From NCBI GenBank assembly GCA_030041955.1, contig JASIAO010000326.1, positions 1 through 61,801 of the forward strand: a stretch of DNA of 61,801 bases. Reading direction: 5' to 3'. The notes under the pieces are model-generated. The model saw nothing but the letters and a program-made list of their open reading frames with translations, was not told where the DNA came from and searched no databases. Numbering within the stretch: the first letter of the stretch is position 1; every line of letters starts with the position of its first letter. Source of the stretch: Acidobacteriaceae bacterium. Its GTDB lineage: Bacteria > Acidobacteriota > Terriglobia > Terriglobales > Acidobacteriaceae. Of this stretch, positions 1-61,801 are shown piece by piece. A program made the position numbers and the translations under genes.

Positions 1-260
1 GGGCAATACAGGTGTGTTCCGTATAGCTGGACATTCAGATGGACCTGTTCCGAAGGCGAATGGCCTGGAGATTCGCGAGTCCGAGTGTCCATCAGGCCGA
101 TGCTGCCCGTCAAGCAGCGCCGCAGCTGTTGGAATGGACTGCGGTTCCCGAAGTATTTTCCCGGTTTCGGCGGCGCAGGTGCTGATGCAAGTGCTAATCT
201 GTTAGGCTCGTCGTTGCCTTTTCAGCACGTGTCAACTCAAGAGGGCAGAGAGGAGTGCGG
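1..260. other. left-edge non-coding stretch, no gene recognised
   Basis: Only short overlapping open frames are present, and none resembles a protein I know. The segment presumably carries the promoter of the downstream beta-mannosidase gene, whose ribosome-binding site (AGGAG at 251-255) is its only identifiable signal. Confidence 0.4.
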
Positions 261-2924
261 ATGCGAGGCATAGTTTCCTGTGGTTTTATGTGCTTTGTCC
301 TGGCTGTGGCCGCGGCGGGCATCAGTACCGGAGCGGCGCAGGCGCAGGGCGGAATCCAGCGGAACGCCGTGCTGCCTCTGGATCACGGCTGGGAATTCCG
401 CCAGGTTGCCGCAGGCGCGCAGGAAGACGCCAGCGGCTGGCTGCCCGCTGTTGTGCCCGGAGACGTTCACCTCGATCTTCTCGCCAATAAGAAAATCCCG
501 GATCCCTTCTTCCGCGATAACGAAGCTAAGTTGCAGTGGATTGAAGACGCGAGCTGGGAGTATCGCCTGAATTTCAATGTAACTCCCGATCTACTGGCTC
601 GCTCCAATGTCGACCTGGTCTTCGACGGCATTGACGCCGCCGCGCAGGTTTATCTGAACGGAAACCTTGTGCTGAACGCGGACAATATGTTCCGCATCTG
701 GCGCGTACCAGTGAAGGACCGCGTCCACGCTGGAAACAATCTGCTGCGTGTCGTCTTTCCTTCGCCCGTCCAGGCAGCTGAACAAGCCGCGTCCAGCGAC
801 CCGTTCCGCCACGAGTCGGGAACGGCGGATAAGACTTACATCCGCAAAGCAGCCTATGAATACGGCTGGGACTGGGGACCGCGCTTCGTCACCAGTGGCA
901 TCTGGCGGCCCGTACGTCTGGAAGCCTGGGACCAGGCGCGCATTGCCGATTTCGCCATTCGCCAGCAGGACGTGAGCAAGGACGTCGCCCATCTCGACGC
1001 GGAAGTCGAACTCCAGTCAGCGCGTGATATCTCGGTCAGGGTCAGCGTGCGATACACGGATAACGGCAAACCCGTTTCGCTCGACACCGTGGCCGCTCTT
1101 CATGCGGGGCAAAATACGATCGATATTCCCGTGGAAATTCGGCGACCCGAACTATGGTACCCGGCCGGCTATGGCGGCCAGCCTCTCTATCAGTTCACGG
1201 CGCAGGCGACCTCCGGGGGCCAGGTCACCGCCGAGCGCACCGTCAAAACAGGACTCCGTTCCATCGAGCTCCGACGCCAGCCGGATCAATGGGGCCGCTC
1301 CTTCGAACTGGTGGTCAACGGAATTCCCGTCTTCGCCAAGGGCGCGGACGTGATCCCTTTCGACAGCTTCCCCAACCGGGTTACGACCGCCGATTATCGC
1401 CGCATCCTCCAGTCGGCGCGCGATGCCAACATGAATATGATTCGCCACTGGGGCGGCGGCTACTACGAGACAGACGAGTTCTACTCCATCTGCGACGAAC
1501 TTGGCCTCATGGTCTGGCAGGACTTCATGTTCGGAAATAACTGGCAACCGGGAACCTATGCCTTCAAACAAAACATCGAAGCCGAGGCCGAGGACCAGGT
1601 GCGCCGCCTGCGCAATCACCCCAGCATCGTGGTGTGGTGCGGCAACAATGAGACGGAGATGGTCTTTCACCTGCCGCCGATCGCAGATTTGCCCGAAGAT
1701 ATAAGGCTCCAGATGTGGCAGGACTATCTGACCGAATTTAGCGGCATTATTCCCAGAGTCGTGGCCCGTCTCGATCCGCAGGTACCCTACTGGCCCAGCT
1801 CTCCCAGCGCCGATTATGAGCCGCTCAGCGATCATTTCCAGTCCGGCGATACGCATGACTGGACGGTCTGGCACGGCCGCGCGCCCTTCAGCGCCTACGA
1901 TCAGCATCACTGGCGCTTTGTCACGGAGTTCGGCTTCCAGTCCTTTCCGGAAATGCGTACCGTGGAAAGTTTTACCGATCCCGAGGACCGCACCGGAATC
2001 TTCACGCCGGTGATGCTGGCCCACCAGAAGAACAACGAAGGCAACTCCATCATCCAGGAATACATATCCCGGGATTACCCGCAGCCGAAGGATTTCGCCA
2101 GCTTCCTCTACGTCAGCCAGGTGCTCCAGGCCGAGGGAATCAAGATCGGAGCGGAGCATTGGCGGCGCAGCCGGCCGGAAACGATGGGCTCCATCTTCTG
2201 GCAGTTGAACGACTGCTGGCCCGTCGCCTCGTGGTCGAGTATTGACTACTACGGCCGGTGGAAAGCTTTGCAGTACTATGCCCGGCGCTTCTACGCGCCC
2301 ATTTTGGTCTCACCGCATGTCGAGGATGGCTCGGTGAAAGTGTATGTCGTCTCCGATAAGACAGAGGCCAAACCCGCCATGCTGCGCGTGCGGCTCATGG
2401 ACTTCGCCGGCAAAGTGCTCCGCGACGAGACGCACGCGGTCAATGTGGCTCCGCTCGCAAGCCAGGTTTATCTGGATTGGCCGCTTTCAAAAATCGCCGC
2501 TGCGGCGATTGACACTTCGCGGGTATTTGTCGTCGCAGACCTGAGTGCAGACGGATCCGAAATCTCGCGAAACCTCATCTATCTTGTCCCGGTGAAACAG
2601 GTTCATCTCCCGCCCGCCCCTCTGAGCGTGGAGACAACAGGCGAAAACGGGAGCTATCGGATCCGGGTCACTTCGCCTGTCCTGGCGCGCAGCGTTTATC
2701 TTTCCTTCGGCAGCCTTGACGTCAACGTCTCCGACAACTACTTCGATCTGCTGCCGGGAGAAACGGTGGAGATCGCGGCCACCACTTCGTCCTCTCTCGC
2801 TGATTTGAAATCGCAGTTGAAAGTCATTTCGCTCGTGGACGCATTTTCGCCCGCCGATCAGCCCCCGGCGGCGACGGCAGCCAGCCAGTCGCGCAATTCG
2901 AAAGACGAAGCGGGTACAAGATAG
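261..2924 (+). CDS. secreted beta-mannosidase, glycoside hydrolase family 2
   Basis: This gene encodes an exported GH2 enzyme (887 aa) expected to release beta-linked mannose from the non-reducing ends of manno-oligosaccharides in the periplasm. The N-terminus is a signal peptide ending near AAQAQG. It is followed by the jelly-roll sugar-binding domain, the Ig-like domain and a TIM barrel with both retaining-enzyme glutamates: acid/base Glu464 in WCGNNE and nucleophile Glu556 in TEFGFQ, 92 residues apart as is normal for GH2. The length fits the beta-mannosidase branch. I chose ATG 261 because AGGAG at 251-255 lies five bases upstream; the in-frame GTG at 255 overlaps that site. The next gene begins 85 bp downstream on the same strand. 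Family is secure; exact substrate is inferred. Confidence 0.93.
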   Translation: MRGIVSCGFMCFVLAVAAAGISTGAAQAQGGIQRNAVLPLDHGWEFRQVAAGAQEDASGWLPAVVPGDVHLDLLANKKIPDPFFRDNEAKLQWIEDASWEYRLNFNVTPDLLARSNVDLVFDGIDAAAQVYLNGNLVLNADNMFRIWRVPVKDRVHAGNNLLRVVFPSPVQAAEQAASSDPFRHESGTADKTYIRKAAYEYGWDWGPRFVTSGIWRPVRLEAWDQARIADFAIRQQDVSKDVAHLDAEVELQSARDISVRVSVRYTDNGKPVSLDTVAALHAGQNTIDIPVEIRRPELWYPAGYGGQPLYQFTAQATSGGQVTAERTVKTGLRSIELRRQPDQWGRSFELVVNGIPVFAKGADVIPFDSFPNRVTTADYRRILQSARDANMNMIRHWGGGYYETDEFYSICDELGLMVWQDFMFGNNWQPGTYAFKQNIEAEAEDQVRRLRNHPSIVVWCGNNETEMVFHLPPIADLPEDIRLQMWQDYLTEFSGIIPRVVARLDPQVPYWPSSPSADYEPLSDHFQSGDTHDWTVWHGRAPFSAYDQHHWRFVTEFGFQSFPEMRTVESFTDPEDRTGIFTPVMLAHQKNNEGNSIIQEYISRDYPQPKDFASFLYVSQVLQAEGIKIGAEHWRRSRPETMGSIFWQLNDCWPVASWSSIDYYGRWKALQYYARRFYAPILVSPHVEDGSVKVYVVSDKTEAKPAMLRVRLMDFAGKVLRDETHAVNVAPLASQVYLDWPLSKIAAAAIDTSRVFVVADLSADGSEISRNLIYLVPVKQVHLPPAPLSVETTGENGSYRIRVTSPVLARSVYLSFGSLDVNVSDNYFDLLPGETVEIAATTSSSLADLKSQLKVISLVDAFSPADQPPAATAASQSRNSKDEAGTR

Positions 2925-3009
2925 ACGTCGTTTCGTTGCAATTCGCCGTGTACGCGCGCCTCGATGGGCCTGTATACTGCCGTGAAAACACCAACGTGAG
3001 GGCCTGATT

Positions 3010-4890
3010 TTGCCGGGTCGCAATCTGCTGCTCGCTGTTCTTCTTGTGCTTTCTGCACCGATCCTCGGCCGTGCGCAGCAGGCCGGCACGGGCGGCATTG
3101 CCTCCGGGGTGGCGGCCACCCCGGAGTACGACGCGCAGCACAGACCCATTACCGCAGGCGGATTTGTCGACCACGGAACCGTGATGTTCAAAGACATCAC
3201 GAAGCAGGCCGGGCTCTCCGGCTGGCGCCACGTGATGGGGACGCCGGAGAAGAACTTCATTGTCGAGACCAACGGCTCGGGCGTTTGCCTGCTCGATTAC
3301 GACAATGACGGCTGGCTGGACATCTACCTGGTCAACGGCTCGACCTTCAATGCCCTGGACGGCAAGGAAACGCCGCCGCATGCCGCCCTCTTCCACAACA
3401 ATCGCGACGGAACCTTCACCGACGTCTCGGCGCAGGCCGGCGTGACCAACGACCGCTGGGGATATGGGTGCTCGGTGGCCGATTACGACAACGACGGCTG
3501 GCCCGATATCTTCGTGAGCAACTACGGCAAAAACCGGCTCTACCATAACAATCACGACGGAACTTTCACCGACGTCGCCGAAAAGGCGGGCGTTCAGCTT
3601 GGCAACTGGTCCACCGGCTCGGCCTGGGGCGACTACGATGGCGACGGCCTACTGGACCTGTACGTCTCCGGGTACGTGCATTTCGACCGCGATAACCTGC
3701 CGGTGAGCGGCTCCAAAGCCGTGGGTTACTCCTTCTGCCAGTACCGCGGTGTGCAGGTCAACTGCGGGCCGCGCGGGTTGCAGGGCGAGCCCGACCACCT
3801 GTTTCATAACAACGGCGACGGCACGTTTACCGATGTGACGGCGAAGGCGGGCGTGGAAGACAAGAATCGTTACTACGGCTTCACAGCGATCTTTGTAAGC
3901 CTCAGCGGCGACGGCAAACCCGATCTGGTAGTAGGCAACGACTCGACGCCAAATTATCTCTATATCAACAAGGGCAACGGTACCTTCGAGGACGACAGCT
4001 ATCTCTCCGGCTTCGCTTTGAACGCGGACGGGCGCGAGATTGCGTCGATGGGCATCGCCGCAGGCGATTATGAGAACAACGGGCTGATCGACTTCTTCGT
4101 CACCGATTTCGGCGACGACTACAAGGTCCTGTTCCACAACGACGGCAATGCCAGTTTTACCGACGTGAGCTACCAGGCCGGAGTAGCGCAGCCCACGATT
4201 CCCTTCGTGGGCTGGGGTGACGGCTTTTTCGATTTCGATAATGACGGCTGGCTCGACCTGTTCATGGTCAACGGCCATGTCTATCCCCAGGTGGACCGGC
4301 ACGACTGGGGCACCACCTGGGCCGAGCGCCCGCTCTACTTCCGTAATGTGCCGGATCCGCGCGGCAAAGGACGCAGGTTTGAATACGTACCGCCGGTCGT
4401 GGGCTCAGGTCTGGCGGATGTGATCCCGGCGCGGGGAGCAGCCTTCGGAGACTTGTTCAACGACGGCAAAATCGATGTGGTCATCAATCCCATCGACGGC
4501 CCGCCGGTGCTCCTCCGCGACGTAAGCCCCGACCATCACCACTGGGTGGAACTGAAGCTGGTGGGCGGAGTCAACCCTGCAACCGGCAGGAAGAGCCCGC
4601 GCGACGCGACCTGCGCGACCGCGTATCTGACCGCCAACGGCATGCGACAGCGCCGCGACGTCATGGCCAGCGGAAGCTATATCTCTGCCAACGACCGGCG
4701 CCTGCACTTTGGCCTGGGCGATGCCACCGACGCCGGAACCGTCGAGATTCACTGGCCTTCGGGCGCAAAGGAAACCGTCAGGCTGCCCGCGGTGGACCGC
4801 ATTTATACCATCACCGAGGGCAAAGGCATTACCGGCGCACTGTGCGGCGGCAACCCGTGCGAAGCTCAGGCTGCCCATGCGGCGCAGTAG
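3010..4890 (+). CDS. CRTAC1-type FG-GAP/VCBS beta-propeller protein with C-terminal ASPIC/UnbV domain
   Basis: This is a 626-residue exported protein. The signal peptide ends near LGRAQQ, and it is followed by several FG-GAP/VCBS blades carrying calcium-binding loops of the DxDNDG type (DYDNDGWLD, DYDNDGWPD, DYDGDGLLD, DFDNDGWLD). The last 70 or so residues have the ASPIC/UnbV signature (SGSYISANDRRLHFGLG, then EIHWPSG). Such proteins are common in Acidobacteria and Planctomycetes and are thought to act at the cell surface in binding or adhesion; no catalytic role is established. The start is TTG at 3010 with a GAGG-type site about eight bases upstream. It may be co-transcribed with the mannosidase gene 85 bp before it. 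Confidence 0.85.
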   Translation: MPGRNLLLAVLLVLSAPILGRAQQAGTGGIASGVAATPEYDAQHRPITAGGFVDHGTVMFKDITKQAGLSGWRHVMGTPEKNFIVETNGSGVCLLDYDNDGWLDIYLVNGSTFNALDGKETPPHAALFHNNRDGTFTDVSAQAGVTNDRWGYGCSVADYDNDGWPDIFVSNYGKNRLYHNNHDGTFTDVAEKAGVQLGNWSTGSAWGDYDGDGLLDLYVSGYVHFDRDNLPVSGSKAVGYSFCQYRGVQVNCGPRGLQGEPDHLFHNNGDGTFTDVTAKAGVEDKNRYYGFTAIFVSLSGDGKPDLVVGNDSTPNYLYINKGNGTFEDDSYLSGFALNADGREIASMGIAAGDYENNGLIDFFVTDFGDDYKVLFHNDGNASFTDVSYQAGVAQPTIPFVGWGDGFFDFDNDGWLDLFMVNGHVYPQVDRHDWGTTWAERPLYFRNVPDPRGKGRRFEYVPPVVGSGLADVIPARGAAFGDLFNDGKIDVVINPIDGPPVLLRDVSPDHHHWVELKLVGGVNPATGRKSPRDATCATAYLTANGMRQRRDVMASGSYISANDRRLHFGLGDATDAGTVEIHWPSGAKETVRLPAVDRIYTITEGKGITGALCGGNPCEAQAAHAAQ

Positions 4891-4901
4891 CTTCGCCAAA
4901 C

Positions 4902-5063
4902 GCCCGCCGTGGCCGCTTCGACGTCGTGCTGGTCTGGGCGTCGGACCGGATCGCCCGGTCCGTTAAACACTTCCTCGAGATCCTCGACGAGCTGAACCGG
5001 CTGAACATCGAGTTCGTCAGCTTCCGCGAGCAGATCGACACCGGCGGTCCGCTGGGCCGGGCC
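4902..5063 (+). pseudogene. remnant of a serine recombinase/resolvase N-terminal domain
   Basis: The frame reads ARRGRFDVVLVWASDRIARS and continues through KHFLEILDELNRL to SFREQIDT and PLGRA. This matches the core of the serine recombinase catalytic domain (helix with DRxARS, then the EFVSF and PLGRA segments). The catalytic-Ser N-terminal strand and everything after PLGRA are missing, and the frame closes within seven codons. It starts 11 bp after the stop of the CRTAC1-type gene, so it is a decayed fragment and not a gene. It shows that a resolvase/integrase-bearing element once occupied this junction. Confidence 0.75.
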
Positions 5064-5185
5064 ACAGGCGGCCGTTGTTGTTGAACAGAATCCGAACCCG
5101 TCGATGCCCCGCAGGATGGCGGCTTTAATCGTAAGATAATAGTAAACTTATCGCCATATCGGGGGCGGGCTGTTACCGACATACA

Positions 5186-5232
5186 TGTCCAGTTAGCAAT
5201 TTTATTGTCCAGTTACCCAAACTATTGTCCAG
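5186..5232. repeat. three TGTCCAG repeats with exact 20-bp period
   Basis: TGTCCAGTTA occurs at 5186-5195 and 5206-5215, and TGTCCAG occurs again at 5226-5232, so the copies start exactly 20 bp apart. Iterated short repeats of this kind are found at the ends of some insertion sequences, for example IS21-type ends with several transposase-binding repeats. The position just beyond the recombinase remnant fits a degraded element end. No matching opposite end was found by eye. Confidence 0.5.
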
Positions 5233-5261
5233 AATCAGCAACAAGAAATCCGGCGGCCGCT

Positions 5262-7145
5262 CTATTCCACTGTCACGGACTTAGCCAGGTTTCGCGGCTG
5301 ATCGACGTCGCAGCCGCGCCGCACCGCAATGTGATACGCCAGCAGTTGCAGAGGCACTACATCCAGCACCGGCAGCAGCAGCTCCGGCGCGCCGGGAACA
5401 AACAGGACGTGATCCACCAGCTGGGCGATGTGCTCGTCGCCCTGCGTCGCGACCGCGATCACCTTGCCGGACCGCGCCGTGACCTCCTGGATGTTTGAGA
5501 GGGTCTTCTCGTAGCGCTGCACGGAATCCCGGTGCGTCTCGTCGCGGGTCGCCAGCACAACCACGGGTAGCGTTTCATCGATCAGCGCGTTCGGCCCGTG
5601 CTTCATCTCGCCTGCCGGGTATCCCTCCGCGTGGATGTAGGAAATTTCCTTCAGCTTCAGCGCGCCTTCCAGGGCAATCGGGTAATGGATGCCGCGCCCC
5701 AGAAAGAGAAAGTCGCGCGCGTTGGAATACTCGCGAGCCAGCGGCTCGCAGGCGCTGTCGCAGGTCCGCAGAATCTCCTCCACCTTCCCCGGCAACAGAT
5801 TGAGCGCCTCCAGCAGCATCCGGCCCTCCGATTCGCCGATGGCGCCACGCACCTGCGCCAGGTGCACGGCAAACAGAAACAGCGCCACGAGCTGCGCGGT
5901 GAACGCCTTCGTCGACGCGACACCGATCTCCGGCCCGGCGTGGGTGTAAATCGTCCCCTGCGCCTCCCGCGTCACCATCGATCCCACGACGTTGCAAACG
6001 GCCACCGTGGGCACGCCCTTGGCGATCATCTCCCGCTGCGCGGCCAGCGTGTCGGCGGTTTCGCCGGACTGCGTAATCAGCATGCCGATGGTATTCGCGT
6101 CGAGGATTGGATCGCGGTAGCGAAACTCGCTGGCGTAGTCCACTTCCACCGGAATCCGCGCCAGCCGCTCGATCATGAATTTCCCCGCCGTCGCAGCGTG
6201 CCAGCTCGTCCCGCATGCCGCGATGGAGAGGCTCTCGGCCCTGCGAAGCGTTTCGTCGGGGATCTTCATCTCGGCCAGGAAGACCTTGCCGGTATCCAGC
6301 GAGATGCGTCCCAGGGTCGTGTCGCGGATGGCCCGCGGCTGCTCGAAGATTTCCTTGAGCATGAAATGCTTGTAGCCGCCCTTTTCCGCCTGGATCGGGT
6401 CCCACTGGATGTGCTGCAGCGGCCGTTCGATCGGATTTCCCTCGAAGTCCGCCAGCGCCACGCCGGCGCGCGTCAGCACTGCCATATCGCCATCGGCCAG
6501 AAAATACAGGTCTCGGGTGTGGTGCAGAATTCCAGGAACATCCGACGCCACGAAGTACTCGCCGTCACCCACGCCCACAATCACCGGCGGCCCACTGCGC
6601 GCGGCCACGATCTTGTCGGGGTCATCGGCCGAGAGCACGCTGAGCGCGAAAGCCCCGGTGAGCCGGTGGACCGTCTGCCGCACGGCCTCCTCCAGCGGAA
6701 TCACCTTCCCTGCCTTCTTCGCGTCGGCAAGTTCCTGCTCGATCAGGTGGGCGATGATTTCTGTATCCGTCTCGGTGACGAATTTGTGGCCCTTCGCGAT
6801 CAGCTCCTGCTTCAGCGCGAGGTAGTTCTCCACGATGCCGTTGTGCACCACCACCAGCCGGCCTGTGCAGTCGCGGTGCGGATGCGCATTTTCTTCGGTC
6901 GGGCGCCCGTGGGTCGCCCAGCGCGTATGCCCGATCCCGAAGGTTCCCTGGATCGGCTGATCGCGGATGACCTCTTCGAGGCGGCGCAGCTTGCCCGCGG
7001 CGCGCCGCAGTTGCAGGCCGTCGCCGTTCCCGCCCACCGCGATTCCGGCAGAATCGTAGCCCCGGTACTCGAGCCGCCGCAGTCCCTCAACGATTACCGG
7101 GACTACTTCCCTCTTCTTGCCGACATATCCCACGATGCCGCACAT
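5262..7145 (-). CDS. glmS: glutamine--fructose-6-phosphate aminotransferase (isomerizing)
   Basis: GlmS converts fructose-6-phosphate and glutamine to glucosamine-6-phosphate, the first step of UDP-GlcNAc synthesis for peptidoglycan and LPS. The protein (627 aa; E. coli has 609) starts MCGIVGYVG, so removal of Met exposes the catalytic Cys of the class II amidotransferase domain. I therefore set the start at 7145, not at an upstream frame extension; GGAGAAG lies just ahead of it. The two SIS sugar-isomerase domains follow ([16 protein letters not shown], later [18 protein letters not shown]). It ends in the usual AKSVTVE tail. It lies 95 bp downstream of purS on the same strand and could be read from that promoter. 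Confidence 0.97.
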
Positions 7146-7240
7146 AGGCTTCTCCGTCTGGCCCGGGTTTGCGATGCCAAAGAGACAGCTCAACCGCGGC
7201 AGCCGCCCCGCGGCCCCAAAATATCATGCCTGCAACGAAA

Positions 7241-7483
7241 CTACTCGAGACGGAACGAGAACTCTTCAATCACCGGGTTGGTGAGCACCTCGCGCGCGAT
7301 GCGCTCCACCTCCGCGCGAGCCGCCGCTTCCGGAATCCCATCATCCAGGGTGAGCTCGAAGTGCTTTCCCTGGCGCACGTCCGCAACGCCCTCGTAGCGC
7401 ATCTTACGAAGGGCGTGGTGGATCGCCTGTCCCTGCGGGTCGAGAACGGTTTTCTTCAATGTGACGTAGACATGGGCCTTCAT
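7241..7483 (-). CDS. purS: phosphoribosylformylglycinamidine synthase subunit PurS
   Basis: PurS is the small (80 aa) dimeric subunit that bridges PurQ and PurL in the FGAM synthase complex of purine synthesis. The sequence matches the family throughout: MKAHVYVTLKKTVLDPQGQAI at the start, then ALRKMRYEGVADVRQGK and an Ala/Glu-rich helix ending near VIEEFSFRLE. No purQ or purL is present in the window, so the complex partners must be encoded elsewhere. A TATAAT hexamer (7492-7497, minus strand) lies eight bases before the ATG with no ribosome-binding site between, which suggests a leaderless message. It is divergent from ppa. Confidence 0.92.
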   Translation of the reverse strand: MKAHVYVTLKKTVLDPQGQAIHHALRKMRYEGVADVRQGKHFELTLDDGIPEAAARAEVERIAREVLTNPVIEEFSFRLE

Positions 7484-7491
7484 TGTGCCCG

Positions 7492-7497
7492 ATTATA
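7492..7497 (-). promoter_or_regulatory. -10 element of purS, leaderless arrangement
   Basis: On the minus strand this is a perfect TATAAT. Only eight bases separate it from the purS ATG at 7483, so the predicted transcription start falls on or next to the start codon. No convincing -35 hexamer is visible 16-18 bp upstream. Confidence 0.45.
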
Positions 7498-7567
7498 AAT
7501 GCAGGCCGTTCCCCGCTCCGCTCCGGCCCATCCCGCATCCCCACAATCTAAGCGATACTGGAAGAGT

Positions 7568-8140
7568 ATGACGAATTATCTCGAATTGCCGGTGGGCGAC
7601 AAGGCCCCTGAAGTGTTCAACGTCGTGATCGAGATCCCGGCGGAGGGCATCAACAAGTACGAATACGACAAGCAGCTCCACGTTTTTCGCCTTGACCGCA
7701 ATCTTTATTCGCCGGTCCACTATCCCGGCGATTATGGCTTTGTTCCTTCGACGCTTTCCGACGACGGCGACCCTCTGGATGTGCTGGTGCTGGTCGATGC
7801 GCCCAGCTTTCCCGGCTGCGTGATGCAGGTGCGCCCCATCGGACTGCTGCAGATGCTCGATCAGGGCGTGCTCGACGAGAAGGTGCTGGCTGTGGGCCGC
7901 AACAATCCGCGCTACGCCGACGTTTGGAATTATTCCGAAATTTATCCCCACATGCTGAAGGAAATCACCCACTTTTTCTCGATTTACAAGGACCTCGAGG
8001 GGAAACGGGTGGAGATCAAGGGCTGGCACGACGCCGGATTCGCGCGCGATCGCGTCATGGTCGCCGTGCGCAACTTCGAGGAAGCCCGCGAAGCCAGGCT
8101 GCACGACAAAAAGCTGATCGAAGCCGGAGCCAAGCGGTAG
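7568..8140 (+). CDS. ppa: inorganic pyrophosphatase (family I)
   Basis: This cytoplasmic enzyme hydrolyses pyrophosphate to two phosphates and so drives biosynthetic reactions. The protein starts MTNYLELPVGDKAPE, 190 aa in this reading. It carries the family I active-site signature DDGDPLDV near residue 75, preceded by the HYPGDYGFVPST block, and later the conserved WHDAGFARDR region. ATG 7568 was chosen over an upstream frame extension because GGAAGAG lies directly before it and family homology begins there. The gene is divergent from purS and ends four bases before the stop of the convergent permease gene, so no terminator fits between them. Confidence 0.95.
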   Translation: MTNYLELPVGDKAPEVFNVVIEIPAEGINKYEYDKQLHVFRLDRNLYSPVHYPGDYGFVPSTLSDDGDPLDVLVLVDAPSFPGCVMQVRPIGLLQMLDQGVLDEKVLAVGRNNPRYADVWNYSEIYPHMLKEITHFFSIYKDLEGKRVEIKGWHDAGFARDRVMVAVRNFEEAREARLHDKKLIEAGAKR

Positions 8141-8144
8141 AGCC

Positions 8145-9446
8145 TCAGTCCGCGCTGACCGGCTCCGGCTGCGGGCGCGACCACAGCATTTTCGACAACC
8201 AGAAGAAGAGCGGGCCTGCCGCGGCGATCAACGCGCCGAAGAGCAGCGCCGGCATGCCCGCCATGTGCTCGCCGCGCGACACCACGGCGGCATAGACGAG
8301 CAGCAGCGAGGGCACCACGCTGATGAGGCAGGCGAAGGCGAAATTGCCGGCGCGGAAGGGCCGCTCCAGGCGCGGCTCGCGCACGCGCAGCACCACCAGC
8401 GCCAGAAACTCGAGGATCAGGCTGGCGCCGTAGAGCATGATATCGATCGAGATGAGCCTTTCGAAACTGAAGCGCAGGACCAGGCCCCACCCCGCGGCGC
8501 ACGCCAGCAGCGCGACCCACGGCACACCATAACGATTTTTCCGGGCCAGCGCCCGCGGCAGCAGCCCGTCTTCCGCCAGCACCAGGGGCAGCCGCGCGTA
8601 GGACATCATGAGCGCGTTGAACATGCCCACGGCCATGAACGTCCCGCCGATCACAATGGCAGCCGCCAGCCATTTTCCCGACAGACCCGCCGCCACGTTC
8701 TCCCAGGAGCCGGTGCGGAAGCGGTCCGGCGCAATGCCGGCCCAGGCCATCGCCGCCAGCGGGATCACATAAACCAGCACGCCCGCGGTAATTGTCATCA
8801 GCATGGCGCGGGGATAATTGCGCTGGGGCTGGTCCACCTCCTGCGCCACGGTCGAGGCATTATCCCAGCCCATGTAATTCCACATGGCCACCAGCAGCGC
8901 CGTGCCCAGGCTGCCCTCGGCCGCCGGCCACGTACGAGGCCCCGCCAAATGCGCGCCGTGCCACAGCGCCACCAGAACCAGCACCGCGAAGGGAGAGAGC
9001 AGCAACAACGCCAGCCCCACCGAACCGTCGCCCACCGCCGGCGCGCCCAGCAGATTCCACGCACAGCACACCGCAATCAGCCCCAGTTCCCAGAACGTCC
9101 CATGCCAGCCCGCGGTCCACGCCGGCGCCAGCGTGCCCAGATACAGCACGAAGAGAGTCGGATAGATCGCCATGTCGAAGATGCTGGCCGCGAGCGAAAG
9201 CCAGGCCTCCTGGTATCCCCAGAACGGGCCGAGAGCGCGGCGCACCCACACGTAGAATCCGCCTTCTTCCGGCAGCGCGCTGGCCAGCTCGCCGATCATC
9301 AGCGCCGTCGGGAGGCTCCAGACGAACGGCACCGCCACCAGCAGGATCAGCCCTTTCACGTACCCCGCGCCAAGGATGTCCTCGATGCCGTAGGGGCCGC
9401 CCGAAACCATAAAGAAGGTGGCCGCCATAAGGGGCAACAGCCGCAT
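8145..9446 (-). CDS. APC-superfamily amino acid permease
   Basis: This is a 433-residue inner-membrane protein with about 12 hydrophobic segments. It begins with the helix-1 substrate-binding motif of the amino acid-polyamine-organocation family (MVSGGPYGIEDILGAGY) and a typical helix-2 region (ALPEEGGFYVWVRRALG). Substrate cannot be assigned from sequence; related transporters carry amino acids with protons. Start ATG 9446 is the only standard start near the homologous N-terminus, although similar sequence (FAIKRTTQRG) continues about ten residues upstream in frame without an ATG, GTG or TTG. The gene overlaps no neighbour and converges on ppa. Confidence 0.88.
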   Translation of the reverse strand: MRLLPLMAATFFMVSGGPYGIEDILGAGYVKGLILLVAVPFVWSLPTALMIGELASALPEEGGFYVWVRRALGPFWGYQEAWLSLAASIFDMAIYPTLFVLYLGTLAPAWTAGWHGTFWELGLIAVCCAWNLLGAPAVGDGSVGLALLLLSPFAVLVLVALWHGAHLAGPRTWPAAEGSLGTALLVAMWNYMGWDNASTVAQEVDQPQRNYPRAMLMTITAGVLVYVIPLAAMAWAGIAPDRFRTGSWENVAAGLSGKWLAAAIVIGGTFMAVGMFNALMMSYARLPLVLAEDGLLPRALARKNRYGVPWVALLACAAGWGLVLRFSFERLISIDIMLYGASLILEFLALVVLRVREPRLERPFRAGNFAFACLISVVPSLLLVYAAVVSRGEHMAGMPALLFGALIAAAGPLFFWLSKMLWSRPQPEPVSAD

Positions 9447-9536
9447 GCCACGCTGGGTTGTGCGTTTGATCGCGAAGGCCTCGTTGTGCGTGGAGTCGAA
9501 AATCAGAATTTACATCCGCATTCGCCGCGACGCAAA

Positions 9537-9570
9537 GCAAAAACGCCACCGGATTCCGATGGCGTTTCGC
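9537..9570 (-). terminator. intrinsic terminator of the stress-protein gene
   Basis: On the minus strand an 8-bp perfect stem (AAACGCCA at 9541-9548 pairs with TGGCGTTT at 9560-9567, 11-nt loop) is followed by a T-rich run at 9543-9539. It lies 22 bp after the stop of the 9592-10440 gene in the same direction. Confidence 0.6.
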
Positions 9571-9591
9571 TCTTTGCGTGTATCCGCGACG

Positions 9592-10440
9592 TTACGAGGC
9601 TTTGCGCAGATCCTCATCCTGCCGGTAGTAGTTGCGCATGCGCCCGTAGAGCTCCACGCCGGGATCTTCGCACACCTCCCCGTGCCGGGCGCCTGCCTCA
9701 AAGCGTACGCGCCCATGGTTGCGCAGGATGATCGCCTCCGCCAGCGAAGCCCGGTCGCTCGGCGCCACCGACACGACTGCGCCACCGCGCGCCAGCTCGC
9801 CGCTCAGGCTACGCGCCTCGCTCGCTCCGAGCCCCATCCCAACGAAGGAGTTCTCAAACGCGGGCTCCGAATACCGGCCTTCGGCAAACAGGTGCCCTTC
9901 GCCGGTCCCGAACTTCAAGTTGGAGCCGCCCGTCGACCGGCGGCTGCTGCTTTCCGCGCCTTCGCCGAAGACCTGGCGCATCCGGCTTCTCCAGCCCTCT
10001 TCCACGGGCGCTCCGCCGCGCCCTCCGCCCTTCGTCGCAACGATCTCGGCATCCGACGGCAGATCGTGAGGCAGGTCATGCTTCAGCGTCGACGGAATTT
10101 CTCCACCCGGAATCGGCCCCGGACCTGCAGGCGCAGGAAAGGCGTTCCCCGAGCCCGGAGCCAGCCCTGCCGGAGTCACGGCATCGTCGTGCGAAGCCGC
10201 GCCGCCTACCGAGCCGGTCGTGGCCGGATTGCGCTGGGCCAGTTCCTGCACGCCGCCAATAGCCGCCGGTTTTTCCAGCCGTCCTGTTTCGACCCGCGCG
10301 GCGCGAAAAGCTGCACCAATCTCCGACGCGCGAAAACCCTCGTCGATCAGCTCACTGACAGCGCGCGAAGCGTCCGCGCCATCGGAAAAATACCCCACTA
10401 CGATGCGATCGTCCGCGCCGCCCTGGTTTTCAACCGTCAT
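9592..10440 (-). CDS. general stress protein with YflT (GSP17M)-like N-terminal domain
   Basis: The first 60 or so residues (RIVVGYFSDGADASRAVSELI) resemble the YflT/general stress protein 17M fold: a beta strand giving V-V-G-Y-F, then a helix that regularly spans A-x-x-A-V-x-x-L. The central part is rich in Gly, Pro and Ser with low complexity (about residues 65-140). The C-terminal third has a second similar alpha/beta unit, with a SFVGMGLGASEARSL stretch and a final RMRNYYRQDEDLRK. No signal peptide or membrane segment is seen. Proteins like this are induced by heat or osmotic stress in Bacillus; the role here is unproven. Confidence 0.6.
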   Translation of the reverse strand: MTVENQGGADDRIVVGYFSDGADASRAVSELIDEGFRASEIGAAFRAARVETGRLEKPAAIGGVQELAQRNPATTGSVGGAASHDDAVTPAGLAPGSGNAFPAPAGPGPIPGGEIPSTLKHDLPHDLPSDAEIVATKGGGRGGAPVEEGWRSRMRQVFGEGAESSSRRSTGGSNLKFGTGEGHLFAEGRYSEPAFENSFVGMGLGASEARSLSGELARGGAVVSVAPSDRASLAEAIILRNHGRVRFEAGARHGEVCEDPGVELYGRMRNYYRQDEDLRKAS

Positions 10441-10589
10441 AGTTTCCTCTCTTCTGAAGCTGTGGCCGGAAAAGCCACCTGAGGTGGGATGCAGGGAGTG
10501 GCTTCCGCGCCAGCCTGGGAGGATTGCGGCGTTGGGGATTCACTGGTTCGGGAAGCGCGCACTTCCTATATACTGGCCACAACCGAGCC

Positions 10590-10683
10590 GGAGAGATGGC
10601 CGAGAGGCTGAAGGCGGCGGTTTGCTAAACCGTTATAGGGTTGAAAAGCTCTATCGAGGGTTCGAATCCCTCTCTCTCCGCCA
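10590..10683 (+). tRNA. tRNA-Ser, anticodon GCT
   Basis: The acceptor stem GGAGAGA (10590-10596) pairs with TCTCTCC (10673-10679), followed by discriminator G and an encoded CCA. The D arm, a five-base anticodon stem with loop TTGCTAA (10622-10628, anticodon GCT at 10624-10626), a long class II variable arm and the GGTTCGAATCC T arm (10659-10669 region) are all present. It reads AGC/AGU serine codons. Confidence 0.97.
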
Positions 10684-10816
10684 TGCTGTCAGGCAAAATC
10701 TCAAGATCGGCGAAATTCCTTAAATTTCATGGGTATGCGAGAGGCTGATAAAGTCTCTGTGCACTACAGCGGAAACCCTTCGTCTCTCCTCCGGCGCAAG
10801 TTGTCCGCAGCGGCCT

Positions 10817-13018
10817 CTAAACGTGCTGCGGCTGCAGAAGCTTAATGGGGTGTTCGCCCGCCAGTGTGACAGTGCGCCCAATCAGCGTGTACCTGCATCC
10901 GGCGCGCTTCCCTGAAGCGAGGAACATGGCCAGCAGACCCCAGGGCCTCCCAAACTCCTCTCTGACGTTCGTTGCTACCGACTGCAGGTGGTTCGCCAAA
11001 TCGCTCCGCAGTTTCCGGAAGTCGTTGTTCTCATCGTCGGCAGTTGGATGGGTGGCGAGGAAACTCAGCATCGCAGCGAGTTTGTTCGCCGTTCCCTGCA
11101 TCGCCTCCGCCCACCAGACGATCACCGAATAGTCCGCGATGATGGCGCCCACGACGGGATCCGGGACGCCCGGGAAGAAGCTTTTGATGCCGGGCTGTCC
11201 GACTTCTTTCATCTTTCGCCAGAGATCCACGTCGCGCGTAGGACGCAAACGTGCCTCATCCACATCTCCATCGTGGACGAGGCAGGCGATGGCCGCCAGA
11301 CCGGCCTGTTCATAGAACTCCTGACTGCGGGGCTGGTTCCCCAGCAGGAACAGCTGTTGTGCAAGATCGCTGTCATAGCCGGTAGCAGTCAGGAAGAGGG
11401 TGGACCCGAATTCAGGAGCACTCTCGACGATCTTTTTCTGAGCAGCCCCATCCAGCAGATCGAGAGCGACGCTGACATCCAGCTCGTCACGCAGCGTTTC
11501 CTGGGAGGTGTGCTGGTTGAGCGCAAAGAATGAATGCGAGGTGGTGAGCGAGGGGGCAAGGCCAGCGCGGCGGGCACCGTGGTAAGCAACCGTGATCAGA
11601 AAGCTTTCCGCCAGCACGCGGCGCAGCTTTTCGGTATCGGCAACCCCGACGTTCGCGACTACCGTGGTGACACCGGACGCCGTTGCGGAGTCGGCGATGA
11701 CAAGCTGGCCGGTGGTTGGGTCGTAGATTGTCTTGCCGGAGGCGATCAGTTTCGAGAGCCAGCCGAAGTTGATGATGCCCAGCAGATTGATTTCCAGAGC
11801 ATGCTTCCGCTGCCGGATATTCGAAAAGACATCCTGGGCGGCATGAATGCCGGGAAGCAGATTCGAGGGGTCAGCCGTCAGTGCCGACAGATCCCCGTCC
11901 AGAGCGGAGTGGATGGCCTGTTTCGACAAGGGAGTGAGCGAGCCGAGGTCGATATCGTAGGAGAACGCAGCCTTCTCTTCGCGGGTCGCATTCAGTTCTT
12001 CCGACACGGCAATTTCGATCGATCGGGCGATTGCAGCCTTGAGCGCCTCCTGGATGTTCTGGATTTCGACCGGGGTTAATCCCGCCTTCTTCAACTGATC
12101 GGCGTCCGCTTTGGGATCGGCGCTGATCGCGGATATGAGCTTGCCGAGGAGATCCGTGTCGCCGACTGTGGCAGACAGCCCCGCCGAAGCTGTGACCTTC
12201 ACATCCAGGGCCTGGTCCGCCTTGCGGTAGTACGCCAGATGGACGAGGTCCTCGGCCACCTTTGTGACCCGAATCTGATACTCGCCGCTCAACTGGACAT
12301 CTGCGTCCACGGTGATCGAACCTCCGGCTTTGATCGCAACCGTGTCCACTGGTCCGGGCAGCGACAGCGACGCCAGCGGGTTGACCGCTGTGAGCAAGTC
12401 CGCCGTGGCAGAGAACTTCACCGAACCGTTGCCGTCGATGGTAACGATCTGCCCCGGCACCAGAGCCTGAAGGTCCTCGATATCGGCGGGAATGACGAAC
12501 TGAGCAATGCTGTCGCGGATGGCATCCGTGAGCTGTGGAGGGACAGGTTTTACTGAAAACTTCCGATAGTTTGTGAAGGATGCCGATCCGCCGGCGGTAA
12601 GGCCAAATTTCAGGTCTCCTACCGTACTTCCGACCGAAGGATTGATGGTGGCAGTTACGCCGAAGGAGACATAGCGATCATCGGGCGCAACGGCGATTGG
12701 GTCATCGTAGGGATCGGGATCGAAGAGCTTTGGCGCATCTCCATGCGGCACAAAGACGCCCAGCGAGCCGGAAATGCCGCCTCCGATCTTCAGATCGACC
12801 TGACTGGTTCCGACATCGATTGGCTCCTGAAATGCTGTGCCGGCGCTAAAGGAAGTTAGAGCGGGATCCGCCAGCGTCATGCCCGATCGAAGGGCCTGCG
12901 TGGCGCCTGCGAGCGAAATGTCGGAGAGCATCCTGAAGTACCTGACGAATGCTGAACCTGGGTTCGGGGTTACGTCGACAGACGCATTGACTCCGTCCGA
13001 AATCTGGAATGTGGACAT
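10817..13018 (-). CDS. 733-residue protein of unknown function
   Basis: I do not recognise this protein. It is a soluble-looking 733-residue chain without signal peptide or clear membrane helix. The N-terminal 300 residues are rich in beta-prone Gly/Ser/Val sequence (KIGGGISGSLGVFVPHGD, GKLISAIS later), with repeated phrases such as DAIRDSIAQFVIP. The middle (about 300-420) is helical and Ala/Glu-rich, and the C-terminal 200 residues are helical with many Trp and Arg. ATG 13018 was chosen because GGGAGA lies seven bases upstream and the sequence then begins MSTFQISDG; the frame runs 40 codons further upstream. It has no operon partner and sits beside tRNA-Ser, a common insertion point for acquired DNA. 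Confidence 0.75.
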   Translation of the reverse strand: MSTFQISDGVNASVDVTPNPGSAFVRYFRMLSDISLAGATQALRSGMTLADPALTSFSAGTAFQEPIDVGTSQVDLKIGGGISGSLGVFVPHGDAPKLFDPDPYDDPIAVAPDDRYVSFGVTATINPSVGSTVGDLKFGLTAGGSASFTNYRKFSVKPVPPQLTDAIRDSIAQFVIPADIEDLQALVPGQIVTIDGNGSVKFSATADLLTAVNPLASLSLPGPVDTVAIKAGGSITVDADVQLSGEYQIRVTKVAEDLVHLAYYRKADQALDVKVTASAGLSATVGDTDLLGKLISAISADPKADADQLKKAGLTPVEIQNIQEALKAAIARSIEIAVSEELNATREEKAAFSYDIDLGSLTPLSKQAIHSALDGDLSALTADPSNLLPGIHAAQDVFSNIRQRKHALEINLLGIINFGWLSKLIASGKTIYDPTTGQLVIADSATASGVTTVVANVGVADTEKLRRVLAESFLITVAYHGARRAGLAPSLTTSHSFFALNQHTSQETLRDELDVSVALDLLDGAAQKKIVESAPEFGSTLFLTATGYDSDLAQQLFLLGNQPRSQEFYEQAGLAAIACLVHDGDVDEARLRPTRDVDLWRKMKEVGQPGIKSFFPGVPDPVVGAIIADYSVIVWWAEAMQGTANKLAAMLSFLATHPTADDENNDFRKLRSDLANHLQSVATNVREEFGRPWGLLAMFLASGKRAGCRYTLIGRTVTLAGEHPIKLLQPQHV

Positions 13019-13869
13019 AATCGTCTCCCTTTTGGCTGCTGGCATCGTTGCGGTGACGCCATTCGCAGGCAGCTGAGATGTCGGGGAAGGAAGCATTTGG
13101 AGGAGCAGCCTCAGGCCACGATATGGCCATGGCTCCATGCGTCCTCTCCAGAGCTGTGCGCGGCTTTATTCTTTCGAGATTCCGGGCGGGTGCGGCGGGG
13201 AGCCGCTATGAACCATCCAGGGTAATTTCACAACCCGGCATGTGACCTATGGCTTTCTGCCTCGGAGGTTCGCAAGCCGAATTTCCCCAACATCAGAACG
13301 GTCCCCGTGAGCCCCACAGTTAGCAGAGCCTCTCGCTCTCTGGGCTCAAAAGCTTACTCCAAGCTGGCGACAATGATCTGTGATGGCCATCACACTCACA
13401 GCGCTCGAATCGCGCCTCAAGGCTATCGAGTGGGAACTGTAGATCAAACGCGACCAGGCTCTCTCTCCGGTCTTCGTTTATCAACCAATCCTCCAATCGC
13501 CAATGAGCTCATCGAGAGTCAATTAGTGCCGAAATGTCGGCATCGCGCCAGTTTTCCGGAAGCAGGCCCGGCGAGGGATTCATGGACCAGAGCCCGATCG
13601 TTCATATCGGCGACGGCAAACACCCACCGAAGCGCAACCGGGAACCCATGACTCGCCGGATTGACACGCGGCGATCTCCGCATGTATTGTGTCTTCCGAC
13701 TCGGCCAGAGGAAGTCTCCTACTGTCTGTGAGGCATCCTCGAGGCTGCATGATTATTGTTCGGGCACCTCGCCACTGCTGACGTGATTTGCGGGCGAACA
13801 CGCCAGCCTGCTTCTCTGTAGCGATTCGCTTCCAATGCTGCCCCATAATCCCCATTCATGGAGGTCACC
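13019..13869. other. 840-bp stretch without a supportable gene
   Basis: Both strands hold only short open frames with no family resemblance. A broken plus-strand frame starting at 13383 reads MAITLTALESRLKAIEWEL and then hits a stop, which could be the decayed start of a coiled-coil-type gene. The region probably includes the promoters of the flanking divergent genes. Confidence 0.45.
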
Positions 13870-16800
13870 GTGGTGACTCGTAGTCGCCGGCTTGTCGCTG
13901 TCCAGCTTTCGGGACATGTTCGCCGCATTCTTCGTCCATCCAGCATGGTTGCCGCCTTTGCGATCGCAGCGCTCTCCTGTGGCGCGCAACCATCGGCGCC
14001 CCTGTCCCCGAGCCAGCTTGCCAGTGCTGTGCAATGGCGCAGCGTTGGCCCATATACCGGCGGCCGCGTCACCACCGTGGCCGGCATCGCTTCGGAACCA
14101 AATGTCTTTTACATGGGGACGGCGAGCGGGGGTGTCTGGGAGACCGATGATTACGGCCAGAGCTGGAAGAACATCTCCGACAAGAATTTCAAGTGCAACA
14201 ACATCGGCGCTATGGCGATTGCACCCTCCAATCCGAAGATCATTTATGTGGGCACCGGCGATTCGGCTCCCCGCAATACGGTCCTGACCGGGGAGGGGAT
14301 GTATAAGTCCACCGATGGCGGAAAGACCTGGACCTACGTGGGGCTGGGCGAGACGCACATCATCAGCCGGATCCTTGTGGACCCCCAAAATCCCGATGTG
14401 GTGTACGTAGCCGCGCTCGGCCATCTGTTCGCGCCAAATCCGGAGCGCGGGGTCTTCAAGAGCACGGACGGAGGCAAGACCTGGCAGAAGATTCTGTACG
14501 TCAACGACGATACCGGGGCGATCAGCCTGGCGATGGATCCGTCCAATCCCAGCGTGGTCTACGCCGCGATGTGGCAGATGTCCCGGAGACACTGGACGTT
14601 TTCGAGCGGGGGACCGGGCAGCGGGCTCTACAAGACGACCGATGGCGGAGCTAACTGGACCAATATCTCTCACAGCGCAGGATTGCCGGCCGGCGTCTTC
14701 GGAAGAGTGGGCGTCGCGGTGGCGCCGAGCAGTCCCAATGTTGTGTACGCGCTGATCCAGGCGGATTACAAGGGTCAGGCGGGGGGCTTATTCCGCTCCG
14801 ACGATGCCGGCCAGAACTGGAAGCTCATCAATAACAGCATGGACATCACGCAACGCGCCTTCTATTACATGGAGGTGTATGTCGATCCGAAGGATCCCAA
14901 TACGATCTACCTGCCCAATGTCGGCATCTACGTATCGCATAACTCGGGCGAGAAGCTGACCGCTCTGCATCCGCCGCATGGTGATAACCATGAGTTATGG
15001 ATCAATCCGAATAACCCGCAAATTTTCATCGAAGGCAACGATGGCGGCGCCACCGTTACCCTGAATGGCGGCCAGTCCTGGAGCTCCGAGGATAACCAGC
15101 CAACCGGCCAGTTCTATCACGCCAACCTCGACGATCAATTTCCGTTTCACATCTACGGCGCGCAGCAGGATCGGAGTTCGGTGGAAGGGCCGAGCGCCGT
15201 GGCTGGCGGGGTGATTCCGCCGGTCTGGACGGACATAACGGGCGGAGAGATGAGCTGGGTGGTGCCCACGCCTGACCGGCCCTGGGTTACCTACGGCAGC
15301 GGCTATTACAGTATGGAATGGAGAGAGGATCGCAGGTTGGGCTTGAGCAGCAATGTGAGCCCCTGGCCCTCCTACAAGTTCGGCCTTGCGGGGTCCGAAA
15401 TCAAGTATCGCTACGGCTGGATTCATCATCCCGTGGTGTTTGCCCCTGGCAATCCGAAAGAGATGTTGATGGGCGCGAACGTACTGTTCGAGACGCTGGA
15501 TGAAGGCATCCACTGGAAAGCGATTAGTCCGGATCTGACGCGCAACGACAAGAGCAAGCAGGAGCGGCCGGGCGGACCGATCAGCGCCGATGTGACGGGC
15601 GAGGAGATGTTCGACACGATCTCCTCGATTGCCGTTTCGCCGCACACCGACAATGTCATCTGGACCGGCTCCGATGACGGGCTGGTGCATGTCACCACCG
15701 ATGCGGGCGGGCACTGGAGCCAGGTGCGGCCGCCGGATCTGCCGGAGTGGTCCACCATCACCTGCATCGAGCCTTCGCACACCGACCTGGGCGGCGCTTA
15801 CGTGTCGGCAAGCCGGTTTGAATGGGATGACTTCCGGCCGTACGTCTATAAGACGACGGATTACGGAAAGCATTGGACGGAGATCACGGGCGGGCTGCCG
15901 GACGACCAGTACATCGAAAGCGTGCGCCAGGATCCGAACGACTCCAGCCTCTTATTGGCGGCAACCAGCTCGACGGTGTACTTCAGTCCGGACGGCGGCC
16001 AGCAGTGGCAGCCGTTGACGCTCAATCTGCCGGCAGTGCGAGTGAGCGATGTGGAGATTCAGCCGGAGCAGCATGCCGTCGTGCTGGCTACATTCGGACG
16101 CGGTTTCTGGGTGCTGGACAACCTGCAGTTCCTCGAGCAACTGGGGTCCGCGAAGGTGGCGAGTGACGCGCCTTATCTGTTCAAACCGCAGCAGGCCTGG
16201 CTGGTCGCGCGCTCCGGGGGCGGCTTTGGCCCGCGGGGAACCGGAGGCGAGAACCTGGCGCCCGGACTCACGGTGGATTTCCACCTGCCGGCTGACTACA
16301 ACGGCAGCGAGCCGGTGACGCTGAGCTTTGCCACGGCAAGCGGCAAATTGATCCGCAGTTTTACGCTGCACCTGAAAGCGAAGACGAAAGGCGAACCGGA
16401 ACCGCCTTCAACCATCCCCTCCGTAGCGCGAAAGCAAATGGAAGAACGGTTGACCGCGATCGAGCCTGGCATGAACCACTTCCAGTGGAATCTGAGTTAC
16501 CCGGATGCTGTCGACGTGAAGGGCATCTACAATTCAGGATTTTCGGCCGGAGTTCCCGCAGGTCCCGAAGTGGTGCCGGGTGCCTACTTCGTGACGCTGA
16601 CCTACGGGCAAACCACGCAGAAGCAGCCGTTCGTGGTCAAACTGGACCCGCGGTTGCAGACCACGCAGGCGGAACTGCAGCAGCGCTTCGACTTGCTGAT
16701 GCGGATTCACGACGCGATCAACCTGCTCGATACAAACCTGAACCAGGCCATCGATGCCCGCGATGCACTCCAAAAGGCAATTACTAATGCGAGTGCCGGC

Positions 16801-17067
16801 GATCCGGCGCAACCAACCCTGGACCGGCTGAACCATGACATAGACGATCTGGTGGATCTCAAAATCCAATCCGGTGAAGGCGCACTGGTGTATCCGCCTC
16901 GGCTGCGCTCATGGCTGAGCGCCATTGCGGGCCAGATCGGTATGGCACTGGTGCCGCCCACACCTGCGATGGTGCAGGTGGCGAACGGTTACATCCAGGA
17001 CGCAAGTGCGGGTGTCTCTCGTCTCCAATCCGACGTTGCCGCTGCCAACAAAGTATTGAACCACTGA
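13870..17067 (+). CDS. large exported BNR/Asp-box beta-propeller protein (sortilin/VPS10-like)
   Basis: This protein of about 1065 residues has an N-terminal export signal (hydrophobic core VAAFAIAALS) and two seven-bladed-propeller-like modules. They are marked by repeated Asp-box motifs: STDGGKTW twice, TTDGGANW, SDDAGQNW, TTDAGGHW, TTDYGKHW and SPDGGQQW. Such BNR proteins in soil bacteria are annotated as glycosyl hydrolases or sortilin-like proteins, but no catalytic residues are established here. The C-terminal 250 residues (after about 740) form an Ig-like domain (FHLPADYNGSEPVTLSF) and a helical tail. I favour GTG at 13870 or 13873 as start, because GGAGG at 13860-13864 would overlap the ATG at 13858. 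Similar proteins often act outside the cell in carbohydrate or peptide handling. Confidence 0.82.
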   Translation: MVTRSRRLVAVQLSGHVRRILRPSSMVAAFAIAALSCGAQPSAPLSPSQLASAVQWRSVGPYTGGRVTTVAGIASEPNVFYMGTASGGVWETDDYGQSWKNISDKNFKCNNIGAMAIAPSNPKIIYVGTGDSAPRNTVLTGEGMYKSTDGGKTWTYVGLGETHIISRILVDPQNPDVVYVAALGHLFAPNPERGVFKSTDGGKTWQKILYVNDDTGAISLAMDPSNPSVVYAAMWQMSRRHWTFSSGGPGSGLYKTTDGGANWTNISHSAGLPAGVFGRVGVAVAPSSPNVVYALIQADYKGQAGGLFRSDDAGQNWKLINNSMDITQRAFYYMEVYVDPKDPNTIYLPNVGIYVSHNSGEKLTALHPPHGDNHELWINPNNPQIFIEGNDGGATVTLNGGQSWSSEDNQPTGQFYHANLDDQFPFHIYGAQQDRSSVEGPSAVAGGVIPPVWTDITGGEMSWVVPTPDRPWVTYGSGYYSMEWREDRRLGLSSNVSPWPSYKFGLAGSEIKYRYGWIHHPVVFAPGNPKEMLMGANVLFETLDEGIHWKAISPDLTRNDKSKQERPGGPISADVTGEEMFDTISSIAVSPHTDNVIWTGSDDGLVHVTTDAGGHWSQVRPPDLPEWSTITCIEPSHTDLGGAYVSASRFEWDDFRPYVYKTTDYGKHWTEITGGLPDDQYIESVRQDPNDSSLLLAATSSTVYFSPDGGQQWQPLTLNLPAVRVSDVEIQPEQHAVVLATFGRGFWVLDNLQFLEQLGSAKVASDAPYLFKPQQAWLVARSGGGFGPRGTGGENLAPGLTVDFHLPADYNGSEPVTLSFATASGKLIRSFTLHLKAKTKGEPEPPSTIPSVARKQMEERLTAIEPGMNHFQWNLSYPDAVDVKGIYNSGFSAGVPAGPEVVPGAYFVTLTYGQTTQKQPFVVKLDPRLQTTQAELQQRFDLLMRIHDAINLLDTNLNQAIDARDALQKAITNASAGDPAQPTLDRLNHDIDDLVDLKIQSGEGALVYPPRLRSWLSAIAGQIGMALVPPTPAMVQVANGYIQDASAGVSRLQSDVAAANKVLNH

Positions 17068-17449
17068 GGTGCGGTTACCTGATCAGGCTCAAAAGCGACG
17101 GGTGATCTGAGGCGCCCGCCATCAGCGGGTGGTGGTCAGGGCGACGGCATGCTTCAGGCATGCGATGATGCAGTCGTACGTCGTATCGGCGCCCCCGCAC
17201 CGCACCTGCCCAATCCTGGGCCATGAAAGCAGGAAGCCCGCGGGGATCCGCCGAAGGATTTGCCCGGTAAAGTCTCAGCCGCTCCACGGCCGATGGAATG
17301 AAAACGGATTCTACCGTGAATCCGGCCTGGCGCGGGTTTTCAGAAAATAGCCCCCGGCCAACAGGCTGTCCCGGGCTTTCCTCTTCCCATAGTCATTCGA
17401 GCGGTGTATAAATACGTTCCCATAGTCATTCGAGTGGAGGAACACATTC
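17068..17449. other. intergenic stretch with small hairpins and the PadR-gene promoter region
   Basis: No gene is supportable. A perfect inverted repeat GCATGC-ttcag-GCATGC lies at 17147-17163 and a CCCGC/GCGGG hairpin lies near 17116-17130. Neither has a T-run. The right end holds the 18-bp direct repeats listed separately. Confidence 0.4.
17384..17434 (+). promoter_or_regulatory. pair of perfect 18-bp direct repeats upstream of the padR/ADOP operon
   Basis: TTCCCATAGTCATTCGAG is present at 17384-17401 and again, identically, at 17417-17434. The copies are offset by 33 bp, close to three helical turns, and a TATAAATA-like box lies between them (17407-17413). The second copy ends directly before the ribosome-binding site GTGGAGG of the PadR gene. 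The position suggests an autoregulatory PadR operator; that is inference. Confidence 0.55.
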
Positions 17450-17800
17450 GTGGTTTTGAAAAGACCGCCGGAGGCCGGCGACATCCTGCAGGGAACCCTG
17501 GACATGCTCGTCCTGCGGACCCTGATCATGGGACCGGCGCATGGCCACACCATCGCGCAGGTGATCGAAAACATGTCGGAGAACGCGCTCGAAGTCGAGC
17601 AGGGCTCGCTGTACCCTGCGCTGCACCGCCTGGAAGACCGCGGCTGGCTCGCTTCGGAGTGGGGTGTGAGCGAAAACAATCGAAAGGCGAAGTACTATCG
17701 CCTGACCCCGAAGGGTCGCAAAGAGCTGGCTGCGGCAACGGGGCGCTGGAGGCGCATGACCCGCGCCATCGACCTGATCCTGGGCCCGGAGACCGAATAA
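17450..17800 (+). CDS. PadR-family transcriptional regulator
   Basis: This is a 116-residue winged-helix repressor. It starts with the family signature LQGTLDMLVLRTLIMGPAHGHTIAQ, followed by the recognition helix (EQGSLYPALHRLEDRGW) and wing (SENNRKAKYYRLTPKGRKEL). PadR proteins normally repress a neighbouring efflux or permease gene and release DNA on binding a small ligand. The gene stops 15 bp before the ADOP permease gene, so the two form an operon. The start is GTG 17450, with GTGGAGG nine bases upstream. Confidence 0.93.
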   Translation: MVLKRPPEAGDILQGTLDMLVLRTLIMGPAHGHTIAQVIENMSENALEVEQGSLYPALHRLEDRGWLASEWGVSENNRKAKYYRLTPKGRKELAAATGRWRRMTRAIDLILGPETE

Positions 17801-17815
17801 CCCGGAGGCATTGCC

Positions 17816-20479
17816 ATGACCATGCGCCGCTTCATCGATCGCGCCAGGAAAGACGAAGATCTCGCGCAGGAAATCGAGTCCCACCTCGCCCACGAACAGG
17901 ATGCGCAGACAGCACGTGGCGTCGCTCCAGAGGAGGCCCGGCGCCGTGCGCGTCTGCGTTTCGGCAATCCCCGCACAATGCGGGAGCGGGTGTGGCGCTA
18001 TCGCTCGCTCCCCTGGCTCGACGATGCGGTGCGCGACCTGCGGTTCGCGCTGCGCTCCCTGGCGCGAACACCCGGCTTCGCCGTCGTCACCCTACTCGTG
18101 GTCGCCGTCGGTATCGGCGTGAACACCGCGGTGTTCTCGGTGATCGATGCGGTTCTGCTCAAGCCACTCACGTATCCCGATCCGCAGGCGCTGGTGCAGC
18201 TGGTCCTGACCACGAACCAGGGGCCGTTTGCGGTCGCAAGCATTCCGGAGTTCGCGCTGTGGAGCCGGCAGACCAGTATTTTCCAGCAGATTGCCGCGTA
18301 TGACTTTGGCGCAGCCGGCGTCAACCTTACCGGGAGTGATCATCCTGAGCAGGTGCAGGCTGTCCATGTCACGCGGGACTACTTCGCTCTCTTCGGCGCG
18401 CCCGTGGTTGCAGGCCGCACCTTCACCGCCGCTGAAGATAGTCCGAATGGTGGCTCTGTGGTGGTCCTCAGTTACGGGCTCTGGAAGCAGCGCTATGGCG
18501 GCGACCCCGGAATCGTCGGTAAGACGATTCAGCTCGATGGCCAGCCGTATCTCGTAGTGGGCGTCATCGGCCGCAACTTCGTGACCGACACGCCCGTGGA
18601 TCTCTGGATTCCGGATCAGTTCGAACTGAATTCCCACGAGATGGTCGTCAACTATAACGTCGTGGCGCGGCTCCGGCCCGGCGTCACCCTGGCTCAGGCG
18701 AACGCGCAGCTCCGCCTGGTGGCCGACCAGTTCCGGCGCGCCTACGGCAGCCGCTCTCTTCCGCCGGGCGGTGGATTCGGCGCCGTCTCCCTTCAGCAAT
18801 TCATGGTCGGCGATATGCGCTTTCCGCTTCTGGTTCTGCTGGGGGCCGTGGGCTTTGTGCTGCTTATCGCCTGCGCCAACGTTGCCAATCTGCTGCTGGC
18901 CAGAGCTTCGGCACGCCGGCGCGAACTGGCCACGCGCGCGGCCATTGGCGCCGGACGCGGCCAGATCATTCGTCAACTGCTCACCGAGAGTCTCGTGCTC
19001 GCCCTGGCAGGCGGACTCCTCGGACTCATCCTCGGCTTCTTCGGTGTGCGGCTGCTGCTCCGGGTCAATCCGGGGAACATTCCGCGTATCAGTGCAACCG
19101 GACCCTCCATCTCGCTGGACCCCCGTATTCTGCTTTTCACTCTCGGCGTTTCGGTGATCACCGGCGTTCTGTTTGGACTAATACCGGCGATTGCCGCATC
19201 CCGCTCAAACCTGGCGGCCACCCTGAATGAGGGTTCCAGCCGCTCGGGCACGAGTTTCCGCCAGGGCAAGGTTCGCTGCCTCCTCGTCGTCAGCGAGGTC
19301 GCGCTGGCCCTCATTCTCGTCATTGGGGCGGCTTTGCTCATTCGCACGTTTCACAAGCTGGGTGCGGTCGATCCCGGCTTCACCACGCACAACGTGCTCA
19401 CCATGGCCATGTCTGTCAGCGGGGACCGCTTTCAGACCACCGCACCGGTGGCGCAGCTGGTTCGCGACGGACAGGATCGCCTCCAGGCGGTGCCGGGAGT
19501 GCTCGCCGCGGGCGCCAGCAATTGTCTGCCCCTGGAGTCAGGGTTCGGCATGACCTTCGACATCCTCGGCCGTCCGAAGGGCAACGCTCCGTTCACCGGC
19601 GGCGCCGGCTTCTACTCCATCTCTTCAGGTTATTTCTCGAGTCTGGAAATTCCCTTGCTGCGCGGTCGCGTCTTCACTGAGCGCGATGATGCGACGGCGC
19701 CGGGAGTCGTCGTCATCAGTCAGGCGATGGCCCGCCAGTATTGGCCGAATGGCGACCCGCTGAAAGACCGGATTCAGATCGGTGTCGGCGCGGGACCCGC
19801 GTTTGCCGAGCCCCCGCGCCAGGTGGTCGGCATCGTCGGCGATACCCGCAATTGGAGTGTCGATCAGAATCCCGCCCCGATGATGTACATCCCTCTCGCG
19901 CAGATGCCGGATGGCGAGACGGCCCTCAACTCGAAGGTAGCGCCCCTTTGGTGGATCGTGCGCACGCGTGGGAATCCTTACACGGTCCTGGCTCCGGTTG
20001 AGAAAGCCCTGCGTGAAGCGAGCGGCGATCTGGCCGTGGCGCATATCCGCACTATAGACGAGGTCGAAGCGCGCAACATCGCACGGCAGCGGTTCAATAT
20101 GGTTCTGCTGACGATCTTCGGACTCTCCGGACTTCTGATGGCTGCCATCGGCGTGTATGGAGTCATGTCTTATTCCGTGCAGCAGCGCACCCACGAGATG
20201 GGTGTCCGCATGGCGCTGGGGGCGCAGGCCTGGCATCTGCGCAGAATGGTCATCGGCCAGGGCATGATGCTGGCTTTGCTGGGCGAGGCTGTGGGACTCG
20301 CCGGAGCCTGCTGGCTCACGCGGTTGCTTGCGAGCTTCCTGTTTGGAGTGAAGCCCTGGGATCCGATGGCTTTCGTTGCGACGCCGCTCCTGCTGTCGAT
20401 GATCGCCCTGCTGGCGGTCTGGATTCCTGCGCAGCGCGCGACGCGCGTCGACCCGATGACCGCGCTCCGGCTGGAGTGA
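17816..20479 (+). CDS. ADOP-type ABC transporter permease (MacB/FtsX fold, duplicated)
   Basis: This 887-residue inner-membrane protein belongs to the acidobacterial duplicated orphan permease group. A 60-residue soluble N-terminal helix pair (FIDRARKDEDLAQEIESHL ... RLRFGNPRTMRERVW) precedes two copies of a MacB-core periplasmic domain plus FtsX transmembrane unit. The first copy has helix 1 at about residues 90-110 (GFAVVTLLVVAVGIGVNTAVF) and the ANVANLLLARASARRRELATR motif at about 350; the second ends in the mirrored RTHEMGVRMALGAQ region at about 795. It has no ATPase domain, so it must pair with an ATPase encoded elsewhere or work as a mechanotransmission/signalling protein. The start has GGAGG (17803-17807) eight bases upstream. 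Confidence 0.92.
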   Translation: MTMRRFIDRARKDEDLAQEIESHLAHEQDAQTARGVAPEEARRRARLRFGNPRTMRERVWRYRSLPWLDDAVRDLRFALRSLARTPGFAVVTLLVVAVGIGVNTAVFSVIDAVLLKPLTYPDPQALVQLVLTTNQGPFAVASIPEFALWSRQTSIFQQIAAYDFGAAGVNLTGSDHPEQVQAVHVTRDYFALFGAPVVAGRTFTAAEDSPNGGSVVVLSYGLWKQRYGGDPGIVGKTIQLDGQPYLVVGVIGRNFVTDTPVDLWIPDQFELNSHEMVVNYNVVARLRPGVTLAQANAQLRLVADQFRRAYGSRSLPPGGGFGAVSLQQFMVGDMRFPLLVLLGAVGFVLLIACANVANLLLARASARRRELATRAAIGAGRGQIIRQLLTESLVLALAGGLLGLILGFFGVRLLLRVNPGNIPRISATGPSISLDPRILLFTLGVSVITGVLFGLIPAIAASRSNLAATLNEGSSRSGTSFRQGKVRCLLVVSEVALALILVIGAALLIRTFHKLGAVDPGFTTHNVLTMAMSVSGDRFQTTAPVAQLVRDGQDRLQAVPGVLAAGASNCLPLESGFGMTFDILGRPKGNAPFTGGAGFYSISSGYFSSLEIPLLRGRVFTERDDATAPGVVVISQAMARQYWPNGDPLKDRIQIGVGAGPAFAEPPRQVVGIVGDTRNWSVDQNPAPMMYIPLAQMPDGETALNSKVAPLWWIVRTRGNPYTVLAPVEKALREASGDLAVAHIRTIDEVEARNIARQRFNMVLLTIFGLSGLLMAAIGVYGVMSYSVQQRTHEMGVRMALGAQAWHLRRMVIGQGMMLALLGEAVGLAGACWLTRLLASFLFGVKPWDPMAFVATPLLLSMIALLAVWIPAQRATRVDPMTALRLE

Positions 20480-20493
20480 TCACCCGGAAATGT

Positions 20494-20525
20494 CGATGAG
20501 CGCATCATCGCCAAATCGCTCATCG
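20494..20525. repeat. 9-bp perfect hairpin after the ADOP gene
   Basis: CGATGAGCG (20494-20502) and CGCTCATCG (20517-20525) form a perfect inverted repeat with a 14-nt loop, starting 15 bp after the ADOP stop. It could help end the transcript, but there is no T-run. Confidence 0.4.
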
Positions 20526-20652
20526 AATCGGCATTTCTGACGGGTAGCCGGCTTTGCGCGAGTTTTTCGGAGGCGCCGGCCAGGGATCATCCAGGGATGC
20601 TGTCGAGTTTATCGGGACACATCCTGCTGTCTCTGCCTCACGCCAGCATGAA

Positions 20653-22959
20653 TCAACGCCTGGGTGACAACCCGCTCTCGCCGCGATTGGACAGTTGGCC
20701 GAATTTCACCAGGCGAACTCTCTGCTGCAGGGGCAGGTTCTCTGACGAGCCTCCCGCAAAGAACGTGTATTCTCCGGGAACCAGGGTCCATTGGTCCTTG
20801 TCAACATCGAACACGCTGAGATACTGCGCTGGAATCTCCAGTGAGACATGCTTGCTTTCGCCCGGATTCAATTGCGTTCTTTGCCAGCCGATAAGTCGTC
20901 TGGGAGGTTCTCCTGCGCTCGGGGGAAACGCCGCGTAGACCTCCGCAATCTCGGCTCCGGCGCGGTCGCCTGTGTTTTTGATTGAGAAGCTGACGCTCAC
21001 TCCCCCGTCAACCTTCACACGCAAGCCGGAGTAGCGAAACGTGGTGTAGGAGAGCCCAAAGCCAAAAGGAAACAGCACGGCATTCTGCGTGGCGTCGTAC
21101 CATTTGTAACCGACGAGCAATCCGTCTTTGTAGTAAAGCTGCACGGCAGGGCGCTGCTTGCCGGACCTGCCGAACAGGGCCGCCAGATGCGCAAGAGCGC
21201 CGTTCTCCCTCTGGGAGGCGGGCGGCTTCACGACCATGGGTTGGGGCATATCGACATCGCTCAGAGGAAAAGTGATCGGCAATTTGGCGGACGGGTTCGC
21301 CTGTCCGAACAGAACGTCGGCAACCGCATCTGCTCCGCGGCTGCCCGCGTACCATGCCTCCAGAATGCCGCTTACCTTGTTGGCCCACGGCATCAGGGCG
21401 GGACTACCCGTTTCCAGAACCACAATCGTATGCGGGTTCGCGGCCGCCACCTGCTCGACCAGCGCATTCTGGTCCCCGGGGAGAGACAGGGTGGCAAGAT
21501 CCATGCCCTCGCTCTCCCATTGCCAGACAAAAACAATGGCAACATCGGCAGCCCGAGCCAGCGCGGCAGCGGTAGCGGGATTTGTCCCGGGATCGTATTC
21601 GACCCCTGCATGAGGGGCTCGTGCGCGCAAAGCTTTCAGCGGCGAGGTCGGAAACCAGACTTGCCACCGCCATGACAGACGCTTCTCGAAGCCAAGCGCG
21701 TTCCCGGCAGGCGGATCGACCTGGCCTGAGCCGCCCCCGGAGATCATCGCAACATCGGCATGCGCGCCAATCACAGCAATGGTATGGAGTTTGGCGGCGT
21801 CGAGCGGAAGCTGCGCATTTTCATTCCGGAGCAAAACGATACTCTCCTCTGCCAGATGCTTCGCGATATTGGAATCTCGCTCGACATCAACGGGGCCTCT
21901 GCGGGGAGGATCGTCGACGATGCCGCTGGCAAACTCCGACCGCAGGATGCGACGAACGTGCTCATCCAGCTCGGCCATGGGAATCCTGCCGGCGACCACG
22001 TCCCGCTTCATCGCGTCTCCATAGAAGACGGACGATGGCTCTTCGTTATCCATACCGGCTGCGGAGGCTTTGACAGTACTGTGTGTTGCACCCCAATCCG
22101 AAAGGACAAAGCCGGGAAATTTCCAGTTTTTTCTGAGCACGTCAGTCAACAGATATTTGTTCTGGCAGGATGACTCGCCATTCACGCCGTTATATGCGCA
22201 CATCACAGCCCCAGCCTGCGAACCGCGCAGTCCAATTTCGAAAGCCAGCAAGTCGGTTTCGCGCATAGAGCGCCGATCGATATTGACATTAAGCGCGTGC
22301 CGGTCGCTTTCGCGGTCGTTCATGGCAAAGTGCTTCAAGTTGCCGATGACATGCTGGGCCTGCGTCCCGGCCACCATCCGGCCGGCCATCGTGCCTGCAA
22401 GAATGGGATCCTCTCCGAAGTATTCAAAGGTGCGGCCATCGCGCGGCTCCCGCGCCAGGTTTACGCCTCCGCCCAGAGACATGTCGTAACCCTGGGCTCG
22501 CAATTCCCGTCCGAGGAGCGCTCCGTATTCATAGGCGGCATTTTCATCCCACGTGGACGCCAACGCGAGATCGTCGGGCAACCCCGTGGAATAGCGGCCA
22601 TTTCTGCGGCTGCGCGTCACGCCATACGAGGCATTGTTCATCTGAATTCCGGGGATGCGCAGGCGTGGAATGCCCACCACGTACCCCACCCCTCCATTGG
22701 AGTGCAGAATCTCCAGGTTCATCGTGCCCAGGCCATGCCAGCCTGTCCCATGCAGTAAGGAGATCTTCTCGTCCAGGGTCATCTGCTTAAGGACCAGGTC
22801 GGTCCGCGCGTCCGGAGAAAGGGCGCGGTTCAGCCATGGGTATTGGAGGGAGTTCCCGGCATTTCCATTGTGGATGTGCTGGCCGCAGTGCGGCGAGACT
22901 GCAACAAACGCAAACAGGCCGAGGATCATTGCAACTGGCCGCCGCGGATGCAGATTCAT
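20653..22959 (-). CDS. exported beta-glucosidase-like glycoside hydrolase family 3
   Basis: This 768-residue GH3 enzyme is likely to cleave beta-linked glucose or xylose from oligosaccharides in the periplasm. A hydrophobic N-terminus (AMILGLFAFVAVS) marks export. The (alpha/beta)8 domain contains the KHF motif at about 209-211 and the nucleophile Asp288 in FVLSDWGAT. The alpha/beta sandwich follows (VVLETGSPALMPW, FPFGFGLSYTTF) and a fibronectin-III-like C-terminal domain closes the chain (SIKNTGDRAGAEIAEVY). All canonical parts of a three-domain beta-glucosidase are present. Start ATG 22959; it is transcribed away from the divergent PRC-barrel gene, and the 170-bp gap holds MarR-type operators that may act in both directions. 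Confidence 0.92.
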   Translation of the reverse strand: MNLHPRRPVAMILGLFAFVAVSPHCGQHIHNGNAGNSLQYPWLNRALSPDARTDLVLKQMTLDEKISLLHGTGWHGLGTMNLEILHSNGGVGYVVGIPRLRIPGIQMNNASYGVTRSRRNGRYSTGLPDDLALASTWDENAAYEYGALLGRELRAQGYDMSLGGGVNLAREPRDGRTFEYFGEDPILAGTMAGRMVAGTQAQHVIGNLKHFAMNDRESDRHALNVNIDRRSMRETDLLAFEIGLRGSQAGAVMCAYNGVNGESSCQNKYLLTDVLRKNWKFPGFVLSDWGATHSTVKASAAGMDNEEPSSVFYGDAMKRDVVAGRIPMAELDEHVRRILRSEFASGIVDDPPRRGPVDVERDSNIAKHLAEESIVLLRNENAQLPLDAAKLHTIAVIGAHADVAMISGGGSGQVDPPAGNALGFEKRLSWRWQVWFPTSPLKALRARAPHAGVEYDPGTNPATAAALARAADVAIVFVWQWESEGMDLATLSLPGDQNALVEQVAAANPHTIVVLETGSPALMPWANKVSGILEAWYAGSRGADAVADVLFGQANPSAKLPITFPLSDVDMPQPMVVKPPASQRENGALAHLAALFGRSGKQRPAVQLYYKDGLLVGYKWYDATQNAVLFPFGFGLSYTTFRYSGLRVKVDGGVSVSFSIKNTGDRAGAEIAEVYAAFPPSAGEPPRRLIGWQRTQLNPGESKHVSLEIPAQYLSVFDVDKDQWTLVPGEYTFFAGGSSENLPLQQRVRLVKFGQLSNRGESGLSPRR

Positions 22960-23060
22960 CCTTCTTCCCCCGACATCAGCCTAATCGCTGCGCGGAGCGA
23001 ACGGTTAGCCAGCCGGATGTCGGCTTGTCTTCAGGAGTTTGGAACTCGATGCATGCATAG

Positions 23061-23101
23061 ATCGCATTGCGATATTCTATTAGATCGTATTGCGATATAA
23101 T
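23061..23101 (+). promoter_or_regulatory. promoter of the PRC-barrel gene with two MarR operators
   Basis: ATCGCATTGCGAT (23061-23073, perfect palindrome around the centre base) and ATCGTATTGCGAT (23084-23096) are offset by 23 bp. A perfect -10 TATAAT (23096-23101) begins at the last T of the second operator, so a bound dimer would cover it. The same 23-bp pair recurs at 24645-24680. Confidence 0.75.
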
Positions 23102-23129
23102 GAACCTGCAGATGTCAGGGGAGTAGGCA

Positions 23130-23756
23130 TTGGCTCACAGTCTCATTCAAATGCTCAGGTTTCCGGTTGTCACAAGGGACCGGAGGAAGCCCGCGATTCG
23201 AGGGCTTCTGTTTGATGACCGCTCGTGGTCCATACGCTACGTGGTTGTGAATGTCGGCAGCTGGCTGTCCGAGTGCCTTGTGGTTGTTCCGGCCGCTTCT
23301 CTCAGGACGCCGGACTGGTCGCGACAGATTGTCGAGACGAGGCTGACATTCGACCAGCTCTCCTGCGCTCCCGGGGTTGAAACAGTCAGGCCCGTCTCTC
23401 GCCAGCAGCAGCTGGCCTGGAACAGACACTTTGGATGGTGCGATCGCGACACGCATTACGGCAATGCGTTTCCATTAGGTTTCCCCCGTCAGGAGTTTCG
23501 CGACGTCGAAGGCAAGGATGATCCCCACCTGCGATCGAGCACGGATCTGATTTCCTACGAGGTATGGGATTCCAGTCGATACGTGGGAGTGCTTCAGGAT
23601 TTTTTCCTGGAGGACCACTCATGGCATATTGACTCTCTTCTGGTCAAAGCGGGGGACTGGGTCTTTCATGAGGAGTTTGTGCCCAGCTCGAGGGTTGTCG
23701 CAATTTCATGGGGACAAGGTCGTGTGGTGGTCGAAGGCATGGCATATGCCTGCTGA
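23130..23756 (+). CDS. PRC-barrel domain protein
   Basis: This 208-residue protein has two PRC-barrel repeats. The first is near residues 15-50 (RGLLFDDRSWSIRYVVVNVGSW) and the second near residues 145-185 (VGVLQDFFLEDHSWHIDSLLV, then AGDWVFHE). PRC barrels bind RNA or protein partners in ribosome maturation and photosynthetic reaction centres, and stand-alone tandem versions are common in stress loci of soil bacteria. TTG at 23130 is used because AGGGGAG lies six bases upstream and the first repeat begins soon after. It has its own MarR-operator promoter and is followed after 138 bp by marR1. The role is unknown, but co-regulation with the ClC/Cfa operon suggests envelope or acid stress. Confidence 0.8.
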   Translation: MAHSLIQMLRFPVVTRDRRKPAIRGLLFDDRSWSIRYVVVNVGSWLSECLVVVPAASLRTPDWSRQIVETRLTFDQLSCAPGVETVRPVSRQQQLAWNRHFGWCDRDTHYGNAFPLGFPRQEFRDVEGKDDPHLRSSTDLISYEVWDSSRYVGVLQDFFLEDHSWHIDSLLVKAGDWVFHEEFVPSSRVVAISWGQGRVVVEGMAYAC

Positions 23757-23869
23757 TCTTCATCGAGAGCCCCGCGCCGCCTTGCCGGCTCCCTGCGTGG
23801 AACACCATTTGCCCACATTCCGACGGCTCCGGCTGGCCGCCTGGCTCGCTCATCCAACGATTCAACTAG

Positions 23870-23887
23870 ATCGCACTGCGATATACT
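23870..23887 (+). promoter_or_regulatory. marR1 promoter with single operator overlapping the -10
   Basis: ATCGCACTGCGAT (23870-23882) is followed, sharing its final T, by TATACT (23882-23887). The ATG of marR1 starts eight bases after the hexamer, so the transcript would be leaderless. Autorepression is the simplest reading. Confidence 0.7.
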
Positions 23888-23894
23888 TACGACG

Positions 23895-24404
23895 ATGAAA
23901 AGCAGAGCAGCCGGGCCGGGCCGCGACAAGACGGGCCGGGCAAATCTCGAACGCCTGATTGCCGATTTGGCTGCATTTCGCTATTCGCTGCGCAAATTCG
24001 TCCGCTTTAGCGAGAATGCGGCGCGATCCTATGGAATTACGCCACAGCAACACCAGCTGATGCTTGGGGTCGCGGGATTCACCGGACGCGGATCGGCGAC
24101 CATTTCAGAACTGGCCGAATTCCTTCAGGCGCGGGTACATTCCGTGGTGGGTCTGGTCGAACGGGCGGAACAGCGCGGCCTTGTACGTGCGAAGAAGAGC
24201 CAGACGGACCGGAGAGTCGTGCTGGTGTCCCTGACGCCTCGTGGATCGCTGATTCTGGCCAGGTTGTCTGAAGTCCACCATCAGCAGGCACGAAGCCTTC
24301 GCCTTTTTATGGACAACAACAGCCCCGCCGGGGTTCATGCCCACTCGAGAAACTCGCGTGAAGGCGGAGCGCAGAATGCATCTGCCTTTCTCGGCGGTTT
24401 GTGA
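23895..24404 (+). CDS. MarR-family transcriptional regulator (first of two paralogues)
   Basis: This is a 169-residue winged-helix protein. The dimerisation helix (AFRYSLRKFVRFSENAARSYG) is followed by the recognition region TPQQHQLMLGVAGFTGR and SATISELAEFLQARVHSVVGL, and by the wing TDRRVVLVSLTPRG. It is about two-thirds identical in the DNA-binding part to the second MarR protein starting at 24725, so both probably bind the same palindrome. After about residue 140 the tail (PAGVHAHSRNSREGG) is unlike a MarR C-terminal helix, which may reflect a frame change near the end. Its promoter carries one operator. Confidence 0.9.
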   Translation: MKSRAAGPGRDKTGRANLERLIADLAAFRYSLRKFVRFSENAARSYGITPQQHQLMLGVAGFTGRGSATISELAEFLQARVHSVVGLVERAEQRGLVRAKKSQTDRRVVLVSLTPRGSLILARLSEVHHQQARSLRLFMDNNSPAGVHAHSRNSREGGAQNASAFLGGL

Positions 24405-24724
24405 ACGCCTGCGCAAAGAACATACCTGCGTGAGGCAGAGTGCGAGCAGGCGAACAGCAGGAAGAGAGTGGCTGCCTGCCATTCGCCGCTGCAGGAATAC
24501 TCCCGCGCCAACAGGATTTGGCGGACGATTTATACCCGGGCCTGGCAGCACTCCTGCGCCATGGCGCTGACCATCGGATCCGACCGGCCTCACAGTATTA
24601 CCTTTCGGTGGTTTCGTTTGTGCACCTGCAACGACTGGAGAATAATCGCAATGCGATGTAATATTAGATCGTAGTGCGATCTACTGGCTGCACACCGCGG
24701 TGGATCTGCAGGGCGGCATTCCCC
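24405..24724. other. 320-bp gap between the two marR genes
   Basis: No supportable gene. The right part holds the paired operators at 24645-24680. The left part has open frames but no family resemblance; it could be remains of the original tail or a duplicated gene. Confidence 0.45.
24645..24685 (+). promoter_or_regulatory. promoter of the marR2-ClC-ClC-Cfa operon with two MarR operators
   Basis: ATCGCAATGCGAT (24645-24657) and ATCGTAGTGCGAT (24668-24680) are again offset by exactly 23 bp. The second copy has the same C-to-T change in its left half as in the PRC promoter. A weak -10 (TCTACT, 24680-24685) starts at its last T. Confidence 0.7.
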
Positions 24725-25150
24725 ATGACTAACCAGGAAATCAATCGAGATCTGGCATGGTTTCGTTACAACCTGCGGCGGTTTCTCCGCTTCAGCGAGG
24801 ACGCGGCGCGGGAATGCGGCGTGACGCCGCAGCAGCACCAGCTGATGCTGGGCGTGGTGGGCTTCACTGAGGCCGGCACCGCGACGATTTCGGAACTGGC
24901 GGAGTTTTTGCAGGAACGGAACAATTCCGTGGTTGGGCTGGTGGGGCGGGCGATGGAGAGCGGTCTGGTGGTACGGCAGTCGGGGGCGACGGACCGGCGG
25001 CAGGTGGTGGTGTCGCTCACGGAGAAAGGCAAATCAGTCCTCGGCCAGCTGACACAGATGCACCACGCCGAGCTGCGACGGGTGCGTGTGGGGTTCCCTA
25101 CAGGATGGGACTGGCCGAGACGCGCGGCGATGAGCAGGAAATCCGCATGA
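24725..25150 (+). CDS. MarR-family transcriptional regulator (second paralogue), first gene of the ClC operon
   Basis: This 141-residue regulator has the same layout as marR1: helix AWFRYNLRRFLRFSEDAAREC, then TPQQHQLMLGVVGF, the recognition helix EFLQERNNSVVGLVGRA and wing TDRRQVVVSLTEKG. I start it at ATG 24725 and not at the GTG inside the operator (24674), because homology begins there. Its TGA overlaps the ATG of the first ClC gene (ATGA at 25147-25150), which implies translational coupling. MarR proteins usually repress their own operon until an acidic or phenolic ligand or oxidant binds. Confidence 0.9.
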   Translation: MTNQEINRDLAWFRYNLRRFLRFSEDAARECGVTPQQHQLMLGVVGFTEAGTATISELAEFLQERNNSVVGLVGRAMESGLVVRQSGATDRRQVVVSLTEKGKSVLGQLTQMHHAELRRVRVGFPTGWDWPRRAAMSRKSA

Positions 25151-26937
25151 CGGGAATGAGTGAAGGCCGGCGCAAAGGTCGGCTGGTGGGGCACCCGCTG
25201 TTGCGGCGCTATCTGCCCCTGGTGCACGAGGATCTCGTGCAGGTGTACGCGCGCGATCTGCGCAAGTGGCTGGTGCTGGCGCCGATTATCGGGGCCGTGA
25301 CAGGGCTGGCCATCACAGGAATTGCGGTAGTGATCCTGCGGAAGATGTGGCCGGATGTGCTTGGATACTACCTGCGGCATCATTGGGCGATTGTGCCGGG
25401 CCTTACGGGAGGAATGGTGCTGACCGGCCTCATCATGCAGTACTTCACGCCCGATCCGGACGAGCACTCGACCGAGGAGATCATCCGGTCGTATCACGAG
25501 CACCAGGGCGACATCGACCTGAGGCCGTTCTTCGCCAAGCTGCTGGCGGCAGTGACCACGGTGGGCTTTGGAGGCAGCGCGGCACTGGAGGGGCCCAGCA
25601 TCTACGGCGGCGGCGCGATCGGGTCGTGGCTGTGGACGAGATTGCGGCGGATGGGGCTGGACGCACGGGATCGGAGGATCATGCTGATCTCCGGCGCAGC
25701 GGCAGGAATGTCGGCGGTTTTCCATGCCCCGCTGACCGGCATTGTGTTCGCGCTGGAGATGCCGTACCGCGACGATCTGGCGCACGAGGCGCTGGTGCCG
25801 TCGCTGATCGCCTCGGTCGTATCCTACGTGACGCTGACCTCCTTCCTGGGCGCTGAGCCGCTGTTCAACTTCATCCACGCGACCCGTTATACGCGGCAGG
25901 ACCTTTACTGGAGTGCGCTGGAGGGCGTGCTGATCGGGCTGATTGCGGTGGCTTTTGTGGTCACCTTCCGGCGCGTGCGCACGTACTTTGTGGGATGGGG
26001 CGTGCCCCACTGGGTCAAGCTGGGCATTGGCGGATTGCTGACGGGCCTGTGCGGAGAGGCCTTTTTGTACTTCTATAACGGTCCGCTGGTGCCGCTGGGG
26101 CCGAATTACGAAGCCGTGGATATGATCCTGGCGGGGCATCACGGAACGCAGCAATTGCTGGCGTTCAGCGGGCTGAAACTGCTGGCGACGATCTTCACGC
26201 TGGGCGTGGGCGGGGTGAGCGCGATGTTCGTGCCGCTGTTCCTCACCGGCGGCGCGCTGGGGACGGCATTCGCGCAGATGATTGTGCACGCCCCGGATGC
26301 GGGACTTTATGCAGCGGTCGGGATGGCGGCATTTATCTCGGCGGGGTACAAGACGCCGCTGGCAGCGGCGGTCTTTGTAGCAGAGGCAACCGGAGCGCAT
26401 GCGTTTATCATTCCCGCGTTGATCGGGGCGGCGGTAGCGTACGCGGTTTCGGGCGACGCCTCGGCATCGGGGGACCAGCGGCTGCACGAGGGCGTAAAGC
26501 TGCAGGAGCTGACGGAGACGCCGGTGAGCGCCGTCATGCAGACGCAGCTGATCGCCGCGCAGGGATCGATGACGGTCGCGGAATTCGTCCACACGTTATC
26601 GCCGCACGCGCATCACGACGCTTTCCCGGTATTCGACGGACACCGGCTGCTGGGCGCGGTGACGCTGTGGGCCGTGCTGCACGTTTCACCGGAAAAGTGG
26701 AGAACTACCGAAGTTCAGGGCCTGATAGATGGGCGCATTGCGCGTGTGTCACCCGACTGCGATGTCAGGGAAGCACTCCGGCTGCTGCTGGGCGAGCACA
26801 CGCACCCGATGCTGCTGGTAGTTTCCGATGCGGGCCAGATGCAGGGGATCGTGACGAAGACGGACATCCTGCACGCACTGAAGACGCGGCGCGAAGCGCC
26901 GGCAGCCGTGAAGCTGGAGAAATCCGTGGCCGTGTGA
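25147..26937 (+). CDS. ClC-family chloride channel/antiporter with CBS domains (first copy)
   Basis: This 597-residue inner-membrane protein has about ten membrane helices and a C-terminal CBS pair (PVSAVMQTQLIAAQGSMTV, then DGRIARVSPDCDVREAL). The external-gate glutamate is kept in GGSAALEGP (usual form GREGP), and a GVSAMFVPLF segment corresponds to the GxFxP anion-binding motif. The first GSGIP motif is not obvious. In E. coli, ClC exchangers export chloride against protons and support survival of acid shock. The start at 25147 gives an ATGA overlap with marR2 and has AGGA about eight bases upstream. The next ClC gene follows after 46 bp. Confidence 0.9.
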   Translation: MTGMSEGRRKGRLVGHPLLRRYLPLVHEDLVQVYARDLRKWLVLAPIIGAVTGLAITGIAVVILRKMWPDVLGYYLRHHWAIVPGLTGGMVLTGLIMQYFTPDPDEHSTEEIIRSYHEHQGDIDLRPFFAKLLAAVTTVGFGGSAALEGPSIYGGGAIGSWLWTRLRRMGLDARDRRIMLISGAAAGMSAVFHAPLTGIVFALEMPYRDDLAHEALVPSLIASVVSYVTLTSFLGAEPLFNFIHATRYTRQDLYWSALEGVLIGLIAVAFVVTFRRVRTYFVGWGVPHWVKLGIGGLLTGLCGEAFLYFYNGPLVPLGPNYEAVDMILAGHHGTQQLLAFSGLKLLATIFTLGVGGVSAMFVPLFLTGGALGTAFAQMIVHAPDAGLYAAVGMAAFISAGYKTPLAAAVFVAEATGAHAFIIPALIGAAVAYAVSGDASASGDQRLHEGVKLQELTETPVSAVMQTQLIAAQGSMTVAEFVHTLSPHAHHDAFPVFDGHRLLGAVTLWAVLHVSPEKWRTTEVQGLIDGRIARVSPDCDVREALRLLLGEHTHPMLLVVSDAGQMQGIVTKTDILHALKTRREAPAAVKLEKSVAV

Positions 26938-26983
26938 AGCAGCGGTTGGCGGACTACAAGCAGGGCGAGTACGGAGGTTCACG

Positions 26984-28795
26984 ATGGCTGAGTTTCCGAT
27001 TCCCGAAGCTGCCACACATCCGGAAGCACAATCGCACAAAAAGGGACAGTTTGGAGTAGCGCTGGAGCCGGAGGTAATCCGGATCTGCGGGTATGCTCTG
27101 CTGGTCGGGCTGGTGGGCGGCCTAGTCGCGCAGGGGTTGCTGGAGCTGATTTATTTCTTCACGAACGTTTTTTTCTACGGGCGCTTCTCCTTCGCGATCA
27201 CGAACCCCGCACATAACCATCTGGGGATTTGGGAGATTCTGATTCCGCCGATTGGCGGGCTGCTGGTCGGCGTAATGATCTACCTCTGGGAGCCGACGCT
27301 GAAGGGGCACGGGATTCCGGAAGCAATGGAATCGGTGCTGTTCGGGCATAGCCGAATGCGGCTGCGGGTGGCGGTCCTCAAACCCCTTGCCACGGCGTTT
27401 GCGATTGGAACCGGCGGCCCCTTCGGAGCGGAAGGTCCGATCATCCAGACCGGAGCGGCGATAGGCTCGCTGTTCGGGCAGGCGATTGGATTGACGCCGT
27501 ACTACCGGCGCGTGCTGCTGGCAGCCGGCGCCGCGGCGGGTATGGCGGCGACCTTCACGGCTCCGCTCGCGGGGATTCTGGTGGCAGTGGAACTCCTGCT
27601 GTTCGAATTGAGGGCGCGATCGTTTATCCCGGTCGCGCTGGCCTCCGCGGTGGCGACGGGGGTGCGGGTCCATTTCGTGGGATGGGCGCCGTTGTTTCCA
27701 ACGCCGGCGTTCAAGATGACGGGCATGCGGGAGCTGTGGCTGTTTGCGATCCTTGGCGTGCTGATGGGCATCGTGGGCGTGGTGATGATCCGGGTCCTGG
27801 GGTGGTTGGAGGATTTCTTCGACGAACTGCCGTGGAAGCGGGCGGCGATCTGGTCGCCGGTGATCGGGGCGGTAATCCTGGGAGTATTGGGGTACTTCTA
27901 TCCGCAGGTGCTGGGAACCAGCTACGACACCATCCGGGACATGCTGAATGACCGGCTGACCACGGGGCATCTGGTGGGCATTTCGGTGGCAAAGTTCTGG
28001 GCCCTGACGATCTCGCTGGGCTCTGGAACGACCGGGGGCGTGTTTGCGCCATCGCTGGTGGTGGGGGGTGGGCTGGGCGCAGCGTTCGCGGCAGGGATGC
28101 ACCATTTGCTGCCGACAGTGGTGAGCGATCCGGCTTTCTACGCACTGGCGGCCATGGCAGCGGTCTTCGGCGGGATCGCGCGGGCGCCGTTCACCAGCAT
28201 CGTGTTCCTGTTCGAGCTGAGCCACAACCCCAATGCCCTGCTGCCGCTGGTGGTGTGCGTGATGGTCGCGGACGGATTTGTCCGGCTGTTCAGCCGCGAT
28301 TCGATCATGACCATCAAGCTGGTGAAGCGCGGGCTGATCGTGCTCCAGGATTATTCGGTCCCGGTGCTGATGCGGGCGCGCATCGATCAGGTCATGCGAA
28401 CGCAATTCAACGTTTTTCAGGGAACGGACGAACTCCGCAAGGTGCTGGAGACTTTCGTCCCGGGAGACGCAACCCTGATTCCTGTGGTGGATGCGGCGGG
28501 AGCCTTAATCGGGATCGTGGAGCCGCACGATCTGCTGAGGACAGAGCCGCCGGATCACCACTTCAAGATGCGCGAACTGGCGCGACGAGACTATGTCCTC
28601 GCCCATCCCGGCGAGACCGTGGACCAGGTGCATCGCGACATGATGCTGAAGGATACCGAAAATGTAGTGGTGGTGCAGCCTACGGGGCCGCGCAAGCCGG
28701 TAGGGATCGCCCGAGCTAATGAGATTCTGCAGCTGCGGCGCTGGCTCCTCGAAGAAGAGACTCGCGATTCGCAGCTGGCAGCGGGGAAGGAATGA
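26984..28795 (+). CDS. ClC-family chloride channel/antiporter with CBS domains (second copy)
   Basis: This 603-residue protein is a canonical ClC: GHGIPEAMES (first selectivity motif), GPFGAEGPIIQTGAAIGS with the gating Glu, AAGMAATFTAPLAG, GTTGGVFAPSLVVGG (GxFxP motif) and a C-terminal CBS pair (QVMRTQFNVFQGTDELRKVL, ELARRDYVLAHPGETVDQVHRD). It is more conventional than its upstream neighbour. ClC proteins are homodimers, so the two genes may give two homodimers or a mixed one. It lies 46 bp after the first ClC gene and 31 bp before the cyclopropane synthase gene in one operon. Confidence 0.92.
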   Translation: MAEFPIPEAATHPEAQSHKKGQFGVALEPEVIRICGYALLVGLVGGLVAQGLLELIYFFTNVFFYGRFSFAITNPAHNHLGIWEILIPPIGGLLVGVMIYLWEPTLKGHGIPEAMESVLFGHSRMRLRVAVLKPLATAFAIGTGGPFGAEGPIIQTGAAIGSLFGQAIGLTPYYRRVLLAAGAAAGMAATFTAPLAGILVAVELLLFELRARSFIPVALASAVATGVRVHFVGWAPLFPTPAFKMTGMRELWLFAILGVLMGIVGVVMIRVLGWLEDFFDELPWKRAAIWSPVIGAVILGVLGYFYPQVLGTSYDTIRDMLNDRLTTGHLVGISVAKFWALTISLGSGTTGGVFAPSLVVGGGLGAAFAAGMHHLLPTVVSDPAFYALAAMAAVFGGIARAPFTSIVFLFELSHNPNALLPLVVCVMVADGFVRLFSRDSIMTIKLVKRGLIVLQDYSVPVLMRARIDQVMRTQFNVFQGTDELRKVLETFVPGDATLIPVVDAAGALIGIVEPHDLLRTEPPDHHFKMRELARRDYVLAHPGETVDQVHRDMMLKDTENVVVVQPTGPRKPVGIARANEILQLRRWLLEEETRDSQLAAGKE

Positions 28796-28826
28796 ATCTT
28801 CGAACCTGAATGAGGAGAGTCCACAA

Positions 28827-30110
28827 ATGGCATTGGTCGAGATCTATTCGCAACGGACCGATTTCCTGAATGCTCTGTTTCGTGACTACCATGGGGCACC
28901 CTTTTGGATTCAGGCGCCGAACTGGCACTGGGAGTCTTCACCAAACTCGGTCCCGGTTTTTGTGCTCCGATTCAGGACCACAGAAGGGCTCGAATCTCTC
29001 TTCCGCAACCCCACACAGGTCGCCCTCGGGAAAGCATTCATCAAGGGAGATGTCGACATCGAGGGCGACATCTACTGCGCAGTGAGCATGGCGGATTACG
29101 TCCTTGCCCGCGTGTCGAGCAGATCCGGTTCGCCCCGCCGGATCGCGCAAAGGGCGATTACGAGCGTCGCCGCCCGGCTCCTTCGATGTCGCCTGCATTC
29201 GCAGCAACGAGACCGCGCCGCCATAGCGTATCACTATGACCACCCTCCACAGTTCTTCCGGCCGTGGCTTGGACCCACGATGGCATACTCATGCGCTTAT
29301 TTCAGGGAAGTCGCGGACGATCTTGACACCGCTCAGGAGAACAAACTGGATCTTATTTGCCGCAAGCTCGATTTGCGCGCCGAGGATTCGTTCCTCGATA
29401 TCGGTTGCGGATGGGGCAGCCTCGTACTCCACGCCGTGTCCCGGTATGGCGCCACCAGCCGAGGCATAACGCTGAGCACCGAGCAGGCGCGTTTCGCAGC
29501 GCATCGCATTTCCTCAGCCAATCTGACACGGAACTGCTTCGTCGAGGTCCGGGACTACCGCGCTCTGCCCGACCTTCCCTATCGCTATGACAGAATGGCG
29601 AGCGTCGGCATGTTCGAACATGTCGGCTCCAGGAGCTTGCCTGCTTACTTCGCCATTGCCTGGCAACTCCTGAAGCCCGGAGGTCTTTTCCTCAACCACG
29701 GAATCGCCCGCTCAGCGTTAGTACCGCCGCGGCGCGACTCTTTCATTGACAAGTACGTTTTCCCCGACGGCGATCTCGTCCCTCTCTGCGAAACCATACA
29801 GCATGCGGAACAGGCCGGCTTCGAAGTGAGAGATGTTGAGAATCTCCGCGAACATTACGTGCAAACACTTCGGCTTTGGGTCGACGGTTTGCAGAAGAAC
29901 GCTACATCCATTCTGGCTGATGTATCGGAAGAGGTCTATCGAATCTGGCTGCTCTACATGGCAGGATCTGCGGTCGCGTTTGAAAGAGGCGACATCTCCG
30001 TCAATCAGGTGCTCCTCCGGCGGCCGGCCCGCGAATCAGTAAGCGTGCCTCGAACCCGGGAACATTGGTACACGAACTGGAGCGCCACGGAATTGCCCAG
30101 ATCCGCGTGA
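28827..30110 (+). CDS. cfa: cyclopropane-fatty-acyl-phospholipid synthase
   Basis: This SAM-dependent enzyme adds a methylene bridge to unsaturated acyl chains in membrane phospholipids, which lowers proton permeability and is a known acid-resistance determinant in E. coli. The 427-residue protein has an N-terminal lipid-binding part and, from about residue 191, the SAM motif DIGCGWGSLVLHA, then LSTEQARFAAHRI, DRMASVGMFEHVG and GGLFLNHGIA. The C-terminal helix bundle ends near EHWYTNW. ATG 28827 with GAGGAG upstream was chosen; an in-frame extension overlaps the ClC gene. The operon context (MarR, two ClC) supports an acid or membrane-stress function. Confidence 0.93.
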   Translation: MALVEIYSQRTDFLNALFRDYHGAPFWIQAPNWHWESSPNSVPVFVLRFRTTEGLESLFRNPTQVALGKAFIKGDVDIEGDIYCAVSMADYVLARVSSRSGSPRRIAQRAITSVAARLLRCRLHSQQRDRAAIAYHYDHPPQFFRPWLGPTMAYSCAYFREVADDLDTAQENKLDLICRKLDLRAEDSFLDIGCGWGSLVLHAVSRYGATSRGITLSTEQARFAAHRISSANLTRNCFVEVRDYRALPDLPYRYDRMASVGMFEHVGSRSLPAYFAIAWQLLKPGGLFLNHGIARSALVPPRRDSFIDKYVFPDGDLVPLCETIQHAEQAGFEVRDVENLREHYVQTLRLWVDGLQKNATSILADVSEEVYRIWLLYMAGSAVAFERGDISVNQVLLRRPARESVSVPRTREHWYTNWSATELPRSA

Positions 30111-30131
30111 CGACCTCCGGTGGGAAACCTT

Positions 30132-30819
30132 ATGCATGAGTTTGGAGGGAGAGTCCCGGAATCGCGACCTCGCCGGCGAAACCGAGCAGGTGGAGGGACG
30201 GCAACGCGCCCTCGCGTGATCCGATTGCTCGCGCGATTTCCGGAGCGACCCGTCTGGGCGGCCTTCGTCTTATGCATGGGTTTTCTGTCGACCGCAAATC
30301 CTCTCCGCGGTTGCGATGATTTCCCACACCCCTTTCATTTTCCCCTCTCTCGGGCCGACCGCAATTCTCTTCTTCTTTCGCCCCATGTCTGCCAGTGCGT
30401 CTCCGCGACACGCGTTATACGGTCATGCCATTGGGATTGTTTGCGGCTACAGCTCACTCGTCCTGATAGGATTGCAGCACGCGGGTTCTACCATCGACGG
30501 GCCGATTGGTGCGCATCGGGTGTTGGCCGTGGCTCTCTCGCCTGGGTGTACCGCATTTTTCATGGTGTTGCTTAAGGTGGCTCATGCACCAGCCGGCGCC
30601 ACCACCCTCATTGTTTCTCTGGGTATCATTACTCGGCCCTGGCATCTGGCGATAATCGAGATTGCCGTAGCGCTGCTCTGCCTGCAGGCGATTTGCTTTA
30701 ACCGACTGGCAGGGTTGAATTATCCGTTATGGATCGGGCCCGTGGATAGCGCTATGGAGGAACTCAGAACCGGCCGCAGGCTTGAGGAGCGTAAAGAAAG
30801 CATCAGTCCCAGACAGTAG
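30132..30819 (+). pseudogene. HPP-family membrane protein, split by a one-base frameshift
   Basis: The frame from 30132 reads through a charged N-terminus to PVWAAFVLCMGFLST, the start of the first membrane helix, and then ends in nonsense. The frame one base on carries the rest: SAVAMISHTPFIFPSLGPTAILFFF, then ASPRHALYGHAIGIVCGYSS and APAGATTLIVSLGI, the HPP-family core. Removing one A from the AAA run at 30296-30298 joins the two parts into a smooth helix (TAILSAVAMISHTPF). HPP proteins are small inner-membrane proteins, one of which is linked to nitrite uptake. The break could be a real mutation or a sequencing error in a short homopolymer. It lies directly after cfa. Confidence 0.75.
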
Positions 30820-30879
30820 TCAGGAGGCACGGAGAATTCCACGGATCCCGCGGTGGAACCAAACCAGCGCAGAACGGAT

Positions 30880-31749
30880 CTACTTCCGTACGCGAACCGC
30901 GCGGCTTCGGCGGCTCGTCTTCTTCGGACGAGGCTCTTCGTCGGTGACCTTGTAGGGCCAGCTCGCCTGCGTGAAGGCCGCACCATCCACCCACAGCGTC
31001 TGCCCGCTGACGTAGGAAGCTGCATCCGAGGCGAGGAAAACCACAGAGTTGCCGACGTCCGCGGGGATACCGGCTCTGCCGAGCGGCGCCTGTTTCCCCC
31101 AGATCGAGGCGTACCGCGGCTCCTCTCTGAGCGTGCGATCGATCAGGATGGCTCCGGGCGCGATACAGTTCACGCGAATGCCGTAGCGGCCCAGCTCGAT
31201 CGCCGCCACCTTGGTCAGCATTTCGATGCCGCCCTTGCTGGCGCTGTAGGAAACCAGCCGCGGGAACGGCACTTTGTTGCAGCCGGAGCCGATGTTGATG
31301 ATCGATCCTCCGCCGGAGTCCTTCATCCATGCAGCGGCAGCCTGCAGGCAGAGGAACGATCCCTTGAGATTGGTGTCGATGTCGCGGTCCCAGTCCGCTT
31401 CCGTCAATTGCAGCAGGGGCGCCCAGGTCTGAGTTCCGGCGTTATTCACCAGAATGTCGAGGCGATCGTATTGCTTTGCGAGCGTGGCAAGCATCCGCCG
31501 AACCTGGCGGGATGAGCGCACATCCGCCCGAATGGCGACTGCCTGCCCACCGAGGGTTCTGATTTGTTCTACAGTTTCGCTGGCCGGTTCCGGATCGTTC
31601 AGGTAATTGACGGCCACGGTGCAGCCGGCGCGCGCCAGCTCGATGGCAATGCCCTTGCCTACGCCCTGCGCCGCGCCGGTCACCAGCGCGAGCCTGCCGC
31701 GGAGCGGCTGATCCGAGCCACGGAGCTGTGGAGATTGCGTGGTTCTCAT
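30880..31749 (-). CDS. short-chain dehydrogenase/reductase
   Basis: This 289-residue classical SDR uses NAD(P)(H) to oxidise or reduce an alcohol/ketone. It has the cofactor motif TGAAQGVGKG (residues 24-33), NNAG (102-105), catalytic Ser155, Tyr168 and Lys172 in YSASK, and the C-terminal IAPGAILIDRTL and ADVGNSVVFLASDAASY blocks. A basic tail (RPKKTSRRSRAVRVRK) is unusual and could be a localisation or crystal-packing extension. ATG 31749 follows GAGGA. It lies downstream of the GH2 gene (113-bp gap) and may be the last gene of that unit. It may oxidise a sugar or sugar-acid intermediate, which is inference. Confidence 0.88.
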   Translation of the reverse strand: MRTTQSPQLRGSDQPLRGRLALVTGAAQGVGKGIAIELARAGCTVAVNYLNDPEPASETVEQIRTLGGQAVAIRADVRSSRQVRRMLATLAKQYDRLDILVNNAGTQTWAPLLQLTEADWDRDIDTNLKGSFLCLQAAAAWMKDSGGGSIINIGSGCNKVPFPRLVSYSASKGGIEMLTKVAAIELGRYGIRVNCIAPGAILIDRTLREEPRYASIWGKQAPLGRAGIPADVGNSVVFLASDAASYVSGQTLWVDGAAFTQASWPYKVTDEEPRPKKTSRRSRAVRVRK

Positions 31750-31861
31750 AGTCCTCGTTGTCGCAAACCCTGAATGGCCGCCCGCCACAGCCACCGCCCG
31801 GCCTTCTTCACGATATACCGGAGCGCGAATGATGATTGTTCCATGCTATCGGCCCCGCCGC

Positions 31862-34345
31862 TCAGATCCGTCGGTCCTGGGGCCGCTCAGTGCGGAACGC
31901 TGCATGACCGCTCTTCAGCCCCGACGATGTCGCAGTGACCCGCACGGCTCCCGGCCGGAACGTGGAGCGAACGGCAACCCGCATCAGTCCCCCCTCCGCC
32001 CGTAGCTCGTGGTCGCCGGGCGCATGCCACGCCGCGGGCTTGCTCGGGTCAACATAGAAGTTATACGAGCCGCGGTAATCTCCAGGACCGGAGACGGAGA
32101 ATTCGAGCTTATTGTCTGCGTCGACGCACACAATGCCGTCGCGATCGACAATCTGCGCGGTAATCAGCGCTACGTCAGAGCCGTTGGCACGCACGGGGAA
32201 CTGGGTTCCGTCGGGTCGGGTCAGCTGCGGCTCGACGGTGAGAAGAATGCGCGCCGGCTTGCCGGAAGTGCGTCGCTCGTCCGCGCACACGGGTTGGCCC
32301 GCGTGGTCCAGACCAACTGCCTTCAGGCGACCTGGTTCCCACGAAATCTTTTCCCACGTGCAGCGCATTTCCGCATCGGGCGTGCGGCGTCCCTGACTTA
32401 TTCCGTTGACGAATAACTCCACCTGCGGGCAATTACTCCAGGCATCGACGTTCTGAATGCCAGAAAGATTCCAGCTACTTTGAAGAGTAACTCCCGGACG
32501 TTTGGAATAGGGCAGCCACAGCGCATTCTGGAAGATGCGGTACGGCAGCTTCGGGAAGCGGTTGCCGTCCATGGCGCACGAGCCGAGGGACTTCTGATGA
32601 GTCATGCCGTTCAGATATGGCATGAAGGGCGATTCCATCGTCTCGGCAAGCATCCAGAAGATCCATCCGCAGGCGCGATCCTGAATATTGGACACGTATT
32701 GTTTCGTAAAGAAGTCGGCAGACTCCTTCTCGTGCGCATAGTCGAAACGCGCGTTGCCGCGGTAATAGCACTCCATGTTCATCGACGGCGAGCCCGGGAC
32801 TTTCTTATAGTGCGCGGTGTAGCCGATCATGATTTTCCTGTCGGCCGGCCAGTAATCGGAAGTATCGCGGCTTTCGACGATGCGGCCGCCGTCGGGATCC
32901 CAGCGATCGGCCAGCTCCTGAGTGACTCGCGGCGAATAAATGTCGGTGTGATGCTGCTGGGAGGCCAGGCCGTTATTGGATTCCCACACCGCGACCGATG
33001 GATGATTGCGGAAGTAAATTATCGTGTCGCGGTCGTATTCCTTCTTGTAAGTCAGCGCCGGTTCGCTATAGAGCGCCCACTCGTTGTCGCCGCTGTCCTG
33101 GATCACCAGCACACCGTAGGCATCGCAGGCGGACACGGTTTCCGGCATGGCGGGAATATGGCCCACACGCAGGGTGCTGCCTCCGCAGCCGGCGATCAGC
33201 CGCACGTCGTTCCACTGCAGCTCCGCCGGCACCGCCGAGCCAAGAGCCGGATACGTATTGCGCTGCCCGAAGCCGTTCAGCAGATGTTTGTCGCCGTTCA
33301 CGTATCCGTAATCTGAGTCCCAGCGGAGGGTGCGGATCCCAAAGGGAGATTCGACCCGATCGACTTCCGCGCCGTTCAGTTGCACGATGCTGACGGCGCG
33401 ATAGAGATATGGGCTGCCCGAGCTGCTGTTATTCGGATACCAGAGCCGCGGCTGCGGCACCTCGCCGGACTGATCGAACAGGGCCATCGCCCCGGGCGGG
33501 ATGGTCCTGGTTGCGGTCATGGACAGGGCGGTGTTGCCGTCCGCATCGAGGAGTTTCGTCGTCAGCATGGCGTCGCAGGCCGAATCGCTCTGATTCTCGA
33601 CATTCGTCCGAGCGCGCAACTGCGCCCCGTCGGCGTTGGCCGCGAGCGTCGCGAGGTACGTTCCCCATTTCTGCATCGGCGAGTAAGCATTCAGGGGAAT
33701 GTGGACCGGATGGGTGATGTGCAGATACACCGGGCAGACGATGCCGCCGAAGTCCATGCCCAGAGCGAAGGTGCTGCCGAACCCCGGCCAGGTGAAGAAG
33801 CTGTGTTCCGCATTGGAGACGCGCACCGCAATCACGTTGTCCGCGTCGTAGCGCAGATCGGCGGTGATATCGAGAGCAAAAGGAATGAAGCCGCCAACGT
33901 GCGTGACTTCCTGCGGCTGCGGAACTGCCGTATTGCCGGGGTAGAAGCGTCCGTTGACGTATACGGCGGCGGCAAGATCGACGCCCTGGAACTCCAGCAG
34001 GAATCGCTTCCCCCGGTCGCGTCCGTCGACAGAGAAATGTTTGCGGTACCAGACCGTTCCCTGAAACGCGTTGTTCAGCGAGAGGTTCTGGTAAGTGTCG
34101 GTGTCGTTGAAGCAGTGGGGCACACCGACTTTCGTCCACGCAGCGTCGTCGAATGCGGTGTCCCTGGCGGCGGGGTAGGGATCCCCCCTGAGGAAGAGCC
34201 AGGGAGTGTTTCCCAGGTCGATGATCTTTCTGGGTGCGGCGCCGTCAGCCGCCCAAAGACTCCGCGCCTCCCCTGATAGCAGCGGCAGAGCGAGGCTGCA
34301 GGCTGTCAGTCCCTTCAGAAATTCGCGACGATCTGTGCTGGTCAT
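31862..34345 (-). CDS. Tat-exported glycoside hydrolase family 2 enzyme with atypical acid/base site
   Basis: This 827-residue GH2 protein has a twin-arginine signal (TDRREFLKGLTACSLALPLL) and the GH2 order: jelly-roll domain (SFDVFLNG-type segment AAVYVNGRFYPGN), Ig-like domain, TIM barrel (YRDTIIYFRNHPSVAVWE) and an Ig-like C-terminus. In most GH2 enzymes the barrel reads W-x-x-G-N-E with the acid/base Glu last. Here residues 454-459 are W-E-S-N-N-G, so the usual Glu is missing and a Glu sits at 455 instead. This occurs in a recognisable GH2 subgroup, so the enzyme may still be active. The nucleophile is probably the Glu in MECYYRG. Substrate unknown (plant or bacterial beta-glycan). A 25-bp motif lies 118 bp upstream. 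Confidence 0.85.
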   Translation of the reverse strand: MTSTDRREFLKGLTACSLALPLLSGEARSLWAADGAAPRKIIDLGNTPWLFLRGDPYPAARDTAFDDAAWTKVGVPHCFNDTDTYQNLSLNNAFQGTVWYRKHFSVDGRDRGKRFLLEFQGVDLAAAVYVNGRFYPGNTAVPQPQEVTHVGGFIPFALDITADLRYDADNVIAVRVSNAEHSFFTWPGFGSTFALGMDFGGIVCPVYLHITHPVHIPLNAYSPMQKWGTYLATLAANADGAQLRARTNVENQSDSACDAMLTTKLLDADGNTALSMTATRTIPPGAMALFDQSGEVPQPRLWYPNNSSSGSPYLYRAVSIVQLNGAEVDRVESPFGIRTLRWDSDYGYVNGDKHLLNGFGQRNTYPALGSAVPAELQWNDVRLIAGCGGSTLRVGHIPAMPETVSACDAYGVLVIQDSGDNEWALYSEPALTYKKEYDRDTIIYFRNHPSVAVWESNNGLASQQHHTDIYSPRVTQELADRWDPDGGRIVESRDTSDYWPADRKIMIGYTAHYKKVPGSPSMNMECYYRGNARFDYAHEKESADFFTKQYVSNIQDRACGWIFWMLAETMESPFMPYLNGMTHQKSLGSCAMDGNRFPKLPYRIFQNALWLPYSKRPGVTLQSSWNLSGIQNVDAWSNCPQVELFVNGISQGRRTPDAEMRCTWEKISWEPGRLKAVGLDHAGQPVCADERRTSGKPARILLTVEPQLTRPDGTQFPVRANGSDVALITAQIVDRDGIVCVDADNKLEFSVSGPGDYRGSYNFYVDPSKPAAWHAPGDHELRAEGGLMRVAVRSTFRPGAVRVTATSSGLKSGHAAFRTERPQDRRI

Positions 34346-34462
34346 AGTCCTCCGACCGGTGCGGTGGCCGATTTACGAAGTTGGCTGATCCCTGGGCACG
34401 AGCAGGTGGAAACGCTGCCCGAGCCAGGCTATCTCAGTCAGCAGCCCGTGTCTCTGCCCTGG

Positions 34463-34487
34463 TTGACGCGGTTCTGTATTCCATTGC
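34463..34487. promoter_or_regulatory. 25-bp motif, copy 1 (upstream of the GH2 gene)
   Basis: TTGACGC is followed by GG and then TTCTGTATTCCATTGC. The same sequence occurs at 39163-39187 with CT in place of GG (23 of 25 identical), also about 110 bp upstream of a minus-strand gene. It is a candidate binding site for the adjacent AraC regulator. Confidence 0.6.
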
Positions 34488-34497
34488 CGTCCCGCTC

Positions 34498-35325
34498 TCA
34501 CCGGTGTTCTCTTTCGCTCAGGATCTGCTCGAAGAACAGCAGGCTGTCGAGAAGGTGCTCGCGCCAGTAAGTCCAGCCATGATTGCCGGCGAAGACTTCA
34601 AAGGTGTGGGGAATGCTTCGTTCGGCGAGCGCCCGATGCAGGGACTCGTTGCCTTTGAGCAGAGGGTCGTCCTGCCCGCAGTCGAAACGGAGGGGAGGGA
34701 GCTGCGCGCGGCGCCGATCGACCCAGTAAAGAGGATCGAGTTCGTGGTCATTGGCCGATTGAAATGGGCTCACGTCGCGGACAAACTGCCCGAATTGCGC
34801 AGCCGCCGTAATGGCTGAATGGGCCGAGATGCCGCAAAAGCGCTCAGCGTACTTTGCGCCGAGCCGGAGCGCACCGTAGCCGCCCATCGAGAGGCCTGCC
34901 AGCAGGAAGTCTGCGCCCGCCGGAGCGAACACCGCCTCAATGCACTGCATCACGTCTTCGCAGATCCATCGCTCGAAATCCTGGTCCGGGCCGGGCAGGT
35001 AGCCGGTGCCGTCGCCTCGAAGGCCGTCCGATGGAGCCACGATCAGCATCGGCCGGATGCGCCTTTCGCGGATCAGGGTAAGCGCGGTGCGATGCGCTGC
35101 ACCCTTGTGGAACCAGGCCCAGTGGCTGCCATAAACGCCATGCAACAGCAGCGCAACCGGCGTTCTGCGCGACCCATCGATTCCAGGAGGGATGAAGAGG
35201 CTCACGTCGCCGCGGCCGCGCAGCGCCGGACTGTAGAAAGTCAGGTGGCGCAGATAGTCGTGTTCGGAAGCCGGATCCGAGAGTTCTACCGGGGAGAAAC
35301 GGCCTGGCAGCGTGGAGACGTCCAT
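34498..35325 (-). CDS. esterase of the PF00756/FrmB-type alpha/beta-hydrolase family
   Basis: This 275-residue alpha/beta hydrolase has nucleophile Ser146 in GLSMGGYG, an Asp in FDCGQDDPLL (about 215) and His in GNHGWTYW (about 247), and lacks a signal peptide. The family includes S-formylglutathione hydrolase (FrmB/EstD) and feruloyl/acetyl-xylan esterases, so it could cleave a thioester or a plant ester. Its ATG shares one base with the TAA of the upstream ADH gene (TAATG at 35323-35327), so the two are translationally coupled. Coupling to a class-III-like ADH favours a formaldehyde-oxidation role, with ester cleavage as the alternative. Confidence 0.82.
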   Translation of the reverse strand: MDVSTLPGRFSPVELSDPASEHDYLRHLTFYSPALRGRGDVSLFIPPGIDGSRRTPVALLLHGVYGSHWAWFHKGAAHRTALTLIRERRIRPMLIVAPSDGLRGDGTGYLPGPDQDFERWICEDVMQCIEAVFAPAGADFLLAGLSMGGYGALRLGAKYAERFCGISAHSAITAAAQFGQFVRDVSPFQSANDHELDPLYWVDRRRAQLPPLRFDCGQDDPLLKGNESLHRALAERSIPHTFEVFAGNHGWTYWREHLLDSLLFFEQILSEREHR

Positions 35326-36395
35326 TACGGAAGCAGCACTCCTTTGGCGTTCACTCCACGCCGCATGTCTTCGAAGGCCTCAGCCAGGCCAGAAAGCGGA
35401 TAGGTGCGGGTCACCATCTCATCCAGCTTCAGCCGCCGCTGCCGGTACAGCGAGAGCAGAACGGGAAAATCGATGAATGGCCGGCACTGCCCGTACAGCG
35501 GATTGATATACCGCTTGTCCCATTCGAAAAGCTCCATATTCACGGGGACAACTTCCTCCACGCCGCTCACGGCCACTGCGCATCCGCCGTTGCGCACCAT
35601 GGCCAGGGGCGAAACGCCCAATGCCGGCACCGCCGTGCACTCGAAAGCGTAGTCCGCGCCGCGCCCGGTCAGTTCGTGAACCTTCTGGGCCGCGCGCAGC
35701 AGTCCTGCGTCGTCAGGCTCCGCCTGAATGGTATGCGTGGCGCCAAACTGGCGCGCCAGCCCCAGCCGGTTGGGGTTCAGATCGATGGCAATAATCATGC
35801 CTGCGCAGGCGTGGACTGCACCCTGCACCACGCTGAGTCCCACTCCACCGGCGCCCAGCGCCACCACCGAGCATCCCTTTTCCACCATTGCGGCATTGAC
35901 CACCGACCCGAATCCGGTCATGACACCACAGCCGAGAATCGCGGCCGAGGGAAACGGAATCTCCACGTCGATCTTCACCACCGCCTGTTTGGGCACAACC
36001 GCATGTGACGCCATCGTTCCCAGATGAAACGAGGTGGCGACAGGCCTGCCGCGGTGTTCGAACCTCTCGGGCGGCACCGTGGGCTTCCGCTCGCAGATGT
36101 TCTCTGCGCCACGGCGGCACTGGAAGCAATCGCCGCACGGGATCGCCCAGTTGAGCAGAACGCGGTCGCCCGGCTGCACATGATCGACGCCGTCCCCGCA
36201 CTCGAGGACAATGCCCGCGCCTTCATGGCCCATGATCAAAGGCTTACCCCACGACATCGAATCGAAATCGGTGTGGCAGACGCCGCTCGCTTTGATTTCG
36301 ACGAGGACTTCATTCCCCTGGGGGCTGTCTATTCGCACCTCATCCAGTGTGAAGTTGCCCTGGCCGTCGGTGACGATTGCATTTGCTTTGATCAT
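35325..36395 (-). CDS. zinc-dependent alcohol dehydrogenase, class III-like
   Basis: This 356-residue MDR dehydrogenase has all zinc ligands: catalytic Cys40 (GVCHTD) and His57-Glu58 (GHEGAG), and structural Cys87, Cys90, Cys93 and Cys101. The NAD-binding Rossmann motif is VVALGAGGVGLSVVQGA (about residues 175-195). The sequence most resembles S-(hydroxymethyl)glutathione/formaldehyde dehydrogenases and related aryl- or long-chain alcohol dehydrogenases. It lies 18 bp downstream of the ferredoxin-reductase gene and overlaps the esterase gene by one base. It would oxidise the alcohol or formaldehyde adduct made by an upstream oxygenation; the substrate is not known. Confidence 0.9.
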   Translation of the reverse strand: MIKANAIVTDGQGNFTLDEVRIDSPQGNEVLVEIKASGVCHTDFDSMSWGKPLIMGHEGAGIVLECGDGVDHVQPGDRVLLNWAIPCGDCFQCRRGAENICERKPTVPPERFEHRGRPVATSFHLGTMASHAVVPKQAVVKIDVEIPFPSAAILGCGVMTGFGSVVNAAMVEKGCSVVALGAGGVGLSVVQGAVHACAGMIIAIDLNPNRLGLARQFGATHTIQAEPDDAGLLRAAQKVHELTGRGADYAFECTAVPALGVSPLAMVRNGGCAVAVSGVEEVVPVNMELFEWDKRYINPLYGQCRPFIDFPVLLSLYRQRRLKLDEMVTRTYPLSGLAEAFEDMRRGVNAKGVLLP

Positions 36396-36413
36396 GATCA
36401 GTCCCCCCTTTTG

Positions 36414-37586
36414 TCAGGAGCCCAAAACAACGGAGGTGACCGGCCTGCAGCTGCACGGCAGGCAGGTTCCGGGATCCGGCGTCGCTCCGGTCGGGTGCAG
36501 ATAGGCGACCTCTCCGCTCACCAGCGTCGTCTGGCAGGTGGCGCAGTCGCCGTACCGGCATCCGTAGTCCAATTCGATCCCGTTGGCCTCAGCCAGCTCG
36601 AGCAGCGTGCCCGAGTTTCCCGTCCACGGAACGGTGACGCCCTCCCGCAGAAAGGTCACGCTGATCTCCGATTCCCGGGGCGGCTCTTCGTCGGCCATCG
36701 CCGCACGCAGCGACAGGCTCGACGGCCCAAATGACTCTGTTCGTATCCGGCCATTTTCGACACCCGCCTCCAGCAGTTCCGCCGCAACCGCCTGCATCAT
36801 GCCGGGCGGCCCGCACAGGAAGTACTCCATCCGCCTCTCGGCGGCCAGCTGCCGCAACAGCGAGGCATCGATCCGCCCCGCGGCGTCGTAATCAGCGCCG
36901 AGACGGTCTTCCGGACGCGGCTGCTCGTACAGGATGTGCATGCGCAGGTTTGCGTGGCGCCCGCGCAGCTGCTGCAGATGCTCTCTGAACACATGATCGC
37001 CGCCGTGGCGCAGCGCAAACAGGAAATGGATCTCTCGTGTGCATCCCGCCCGGCTCGCGGCGTTCAGCATGCTGATCATGGGGGTTACACCGATGCCGCC
37101 TGCGATCAGGGCCACGGGGTGCGTCTCGGAGAGATCCAGACAAAAGCGGCCGTTCGGCATTTTGGCCTGAAGGATGTCGCCGGACTGCAGGTGGTCGTGA
37201 CACCAGGTCGAGCTCAGCCCGGCGGGCAGATCCGGACGGTCGGCAGGCGGCCCCTGACGCTTGATCGTCAGGCGGTACCGCCGTCCGTCGAAGGCGTCGG
37301 AAAGCGTATAGCATCGGATGATCGGCTTCGGCAGGCCTCGCATAGCGAGCCGAATGGGAAGATGCTGCCCGGGAAGATACGGCGCCAGCGCGCCGCCGTC
37401 CGCCGGCACCAGATAGAACGACTTTGCGGTTTCGCTCTCGGGGACAATCGCATCGACCAGAAAGTCGCGATACGACACCCAGCTTGCTTCCCGGCCATTC
37501 GTCAACGTCACACGCGTCCCAGGTTGTTCAGAGGATGTTGGTAGTGGATGGGGGAAACTGCGCACATCCGCTACCAATGCGGGCAA
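36414..37586 (-). CDS. oxygenase reductase with FAD, NAD(P) and 2Fe-2S domains
   Basis: This 390-residue protein has a flavin-binding barrel (RCYTLS at about 85-90), an NAD(P)-binding domain (GGIGVTPMISML at about 160-172, CGPPGMM at about 265) and a C-terminal plant-type 2Fe-2S ferredoxin domain (DYGCRYGDCATCQ with three cysteines, then CLPCSC). This is the layout of electron-transfer partners of ring-hydroxylating, P450 and diiron oxygenases. It begins nine bases after the diiron-protein stop, which implies a two-component system. No other electron-transfer protein is seen in the operon, so the ferredoxin domain may act directly on the diiron protein. Confidence 0.92.
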   Translation of the reverse strand: MPALVADVRSFPHPLPTSSEQPGTRVTLTNGREASWVSYRDFLVDAIVPESETAKSFYLVPADGGALAPYLPGQHLPIRLAMRGLPKPIIRCYTLSDAFDGRRYRLTIKRQGPPADRPDLPAGLSSTWCHDHLQSGDILQAKMPNGRFCLDLSETHPVALIAGGIGVTPMISMLNAASRAGCTREIHFLFALRHGGDHVFREHLQQLRGRHANLRMHILYEQPRPEDRLGADYDAAGRIDASLLRQLAAERRMEYFLCGPPGMMQAVAAELLEAGVENGRIRTESFGPSSLSLRAAMADEEPPRESEISVTFLREGVTVPWTGNSGTLLELAEANGIELDYGCRYGDCATCQTTLVSGEVAYLHPTGATPDPGTCLPCSCRPVTSVVLGS

Positions 37587-37595
37587 GCGATCTCG

Positions 37596-39056
37596 TCATC
37601 CGGCGACCTGCTTCAGATCCGCGCGAGTGTTTTCATAGGTGGTGCTGTAGGCAAGGAGATTCGGATCGGGCTCGATCCCCCAAAACCGGCACGCGTCGCG
37701 GTAAACTTCCGGCCACCAGTTGCGGTGTTCCGTCAGTCCCTGTTCGCGCCAGCGCGCCCAGTCCACCAGAATGCGCGACCACGCGCTGTCTCCAAACGCC
37801 AGCGCCTGTTTTTGGCCGCCCAGTTCCGGAACCAGCCAGTCGCGCCCGATCCGCGCATGCAGAATCTCATCCGCCCAGTCGTAGTCCTGAATCAGCGCCG
37901 TCAGGCGGTTCGCCGTGGCCACGGCTACGGCCCACTCGTACTCTTTGCCTGTCTTTTTAGGCATCAGTCCCTGCTCGATGGCATAGAGCACGCCGTGCCG
38001 CTCCAGGGGCGTCAACTGCGTGTTGAGCCCGAGGGACCACGTGAAGTTGAGAGGGATCTTTGTCCAGTCGATGCCCATGGAGACGAAGCCGATCTCGCCC
38101 ATCATGGCGTGCCGCGCTTCGTCCCATAACTGGCGGGTCATGTCCCGGTAATACTCCCAGGGCTTGCCAGGGGTCTCCACCAGGATGCTCGACATCATTT
38201 CGGGAACGTCGATCTCCCGCAGGCGCTTGAAGTACAGCATGATCGACTTGGGCAGCGCCGGGATTTCCGGATCGAACAGGAACGCCTCCGCATTGACCCC
38301 CATGTTGTAGGGATCGCGGAATCGCTCATCGCGCTTCGGCACGCCGTCATAGCGGTAAGGAACCGACGAGTACATGCGCCGAGGCTCGATGCTATTTTTC
38401 GGCTGCGTTCCATCCAAGTCGCCCGCAGCGCCCAGCAGCTCTTCCAGCAGCGCCGTCCATTCGGCCAGAGCGGAGCGGGCTGCGTCATCGACCAGGCATG
38501 CGATCGCCTGCTGACCGTATTCGAGAACATCCTGCATCTCGATCAGCGTCAACCGGCAAACGCGCCAGGTCGGGTGATCGAAGAGCTTACTGGTGTCGGC
38601 CACCAGGCGCTCCAGCGCCCGTACCACGGCGGGGATGGCATAGCCGTAGAGCCCAAGAACCAGCGCAGGCGTCTGCGGCGCGCACAGGATTTCGTCGAAG
38701 AAGGCGTCCAGCGCCGCGTCGGGGCAAACCTCCAGCCCGTAAGGAGGCTGGCGCATCTCCCGCACTCGGTTGGCGAAGGGCTCGACGTGCTCGGCACAAT
38801 AATGCGCGTGCAGGCTGAACGCCATCTTGAGCTCGTAAACGGGCATGGCCGCGATGCGCGCCACAAAGATCATGTGCAGCCGCTTCAACGACCAGTGCAA
38901 CCGCAGCTGCCGCGCGACAGACTCCGCGACGGTCAGGCCCCGGGAACTGGCCTCGCTCATCGAATGCAGGCCGACCAGGGGTGGAAGATGAGCATGGCCG
39001 GTGTAATCGGCCATGCGCTGCCGAACCTGCTCATCGTTAATCGGCTGCTGGCTCAT
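37596..39056 (-). CDS. putative ferritin-like diiron oxygenase, unassigned family
   Basis: This 486-residue helical protein has no signal peptide. Two ExxH motifs are seen, E313-A-R-H316 (WDEARHAMMGE) and E397-I-L-H400 (ADEILHARIG), each on a helix as in ferritin-like diiron sites. The other ligands may come from E75 and H83/H85 (VYELKMAFSLHAHYC) or E173/E178. I cannot match it to a named diiron family such as soluble methane/phenol hydroxylase, AurF or MiaE. The gene begins at ATG 39056 with GAAGGAG upstream; an in-frame extension reaches 39116. It is the first gene of a unit with its reductase, ADH and esterase, so it is the candidate catalytic component. Confidence 0.7.
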   Translation of the reverse strand: MSQQPINDEQVRQRMADYTGHAHLPPLVGLHSMSEASSRGLTVAESVARQLRLHWSLKRLHMIFVARIAAMPVYELKMAFSLHAHYCAEHVEPFANRVREMRQPPYGLEVCPDAALDAFFDEILCAPQTPALVLGLYGYAIPAVVRALERLVADTSKLFDHPTWRVCRLTLIEMQDVLEYGQQAIACLVDDAARSALAEWTALLEELLGAAGDLDGTQPKNSIEPRRMYSSVPYRYDGVPKRDERFRDPYNMGVNAEAFLFDPEIPALPKSIMLYFKRLREIDVPEMMSSILVETPGKPWEYYRDMTRQLWDEARHAMMGEIGFVSMGIDWTKIPLNFTWSLGLNTQLTPLERHGVLYAIEQGLMPKKTGKEYEWAVAVATANRLTALIQDYDWADEILHARIGRDWLVPELGGQKQALAFGDSAWSRILVDWARWREQGLTEHRNWWPEVYRDACRFWGIEPDPNLLAYSTTYENTRADLKQVAG

Positions 39057-39162
39057 CTGGAGGATCTCCTTCTCACTGTCTGCAGGTCCGATGGTGCTGC
39101 GTACGGCACCGACCACTTCTGAGGAGGATATCGCCGCCCCATTCAGGAAATCCTCTCAGAGA

Positions 39163-39187
39163 TTGACGCCTTTCTGTATTCCATTGC
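39163..39187. promoter_or_regulatory. 25-bp motif, copy 2 (araC/diiron divergent region)
   Basis: TTGACGC is followed by CT and then TTCTGTATTCCATTGC, matching 34463-34487 at 23 of 25 positions. It is 107 bp upstream of the diiron gene and 55 bp upstream of the AraC gene. This position fits an activator site controlling both units. Confidence 0.6.
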
Positions 39188-39228
39188 GCTGCTTTCGAAT
39201 TTTCTGTCGTCAGATTGGCAAACGTGGT

Positions 39229-39234
39229 TAAAAT
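39229..39234 (+). promoter_or_regulatory. araC -10 element, leaderless arrangement
   Basis: TAAAAT ends seven bases before the ATG at 39242 and no ribosome-binding site precedes the codon. This supports 39242 as the start and a leaderless transcript. Confidence 0.4.
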
Positions 39235-39241
39235 TGCGCCT

Positions 39242-40171
39242 ATGAGGGCGCATTTCGAGAAGGTCACATCCGGGTCCGCCTCATTGCTCGCATTTGAACG
39301 CGTTGATTCGGAGTTCCCCTTCTACTGGCATTACCATCCGGAGTTCGAGCTAACCCTGATTGTCGACAGTCACGGTCAGCGCCTCGTCGGCGACGGTATT
39401 GGAGATTACGGCCCCGGAGATCTGGTCCTTCTCGGGTCCAACCTCCCCCACAGCTACCGCTCCGGTCCGGTCAAAATGCCGGACCAGAAATGTCACCGCG
39501 CCGTCGTCATCCAGTTCCGCGAGGATTGTCTCGGGCCGGAATTTTTCAAAATTCCGGAGATGAAGCCGATTATGCGCCTCCTGCAGCGCTCCGCCTGCGG
39601 CCTGTCCTTCAGTCACACCGCCTCGGGCCGCATCGCAGCCGGCAAGATGAAGGAGTTCCTCTCCTTCTCACCTGCTCGGCGTATCGTCGAGCTGCTCGAA
39701 ATCCTCGTCATTCTCGCCTCCGAGCCGAATCCGGCGACGCTCTCCACCGATTACGTCAGGCCCATGTGCCGCATCGAGGATCAGCAGCGCATCGAAGCCA
39801 TCTGCGCTCACCTCAGCGCGCACTTCGACGAGGAGATTGACTACGCCAGGCTCGCTGACAAGCTTCACATGGATCAGGCTTCCCTCTGCCGCTTCTTCAA
39901 GCGCGCGACCGGGCGCACTATGACTGCCTACGTGAACGAGCTGCGCGTGGGCGCGGCCGCTCAGCTGCTGACCACCACCGATCTCAGCGTGCTCGACATC
40001 GGCTTCCAGGTGGGCTTCGGCAACTACTCCAATTTCAACCGCCAGTTCAAGCGCATCAAGGGATTTGGTCCGCGCACCCTCCGCCAGCAGTTCCGTTCCC
40101 ATGCCGAGCCGGAGTTCACGCTTCCGCCGGGAATGGACGCCGACCCCCTCCCTTCCCGCATGCGGGCCTGA
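39242..40171 (+). CDS. AraC-family transcriptional regulator with cupin sensor domain
   Basis: This 309-residue regulator has an N-terminal cupin-like sensor (PFYWHYHPEFELTLIVDS, GDYGPGDLVLLGSNLPHSY) typical of sugar-responsive AraC proteins and a C-terminal double helix-turn-helix (residues about 200-300; DYARLADKLHMDQASLCRFFKRATG and LSVLDIGFQVGFGNYSNFNRQFKRIKG). I prefer ATG 39242; a TTG at 39215 would add nine residues but has no better signal. It is divergent from the diiron operon and upstream of the amylase operon, so it is the likely regulator of both. The shared 25-bp motif supports this. Confidence 0.92.
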   Translation: MRAHFEKVTSGSASLLAFERVDSEFPFYWHYHPEFELTLIVDSHGQRLVGDGIGDYGPGDLVLLGSNLPHSYRSGPVKMPDQKCHRAVVIQFREDCLGPEFFKIPEMKPIMRLLQRSACGLSFSHTASGRIAAGKMKEFLSFSPARRIVELLEILVILASEPNPATLSTDYVRPMCRIEDQQRIEAICAHLSAHFDEEIDYARLADKLHMDQASLCRFFKRATGRTMTAYVNELRVGAAAQLLTTTDLSVLDIGFQVGFGNYSNFNRQFKRIKGFGPRTLRQQFRSHAEPEFTLPPGMDADPLPSRMRA

Positions 40172-40197
40172 GGGCGTCGACCCCTGATAGGCCGCAG

Positions 40198-40217
40198 AGC
40201 CGCCCGCTGGGCGGGCT
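40198..40217. terminator. weak GC-rich hairpin after the AraC gene
   Basis: AGCCGCCC and GGGCGGGCT can pair around GCT with one bulge. No T-run follows, so it may be only a weak terminator or part of the amylase 5' region. Confidence 0.3.
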
Positions 40218-40358
40218 GTTCAGCCAACCGAGTACACAAATCTCTCAATTCCGATGAGGAATTCTCTATTCCCGGCGTATTACGCTGAGCGCGCCGAAAC
40301 AACTCTGCACGCGTGCGTTCCGGCTCGTTCCCCAGCTGATCCTCCGCGGAGATTTTCG

Positions 40359-42524
40359 TTGTCCCCAGTGTGCCTGCGTTTTAAGAAGCTGTTCGATCGC
40401 AGCCTTTGCCTGCTTGCCCTGCTGACGGCAGGTGTGGCCGCGCCCGCGCTGCACGCGCAGGATTTCCGGAAGCAGGTGATCTATCAGATCATCACCGACC
40501 GGTTCTTCGACGGCGACCGAACGAACAACAATCCGCCGCAGAGCCCGGGCATGTACGACCCCACGAAGACCAACTGGCAGGCCTACTGGGGTGGCGATTT
40601 CGCCGGCATTCAGGACAAGTTGCCTTATCTGAAGCGCATGGGCATCACCGCCATCTGGATCTCTCCTTCGGTGGACAACATCAACGTGCCCATGACGGGC
40701 CCCGACGGCAAGCCCGTTCCTTATCTTTTTGCTCCCTATCACGGCTACATCAACCGCGATTTCATGCGCGTCGAGGAGCACTTCGGCAGCAGCCGCAACG
40801 ACTGGAAAGCTTTCGACTCGATGACGGCTGCCGCACATGCCGACGGCATCAGGATCGTTCTCGACTTCTCGCCGAACGATTCGAACCTGACGTTCACGGC
40901 CGAACACGGCAATCTCTACGACAATGGCAAACTGCTGGCGACCTACGATCACGATCCGCAGGGCATGTTTCATCACAACGGGATGCTGACGAACATCAAT
41001 GACGCCTATCAGCTCCAGTACTACAACGTTTTCGGGCTCGCCGATCTGAACCAGGACAATCCCACCATTGACCGCTACATCAAGGACTCCATCCACCAGT
41101 TTCAGGACCATGGCGTTGATGCGGTCCGCCTCGATGCCGTCCGCCACATTACCTGGGGCTGGTCGTACAGTTTCGCCAACTCCGTCTACAGCTACAAGCC
41201 CAGCTTCATCTTCGGCGAATGGTTCATGGGCGGACCGCAGGACCCGTTCTACTCGGATGCCTGCAAGTTCGCGAATCACAGCGGCATGTCTCTGCTGGAT
41301 TATCCCTTTGCCATCGCCATCCGCGACGTCTTCGCAAACGACAAGGGATTTTCTGAAATCCAGAAGATGCTCGACAGAGAGGACCGGAACTTCGCTCATC
41401 CGCTCGACCTCGTCACTTTCGTCGACAATCACGACATTCCGCGGCTCCTCTCTGTAAAGGACAACCGCCATCGCCTCGATGAGGCGGAGGCGCTGGTGCT
41501 CACCGCGCGCGGAATTCCCGTCATCTACTACGGCGACGAGCAGTATCTGCACAACGATACCGATGGCGGGCGCGACCCTTATACCCGGGTCTGGATGTCT
41601 TCCTATGACACCCACACCGTCGGCTTCCGCCTGGTGCAGCGGCTGGCTGCGCTGCGCCAATCCAACGATGCGCTCGCTTACGGCAGCATGCAGATGCTGC
41701 AGATCGAGCCGGATGTCTTCGTTTTCGAGCGACGATTTGCCAACGATGTGGTGCTGGTGGCCATCAACAAGAGCGAAGCAGCTTCCGCCACGATCCCCGC
41801 GCTGGCAACCAGCCTGCCACCTGGGAACTACCGCGATGTTCTCACCGGCCTGATGGATGGGAGCCGACTGCGCGTTCGCCGCGGCGCAGGCGGCCAATCG
41901 GAGACGGGACCGCTGGCGCTGCCTCCCCACAGCGTTTCCGTGTGGCAGTCCGCGCGGTCCGCGAGCGGCCCGGAAGTGGGGTCGATTGGGCCGACGATCG
42001 GCCAGCCCGGCATGCAGATCACGATTGCCGGCCAACACTTCGGCGCCTCGCAAGGTTCGGTTCTGGTGGGCAGCGCCGCTGCCGCCGTGCGCTCCTGGAC
42101 CGATGAGACGGTCACGTTCACCATTCCTGCAGTGCCTCCGGGGCAATATTCCGTCCGCCTGCGGACCGCTCAGGGATCCGAGTCCAATCCAGTTCCCTTC
42201 ACCACGATTGAGAACCGGCTGATCCCGGTCACATTCACGGTGGATAATGTCCCTCTGCTGCCGGGCGGCTCCGTCTATTTGACAGGGAATACAGTCGGGA
42301 CCGGACAATGGAAAACAGACCCCAGCATCGCCCCAGGTCCTTTTCTTTGTCCTCATTCGCCTACGTGCTTCCTCGATATTTCCGTTCCTGCCGGCAAGGC
42401 GCTGGAATTCAGAGTTTTTCTGATCGCCCGCGATGGATCCCTGCACTCGGAGAGAGGCGGCAAGCACGCCTACGCCGTTCCCAACAGCGGAACCGGCAGC
42501 GTAACCGTGGACTGGCAGCGATGA
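40359..42524 (+). CDS. exported alpha-amylase-family (GH13) enzyme with IPT and CBM20-like domains
   Basis: This enzyme of about 721 residues is expected to hydrolyse or transglycosylate alpha-1,4-glucans outside the cytoplasm. The signal peptide ends near APALHAQD. The GH13 barrel carries the nucleophile Asp259 (VRLDA), acid/base Glu287 (FGEWF) and transition-state Asp359 (VDNHD). An IPT/TIG domain (about 550-630) and a CBM20-like C-terminal module (FTVDNVPLLPGGSVYLTGN) follow, the same order as in cyclodextrin glucanotransferases and maltogenic amylases. TTG 40359 has GGAG seven bases upstream; the frame extends to ATG 40254 without a good site. It starts an operon with the GH127-like gene 37 bp downstream. 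Confidence 0.9.
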   Translation: MSPVCLRFKKLFDRSLCLLALLTAGVAAPALHAQDFRKQVIYQIITDRFFDGDRTNNNPPQSPGMYDPTKTNWQAYWGGDFAGIQDKLPYLKRMGITAIWISPSVDNINVPMTGPDGKPVPYLFAPYHGYINRDFMRVEEHFGSSRNDWKAFDSMTAAAHADGIRIVLDFSPNDSNLTFTAEHGNLYDNGKLLATYDHDPQGMFHHNGMLTNINDAYQLQYYNVFGLADLNQDNPTIDRYIKDSIHQFQDHGVDAVRLDAVRHITWGWSYSFANSVYSYKPSFIFGEWFMGGPQDPFYSDACKFANHSGMSLLDYPFAIAIRDVFANDKGFSEIQKMLDREDRNFAHPLDLVTFVDNHDIPRLLSVKDNRHRLDEAEALVLTARGIPVIYYGDEQYLHNDTDGGRDPYTRVWMSSYDTHTVGFRLVQRLAALRQSNDALAYGSMQMLQIEPDVFVFERRFANDVVLVAINKSEAASATIPALATSLPPGNYRDVLTGLMDGSRLRVRRGAGGQSETGPLALPPHSVSVWQSARSASGPEVGSIGPTIGQPGMQITIAGQHFGASQGSVLVGSAAAAVRSWTDETVTFTIPAVPPGQYSVRLRTAQGSESNPVPFTTIENRLIPVTFTVDNVPLLPGGSVYLTGNTVGTGQWKTDPSIAPGPFLCPHSPTCFLDISVPAGKALEFRVFLIARDGSLHSERGGKHAYAVPNSGTGSVTVDWQR

Positions 42525-42561
42525 GCGCGCACCTCGAGGCCAGCGACAGATTGGAAGGGAT

Positions 42562-44559
42562 ATGAATCGTCGCGAATCGCTGAAGCTGCTCACCGCCGCG
42601 GCGAGCTCCGCATTCCTGAAACCCTGGCCGGCGCTGGCGCTTTCTGGCCCTCACGGCACCGGCGATCCGTCCGCTTCCGACGCTGCTGTCGCAACCCAGC
42701 CCGTTTTCTCCTGGCTGCCGGTGGGAGCTGTCAGGCCTGCCGGCTGGATTCGCGCGCAAATGCTGCGCGACCTGAATGAGGGTTTTGCCGGTTGCCTGGG
42801 CCGGCTCTGTCATGAAGCCTCGTCCGACATCTTCGTGACAAATCGGAATTCGCTGCACTCGCAGAATGTTGCCAACCGCAACGGTGTCGCGTGGTGGAAC
42901 GGCGAAACCGAGGGCAACTGGCGCGCCGGTTTCATCATGATGGCGTACCTTACCGGAGATCCACGCACCATGCAGGAGGCCGATGACTACGTGCGCCACA
43001 TCCTCGCCTCGCAGGACAGCGACGGCTACCTCGGGATCTTCGCGGCGGATTCGCGCTTCGTGCATCCAGGTGAGCTCTGGACGCAGGCGTGCCTGCTGCG
43101 CGGCCTGCTCGACTATGCCGATCTCGCCGGGAATCCCGCCGTGCAGACCGCCGTCCAGCGCTGCGCCGATCTCATCGTTTCAGTCTATGGCTCCGGCAAA
43201 ACGCCGGTTCCGTGGGGCGAGAATCACGACCTGATGATTGTCGACGTGATGGAGCGGCTCTTCGAGGGCACCGACGAGGCCCGCTACCGTGACTTCTCCG
43301 TGTGGTTGTACGACGACTGGAGCCGCAACGTCAGCGGCGCCGACACCAGCCTTCCCTCGCTGCTGAATCGGGAGGCGCCCTTCGTGCAGCACGGTGTGCA
43401 CACCTATGAGTCCATTCGCGTCCCCCTGTGGCTGGCAGCCGCCACCGGCCGCCCCGATCTCGGGCAGGCCGCGCGCAATGCCATGGACAAGCTGAGCCGC
43501 TATGCCGAGCCGGGCGGGTCCGGCGTGAGCGAAGAGCTGATCGGCAATCTGGCTCCGAACCCGACTTCGACCGAATACGAATACTGCGCCACGAAAGAGA
43601 TTCAGTTCACGCTGGAATCCGCGCTGCAGAAGACGGGGATCGCGGCCTACGGCGACAAGGCGGAGAAAGTCTGGTTTAACGACGCGCAGGGCGCGCGAGC
43701 TGCCGACGGGCGCGCCATCGCCTATCTCTCGCCCGATAATCGTCTGCGCTGCAATGGCCTCACACCGGATGGCACGCGCGCCGAGCCGCGCAACAAATTC
43801 TCGCCCACCCACGCCGACGTCGCAGTCTGCTGTAATCCGAACGCCGCCAACGTCGCCGCGCTCTATGTCCGCGGCATGTGGATGCGTCGCGACAACGACA
43901 CTCTGGCCGCTCTGCTGTATGGCCCTTGCCGCGTTTCCACGCAGATCGGAGGCGTCGATGTCGCGATTGAGGAGCAGACAGCGTATCCCTTCGAGGACCA
44001 GGTGAGCATCGCCGTGCATCCGGAAAAGCCGGCGCGCTTTTCGCTGCTGCTCCGAGATCCCGGCTGGTCGGACGGCACCCAGGTGAGCTGCCCCAATGCC
44101 CGCATCGCCCGCGAAGGCAGCTACTGGCGCGTGACGAAGGAATGGAAAGCGGGGGACACGGTTCACGTGAGATTCACCCACGAAGTCCGCACCCTGACCT
44201 CCGTCAACGGTGAGATTGCGCTCGAGTACGGAGCGCTGGTCTTCGCTCGGCCCATCGCCTCCACCCAGACCGTGATCCGCACCTATCCGCTTCCAGGCTT
44301 TGCCGACACGTACGACGAACCGGATCCGGGCAGGCAGGAAGAACTCGTCCTCACAGCGGAATCGCAGTGGCAGGCCTTTGGATTCGAGCCGCGGCGGACC
44401 GGAGAGGTTGCGGACCTCCAGTATCCGTTCGACAGACCTGCTTTCGTCCTGCGCGGCTCCATGATCGGTGCCAGTGACCGGCAGCCGGTTGCCGTCGATC
44501 TGGTTCCCCTGGGCAACGCTCCCTTGCTGCGCAGGACGACGCACGCGATTTCATCCTGA
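42562..44559 (+). CDS. GH127-like glycoside hydrolase (beta-L-arabinofuranosidase fold)
   Basis: This 665-residue protein begins with a Tat/Sec-type signal (NRRESLKLLTAAASSAF). It has the (alpha/alpha)6-barrel sequence pattern of the GH127/146 clan. In HypBA1 the catalytic zinc is held by one Glu and three Cys, of which a cysteine is the nucleophile. Here the equivalent residues are visible as E340-Y-C342 (STEYEYCATKE) and the paired Cys423-Cys424 (VAVCCNPNAAN), so the site appears intact. A plausible substrate is beta-L-arabinofuranosyl or a related furanosyl unit of plant polysaccharide or glycoprotein. It lies between the amylase and MFS genes (37 bp and 33 bp gaps). Confidence 0.85.
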   Translation: MNRRESLKLLTAAASSAFLKPWPALALSGPHGTGDPSASDAAVATQPVFSWLPVGAVRPAGWIRAQMLRDLNEGFAGCLGRLCHEASSDIFVTNRNSLHSQNVANRNGVAWWNGETEGNWRAGFIMMAYLTGDPRTMQEADDYVRHILASQDSDGYLGIFAADSRFVHPGELWTQACLLRGLLDYADLAGNPAVQTAVQRCADLIVSVYGSGKTPVPWGENHDLMIVDVMERLFEGTDEARYRDFSVWLYDDWSRNVSGADTSLPSLLNREAPFVQHGVHTYESIRVPLWLAAATGRPDLGQAARNAMDKLSRYAEPGGSGVSEELIGNLAPNPTSTEYEYCATKEIQFTLESALQKTGIAAYGDKAEKVWFNDAQGARAADGRAIAYLSPDNRLRCNGLTPDGTRAEPRNKFSPTHADVAVCCNPNAANVAALYVRGMWMRRDNDTLAALLYGPCRVSTQIGGVDVAIEEQTAYPFEDQVSIAVHPEKPARFSLLLRDPGWSDGTQVSCPNARIAREGSYWRVTKEWKAGDTVHVRFTHEVRTLTSVNGEIALEYGALVFARPIASTQTVIRTYPLPGFADTYDEPDPGRQEELVLTAESQWQAFGFEPRRTGEVADLQYPFDRPAFVLRGSMIGASDRQPVAVDLVPLGNAPLLRRTTHAISS

Positions 44560-44592
44560 TTCCGGCTCCCATCGGGCCCCGAGGCAGAATTG

Positions 44593-45978
44593 ATGGCATC
44601 CACACAGCGAATCAAACCGATCGGCATGCCGGCATCCGCGGAGCAGCCACGAATCACCGCCGTGCTGGTTGTCAGCAGCGCCGTGGCCGCGCTCGGCGGC
44701 CTGCTCTTCGGCCTGGATACTGCGGTGATCGCCGGCGCGACGAACGCGCTCTCCGAGTTGTTTCGACTTTCGCCAGGCATGCTCGGCGTCACCGTTTCCA
44801 GCGCCCTGTGGGGCACCATCGCCGGAGCTGCGCTGGCGCCGCCTCTCGGCGAACGGCTCGGCCGCCGCGACAGCCTGCGCATCGCGGCCATCCTCTATCT
44901 GGTTTCGGCCCTCGGATGCGCCTTTGCCTGGAGCTGGCCCGCGCTGCTCGCCTTCCGCATCGTGGGCGGCCTCGGCATCGGCGCGTCCTCCGTGCTCGGC
45001 CCCATGTACATTGCCGAGATCGCTCCCGCCGCGTGGCGCGGCCGTCTCGTCTGCAGTTTTCAGATCAACATCGTCATCGGAATTCTGCTTGCCTATCTCT
45101 CCAATTACGTCATCGTCCTGAACAGGCTCGGTCTTGCGGAATGGCGCTGGGAGCTGGGGGTTCCCGCCCTCCCCGCAGCGATTTTCCTGGTCGCGCTTTT
45201 CTTCATCCCACGCAGCCCGCGCTGGCTCCTGGGAAAGCATCGCCTGCACGAAGCCGAATCCGCACTCATCGCTGTGGGCGAACCCGCTCCGCAGACGGAG
45301 ATTGTGCGCATCCGCACCTCCCTGACTGCCGAGCGCGCTCTCAGCCACGAACGCATCCTCTCGCGCCGCTATCGCCTGCCGCTGTTCCTTGCCGTCAGCC
45401 TCGGGCTTTTCTGCCAGCTTTCCGGCATCAACGCGATCCTCTATTATCTGAACGACATTTTCCGCGCGGCCGGCTTCGCGAAGGTTTCCGGAGATCTCCA
45501 GGCCGTGGCGGTCGGCGCGACGAATCTCATCTTCACGCTGCTGGCCATGATGGTGATTGACCGCATCGGCCGCAAAGCCCTCCTGCTCATCGGTTCCGTC
45601 AGCATGGCCGCGGCCCTGGTTGGGATTGCCGTGCTCTTCTCTACACAGCATCATCAGGGCTGGCTGCTGTGGCTGCTTATCGGATATGCCGCGTCCTTCT
45701 CGTTTTCAGAGGGCGCGGTGATGTGGGTCTACATCGGCGAGATTTTTCCCAACTCGGTGCGCGCTCGCGGGCTGGGCGCCGGAAGCCTGGCCCACTGGGT
45801 CATGAACGCGCTCATCTCCGCGGTCTTCCCGGTGCTCGCCGCGTGGTCCAAAGCCATTCCCTTCGAATTCTTCGCCGCCATGATGATTCTGCAGTTTTTC
45901 GTCGTCTGGTTTGTCTTTCCTGAGACGAAAGGGATTGCCCTCGAGGACATGCACGAACGCATGACGCATGCGGCATAA
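44593..45978 (+). CDS. MFS sugar porter (sugar/proton symporter)
   Basis: This 461-residue, 12-helix protein belongs to the sugar porter family. It has the helix-1 motif GGLLFGLDTAVIAGA, the loop 2-3 motif GERLGRRDSLR, the PRSPRWLLGKHR motif after helix 6, the Gln-rich helix-7 QLSGINAILYYLND, the loop 8-9 DRIGRKALLL and the end motif PETKG. XylE and GalP of E. coli have the same layout, so it probably imports a hexose or pentose with protons. The start ATG 44593 is preceded directly by TTG 44590; GAGG lies upstream. It is the last gene of the amylase/GH127 operon, so it may import their products. Confidence 0.93.
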   Translation: MASTQRIKPIGMPASAEQPRITAVLVVSSAVAALGGLLFGLDTAVIAGATNALSELFRLSPGMLGVTVSSALWGTIAGAALAPPLGERLGRRDSLRIAAILYLVSALGCAFAWSWPALLAFRIVGGLGIGASSVLGPMYIAEIAPAAWRGRLVCSFQINIVIGILLAYLSNYVIVLNRLGLAEWRWELGVPALPAAIFLVALFFIPRSPRWLLGKHRLHEAESALIAVGEPAPQTEIVRIRTSLTAERALSHERILSRRYRLPLFLAVSLGLFCQLSGINAILYYLNDIFRAAGFAKVSGDLQAVAVGATNLIFTLLAMMVIDRIGRKALLLIGSVSMAAALVGIAVLFSTQHHQGWLLWLLIGYAASFSFSEGAVMWVYIGEIFPNSVRARGLGAGSLAHWVMNALISAVFPVLAAWSKAIPFEFFAAMMILQFFVVWFVFPETKGIALEDMHERMTHAA

Positions 45979-46269
45979 CTCTGAGCATCCTTCTGCGGTT
46001 CCGCCGGGGGCGCAATGCCTGCGCGGGTGCTGCCATAATGGCTGCCGCACCAGCGCGCCTGGGCTAAGAAGCGCCCTCACAACCCTGGATTCCCTGCACG
46101 GGTACGGATGAGACCCGCCGCCGGAGTCGGCCCCGGGGCACTTTGCTGAGGCCGTCAATCTGTGAAGGAGGCTGCCTCAGGTCGATCTCGTGAGGGCGGC
46201 CACGCTTCCCACTGCCCAGCGCCGGCGCGCCACAACTCCAGACGATTGATTCCCGGCACATGTCGGCCA
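45979..46269. other. stretch between MFS gene and intron 3' end
   Basis: About 290 bp without a gene I can support. A minus-strand frame reads GSGKRGRPHEIDLRQPPSQ and ends CEGAS, which I do not recognise. If the intron was inserted here, part of it could be 3' flanking DNA of the TonB transcription unit. Confidence 0.4.
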
Positions 46270-48102
46270 ATCGGCATAGGGGGAGTGGATTTCCACTCTC
46301 CCCTGCCACAGCACCGGACATGCGGGTCCGCATCCGGCGGTTCGAGGGGTTGAGGTCAACAGAGACGAGGGATGCCCAGTTCGTTGGCCCATCTGAGGTC
46401 CAGCACTTTGTGCAGAAGCTTCCCGCTGTTGCGCCACCAGCGGCGGGTATTAGCCGCCACTTGCGCCGCCACCTCGGATGAGGCTCCGCGCTTGCGCAGC
46501 TCGCGATAGGTAGTCGTGCCCCGCGCCCATTGCTTGAGTTGGATAGCCCGCAGCCGATGGCGCATCCATTTGTCCAGATCGTTCCAGACGCCTGGAGTAT
46601 CTGCCCGTCGGAAGTATGCCCTCCAACCCAGCACGTAGACACGCAGTTGCTTGACCACCTCGTTCAGGCTGTGTCCGCACGAGCGGCGGGTCAGTTCCCG
46701 AACTCGCTGCTTGAACGTTGCCATCGCCTTACCGGCCACCCGGCGCTTGATCTTGCCACCGGGCGCGACCCAGAAGCTGTAGCCCAGGAACTTGCGCTGG
46801 AACGCACTGGCTACCGCGCTCTTGGCTTCATTCACCTTGAGACGCAAACGGCCATAGAGTTTCAGCAGCAGGGCCATCACCCGTTTGCCCGCGCGACGGC
46901 TGCGAACATACACGTTCGCATCGTCGGCATAACGAACGAAGCAATGACCTCGCCGTTCCAACTCCTTATCCACCTCATCCAACATCACGTTGGCCAGCAA
47001 CGGCGACAACGGCCCACCTTGCGGCGCGCCTTCGCTCCGTTCCATGACTACCCCGCCCTCCATGATCCCGCTCGTCAGATAGGCGCGCACCAGACGGATC
47101 ACTCCGGCATCGATGCAGCGCTTGCTTAAACGGTCGATCAAGATGTCGTGGTTGACCCGGTCGAAGAACTTCTCCAGGTCCACGTCTACAACCACCCTCC
47201 GGCCCGACTGCACATACGACTGCGCCGCTTGAACGGCCTGATGTGCATTGCGTCCCGGACGGAAGCCATAACTATGCTGACTGAAGGTGGAATCGAGAAG
47301 CGGCTGCAACACCTGCAGCAACGCTTGCTGAATCAGACGGTCCGTCACCGTTGGGATGCCAAGCTCGCGCTCGCCTCCGTCCGGCTTGGGGATCGTTACC
47401 CGTCGCACCGGCTGGGGCCGGTACGTTCCACCCAGCAACTGGCTGCGGACCGCTGGCCACTCGGTGCGCAACCGTACGGCGGTCTCTTCGATGCTGAGAC
47501 CGTCGATACCGGCAGCGCCCTTGTTGGCTCGCACCCGCTTCCATGCCTGCTGCATGTTCTCTCTGGCCAGCACTGCCCTAAGCAGTCCCGGCCCTGTGTC
47601 CTCCGCTTCAAGACGCGGGCGTAGGGCTTCGTCGCTGACCGGCTCAGACAAGGCTTCACCTTGTCCAAGTTCGGACCGCTCCGCTTCCGCGGACTTCTGA
47701 CGCAATGCCCTTCGCATCATCATGCCGGATTCCACTCCTCCTCGTTCGGCCCTTCGTCCGCCACGGCGGACTACCACGGCCTCGGCTGACTTCTCGCTCC
47801 GGCTCGACGCCGTCGCCCTTTCAGGCACAACGCGAGATCTCCCCAGGTAAGAACGCACTCCTTCACTGCACGGCCGCCGGATTTACGCCGTCGATCCTTG
47901 GTCACAACAGCTTCGCGGTCTTTGGCCCGCTCGCCCTGATCCACAGCGCCTTCTATCCGGTTCTTGTTCATCGGCCCGCAGCTTCGCTCCACGCTTCCTC
48001 CCCACACTCGGTCGCCCTCATGCAGTTGCGCTTCGCTTCACTCGCCGTGACCTGCTTGTGACGGGACTTGCACCCGTAAGAGTGCGCCCATGCTGGGCGC
48101 AC
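46270..48102 (-). mobile_element. complete group II intron (group IIC-like)
   Basis: On the minus strand the element opens with GTGCGCCCAGCATGGGCGC (5' end at 48102) and continues with the conserved TCTTACGGGTGCAAGTCCCG segment. It encodes a reverse transcriptase in its middle. Just after the RT stop it carries a domain V hairpin (46312-46344: GAACCGCCGGATGCGG ... CATGTCCGGTG), then domain VI (46279-46303), ending with the typical CCGAT at 46270. Total 1833 nt. It sits right behind a terminator hairpin and T6 run, the known target of group IIC introns. No sign of decay is seen. Confidence 0.88.
46356..47723 (-). CDS. ltrA: group II intron reverse transcriptase/maturase
   Basis: This intron-encoded protein (about 455 residues from 47723; the frame extends upstream to 47858) has the RT fingers and palm (IPKPDGGERELGIPTVTDRL, SYGFRPGRNAHQAV, VVDVDLEKFFDRVNHD), the catalytic RYADDANVYV box, and the maturase/X domain. 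The chain ends at WANELGIPRLC without an HNH endonuclease, as expected for group IIC introns. It would splice the intron and copy it into new terminator sites. The start is probably the ATG-ATG-ATG run at 47715-47723. It fills domain IV of the intron. Confidence 0.9.
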   Translation of the reverse strand: MMMRRALRQKSAEAERSELGQGEALSEPVSDEALRPRLEAEDTGPGLLRAVLARENMQQAWKRVRANKGAAGIDGLSIEETAVRLRTEWPAVRSQLLGGTYRPQPVRRVTIPKPDGGERELGIPTVTDRLIQQALLQVLQPLLDSTFSQHSYGFRPGRNAHQAVQAAQSYVQSGRRVVVDVDLEKFFDRVNHDILIDRLSKRCIDAGVIRLVRAYLTSGIMEGGVVMERSEGAPQGGPLSPLLANVMLDEVDKELERRGHCFVRYADDANVYVRSRRAGKRVMALLLKLYGRLRLKVNEAKSAVASAFQRKFLGYSFWVAPGGKIKRRVAGKAMATFKQRVRELTRRSCGHSLNEVVKQLRVYVLGWRAYFRRADTPGVWNDLDKWMRHRLRAIQLKQWARGTTTYRELRKRGASSEVAAQVAANTRRWWRNSGKLLHKVLDLRWANELGIPRLC

Positions 48103-48103
48103 C

Positions 48104-48132
48104 AAAAAACCGGACCTGCAGAAGCAGGCCCG
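48104..48132 (-). terminator. intrinsic terminator of the TonB receptor gene and intron target site
   Basis: On the minus strand a 9-bp stem (48124-48132 with 48111-48119, one G-T pair, loop of four at 48120-48123) is followed by six T (48109-48104). It lies 35 bp after the receptor stop. The intron begins two bases after the T-run. Confidence 0.85.
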
Positions 48133-48166
48133 GCAGGAGACATGGAAGTGGTGAGCAGCCCGGCCT

Positions 48167-51100
48167 TCAGAACACGAATCGGGCAGCGAGCTGAACCTGG
48201 CGGTTGGTGTACTCCTCGACTCCGGTGATCCTGCCGAACGTCTGAGGCGCATTCACATCTCCGCCGGGGTTGGTGAACTGGGGCGTGTTCAGGAGGTTGA
48301 ACGCGTCCACATGCGTTTCCAGGCTGAGGCGTTCGGAAAAGTGGAAGTTCTTCTGCGCACCGACTGCGACCGTCCGGGAACTGGGGCCGAAGATCTGATT
48401 CCGGCGCATAGTCCCGAGGCGGTCATAGACCGGAGTGCCGTATAAACCAGGGGTCGTGGGTATGTTGTCGGAGAACGCTGAGGGGTTGAACCAAAATCCG
48501 GAGATACTTTTGGGATAGCTGATGGGGCCAATCTGGTCGGGCCGGTTCTCCGGGCTCGCACCCGTGATGGAAAGATCCACAGGCGTCCCCGTCTCCAGCA
48601 AGGCGATGAGGTTCGTCTGCCAGCCACCCAGAGCCAGGTCGAGGGGGCGGGACCAGCCGGAGCCGAAACGGTGCCCGCGCCCGAACGGCAGCTTATACAC
48701 CGTCGAGAAGCTGAAATTCTGGCGCTGGTCCTGGTTGGAGTTTCCGTAATCGGCAAGCGGGTCGTAATAGAGTTGAACGGTGGCGCCGGTAAAGGCACCA
48801 GGCGAGTCATCCAGTGTGTGCGACCAGGTGTAACTCGCCGTGGTCATCAGATTTTCGTCGTGGTGCTCGGCGTGGATCTGAAGAGCGCTGTAGTTGGCGA
48901 TTCCGTTGTAATCGATATCTGTAATACCGCCATACTGCGGATAAGGCACGGACCCGGGGAACGGGGCGCCGGTGGCGAACTGATAGTTATTATAGGGATA
49001 GTAGGTTGAAAGGTTGCCGCTGTGGCTGCCCACATAAGCGACGTTGACTATGTTCTTCAGACCGAACTGGTGGGAGAACTGCAGATTCCACTCCTGTACG
49101 CGGGAATGCTCGTTGTTTTGATTCGCCCCATTGATGGTCATACCCGCAGGGGGACTGTTCGGATTGAAGCTGGTAAATCCGGCGGCCGGCAGAGGCGTGC
49201 TGACCGCTGAGGAGTTGGTGTTGACGGCGCAGTCATAAGGCGCAGACTGGGTTGCCGTCATGCCGCTGAGCGTGATGCAGTAACCTTGCTGAGCAAGATA
49301 TACAGAGGTGCTCTGAAACGGCACCTGATAATCCAGCTGATAGCCGATACCACCATTGTCTACAAAGTAGAAGACTCCGTAGCCGCCGCGGATGACGGTG
49401 TCGCCGTTCTGTGTGAGGCTATAAGCGAAGCCAAGGCGCGGGGCAAAGTTATCGTTCAGGTAGTCCTGGTTGACGATCGACCGCGGCACCCCGTTCACGC
49501 CAGCCAGCAGCACGGTGCCGTTGCTGAAATCGAACGACGACATGCGATTGTGCATTTCATAAGGCCAGGTCAGCAGGTCGTAGCGAAGGCCGAGATTCAG
49601 AGTCAGGCGAGGCGTGACGCGCCAGTCGTCCTGGGCAAAGACGCCGTCCTCCTGGTCGATCTCTCCGTAGAAGCCGCCCTGGTAACCGATGATGTAGTCG
49701 TTCACTCCTCCAACGAGGAGTTCGGAGGACTCCCAGCCAGTGAAATCCTCACCGAGGGGAGCTATGTAAAAGAACCCTTTGGGAGCGACCGCGGTGAAGT
49801 AAGAGACCTGACGCCGGATCAGCGTGCCGCCGGTGGTGATGGTATGCTGGCCGCGAACGATGCTCACGGTGTCGTTCAGTTCGTAGGTATTCTGGGGCAC
49901 AGTATAGGTGCCGTAATCGCCCGTAAAGTCGAGCTCCGCACCAGTGCCGCCGATCAGAGCGCCGCCGCTGTACAGAAGATTATTGCCATGGTTGCAATTG
50001 GCGATGCCGATCTGAGTGCAGATGTCTTCCCCGTAGTCGGCCGGAATGTAAGCGTATGTTATCCGATTGTAGCCCAGGTGCACCTGATTGAGGATTGTCT
50101 TGCTGAAAGTATGGGTTTCGCCGAGGTCATAGCCGCGAACGTGAGTATAGTCGCCTCCGCCCAGCCCAGGCAGATAGAGCAGACCATTGTTTTCGGCGCG
50201 GGTCGAGTTGTCGTAGCTGACCCGGAAGAAGGCGCTGTCGTTGAGAGTTGCCGGCCAGTCGATGCGCGCATCAAAGTTGTTATAGTTGATGGCCTGGTGC
50301 TGGTAGTCGATATAGTAGTTATTCAGAACCCGATTGGTTATCGTAGGGTTCGGAAACGCATTGAGATATTTCAGGGCAACTGCGTTGCTTCGCCCCTGCG
50401 GGATGATATTGCCCTGAAACGGCTGACAGGTCATAGGATCATAGATCTGGCCCTGGCTGGTCGCCGGATGGTTCGTCCCGGTGCAGATGGGGAAGGTCGT
50501 AAGGTAGAGGCCATAGGTGTACGCGGGATCGAGCAGTTCGGAGAAGTCGCCGGTCCGCATCTTGGCGCTTGGAACGGTCACAAAGTAGGCGTTGACGGGT
50601 TGAGTCTCGCGCCAACCCTGATAATCGCCGAAGGCAAAAAGTTTGTCGCGGATAATACGTCCGCCGAGGGAACCTCCGAACTGATTACGGGTGAAGGAAG
50701 GATTAGGGGTTGCCGGGGCGCCTTCGAAGCGATAGTTCGGGTTGGCATCGAAGTGGGAATCGCGGTAGAAGTTGAAAAGCGAGCCGTGATACTGATTGGT
50801 GCCCGACTTAATGGAACTGACGATGATAGCTCCGCCTCCGCGCCCGAATTCCGCCGGGGCGACGCTGGTGATGATCTTGAATTCCTGGGTGGCGTCGATG
50901 GGCGGGAAGAAGGCGATGGTGTTGACAAGGCCGTCGTTGTTATCGATGCCGTCGAGGATATAGTTATTGGCCTGCGGACGCAGACCGTTGATGGAAAGAG
51001 AAGCTCCGCCGCTGTCGCCGTAACGGTAGGTTTCGGTGTTTCCTCCCACGCCGCTGGCGTTGTCTCCGTATTGTCCCCGGGTTACGCCGGGAGAGAGCAT

Positions 51101-51598
51101 CGCGAGATTCGTGAAGTTGCGGCCGTTAAGAGGTAGCTGCGTCACCTGTTCTCCCTGAATGGTATCGCTGACCGTCGGGTTCGTAACGTCCAGCAGCGGA
51201 GCGGCATCTGTAACCCGAACGCTGGTGCTGACGGCGCCCGGACGCAGGTGAAACAGGAGGGTTTGTGCCTGCAGGACATCGAGAGTGAAGCTCTGGGACT
51301 CCTGCGCAAATCCATTGAAGCTGGCTGTGGCGGTGTAGTTGCCACGGGGCACGGCCGGAAAGACAAAGTCGCCTTTGGTTCCGGTGGGGGTAGAAATGCT
51401 GACTCCGGTGTCGGAGTTGGTGAGCGTCACCTTGGCGCCGACCAGGACAGCGCCGGAGGCGTCCGAGACCGTTCCTACTACCTGTCCAGCGTCTGACTGC
51501 GCGGCGAGCGGAGCCGGAAGGTAGGCGAGGGACAACAGGACGAAAAGGAACCAGTTCCATGTGTGCCGGATGGCTCTGTTGCAAAATCGCACGAACAT
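48167..51598 (-). CDS. TonB-dependent outer-membrane receptor, Oar-like, with N-terminal carboxypeptidase-regulatory-like domain
   Basis: This 1143-residue protein has a signal peptide (LFVLLSLAYLPAPLAAQ), a CarboxypepD_reg-like beta-sandwich (residues about 35-120; GTVSDASGAVLVGAKVTLTN), a plug (PLNGRNFTNLAMLSPGVTRG) and a large beta barrel ending in Phe. This is the typical TonB-linked receptor of Acidobacteria, used for uptake of large carbon substrates. The usual SusD partner is absent. ATG 51598 is preceded by GAGGAGGAG. It is flanked by an intron downstream and by the divergent padR2/ADOP2 genes upstream. Confidence 0.9.
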   Translation of the reverse strand: MFVRFCNRAIRHTWNWFLFVLLSLAYLPAPLAAQSDAGQVVGTVSDASGAVLVGAKVTLTNSDTGVSISTPTGTKGDFVFPAVPRGNYTATASFNGFAQESQSFTLDVLQAQTLLFHLRPGAVSTSVRVTDAAPLLDVTNPTVSDTIQGEQVTQLPLNGRNFTNLAMLSPGVTRGQYGDNASGVGGNTETYRYGDSGGASLSINGLRPQANNYILDGIDNNDGLVNTIAFFPPIDATQEFKIITSVAPAEFGRGGGAIIVSSIKSGTNQYHGSLFNFYRDSHFDANPNYRFEGAPATPNPSFTRNQFGGSLGGRIIRDKLFAFGDYQGWRETQPVNAYFVTVPSAKMRTGDFSELLDPAYTYGLYLTTFPICTGTNHPATSQGQIYDPMTCQPFQGNIIPQGRSNAVALKYLNAFPNPTITNRVLNNYYIDYQHQAINYNNFDARIDWPATLNDSAFFRVSYDNSTRAENNGLLYLPGLGGGDYTHVRGYDLGETHTFSKTILNQVHLGYNRITYAYIPADYGEDICTQIGIANCNHGNNLLYSGGALIGGTGAELDFTGDYGTYTVPQNTYELNDTVSIVRGQHTITTGGTLIRRQVSYFTAVAPKGFFYIAPLGEDFTGWESSELLVGGVNDYIIGYQGGFYGEIDQEDGVFAQDDWRVTPRLTLNLGLRYDLLTWPYEMHNRMSSFDFSNGTVLLAGVNGVPRSIVNQDYLNDNFAPRLGFAYSLTQNGDTVIRGGYGVFYFVDNGGIGYQLDYQVPFQSTSVYLAQQGYCITLSGMTATQSAPYDCAVNTNSSAVSTPLPAAGFTSFNPNSPPAGMTINGANQNNEHSRVQEWNLQFSHQFGLKNIVNVAYVGSHSGNLSTYYPYNNYQFATGAPFPGSVPYPQYGGITDIDYNGIANYSALQIHAEHHDENLMTTASYTWSHTLDDSPGAFTGATVQLYYDPLADYGNSNQDQRQNFSFSTVYKLPFGRGHRFGSGWSRPLDLALGGWQTNLIALLETGTPVDLSITGASPENRPDQIGPISYPKSISGFWFNPSAFSDNIPTTPGLYGTPVYDRLGTMRRNQIFGPSSRTVAVGAQKNFHFSERLSLETHVDAFNLLNTPQFTNPGGDVNAPQTFGRITGVEEYTNRQVQLAARFVF

Positions 51599-52076
51599 TG
51601 CATCTCCTCCTCAAACAGCAGAGAACAGGAACGGCGGCGGGCACACCAGGAACGGCAGCGTTGAAGACACACGCTCTCTTAGCTCGTGGCGAGTTCCTGG
51701 AGTCAGAATGACAGGGCCTGGGGACCGCTGACAGCAACAAGTTCTCTATCGGTGCCCGAGCATAGATGAGCGATTACGGCAAAGTCCTCATCGGGATTGA
51801 CTGATTTTGATACTGAATTTGCACTGCTGCCTCGACATTGGTCGCCCGCAATCCTGCACGGGAATGGCGCCAGGTTTCCAGCGACCCAATCGTTTCCGAA
51901 ATGTGGCGCAGATTTTTCATTGCCGAGCCAAACCTGATGAGTTGCCGAGGATAACCCTCCCCTTTGATCCCACCAGTTTGATTCCGCCGGGAACTGGAGG
52001 TTTGGGCTGATTGGAGCTTTGCCCCTGATTGTCACATCTTGACAGTCATAATGAAAGGGTGCTAACGTCCGTCGCT
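51599..52076. other. 478-bp divergent intergenic region
   Basis: No supportable gene. It must hold the promoters of the TonB receptor (minus) and padR2 (plus). A good -35 (TTGACA, 52039-52044) is seen near the right end. Confidence 0.5.
52039..52068 (+). promoter_or_regulatory. putative padR2 promoter, leaderless arrangement
   Basis: TTGACA (52039-52044) and TAACGT (52063-52068) are 18 bp apart. The ATG at 52077 begins eight bases after the -10 and no ribosome-binding site intervenes. Confidence 0.4.
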
Positions 52077-52412
52077 ATGAATGCTCAGAACACCGATGTC
52101 ATCCAGGGCACCCTCGACATGCTGATCCTGAAAACTCTGAGTCTTCAGCCGCTGCATGGTTTCGGCATCGCTCGCCGTGTGGAGCAGATCACGCAGGGGG
52201 TTTTCAAGGTCAACCCCGGCTCGCTGCTGACGGCTCTTCAGCGCCTGGAACGTTCGGGGTGGCTGGAATCCGAGTGGCGTCACACGGAAAACTCGCGCCG
52301 CGCGAAGTTCTACAGCCTCACCCGCGCCGGCAGGAAGCAGCTGGAACTCGAGACTGCGGACTGGACCCGTCGCGCATCGGCAATCGCACGTCTCCTCCGC
52401 GAGGGAGCATAA
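52077..52412 (+). CDS. PadR-family transcriptional regulator (second copy)
   Basis: This is a 111-residue PadR repressor with the same layout as the first one: VIQGTLDMLILKTLSLQPLHGFGIA, then NPGSLLTALQRLERSGW and RRAKFYSLTRAGRKQLE. It shares the operon pattern as well, with the ADOP gene three bases downstream. The start ATG 52077 was chosen over an in-frame TTG at 52029. The 18-bp direct repeats of the first PadR gene are not present here, so the two regulators probably use different operators. Confidence 0.93.
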   Translation: MNAQNTDVIQGTLDMLILKTLSLQPLHGFGIARRVEQITQGVFKVNPGSLLTALQRLERSGWLESEWRHTENSRRAKFYSLTRAGRKQLELETADWTRRASAIARLLREGA

Positions 52413-52415
52413 CGC

Positions 52416-55097
52416 ATGTCGATTTGGCGCCATGCCACTCGCGGGCTCCGTGGGCTTCTGCGCCGGACTGCGCAGAATCAGGAGATTACCGATGAGGTCC
52501 GGCAGTATTTTGAGGAGGCGACGACTGAGTGGAAGGCGCGCGGCCTCACCGAAGAAGAAGCTCGGCGCGCTGCTCGCCTCGAATGCGGGAACCCGGTTGT
52601 CGTCGCGGAGCAGATGCAGTCCTATGGATGGGAGAATGGCGTCAGAACCCTGCTCTCCGATCTCCGCTTTGCCGCCCGGCAGCTGCGCAGGAATCCGGGA
52701 TTCGCGATCGTCAGTGCAATTACGCTCGCGCTTGGCATCGGCGCCAGCACCGCAATCTTCAGCGCCGTCAATCCGATTCTCTTCAAGCCGCTGCCCTATC
52801 CTCAGCCCGATCGGATTCTGATGATCTGGAACACGTGGCAAGGCGCCCGCTCGGAGGTGGCCTTCGGGACTTACCGCGAACTGCAACAGCGCAGCCGTTC
52901 GTTCGAGGCGATGGCCATCTTTGAGCCATGGCAGCCCGCGCTGACAGGCGGCGCCGAGCCGGAACGGCTCGACGGGCAGAGCGTGAGCGCCGATTTCTTT
53001 CACGTGCTGGGGGTGGCTCCCGCACTCGGCCGCGATTTCCGGGCATCCGAAGAGGACCCGAACGGACCCAATGTCGTCATCCTGAGCAACAGACTTTGGC
53101 AGAATCTTTTCCGCGGAGATCCCGCGATCCTCGGCCGCCAGGTTAAACTCGACGGCGACAACTACACCGTGATCGGCGTGATGCCGCGCGGCTTTGAGGA
53201 CGTTCTTTTACCCTCAGCCGAGCTCTGGACGCCCACCCGATACGATCAGCGGCAGATTACCCGCGATTTCAATACCTGGGAGTGGGGCAGCCATCTGCGC
53301 ATGGTGGGTCGCCTCAGGCCCGAAGTGACTCGCGCCCAGGCCATCAGCGAACTCAGTAAGATCGCGCACACGCCATGGCCGCAATTTCCTCGTCCGCGAT
53401 GGGTTTCGCTCGAGCATGGCCTGATCGTCGATTCCCTGCAGGAGGACATCGCGCACACGGTGAGGCCGGCGCTGCTGGCTGTGCTGGGCGCGGTGATCCT
53501 TGTGCTGCTCATTGCGTGCGTCAACGTCGTAAATCTGCTGTTAGCGCGTAGCGGACAGCGGGGCGGGGAGTTTGCCGTGCGGGGCGCGCTGGGCGCGTCG
53601 CGGCGCCGCATGGTTCGCCAACTCGTGACCGAGAGCATGCTCCTGTCATTGCCCGGGGGCGCGCTCGGAATCGCCGCTGCGCTCGGAGGAGTGCGGACGA
53701 TTGTCGCGCTTAGCCCCGCGGATCTGCCCCGGCTCGATGCTATCCGGCTCGATCCTGCCGCTTTTCTCTTCGCATTCGCCACCACCACGATCATCGGCCT
53801 TGCCACGGGTGTTATTCCGTCAGTGCATATTTCCCGGAACGACCTGCAAACGGGACTCCGGCAATCGTCGAATCGTGTTGCCGGCACGCACCTTTGGACG
53901 CGGCGTTGGCTCGTAATAACGGAAGTTGCTCTGGCACTTGTCCTGCTCGTCAGCGCCGGATTGCTCCTGCGCAGCATGGAACAGCTGCTTCGCGTCAGTC
54001 CAGGTTTCAATTCTTCGCACCTGCTCACTATGCAGGTTGTGAGTTCGGGCCACGAATTCGACAATCTGCCCTCCGCACCGGAAGCCGGAGATCGCGCTCG
54101 CCGCCGCTTCTTCGAGCAGGCGCTCGATGCGGTGCGGCGCGTACCCGGCGTGCAACGGGCTGCCTTTACCAGCGCTCTGCCGCTCAGCGACGACCCGCCG
54201 GTCGTAATTCACTATGGAGCCCAGTTCGAGGATCAGGATGCTCAGGGCGGCTATGACGTATTCCGCTACGCCGTCAGCCCCGGCTATTGCCAGACGATGA
54301 ACATTCCTCTGCTCAGAGGCCGCCTGCTCGACGAGCGCGACACCGCCGGCGCTCCGCAGGTGGCATTGATCAGCGCATCTCTCGCCAGGCGCCATTTCGG
54401 CAATCGCAGCCCTTTGGGCAGGCGCCTCCATGTAGGACCGCGGAACCGGCCCTGGTACACCGTTGTCGGCGTCGTTGGCGACGTGAAACAGACTTCCCTC
54501 GCCATCGACCAGGAAGATGCCGTTTACCTTTCCACCGAACAAACCTGGTTCGCCGACGACACATTGTCATTTGTTATTCGCACGCGCGGAGAGCCAGCAG
54601 CCCTGGTCCCTGCCGTTGTGGCTGCCATCTGGTCCGTGGACAGGAACCAGCCCATCGTGCGCATCATGACCATGGATCGTATGACGGCAGTCACCGAAGC
54701 CCAGCGGCGCTTCATCCTGATCCTCTTCGAAGCGTTCGGCATCGTGGCGCTGATGCTCGCAGCAGTTGGGCTCTATGGCGTGCTCTCCGGCAGCGTAGCT
54801 GAGCGGACGCGTGAGATTGGGATCAGAGCGGCGCTCGGCGCCCGCCGCACCGATATCCTGGCGTTGATCGTTCGCGATGGGATGCGACTTACATTGTTTG
54901 GCATCGCAATTGGTCTGTCGGGCGCTGTTGCCGCCGCTCGGGTCATCGCGTCCCTGCTCTTCGGTACTTCACCTTTCGATCCCCTCGCCTGGGCTGGCAC
55001 GACCGCACTGCTGATGATCGTGGCGGGCATAGCTTGCTGGGTACCCGCCTGGAGAGCCGCGCGGGTCGAACCCTCGATGACGCTTCGAGCTGAGTGA
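52416..55097 (+). CDS. ADOP-type ABC transporter permease (second copy)
   Basis: This 893-residue permease has the same design as the one at 17816: a soluble N-terminal helix region (NQEITDEVRQYFEEATTEWK, RLECGNPVVVAEQM), a first transmembrane helix (FAIVSAITLALGIGASTAIFS), a MacB-like periplasmic domain, an internal helix group with CVNVVNLLLARSGQRGGEFAVRGALG, then a second copy ending in GSVAERTREIGIRAALGARR. No ATPase is linked. It ends 270 bp before a convergent amidase gene. Its role is likely export or envelope signalling under padR2 control. Confidence 0.92.
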   Translation: MSIWRHATRGLRGLLRRTAQNQEITDEVRQYFEEATTEWKARGLTEEEARRAARLECGNPVVVAEQMQSYGWENGVRTLLSDLRFAARQLRRNPGFAIVSAITLALGIGASTAIFSAVNPILFKPLPYPQPDRILMIWNTWQGARSEVAFGTYRELQQRSRSFEAMAIFEPWQPALTGGAEPERLDGQSVSADFFHVLGVAPALGRDFRASEEDPNGPNVVILSNRLWQNLFRGDPAILGRQVKLDGDNYTVIGVMPRGFEDVLLPSAELWTPTRYDQRQITRDFNTWEWGSHLRMVGRLRPEVTRAQAISELSKIAHTPWPQFPRPRWVSLEHGLIVDSLQEDIAHTVRPALLAVLGAVILVLLIACVNVVNLLLARSGQRGGEFAVRGALGASRRRMVRQLVTESMLLSLPGGALGIAAALGGVRTIVALSPADLPRLDAIRLDPAAFLFAFATTTIIGLATGVIPSVHISRNDLQTGLRQSSNRVAGTHLWTRRWLVITEVALALVLLVSAGLLLRSMEQLLRVSPGFNSSHLLTMQVVSSGHEFDNLPSAPEAGDRARRRFFEQALDAVRRVPGVQRAAFTSALPLSDDPPVVIHYGAQFEDQDAQGGYDVFRYAVSPGYCQTMNIPLLRGRLLDERDTAGAPQVALISASLARRHFGNRSPLGRRLHVGPRNRPWYTVVGVVGDVKQTSLAIDQEDAVYLSTEQTWFADDTLSFVIRTRGEPAALVPAVVAAIWSVDRNQPIVRIMTMDRMTAVTEAQRRFILILFEAFGIVALMLAAVGLYGVLSGSVAERTREIGIRAALGARRTDILALIVRDGMRLTLFGIAIGLSGAVAAARVIASLLFGTSPFDPLAWAGTTALLMIVAGIACWVPAWRAARVEPSMTLRAE

Positions 55098-55220
55098 CTC
55101 GCTAAGTTTTAGACTTGTAATGGCCAGGCAGTCTTTCGAAACGCGCGGGCGCGATTGCGCGGATTCAGCATGACGGGCAGCGTTCCGTTATTTGTAGACC
55201 GCTCAGACTATCGCGACAGC

Positions 55221-55316
55221 ATGAAGATTGCGATCATTTCGAATGTCAGCGCCAATCCGGCCGCGCTGCGGGCTTTTCCTGAGCGCGATGGCGACGAGCT
55301 TTGGCGTGTCGGTCGA
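55221..55316 (+). pseudogene. remnant of a metallophosphoesterase N-terminus
   Basis: The frame reads MKIAIISNVSANPAALRAF and then RDGDELWRVGR, matching the first 35 residues of YfcE-type phosphoesterases (MKIAIISDIHGN ... DELWCLGD). The metal ligands Asp and His in SDIH are changed to SNVS and the final GD is lost. The frame then runs into the convergent amidase gene. It is a decayed fragment. Confidence 0.6.
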
Positions 55317-55369
55317 AGATCTTGCCCGACTCTTCTACTGGTCGCCGGATCGATCTCCCGCATCCTTAT

Positions 55370-57007
55370 TTATTCTCCCCTTTTCCCTTCCACCAGCCTG
55401 GGGAGCCTGCGATTGTGCGTGGCCTGCTCGTACGCATAGGCATAGCCAATCACATCTCCATCCTTCCATCGTTTTCCGGAGATTTCCAGTCCAAAGGGAA
55501 GGCCGTTCGCGTAGAAACCTCCGGGCACTGACACCGCTGGAATCTGGATACGGTTTACCCAGGCGGTCTCGCTGGGAGGACCCCATTTCGAGGCGCCGGG
55601 AAGGGTTTCGTCGTAGGTGGGCTCCTGCAGCGCGGGGTAAACAAAACCGTCGAGCCGCCAACGTTTCATCGTGGCCTCGTACTCCTCCAGCGCTGCCTGC
55701 TGCGGACCAAAGTAGTTCGCCTGGCTGTCAGGATCCGTCTCGATCAGCTCTTGCGGCGTGGTTCCCCCGACCATAAATGCCGGGAACTGCGACCCTGTCG
55801 CCGCTTCGTACTCCGCAACCGAGTGATACTGCGGAGGCCCGAAGTTTTCGAGGAAACGATCCACACCTTCGCGCCGATAGGGCTGCGTGTTGAGGCTGCG
55901 GTTCAACGCGAAGAAGCTCTCCGGCAGAATATCTTTGTCGATGATCACCGTGGCTCCCGCGGCGCGCAATTGCTCCACCGCCTTCATAAAGGCAGCACGC
56001 GTTTCAGGCGCCACGGCTCCGCCATTGGGTGGAGCGCCTGGCCCATGGCCGTAGACATCCGGCGAGCCCTCGAGCACAAACCAGGGCACCCCGAAGCGTT
56101 TTCCTCTGAGCGCGTCTTTCCTCAGATAGCGCGTATAGGGACCTGCCTCCGCTTTTTGTGCGCTGCCTTTGGTCCAGGGATCCAGCGGGTCCTCCCCCTG
56201 CATAACGTCCAGAGCGATTGCGGCGCTGGTGACATCGCGCGCCAGCGGCCCAATATTGTCGCGGAGCCAGTCCAGCGGTTCAACGCCGGCTATACTGGCC
56301 AGCCCACGCGTGGGGAGGATGCCGACCAGGCTGCTGTTGGCCGCCGGCTGCCGTACCGAATTCGCCGTATCCGTTCCGGTGCCGAGGACGCAAAAATTCG
56401 CCGCGACTGCCGTTGCCGTTCCCCCCGACGACCCACCCGGCGAGTACCGCCAGTTATAGGCGTTGCCCGTCCTTCCTCCCGCGGTGCTGTTGGTCGTGTC
56501 GCTGTACGCAAAATCGGGCATATTGGTTTGCCCCAGAAGCACGGCGCCCGCTTTCCTGAGCCGTTCGACGACCAGCGCATCGCGCGGCGCCACTAACTCC
56601 TTGCCCGGAATCAGAAAGCCCTTCCACCCCGCGCTGGTTACCCAGCCCTTCACACTGGTATTTGCCTTAACGACAATCGGGACACCCCATAGCGCCCCAT
56701 GCCTTACATTCCTCGGCTCTGCATCTTCCCGAGCGGCGGTCCGCAGTGCGCCATCCTTGTCGAGATATAAGATCGCCCGGTAGGTGCCGTCGTACCGCTC
56801 AATGCGATCGAGATACCACTGGGTGACCTGGGTGACGGTGTATCGATGCTGCGCATAGAGCTTTTCCAGCCGGGGCACCGTGATCTCCATCAGATCCCGG
56901 TCCATCTTCTGTTCCCGGCTGTCCGCAGCCCGGCCGCCCGCCGACGCAACCCCCGTCGTCAGGACTGCAAAACACACGGCACAACAAAGAATGACTTTGG
57001 GTCGCAT
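55370..57007 (-). CDS. exported amidase (amidase signature family)
   Basis: This 545-residue protein has a signal peptide (MRPKVILCCAVCFAVLTTG) and an amidase-signature core. Lys114 (IVVKANTSVKG), the cis-Ser194 (SPGGSSGGTATA) and the probable nucleophile Ser217 are visible. The usual GSDTGGSIRxPA reads GTDTANSVRQPA here, so the two glycines before the Ser are replaced by Ala-Asn. Family members hydrolyse amides or peptides; periplasmic forms may act on peptide or aryl amides. It converges on ADOP2 and lies downstream of the GH39-like gene, 109 bp apart on the same strand. Confidence 0.88.
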   Translation of the reverse strand: MRPKVILCCAVCFAVLTTGVASAGGRAADSREQKMDRDLMEITVPRLEKLYAQHRYTVTQVTQWYLDRIERYDGTYRAILYLDKDGALRTAAREDAEPRNVRHGALWGVPIVVKANTSVKGWVTSAGWKGFLIPGKELVAPRDALVVERLRKAGAVLLGQTNMPDFAYSDTTNSTAGGRTGNAYNWRYSPGGSSGGTATAVAANFCVLGTGTDTANSVRQPAANSSLVGILPTRGLASIAGVEPLDWLRDNIGPLARDVTSAAIALDVMQGEDPLDPWTKGSAQKAEAGPYTRYLRKDALRGKRFGVPWFVLEGSPDVYGHGPGAPPNGGAVAPETRAAFMKAVEQLRAAGATVIIDKDILPESFFALNRSLNTQPYRREGVDRFLENFGPPQYHSVAEYEAATGSQFPAFMVGGTTPQELIETDPDSQANYFGPQQAALEEYEATMKRWRLDGFVYPALQEPTYDETLPGASKWGPPSETAWVNRIQIPAVSVPGGFYANGLPFGLEISGKRWKDGDVIGYAYAYEQATHNRRLPRLVEGKRGE

Positions 57008-57116
57008 CAGTTATCCTTCTGCTGTCGTTTCGAAGAGTTAGCACTCCGGATGGTGACAAACCGCACGAATCGCACCACGCCGCTCGGAGAGCCGCTGGGA
57101 AGTTCGGAACCGAACT

Positions 57117-58640
57117 TCAGTGAATCTCCAGCACCGCCAGCCCCATCGGCGGAAGCGTCAGCGTTAGCCGATGGTCGCGAACAGGAACATCTTCCGGCTT
57201 GCCGATCTCCGAGGCGCGTCGTAACGTCTCGATCTGCTCCTGCGTAGGATACTTTGGACTGCCCATCTGCTTCCAGGCATCCAGCGTGTCGCCGTGCGCG
57301 GCATCGACGCGGCGGATCTCTGCCCAGACATTGTCGGGCACTCCTTTTAGATCCATGGTAACGGTCTTATCCGAACCAGCGACTCCCGGCTCAACCAGAT
57401 TCCACACAGCGACTACCAGCGTGCCGTCGGCACGGCGTGTCACCAGAGCTTCGTCGACCGGAGCGGCCAGGCGCTCGTCGCCCAGTTCGTGCAGAAGCAT
57501 GAAGGCATCGTAAGCCGGCTTGGGAATACCGTCTTCGGCGACGATCCCGAAGCCGCCGTAAAAGGGAGTTTTGACGACGCCCTGTTCCTCGAAGACATCC
57601 GAGAAGGTCCAGTAGGACATCATCTGTGTCTTGCCGTCGCACCGGCTGATGGTATCGGCGAGCCACGGCCCCATATAAATCGAGTCGGTGATGGCCTGGT
57701 GGTTGGCGTAACTGGCGTTATATTCGCTCCAGATCAGAGGTGTGTCCGGCCGCGCAGAGCGGAGTATCTCGTCATGCACCTTATCGACGGCGGCGGAGAC
57801 CATCTGATGCGGCGCAATAGTGCGTTGATCGTGGAAGACATCCTTCACGGAGTCATCGCCGTAGACGTGGGTTGAGACGAAATCCAGCGGCACGTGGTCC
57901 TCGACCGAATGCCGAATCATGTCGCCAACCCAGGCGGCCTGCGCCGTGGCGGGTCCGCCCACGCGCAGGCGTGGGTTGACGGATTTGAGGGCGCGCGCGG
58001 TATGGTCGTACAGCTCGAAGTAAGTCTGCTGCGGCGGAATGCCGCCCCAGAAACCAATATTGGGCTCGTTCCAGACTTCGAAGTACCATTGCGCGACTTC
58101 GTCGATGCCGTAGCGTTCCACAAGATGCTGCGCGAACGCTGTCATCAGCGCGTCCCACTTAGCGTAGTCGGCGGGCGGAGAAACGTTCGGATGGTACCAG
58201 AAGCCCTGAATATCGGGGCGGGCCGCTAACTTCGTCGGCATGAAACTGATTTCGACATAGGGACGAACACCCTCAGCCAGCAACCCGTCATAGATCTTGT
58301 CGATATAAGACCAGTTATAGACAGGATTGCCCTGCTGATCTTCGGTGTAGACGCCGTTTTCGTCGTCGAGAATGGCGTGAAAACGGACGTACCGGAAGCC
58401 GGTGATCTGCTTCACGAGCCGAACATCGGCTCGGTATTCGCCGCGCATGGCGAGGTTGGCACGGCCCGACCCAAACATCTGCTCCCAGAAATGCGGAAAA
58501 GGCGTTGCCGGCCCGCGGGCGTCGACGACGATCTCTTCAGACTGGGAAGCAGTCTCCTGAGCGGTCGCGTTCAGAGCGATTGCGGCGCACACCACCGCCA
58601 CAGGGAAAGTTAGTCGCGCACTCCACGTTCTGTTGCCCAC
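57117..58640 (-). CDS. exported GH39-like glycoside hydrolase (beta-xylosidase type)
   Basis: This 507-residue enzyme begins with a signal peptide (LTFPVAVVCAAIALNATAQ) and has a GH39-type barrel: acid/base Glu192 in FEVWNEPNIGFW and nucleophile Glu306 in PLIWSEYNAS, 114 residues apart. The C-terminus is a beta-sandwich. GH39 enzymes include beta-xylosidases and alpha-L-iduronidases. The GTG start at 58640 is supported by GGAGG six bases upstream; the frame extends into the TonB gene to 58826. A terminator hairpin (58673-58708) lies between them, so this gene may rely on its own promoter or on read-through. Confidence 0.88.
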   Translation of the reverse strand: MGNRTWSARLTFPVAVVCAAIALNATAQETASQSEEIVVDARGPATPFPHFWEQMFGSGRANLAMRGEYRADVRLVKQITGFRYVRFHAILDDENGVYTEDQQGNPVYNWSYIDKIYDGLLAEGVRPYVEISFMPTKLAARPDIQGFWYHPNVSPPADYAKWDALMTAFAQHLVERYGIDEVAQWYFEVWNEPNIGFWGGIPPQQTYFELYDHTARALKSVNPRLRVGGPATAQAAWVGDMIRHSVEDHVPLDFVSTHVYGDDSVKDVFHDQRTIAPHQMVSAAVDKVHDEILRSARPDTPLIWSEYNASYANHQAITDSIYMGPWLADTISRCDGKTQMMSYWTFSDVFEEQGVVKTPFYGGFGIVAEDGIPKPAYDAFMLLHELGDERLAAPVDEALVTRRADGTLVVAVWNLVEPGVAGSDKTVTMDLKGVPDNVWAEIRRVDAAHGDTLDAWKQMGSPKYPTQEQIETLRRASEIGKPEDVPVRDHRLTLTLPPMGLAVLEIH

Positions 58641-58672
58641 GGCAACCTCCGGGCTTCTGCGAAAAGGGACAG

Positions 58673-58708
58673 AAAACGCGGAGGACACTCCGGGCAGAGT
58701 GCCCTCCG
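58673..58708 (-). terminator. intrinsic terminator between the TonB receptor and GH39-like genes
   Basis: On the minus strand a 12-bp stem (58697-58708 with 58679-58690, one G-T pair, loop 58691-58696) is followed by TTTT at 58676-58673. It begins 24 bp after the receptor stop and ends about 30 bp before the GH39 start codon. Confidence 0.7.
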
Positions 58709-58731
58709 AGAAGTCAGCTTCCGGGAGGTAA

Positions 58732-61700
58732 TCAGAAGCTGAAACGCGTTTGCAACTGCACGGTTCTGCTGCCCAGTCCGCCGCAGGCAACACCGAAGTC
58801 ATGGTTGACGGAGGCGATTGTGCCATCCGGATTCACCGAACCGAGGGTGGTGTCCATGCAGCCGGTATTGATGTTGGTTTTGTTGAATAGATTGTAGGTG
58901 TCCACGCGGAAGGACCAACTCGCGTTCTCCCCGAGGATCCGGTTGTTGGGCAGGCCGAAGGCCTTGCTCAGGCTGGCATCGACGTCGTTATAGCCCGGCC
59001 CGGTGAGGCTGTTGCGCTGAATTCCAGGCAGCGGTCCCGGCGTGGTGGCCGGGTAGTTCGGCGCCAGCGTGTAAGTCGGCGGTACGAAATAAGTGGTGCC
59101 GTTGCCGCCGAAGTTCGGGTTGATACCCCCCAGCCCCTCGAAGGCTTTGTTCGACGTGCTCTTGCCGTAGCCTTTGATGATGCCCGCCGGCCGGATCGCA
59201 CCGTAGGTGCCCTGCTGGTAGATGCCATTGGTGTTGTAGACGGGATTCCACGGGAAGCCGCTGTCCAGGTTCCAGATGCCGCTCAGCGTCCATCCGCCGA
59301 CGACCTTTTCGGCCAGGGAATGTCCGGTAAAGAAGACCGGCTGCCACAGGCCGAAGACCTTGAAGGCGTTGGCCACGTTGTAGTCGGAGCGCGCGTAGGC
59401 GGCGTGCGTGTCATAGGGATACGGATCTTCGGAGTACGGCCCGGAATTCTCGTCCAGAGCCTTGCCCCAGGTGTACATCGCTTCGGCCTGGAAATGCTGC
59501 GAGAAGTTATGCGTCAGGGTCGCGACCATGGAGCTGAAATTGCCATTGCCGGAGTTCTCGTACCAGTCGACGTAATTGGAATTTGGATTCATCGCGAGCC
59601 CATACTGCGCGGCAACGGCGATCCAATTCATCTGGATCAGCAGGTGGCGCATCTCGCTCCCCTGATAGCCAAGGGTAGCGATGGTGTTGAAGGGAAGCTG
59701 ATAATCCCCTTCCAGTGAATAGTGGTAATTCGAAATGGTCTTCGCTCCGGCAGGGAACCCGGTCACACCGGTCAGGGTTGTTCCCGTCGGAAGGTTATTG
59801 GTGCCGAAGGTGGTGATCGTGTTGGGATTGGGCGGATAGTTGAACAGCGAGTTGGTGGTATTGCCAACAGCGTAGACGATCCCCTTTCCAGTGCAACTGG
59901 GATTGGTGGTGTACGGGTAGCCGCAGGTAAAGCTGGGACTGACGGCATTCGGCGGGTTGCCCGTGCCGTTTGCCAGGATGGCGATTTCGTTCTGGTTGAA
60001 GTTGATGCCGAAGCCGCCGCGCAGCACGGCCTTATGGTTGGTCCCGGCGGGTTGCCAGGCAAAGCCGAGCTGCGGACCCCAGTTGCTCTTCGGCGATGTC
60101 TGCAAACCTCCACCCACACGGACGCGCATCCCGCTCAGCGCATCCGGCCCCGACCCGAGCTGCAGCGTGTCGAGGTTGCCGTCCTTGGAGTAGAAATCGC
60201 CGAAGTAGGACCAGCGCAGGCCGGCAGTCAGGGTCAGGTTGGGACGAATCTTGTAATCGTCCTGCACAAAGAAGCCCCAGATGTTGAGGCGATCATCCTG
60301 GCGGTTCGCGAAAGGCACGCCGGTGGAGTGATTGAACTGGCCGCTTTCGAAATACGGCGCGTCGTTCGCGAAATCCCAGAGGTTGTGGAAGTTGTAGCCC
60401 GGACGCGCGGAATAGGTTGCATTGTTCAGGTAATAGAGGCGAGTCAGCTCGCCGCCGGCCTTGAGGTTCTGCGAGCCGAGCACCTTGGTGAGCACATCGT
60501 TGTAAGTGTAGGTCCACTGGTCGAAGTTGCTCGGACCGGGAGCGCCAAAGAAGTTGACGCTTGCTCCACCGATATTGTCGATGTTGTCCTGGGGCAGGCC
60601 GAAGGGCTCCTGCGGATTGCTGGCTATCTCGTTCCAGCGCCAGCCGGCGGCATTGGCACGGGCCTGATTGAGCAAAGTGGGCGAGAAGGTGCGGTTCCAG
60701 ATGAGCGAGAATGCATCGTTTACCTGGGAGTGGTGCCACAGGTTGGCGGAGCGGTCGGGGCCGTTGTAAAAGGTGGAGGTCTCGGGCTGCCAGTAGATCG
60801 CGAAGGTCACGCGATCCTTCCCCGTAACATCCGCATCGAGGCGGCCGTTGTATTGTGTCTGCGAGGTGGTCGTGGGATTCAGCGTATTGAAATAGGCGAT
60901 ATCGGGAATGCCATCCAAACCCGCGCCTACCCCTGGCGTGCCGGAGTTGCCGCCGTAGGTCAGGTCCTGATTGCCGACGCCGGTGGTCATGGGCGAGCCC
61001 ACATCCAGTCCTCCGGACTCCGTATTGCAGTTGACCCCCTCCGTGAGGCCGATCGACGAGCAGGTGCGGGCAATGACCGTGGACCCCGAAGCAACTCCCT
61101 CGCCGGTATAGGAGAGATATTTCTTCGCGATGGGGCCGGGGCCGGCGGAGGAGTCGAACTGCGAGGTTTCATACCAGCCCTGCGAAGTGGTATTGGACGA
61201 CAGTGGACTGGTTTCAAAGTTGAAGAAACCGAAGAGGTGGTTTTTCCAGAAGGGGCCGCCGAGGCTGCCGCCCCAGTTATTGAAGTCCTCGTTGTACCGG
61301 TTCACACCGCGTGCTGCCGCCGTGCCCGCTTTGTTCGATCCCGTGCCGTTCCAGCGCTGGTAGGCGTTGAGCCCCGGCCGCGAGACCTTGAAGAAGGCAC
61401 TGCCGTGGGGCTGATTGGTGCCGCTCTTGGAGGTGACTTCGATGTCGGCTCCGGTGAAGCGTCCATTCTCGGCGTCATAATTGTTGGCGACCACGTTCAC
61501 GCTGGCGACGGAATCCTCGCTGGGCGTAATCACCGAAGTCCCGCCCCACACCGCGCTGACGGTGCTGATGCCGTCGATGCTGATGCTGTTGGTTTCATAC
61601 TGGCCGCCGAGAGACTGGACCTGCGGTCCGTTTTCCGTCTGGAAGATACCGGCCTGGCTGCCCCCACTGCCTCCCGGCCCCTGGTTGCCGGGGTTGTTGA

Positions 61701-61801
61701 AGCTGCCGCCGCCGCTGCCCTGCGCAGCGTTGCCGAAGACTCCGGGCGCCAGCTGGGCGAGCTGGAAGACGTCGCGGTTGAAGGAAGGCAAATGCTGGAC
61801 C
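58732..61801 (-). CDS. TonB-dependent outer-membrane receptor, Oar-like (N-terminus beyond the window)
   Basis: At least 1020 residues of a TonB-linked receptor are present and the frame is open to the window edge. The visible part starts in the plug (SFNRDVFQLAQLAPGVFG), then VQSLGGQYETNSISIDGI and SEDSVASVNVVANNYDAENG, followed by a large barrel ending TRFSF, with C-terminal Phe as in outer-membrane proteins. The N-terminal signal and carboxypeptidase-regulatory-like domain are off-window. It is placed upstream of the GH39-like gene in the same direction and is a candidate importer of its substrate or products. Confidence 0.88.
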   Translation of the reverse strand, partial: VQHLPSFNRDVFQLAQLAPGVFGNAAQGSGGGSFNNPGNQGPGGSGGSQAGIFQTENGPQVQSLGGQYETNSISIDGISTVSAVWGGTSVITPSEDSVASVNVVANNYDAENGRFTGADIEVTSKSGTNQPHGSAFFKVSRPGLNAYQRWNGTGSNKAGTAAARGVNRYNEDFNNWGGSLGGPFWKNHLFGFFNFETSPLSSNTTSQGWYETSQFDSSAGPGPIAKKYLSYTGEGVASGSTVIARTCSSIGLTEGVNCNTESGGLDVGSPMTTGVGNQDLTYGGNSGTPGVGAGLDGIPDIAYFNTLNPTTTSQTQYNGRLDADVTGKDRVTFAIYWQPETSTFYNGPDRSANLWHHSQVNDAFSLIWNRTFSPTLLNQARANAAGWRWNEIASNPQEPFGLPQDNIDNIGGASVNFFGAPGPSNFDQWTYTYNDVLTKVLGSQNLKAGGELTRLYYLNNATYSARPGYNFHNLWDFANDAPYFESGQFNHSTGVPFANRQDDRLNIWGFFVQDDYKIRPNLTLTAGLRWSYFGDFYSKDGNLDTLQLGSGPDALSGMRVRVGGGLQTSPKSNWGPQLGFAWQPAGTNHKAVLRGGFGINFNQNEIAILANGTGNPPNAVSPSFTCGYPYTTNPSCTGKGIVYAVGNTTNSLFNYPPNPNTITTFGTNNLPTGTTLTGVTGFPAGAKTISNYHYSLEGDYQLPFNTIATLGYQGSEMRHLLIQMNWIAVAAQYGLAMNPNSNYVDWYENSGNGNFSSMVATLTHNFSQHFQAEAMYTWGKALDENSGPYSEDPYPYDTHAAYARSDYNVANAFKVFGLWQPVFFTGHSLAEKVVGGWTLSGIWNLDSGFPWNPVYNTNGIYQQGTYGAIRPAGIIKGYGKSTSNKAFEGLGGINPNFGGNGTTYFVPPTYTLAPNYPATTPGPLPGIQRNSLTGPGYNDVDASLSKAFGLPNNRILGENASWSFRVDTYNLFNKTNINTGCMDTTLGSVNPDGTIASVNHDFGVACGGLGSRTVQLQTRFSF

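Follow-up and report, generated by a model that had tools for sequence, protein, structure and literature searches.

The stretch analysed here, called the window, is the 61,801 nucleotides (positions 1-61,801, forward strand) of contig JASIAO010000326.1 from an Acidobacteriaceae bacterium (GCA_030041955.1), and the operon under study occupies positions 30880-39187. Inspection of the open reading frames in the window showed that all six operon genes are open and lie on the minus strand (Table 1). The gene order and spacing proposed in the first-pass annotation are borne out: 9 bp separate the diiron gene from the reductase gene and 18 bp the reductase gene from the alcohol dehydrogenase (ADH) gene, and the ADH and esterase genes overlap by one base. 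The 9-bp gap presupposes a TTG start; because the homologue at a related locus (L042) begins about 36 amino acids later, consistent with a GTG at position 37478 of the window, the reductase start is uncertain.

The order diiron protein, (FNR-)Fer2, ADH, and esterase recurs at nine loci in Acidobacteriota, Verrucomicrobiota, and Bacteroidota, and the operon is more than a chance arrangement. A reductase homologue adjoins the diiron gene at nine loci, and a ferredoxin alone, with no full reductase, stands beside it at two others. The GH2 gene has been kept together with the diiron gene at two loci, and in some Opitutaceae (four loci) SDR and esterase genes stand as a pair behind the diiron gene. 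Homologues of the divergent AraC gene, which the first-pass description of the operon had left out, adjoin most diiron modules and most ADH modules, including most of the loci with the recurring order. The neighbors are of a sugar type (GH2, GH13, GH127, and GH39 at this locus; RhaA/FGGY kinase and sialic-acid-type genes at related ones), with rhamnose genes flanking the module in Opitutales and sialic-acid-type genes in Maribacter and Arenibacter, and the sugar substrate probably differs between organisms. A literature search for demethylation of 8-O-methyl sialic acid found no paper.

Table 1. Features of the operon and its flanks (positions in the window)
Feature	Positions	Strand	Evidence
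SDR oxidoreductase	30880..31794	-	Pfam
GH2 glycoside hydrolase, twin-arginine-like signal	31862..34345	-	Pfam GH2 domains; sequence MTSTDRREFLKG
Cytoplasmic alpha/beta-hydrolase esterase (PF00756), ADH partner	34498..35325	-	Pfam Esterase, 1.3e-20
Zn-dependent ADH, FoADH/ZoADH type	35325..36395	-	444/430 bits to PDB 8h2a/8h2b
Reductase, FAD/NAD domains and C-terminal 2Fe-2S ferredoxin	36414..37586	-	Pfam NAD_binding_1, Fer2; start codon uncertain
Putative diiron monooxygenase, tandem ferritin-like domains	37596..39056	-	AlphaFold, fold comparison, profile relation to DUF455
Predicted iron-ligand codons E286, E313, H316, E361, E397, H400	37857..38201	-	Invariant in 89/89 homologues
AraC-family regulator, divergent from operon	39215..40171	+	Pfam HTH_18, 8e-21
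GH13 with CBM20, neighbor, context only	40254..42524	+	Pfam; beside AraC also at two related loci
GH127-type beta-L-arabinofuranosidase, context only	42562..44559	+	Pfam

A tandem ferritin-like protein with a predicted diiron site

The AlphaFold model of the diiron protein (pLDDT 88) consists of two tandem helical bundles, at about residues 38-220 and 240-486. Structure comparison of the N-domain with ADO, bacterioferritin, and T4moH beta gave Z scores of about 16; the C-domain, modeled alone with a pLDDT of 92, gave Z scores of 9-10. A ferritin-type ligand set is absent from the N-terminal bundle in the model and in the alignment of 89 homologues. The second bundle bears the complete set on its four successive helices (267-294, 300-326, 350-363, and 384-412), namely, E281/E286, E313xxH316, E361, and E397xxH400, with E281 as an alternative to E286 as the first iron ligand. 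This E, ExxH, E, ExxH arrangement, invariant in all 89 homologues, is that of a ferritin-like diiron protein, so that the ferritin-like diiron label of the first-pass annotation holds up for the predicted fold and the ligand set.

The family is represented in GTDB genomes by at least 539 loci and, judged by profile comparison, is an unnamed, distant relative of DUF455. The profile-profile probability to a pair of DUF455-related proteins was 99.5%, whereas the score against DUF455 itself (PF04305) was 15.2-15.3 bits, below the gathering score of 34.3, which leaves the protein outside the Pfam family. This subthreshold match was the only one in Pfam; NCBIfam returned no family, and no hydroxylase model in either collection matched, which likewise places it outside the bacterial multicomponent monooxygenases. 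A sequence search of the PDB gave no genuine match; a hit to a “Tet4 variant” was discarded as three copies of a 53-residue match to a repetitive construct, at about 8 bits each. In the fold search, aldehyde-deformylating oxygenase, azoxy synthase, and toluene and methane monooxygenases matched the C-domain about equally, and Foldseek with the whole model or the C-domain found nothing at E < 0.001; these named matches are to be read at fold level only. No effector-like gene lies between the operon genes among the open reading frames of the window. From the model and its surroundings, the product is a putative reductase-fed diiron monooxygenase. A literature search, with subscription journals mostly outside its reach, returned nothing relevant on DUF455 or on a diiron enzyme that demethylates sugars.

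The ADH, the esterase, and one slot for three oxygenases

The window ADH, adjoined by the esterase and putative oxygenase genes, stands well apart from class I and class III enzymes: after its two closest solved relatives, the next PDB match scores 188 bits. The first-pass label “class-III-like” is right for the superfamily and fails for the family, with 212 bits (211 in the genome scan) against the cut-off of 543.95 for TIGR02818 (class III ADH, FrmA). Sequence comparison showed that the enzyme also lacks a loop of five residues that carries the glutathione contacts in class III ADH. The esterase fared alike under its label “FrmB-type”: it belongs to the superfamily, but it reaches 26.8 bits against a cut-off of 281.7 for TIGR02821 (FrmB) and is closer to CE1/feruloyl esterases, feruloyl esterases being its nearest PDB relatives. 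No signal peptide is visible in its sequence. In scans of the source genome, nothing passed the cut-off for class III ADH, and no FTHFS turned up. The two closest relatives of the ADH, PDB 8h2a/8h2b, have been named FoADH and ZoADH (PMC10033563). Knockout of ZoADH cripples growth on 6-O-methyl-galactose but not on galactose, and both enzymes are inactive with formaldehyde alone or together with glutathione, mycothiol, bacillithiol, or further thiols (PMC10033563).

We surveyed 47 loci with such an ADH, which were chosen solely by this gene and span three phyla, and counted an oxygenase if it lay within 6 kb. Such a gene was present at 37 loci, always on the ADH strand: a P450 at 21, a PhyH Fe/2OG dioxygenase at 10, and the diiron protein at 6; the other 10 had no recognized oxygenase. 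An esterase homologue was nearby in 46 of the 47. The three oxygenase labels interleave on the ADH tree, requiring at least 10 changes. The diiron cluster of Maribacter and one PhyH cluster share DHDPS and GDSL genes together with the ADH (66%) and the esterase (63%), and the diiron-bearing Maribacter gave no P450 match. Of 20 Flavobacteriaceae with the ADH, 14 have the low-scoring type of P450; of 20 without the ADH, none has it. Conversely, about 60 of the best 80 diiron-homologue loci have no recognized ADH or esterase nearby.

Because P450, PhyH, and diiron genes alternate at these 37 loci, the diiron protein fills a known O-demethylase slot, a position common to families of proven demethylases. 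The proposal that a diiron oxygenase replaces the P450 in a sugar-demethylation module is therefore supported as a predicted activity, by the type of ADH, the survey, the ligand set, and the fold. The same ADH-esterase helpers beside three unrelated oxygenases point, at the level of gene content, to a shared handling of the removed methyl group. Recycling of NADH was considered as a role for the ADH and judged unlikely, since the ADH is also found beside PhyH enzymes, whose reaction does not depend on NADH.

A proposed route from methyl ether to formate

We consider it likely that the diiron protein O-demethylates a sugar, and fairly probable that the operon as a whole serves the oxidative O-demethylation of a sugar that carries a methyl ether. 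The GH2 enzyme probably releases sugar outside the cytoplasm; the methylated sugar would then enter the cell. The FAD/2Fe-2S reductase would deliver electrons from NADH to the diiron site, which would activate O2 and hydroxylate O-CH3 to O-CH2OH. In the version that we favor for the next step, the ADH may oxidize the resulting hemiacetal to the formate ester of the sugar, which the esterase may hydrolyze to sugar and formate, so that free formaldehyde would be avoided. S-Hydroxymethylglutathione dehydrogenase and formylglutathione hydrolase work by the same logic; here the sugar itself would serve as carrier. The formate-ester step, drawn by analogy, is tentative and somewhat short of an even chance: FoADH and ZoADH have a preference for aromatic aldehydes (PMC10033563), their pocket is narrow, and formaldehyde is released by FJS, the PhyH enzyme that has been assayed (PMC12709175). 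Still more speculative is the generalization that the family of more than 500 members demethylates sugars and that its ADH-esterase pair, common with P450 and Fe/2OG demethylases, leads through a formate ester to formate with no free formaldehyde.

Alternatively, the diiron protein may demethylate the sugar while the ADH and esterase clear free formaldehyde via some thiol, on the model of the FrmA/FrmB or mycothiol pathways. Both enzymes come from the superfamilies of thiol-dependent formaldehyde oxidation, another formaldehyde route is needed because the source genome has no class III ADH above the cut-off, and the authors of the FoADH/ZoADH study left an unknown thiol open (PMC10033563). However, both fall below the curated cut-offs, the glutathione-contact loop is missing, and FoADH and ZoADH do not act on formaldehyde with the thiols tried; this alternative is unlikely, and the glutathione-type pathway of the first-pass annotation is not upheld.

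Ferritin-like diiron enzymes catalyze many reactions, and the protein might instead oxidize a sugar or an aglycone at another site, whether by ring or C-H hydroxylation or by desaturation, with the ADH and esterase processing the product. The even fold matches to several diiron enzyme types and the many homologues lacking the ADH-esterase pair would agree with this. It is rather improbable, however, because the same slot is taken elsewhere by a P450 proven to demethylate a methyl sugar and by PhyH enzymes, whose family includes proven sugar O-demethylases. A methoxy-aromatic substrate, with the ADH reducing or oxidizing an aromatic aldehyde and the esterase acting as a feruloyl esterase, would suit the aldehyde preference of FoADH/ZoADH and the nearest relatives of the esterase; it is nevertheless very unlikely, as the operon has no aromatic-ring catabolism genes, the neighbors are sugar-type, the esterase has no visible signal peptide, and growth on a methyl sugar requires ZoADH. 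That the protein is a noncatalytic iron or stress protein present by chance, as the ligand-free N-terminal bundle might suggest, is scarcely credible given the complete C-domain ligand set, the dedicated reductase or ferredoxin that usually follows the diiron gene in full modules, and its replacement of known oxygenases at ADH loci.

Comparison with known systems

Polysaccharides of plants, algae, fungi, and bacteria contain O-methyl sugars, and to our knowledge the only well-studied route for their demethylation is the P450 acting on 6-O-methyl-galactose. If sugar O-demethylation by the diiron protein is true, a diiron route in Acidobacteriota, Verrucomicrobiota, Bacteroidota, and Planctomycetota would be a new enzyme class and would show where the methyl-ether carbon of soil and sea gets unlocked. 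It would also offer a testable answer to the puzzle of why an ADH inactive on formaldehyde is required for growth on a methyl sugar.

The window protein resembles DUF455, a ferritin-like family with no assigned function, in a profile relation over both domains with aligned D-E-x-R-H, E, and D-W-A-D-E-x-x-H motifs, but besides its subthreshold score it shares at most 25% identity with the two DUF455-related proteins. With toluene-4-monooxygenase, sMMO, and PaaABC(D)E it has in common a ferritin-like diiron site (predicted here) and an FAD/2Fe-2S reductase, and its additional, noncatalytic ferritin-like bundle is comparable to the beta subunit of multicomponent diiron monooxygenases; unlike them, it carries both bundles in one polypeptide, has no gamma or effector subunit gene, and is too distant in sequence to match an oxygenase model of Pfam or NCBIfam. 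PhyH dioxygenases of the PHYHD1/FJS type O-demethylate a sugar methyl ether, the ribose 2'-O-methyl group (PMC12709175), and their relatives stand beside the same ADH-esterase pair, whereas they are mononuclear Fe/2OG enzymes not homologous to the diiron protein, with nucleosides as known substrates. According to the account in PMC10033563, which cites Reisky et al. 2018, the 6-O-methyl-D-galactose demethylase of Zobellia and Formosa comprises a P450, a ferredoxin, and a reductase, together with FoADH/ZoADH and an esterase. That system and the window share an orthologous-type ADH, a homologous esterase, a divergent AraC gene, a sugar-degrading context, and an electron supply to the oxygenase; in the window, however, the host is a soil acidobacterium, the reductase is a fused FAD/2Fe-2S protein, and the oxygenase is an unrelated, putative ferritin-like diiron protein.

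Operon layout and fold of the ferritin-like protein

The diiron gene and its partners form a single minus-strand operon which, with a divergent AraC-type regulator, spans positions 30880-40171 of the window. The operon seen in the first-pass annotation is confirmed, and the spacing it gave (gaps of 9 and 18 bp, then a one-base overlap) is correct. In the GH2 protein, W-E-S-N-N-G replaces the usual W-x-x-G-N-E acid/base motif; this hydrolase is possibly altered or inactive, judging from its sequence.

Features of the window and of homologous loci in other genomes (L-numbers)
Feature	Position	Strand	Remark
Ferritin-like protein	37596-39056	minus	1st in transcription order
FAD/NAD/2Fe-2S reductase	36414-37586	minus	2nd; start uncertain
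Zinc ADH	35325-36395	minus	3rd
Alpha/beta-hydrolase esterase	34498-35325	minus	4th
GH2	31862-34345	minus	5th; twin-arginine-like leader
SDR	30880-31794	minus	last
Group II intron reverse transcriptase/maturase	46356-47858	minus	amid glycan genes
Two tandem CLC-type chloride channel genes	25105-28795		with CBS domains
L010	8194-9507		DUF455-related paralogue of diiron protein; ribokinase-resembling gene (by eye) adjoining or nearby
L011	8390-9670		as L010
L096, L098	about 6000-9000		Opitutales
L051, L055, L062	about 4800-15600		Maribacter/Arenibacter
L152, L154, L166, L168, L169, L181, L199, L200, L208, L209			PhyH-family Fe/2OG dioxygenase; same ADH, nearly always esterase

No family model matches the ferritin-like protein, and its sole Pfam trace, DUF455, falls far under the gathering score. 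The AlphaFold model, built on an alignment of twelve homologues, consists of two tandem helical bundles (mean pLDDT 88). The N-terminal bundle resembles bacterioferritin, aldehyde-deformylating oxygenase, and the toluene-4-monooxygenase beta subunit (Z about 16) and has no ferritin-type ligand set. The C-terminal bundle, modelled alone (pLDDT 92), matches the same broad group at Z 9-10, which for helical bundles is evidence for fold class only; along its four main helices lie E281/E286, E313-x-x-H316, E361, and E397-x-x-H400, all of them unchanged in 89/89 sequences. Profile comparison relates the protein to acidobacterial L010 and L011 at a probability of 99.5%; the match spans both domains and brings the metal motifs into register, and the L010 protein itself scores over the DUF455 cut-off. 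From the ligand set and this relation, the window protein is predicted to be of diiron type, in an unnamed family next to DUF455.

The ADH-esterase pair and its oxygenases

The window ADH lacks the loop that holds glutathione contacts in human class III ADH. The ADH and the esterase fail the curated family cut-offs for FrmA and FrmB, respectively, and the formaldehyde-thiol role proposed for them at first should be dropped; the esterase is nearer to feruloyl/CE1 esterases than to FrmB, and no signal peptide is visible in its sequence. The nearest solved relatives of the ADH are 8h2a (444 bits) and 8h2b (430 bits; next, 188), namely, FoADH and ZoADH, whose genes adjoin the P450 demethylating 6-O-methyl-galactose and regularly have an esterase gene close by (PMC10033563). 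Knockout of ZoADH crippled growth on 6-O-methyl-galactose and not on galactose (PMC10033563).

Loci drawn by the ADH alone numbered 47 (32 from 299 Flavobacteriaceae, 7 from 347 Acidobacteriota, and 8 from 338 Verrucomicrobiota). A homologous esterase is present in 46 of them, commonly immediately downstream, and 37 have an oxygenase within 6 kb, in every case encoded on the same strand as the ADH: 21 have P450, 10 have PhyH (one also with P450), and 6 have diiron. All five PhyH proteins and the single P450 submitted to Pfam were confirmed; the PhyH enzymes of all ten loci are candidates for a third type of sugar O-demethylase. Three verrucomicrobial ADH-esterase pairs (L203, L204, and L206) have no recognised oxygenase, and in two of them the adjoining genes look biotin-synthesis-like.

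On the ADH tree the three oxygenase labels are intermixed, requiring at least 10 changes. Closest to the diiron clade of the window are the PhyH users L199 and L200; the sisters of the Maribacter/Arenibacter and Opitutales diiron clades are L152, a PhyH user, and L207, a P450 user. Both the Maribacter cluster and L152 also contain a DHDPS-family gene and a GDSL esterase gene, so a single pathway appears to have swapped its oxygenase.

Distribution and substrate leads

At least 539 diiron loci were found in a scan of GTDB genomes, the best 80 coming chiefly from Verrucomicrobiota and also from Acidobacteriota, Bacteroidota, and Planctomycetota. The gene is patchy in Acidobacteriota (any match in 14/396 genomes, a strong one in 10/396). 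The complete order diiron-reductase/ferredoxin-ADH-esterase recurs in three phyla, mostly with a divergent AraC gene; some Opitutaceae have the diiron gene followed by SDR and esterase with no ADH, and the remaining homologues are mostly solitary. The related strain G009 has two reduced copies with complementary losses (L007/L038 and L008/L039): reductase and ADH are missing from one, and reductase, esterase, and GH2 from the other.

The low-scoring P450 type found at the ADH loci occurred in 14/20 ADH-positive versus 0/20 ADH-negative genomes among 40 Flavobacteriaceae sampled, where diiron-bearing Maribacter had no P450 match; the diiron gene occurred in 1/32 ADH-positive versus 0/20 ADH-negative Flavobacteriaceae and in 5/7 ADH-positive Acidobacteriota, in two of these five (G220 and G415) distant from the ADH, and all such counts are inflated by shared ancestry, with a consistent direction.

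The window module neighbours glycoside hydrolases (GH2, GH13, GH127, and GH39). At L096 and L098, L-rhamnose isomerase and FGGY kinase genes stand immediately ahead of the module, a lead to a possible methylated rhamnose substrate, e.g., O-methyl-rhamnose. At L051, L055, and L062 the module lies amid GlcNAc 2-epimerase, DHDPS-family (sialic-lyase-like), and sialate-esterase-type genes, and O-methylated sialic-type sugars or sialic acids may be the substrate.

A proposed demethylation route

The diiron protein would hydroxylate a sugar O-CH3 to O-CH2OH, the ADH would oxidize this hemiacetal to a formate ester, and the esterase would hydrolyze the ester. Such a route would explain three facts together. 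One ADH-esterase pair accompanies three unrelated oxygenases, whose only shared product would be a hydroxymethyl ether (or formaldehyde); the ADH is required even though FoADH/ZoADH do not act on formaldehyde, thiols present or absent (PMC10033563); and PhyH requires no NADH, yet the ADH is retained and is therefore more than an NADH recycler. Against the formate-ester route count the narrowness of the FoADH/ZoADH active site, the preference of these enzymes for aromatic substrates (PMC10033563), and the in vitro release of formaldehyde by FJS, a PhyH enzyme.

The literature searched, which excluded most subscription journals, held no account of the diiron family or of the pair across three oxygenases. 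The core demethylation interpretation of the first-pass annotation is strengthened well beyond its original evidence: comparison of the loci supports a reductase-fed diiron protein in the oxygenase slot, the other occupants of which belong to families that include proven sugar O-demethylases, P450 (PMC10033563) and PhyH (PMC12709175).

Follow-up and report, generated by a model that had tools for sequence, protein, structure and literature searches.

In a 61,801-nt stretch of an Acidobacteriaceae genome (the window), a 25-bp sequence, TTGACGC-NN-TTCTGTATTCCATTGC, stands upstream of two transcription units beside an araC gene. This raises the question of whether the repeat is a site through which that regulator controls both units, as a first-pass annotation had argued from their similar spacing. 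Pattern search confirmed the copies at 34463-34487 and 39163-39187, identical at 23/25 positions, and the reported spacing proved right: the GH2 start codon is 118 bp from its copy, and that of the diiron gene about 107 bp. The second copy does lie in the araC promoter region, its site being 54 bp from the araC start codon. With up to 3 mismatches, these two were the only matches both in the window (0.00 expected from 100 dinucleotide shuffles) and in the whole genome (4.65 Mb, 539 contigs). The genes concerned are the following.

31862-34345, minus strand: GH2 glycoside hydrolase, beta-galactosidase-like (Pfam; NCBIfam GalA/GalB-like, below cut-off)
34498-35325, minus strand: CE1-like esterase, last gene of the diiron operon (Pfam Esterase; nearest solved structures are feruloyl esterases)
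35325-36395, minus strand: zinc alcohol dehydrogenase (ADH) of the FoADH/ZoADH type (PDB 8h2a/8h2b)
36414-37586, minus strand: FAD/NAD reductase with a C-terminal 2Fe-2S domain (Pfam NAD_binding_1 and Fer2)
37596-39059, minus strand: DUF455-like two-bundle ferritin-fold diiron protein (start ATG at about 39057; alignment A1, AF2 model with pLDDT 80.6)
39242-40171, plus strand: AraC-family regulator, proposed activator (Pfam HTH_18, E 8.2e-21; N-terminus cupin-like by eye)
40359-42524, plus strand: GH13 amylase with TIG and CBM20 (Pfam; start TTG 40359 or GTG 40368)
42562-44559, plus strand: GH127-type glycosidase (Pfam)
44590-45978, plus strand: MFS sugar transporter (Pfam Sugar_tr, E 1.4e-100; PDB D-xylose-proton symporter, E 1e-72)
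48167-51598, minus strand: TonB-dependent receptor-type outer-membrane protein (Pfam OMP_b-brl_4 and CarboxypepD_reg)

The C-terminal HTH_18 domain of the 39242-40171 product scored 74.5 bits against a cut-off of 33.6, which places the protein in the AraC/XylS family. ORF 44551-45654 (minus strand), the antisense of the MFS transporter gene, was rejected as a gene despite conserved tblastn matches. A group II intron is also present in the window.

The 25-bp repeat is the gene-distal portion of a 65-bp promoter site, of which the window holds four copies, upstream of GH2, the diiron operon, the GH13 amylase and the TonB-dependent receptor. They are given below with the E-values from model R1, whose training sites were drawn from genomes that it then surveyed, and from the held-out model R2, trained without any site from this genus.

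34423-34487, minus strand: operator/promoter 1, before GH2; half-site 1 34472-34486, half-site 2 34450-34466, -10 TAGCCT 34426-34431; R1 E 7.2e-6, R2 E 0.017; in alignment A3
39123-39187, minus strand: operator/promoter 2, ahead of the diiron operon and within the region upstream of araC; half-site 1 39172-39186, half-site 2 39150-39166, -10 TATCCT 39125-39130; R1 E 1.0e-8, R2 E 7.0e-5
40224-40288, plus strand: operator/promoter 3, before the GH13 amylase; half-site 1 40225-40239, half-site 2 40245-40261, -10 TACGCT 40281-40286; R1 E 6.3e-9, R2 E 6.5e-5
51757-51821, minus strand: operator/promoter 4, before the TonB-dependent receptor, newly found; half-site 1 51806-51820, half-site 2 51784-51800, -10 TATGCT 51759-51764; R1 E 3.1e-6, R2 E 2.7e-4

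A putative footprint at operator 2 is found in three alleles. The first-pass annotation had also placed a weaker third match near the amylase, at 40262-40272. The string, TTCTCTATTCC, is real, but it is misplaced as an operator and was rejected: it sits in the amylase promoter spacer with 1 mismatch in 11, and three matches of this kind occur in the window against 0.44 expected. The true third copy, TTGAGAGATTTGTGTACTCGGTTGG, lies at 40224-40248 on the other strand, and its orientation relative to the gene matches that of copies 1 and 2. The earlier list, right for the GH2 and diiron copies, had missed the TonB-dependent receptor site at 51757-51821, which was found by the first position weight matrix (PWM), built from 17 sites, though absent from its training set.

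Read in gene orientation, the 65-bp site consists of two direct-repeat half-sites with a 21-bp period, the second of which occupies the place of the -35 box. The half-site cores are CAAT/MAAY at positions 2-5 and CAAT at positions 23-26 (alignment A3). TCAA at positions 22-25 is invariant in 25/25 sites, and in all 25 a -10 element (TANNNT) starts at position 56-58; 17 of these sites had been picked blind to the -10 region. No standard -35 box was found at the 25 sites. This is the layout of an AraC-type class II operator, both in its two half-sites at a 21-bp period and in having the proximal half-site at -35 with a -10 at fixed distance. In araI1-araI2 of Escherichia coli araBAD, direct-repeat AraC half-sites are likewise arranged with the promoter-proximal one at -35, for class II activation. 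The window shares with araBAD the 21-bp period, the half-site at -35, the apparently activator-dependent -10 and an AraC-family gene divergent from one target. It differs in half-site sequence, which is not alike, and in the number of targets, four units among which are a TonB-dependent receptor and an oxygenase-type operon.

The specificity of the site was assessed with several models. In leave-one-genome-out PWM searches, 25/25 sites were recovered at a score of at least 12, with 2 extra hits, both in locus L028. With a PWM of 16 non-congeneric sites, the four window sites scored 40.0, 36.0, 34.8 and 22.3; the next-best window score was 7.9, and the maximum across 200 simulated windows was 12.6. 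At E≤1, R2 gave 4 matches in the own genome (the four window sites), 6 in G199 and 0 in ten congeners without an araC orthologue, and the R1 search of the own genome revealed no site outside the four in the window. Model R3, trained on this genus only, was much less sensitive: outside the genus, noise was reached by about E 1e-3, and at E≤0.05 the sites of G016, G030 and G163 were missed.

Orthologues of the 39242-40171 gene are present in 9/300 family genomes, and those of 8 further family genomes are 47-87% identical. R1 detected the motif at E≤0.01 in 12/300 family genomes, including 9/9 with an araC orthologue, a co-occurrence that is partly circular because training sites for R1 came from genomes in the survey. 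About 3 chance matches are expected at this threshold in 300 genomes, and the hits in G153 (E 4.2e-4) and G144 (E 3.2e-3) were therefore not counted as regulon members. In a class survey the motif was found at E≤0.001 in 4/349 genomes: G000, G016 and G030, all with an araC orthologue in the family survey, and G569, where the hit coincides in coordinates with that of G373 (KBS 96, araC present). In other genera the consensus also adjoins araC orthologues, in several genomes within about 200 bp, and the genes that follow the sites there again include those for the receptor, the diiron protein, GH2, GH13 and MFS. Among 11 order-draw genomes with a close diiron orthologue (at least 63%), 6 are without an araC orthologue at E≤1e-60, one of them (G007) belonging to another family, outside the family araC survey; the loci of these six hold no good site, with one weak match in L029. 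The sites on other contigs in G199 (C29) and G181 (C34) are not claimed as distant trans-acting sites: each is no more than about 8 kb from the end of its contig, so that assembly may have split a single cluster. The operator is conserved with the regulator and absent without it, with one clear exception, G329, a 77% complete genome with two good sites and no araC match at E≤1e-15. Occurrence at many unrelated sites, or lack of conservation with the cluster, either of which the first-pass annotation had named as speaking against its proposal, came out negative: the own genome is without unrelated copies, and the motif is kept alongside the cluster in relatives. The sites, their architecture, conservation and specificity, and their co-occurrence with araC are all direct results of computation.

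That exception in G329 is what could be expected if the sites served some other regulator, whether a global factor or an unlinked paralogue of AraC, with the neighbouring araC as a passenger. We consider this unlikely, given that motif and araC orthologue occur together in 9/9 genomes, that the motif is absent from the ten congeners without araC, that the site is close to araC in several genomes and that no further site turned up in the own genome. It is less probable still that AraC acts as a repressor, or that its binding serves autoregulation alone, in the divergent region between araC and the diiron gene, with the other copies weak or silent. One site does lie in the araC upstream region, but activation from a position overlapping the -35 predicts what is seen at 25/25 sites, a constant spacing between half-site 2 and the -10 without a standard -35, and a repressor needs no spacing of that kind.

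The identity of 23/25 bases between the two copies, and an intron in the same window, might also suggest a dispersed repeat or recent duplication (a mobile-element end, gene conversion) of no regulatory meaning. Against this, the flanks of the two copies are not alike, the sites stand out as conserved islands when species are compared, across several genera they diverge in parallel, and every site precedes a -10 and a gene; the leave-one-genome-out PWM and the R1 and held-out R2 searches exclude this explanation in practice, and we give it a negligible chance.

The evidence best supports a shared AraC site, the motif being conserved with the cluster, absent elsewhere, co-occurrent with araC and of AraC-type layout. 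We put at about 0.86 the probability that the repeat is the upstream part of a 65-bp promoter from which an AraC activator of class II type drives a four-promoter glycan regulon. We infer that the 39242-40171 product is the binder, that its effect is activation and not repression, and that its ligand comes from the degraded polymer. On sensing a sugar ligand, the regulator would bind both half-sites, which are set two helical turns (21 bp) from each other; the promoter-proximal one would replace the -35 box, and bound AraC would recruit RNA polymerase to the -10 about 31-33 bp past the second TCAA, as in class II activation. The four promoters would then switch on the TonB-dependent receptor, the diiron-reductase-ADH-esterase operon, GH2 and GH13, and GH127 and the MFS transporter, behind GH13, would be turned on with the GH13 promoter. 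The araC-diiron intergenic site may, in addition, have a part in autoregulation. Through this regulon the cell very probably takes up, cuts and oxidizes a sugar polymer, perhaps a methylated one. Full-text searches of the literature listed nothing relevant to AraC operators in Acidobacteriota, which seem hardly to have been described; the present result supplies a 65-bp consensus ready for testing, a defined four-promoter regulon, and a route to the substrate through inducer screening.

It also ties the unassigned, DUF455-like diiron family to glycan use. The C-terminal half of this protein contains a complete diiron ligand set (E282 or E287, E314xxH317, E362 and E398xxH401), invariant in 13/13 aligned proteins and falling on helices predicted by the AF2 model. 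Two ExxH motifs and two further Glu on a modelled four-helix bundle indicate a putative metal site of a ferritin-like diiron carboxylate protein. PF04305 DUF455, which we take to comprise ferritin-like proteins, is matched weakly by 13/13 aligned proteins (best E 2.9e-6), and by the window member over residues 291-409, its C-terminal bundle; the latter differs in reaching only E 0.015, below the gathering score, and in having an extra N-terminal ferritin-like bundle. Foldseek returned no match at E≤0.001. In VIA-align, ferritins, aldehyde-deformylating oxygenases and toluene monooxygenase matched with Z 14.6-16.6, almost always over just the N-terminal bundle, and therefore the fold class alone is claimed.

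The hypothesis that the substrate is a methylated sugar polymer comes from resemblance to the porphyran (6-O-methyl-D-galactose) demethylation cluster of marine Flavobacteriia, as described in PMC10033563. The ADH is of the same kind, with 8h2a/8h2b nearest by far (E 4.5e-132/5.5e-128; next best in PDB 2.7e-54), and it adjoins an esterase and a reductase partner, with GH2 and a SusC-type receptor nearby. This ADH and adjacent esterase match the P450-type O-demethylation module, but the place of the P450, no member of whose family was found among the window cluster proteins scanned, is taken by the DUF455-like diiron protein with a single FAD/2Fe-2S reductase, and the window has other glycosidases (GH13, GH127). 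A formaldehyde-detoxifying role for the ADH was dropped, because PMC10033563 reports that the nearest ADHs are not such enzymes. The ADH-esterase pair is weakened as proof of demethylation, since three Bacteroidota loci keep it with no diiron or reductase homologue in about 18 kb. The concrete hypothesis raised is one of P450-independent sugar demethylation, in which the diiron protein and reductase would form an oxidative O-demethylase, accompanied by the ADH and esterase known from the marine module. That the operator marks a methyl-glycan regulon of Acidobacteriaceae, in which a single sugar-sensing AraC switches on such an enzyme together with outer-membrane import and glycosidases, with Mta-type operons in some relatives as an alternative methyl route, is a tentative proposal that we hold to be rather improbable as a whole.

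Corrinoid methyltransferase operons lie under the same operator in G318 and G329. They resemble MtaB/MtaC/MtaA systems, with the differences that their proteins are below the NCBIfam equivalog cut-offs and that the window cluster has no such genes. G329 has an MtaA-like protein and, by eye from the ORF listing, a corrinoid-protein-like and a contig-cut MtaB-like product, and in G318 the operator precedes MtaB (E 5.1e-156), a B12-binding protein, a RACo-type activase and a URO-D/MtaA-like protein.

The 25-bp sequence at 34463-34487 and 39163-39187 is a true two-copy repeat: a pattern search of the window gave 2 matches at ≤3 mismatches, where 0 were expected, and a search of the own genome (GCA_030041955.1) revealed none beyond these two. 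The first copy sits in the gap that separates the esterase gene's end from the GH2 start, and the second in the intergenic region of the divergently transcribed diiron and araC genes. The first-pass annotation had proposed a shared AraC site at two, or possibly three, promoters. The shared site is supported, and the number of promoters was raised to four; the amylase copy lies at 40224-40248 on the opposite strand, and the match first noted at 40262-40272 is in the spacer of that promoter. The promoters and genes concerned are:

34423-34487 (-), GH2 promoter
39123-39187 (-), diiron operon promoter
40224-40288 (+), amylase promoter
51757-51821 (-), TonB-dependent receptor promoter
37596-39059 (-), diiron gene
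36414-37586 (-), reductase gene
35325-36395 (-), alcohol dehydrogenase (ADH) gene
34498-35325 (-), esterase gene
39242-40171, araC gene

By eye, a TTAAAAT box is observed ∼10 bp before the araC ATG (39226-39242), and as read from the sequence the araC transcript may be leaderless.

A protein search matched the diiron protein in 21 of 298 genomes of the order. One of them, the congener G199, carries two paralogous diiron loci, and its motif copies show 0 mismatches upstream of the diiron gene, 1 upstream of GH2, and 5, on the other strand, upstream of the amylase (the equivalent of 40224-40248). AraC orthologues (47-87% identity) were found in 9 of 300 family genomes, own genome included; the own genome and G181 belong to the same family. 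The motif is kept with the cluster in relatives, with diverged copies in most loci carrying AraC orthologues. When 17 sites were aligned in gene orientation, conservation extended past the 25-mer into a second half-site ending in GAGGA, followed at a fixed distance by a TA-rich hexamer. A first 65-bp weight matrix built from these 17 picked up untrained sites upstream of the TonB-dependent receptor (window 51757), at four places in the relatives' locus L051 and one in L028, and two weaker ones in L056; the 8 sites found by the matrix and the 17 aligned ones make up the 25-site set.

In gene orientation, the consensus of the 25 sites is nMAAY-nnrr-TAYA-nAA-nnnn-rTCAAt-n6-GAgGAc, followed after 17-19 bp by TAnnnT. 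Two (T)CAAT elements are spaced by 21 bp, which places them on one helix face two turns apart, and in 25/25 sites the first base of TANNNT is at position 56, 57 or 58. With a spacer of ∼17 bp, the -35 hexamer would coincide with the GAGGA of half-site 2, which does not match a -35 consensus. The putative operator is arranged like a class-II activator site of the AraC type, with araI1-araI2 as the comparison. Relative to G199, the window has nearly unchanged site blocks, and much of the surrounding intergenic DNA is variable; at the receptor and amylase promoters conservation continues beyond the site.

A leave-one-genome-out PWM recovered 25/25 sites at a score ≥12, with 2 extra matches, both in L028. 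With a PWM of the 16 sites outside the genus, the window sites scored 40.0, 36.0, 34.8 and 22.3 (next best 7.9), and the top score in 200 simulated windows was 12.6. On whole genomes, the model of these 16 sites gave 4 matches at E≤1 in the own genome, exactly the four promoters, 6 in G199, and 0 in ten congeners without an araC orthologue. The 25-site model, run on 10 genomes, gave E values of 6.3e-9, 1.0e-8, 3.1e-6 and 7.2e-6 in the own genome, the fifth match being 0.52. Among the 300 family genomes, 12 had a match at E≤0.01, and every one of the 9 genomes that carry an araC orthologue is among them; the co-occurrence (hypergeometric 4.6e-15) is partly circular, because this model was trained on sites from surveyed genomes. 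In 349 class genomes, 4 matched at E≤0.001. Two results speak against control by AraC: a model trained on the genus only gave matches at E≤0.05 in 43/300 genomes, most of them noise, without detecting G016, G030 or G163; and G329 has two sites, with an araC match at E≤1e-15 not found. The reading of the four promoters as an AraC-type activator regulon, of a known kind with unusual cargo, is supported.

Genes directly behind a site, assigned by tblastn and protein family matches
TonB-dependent receptor: own genome, G199, G181, G330, G318, KBS 96 (an isolate)
Diiron gene: own genome, G199 (twice), G181, G340, G318, KBS 96
GH2 and GH13: own genome, G199, G318
GH127: G199
MFS transporter: G181, G318, G016
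MtaB-led corrinoid methyltransferase operon: G318
MtaA/MtaC/MtaB-like operon: G329
HpcH/HpaI aldolase: G330 (single case)
PhyH dioxygenase: G163 (single case)
SDR: G153 (single case, doubtful)

The corrinoid methyltransferase operons under the operator, in two relatives (L051 12890-18290 (-) and L175 1-2374 (-)), encode MtaB, a corrinoid protein, a RACo-type activase, DUF1638 and an MtaA-like protein, an unusual content beside glycosidases. In G016 (L053), near-identical operators lie ∼6 kb apart (10463-10527 and 16253-16317); the ORF behind the first begins as an MFS-like fragment and then runs into another protein, which suggests that the MFS gene was duplicated and this copy has decayed. 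On G199 contig C73, the only match in the interval from GH2 to the diiron gene was an esterase stretch of 125 residues (L026 11929-12303), with none for ADH or reductase, and the second locus (C23) kept diiron and ADH genes; the two look like duplicates with the gene set split between them.

The diiron protein had no Pfam or NCBIfam match at 1e-3. It is DUF455-like (13/13 aligned members match), its predicted structure has two helical bundles, and in the alignment the C-terminal bundle carries an invariant diiron ligand set. FoADH and ZoADH are by far the closest relatives of the ADH. According to PMC10033563, the neighbours of these enzymes in marine porphyran users are P450, redox partner, esterase, GH2 and SusC-type genes, and growth on 6-O-methylgalactose requires the ADH, whereas formaldehyde removal does not. 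Compared with the marine cluster as described there, the window has the same gene set, except that the place of the P450 is taken by the diiron protein together with a one-piece reductase. A methyl-sugar substrate is nevertheless a tentative and rather doubtful hypothesis, because ADH-esterase pairs also occur in three Bacteroidota loci (3/27 genomes searched) and no diiron or reductase homologues were found near them. Alternatively, the substrate could be ferulate or another methoxylated aromatic ester, as the CE1-like esterase of the window and the preference of FoADH and ZoADH for aromatic aldehydes, reported in PMC10033563, would suggest.

Further along the window, the run of amidase, GH39 and second OMP_b-brl_4 outer-membrane protein genes in the same direction (55370-61791 (-)) had no operator of this type in the 25-site model scan of the own genome. 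A group II intron (46356-48021 (-)) separates the regulon's MFS gene from its TonB-dependent receptor gene; the intron's maturase ORF (46356-47858) has RVT_1 and GIIM domains, and Rfam D1-D4 matches are at 47749-47832 and 47851-48021. Two voltage-gated chloride channel (CLC) genes are found in tandem at 25105-28795, and a cyclopropane fatty acid synthase-like gene (28719-30110) comes next.
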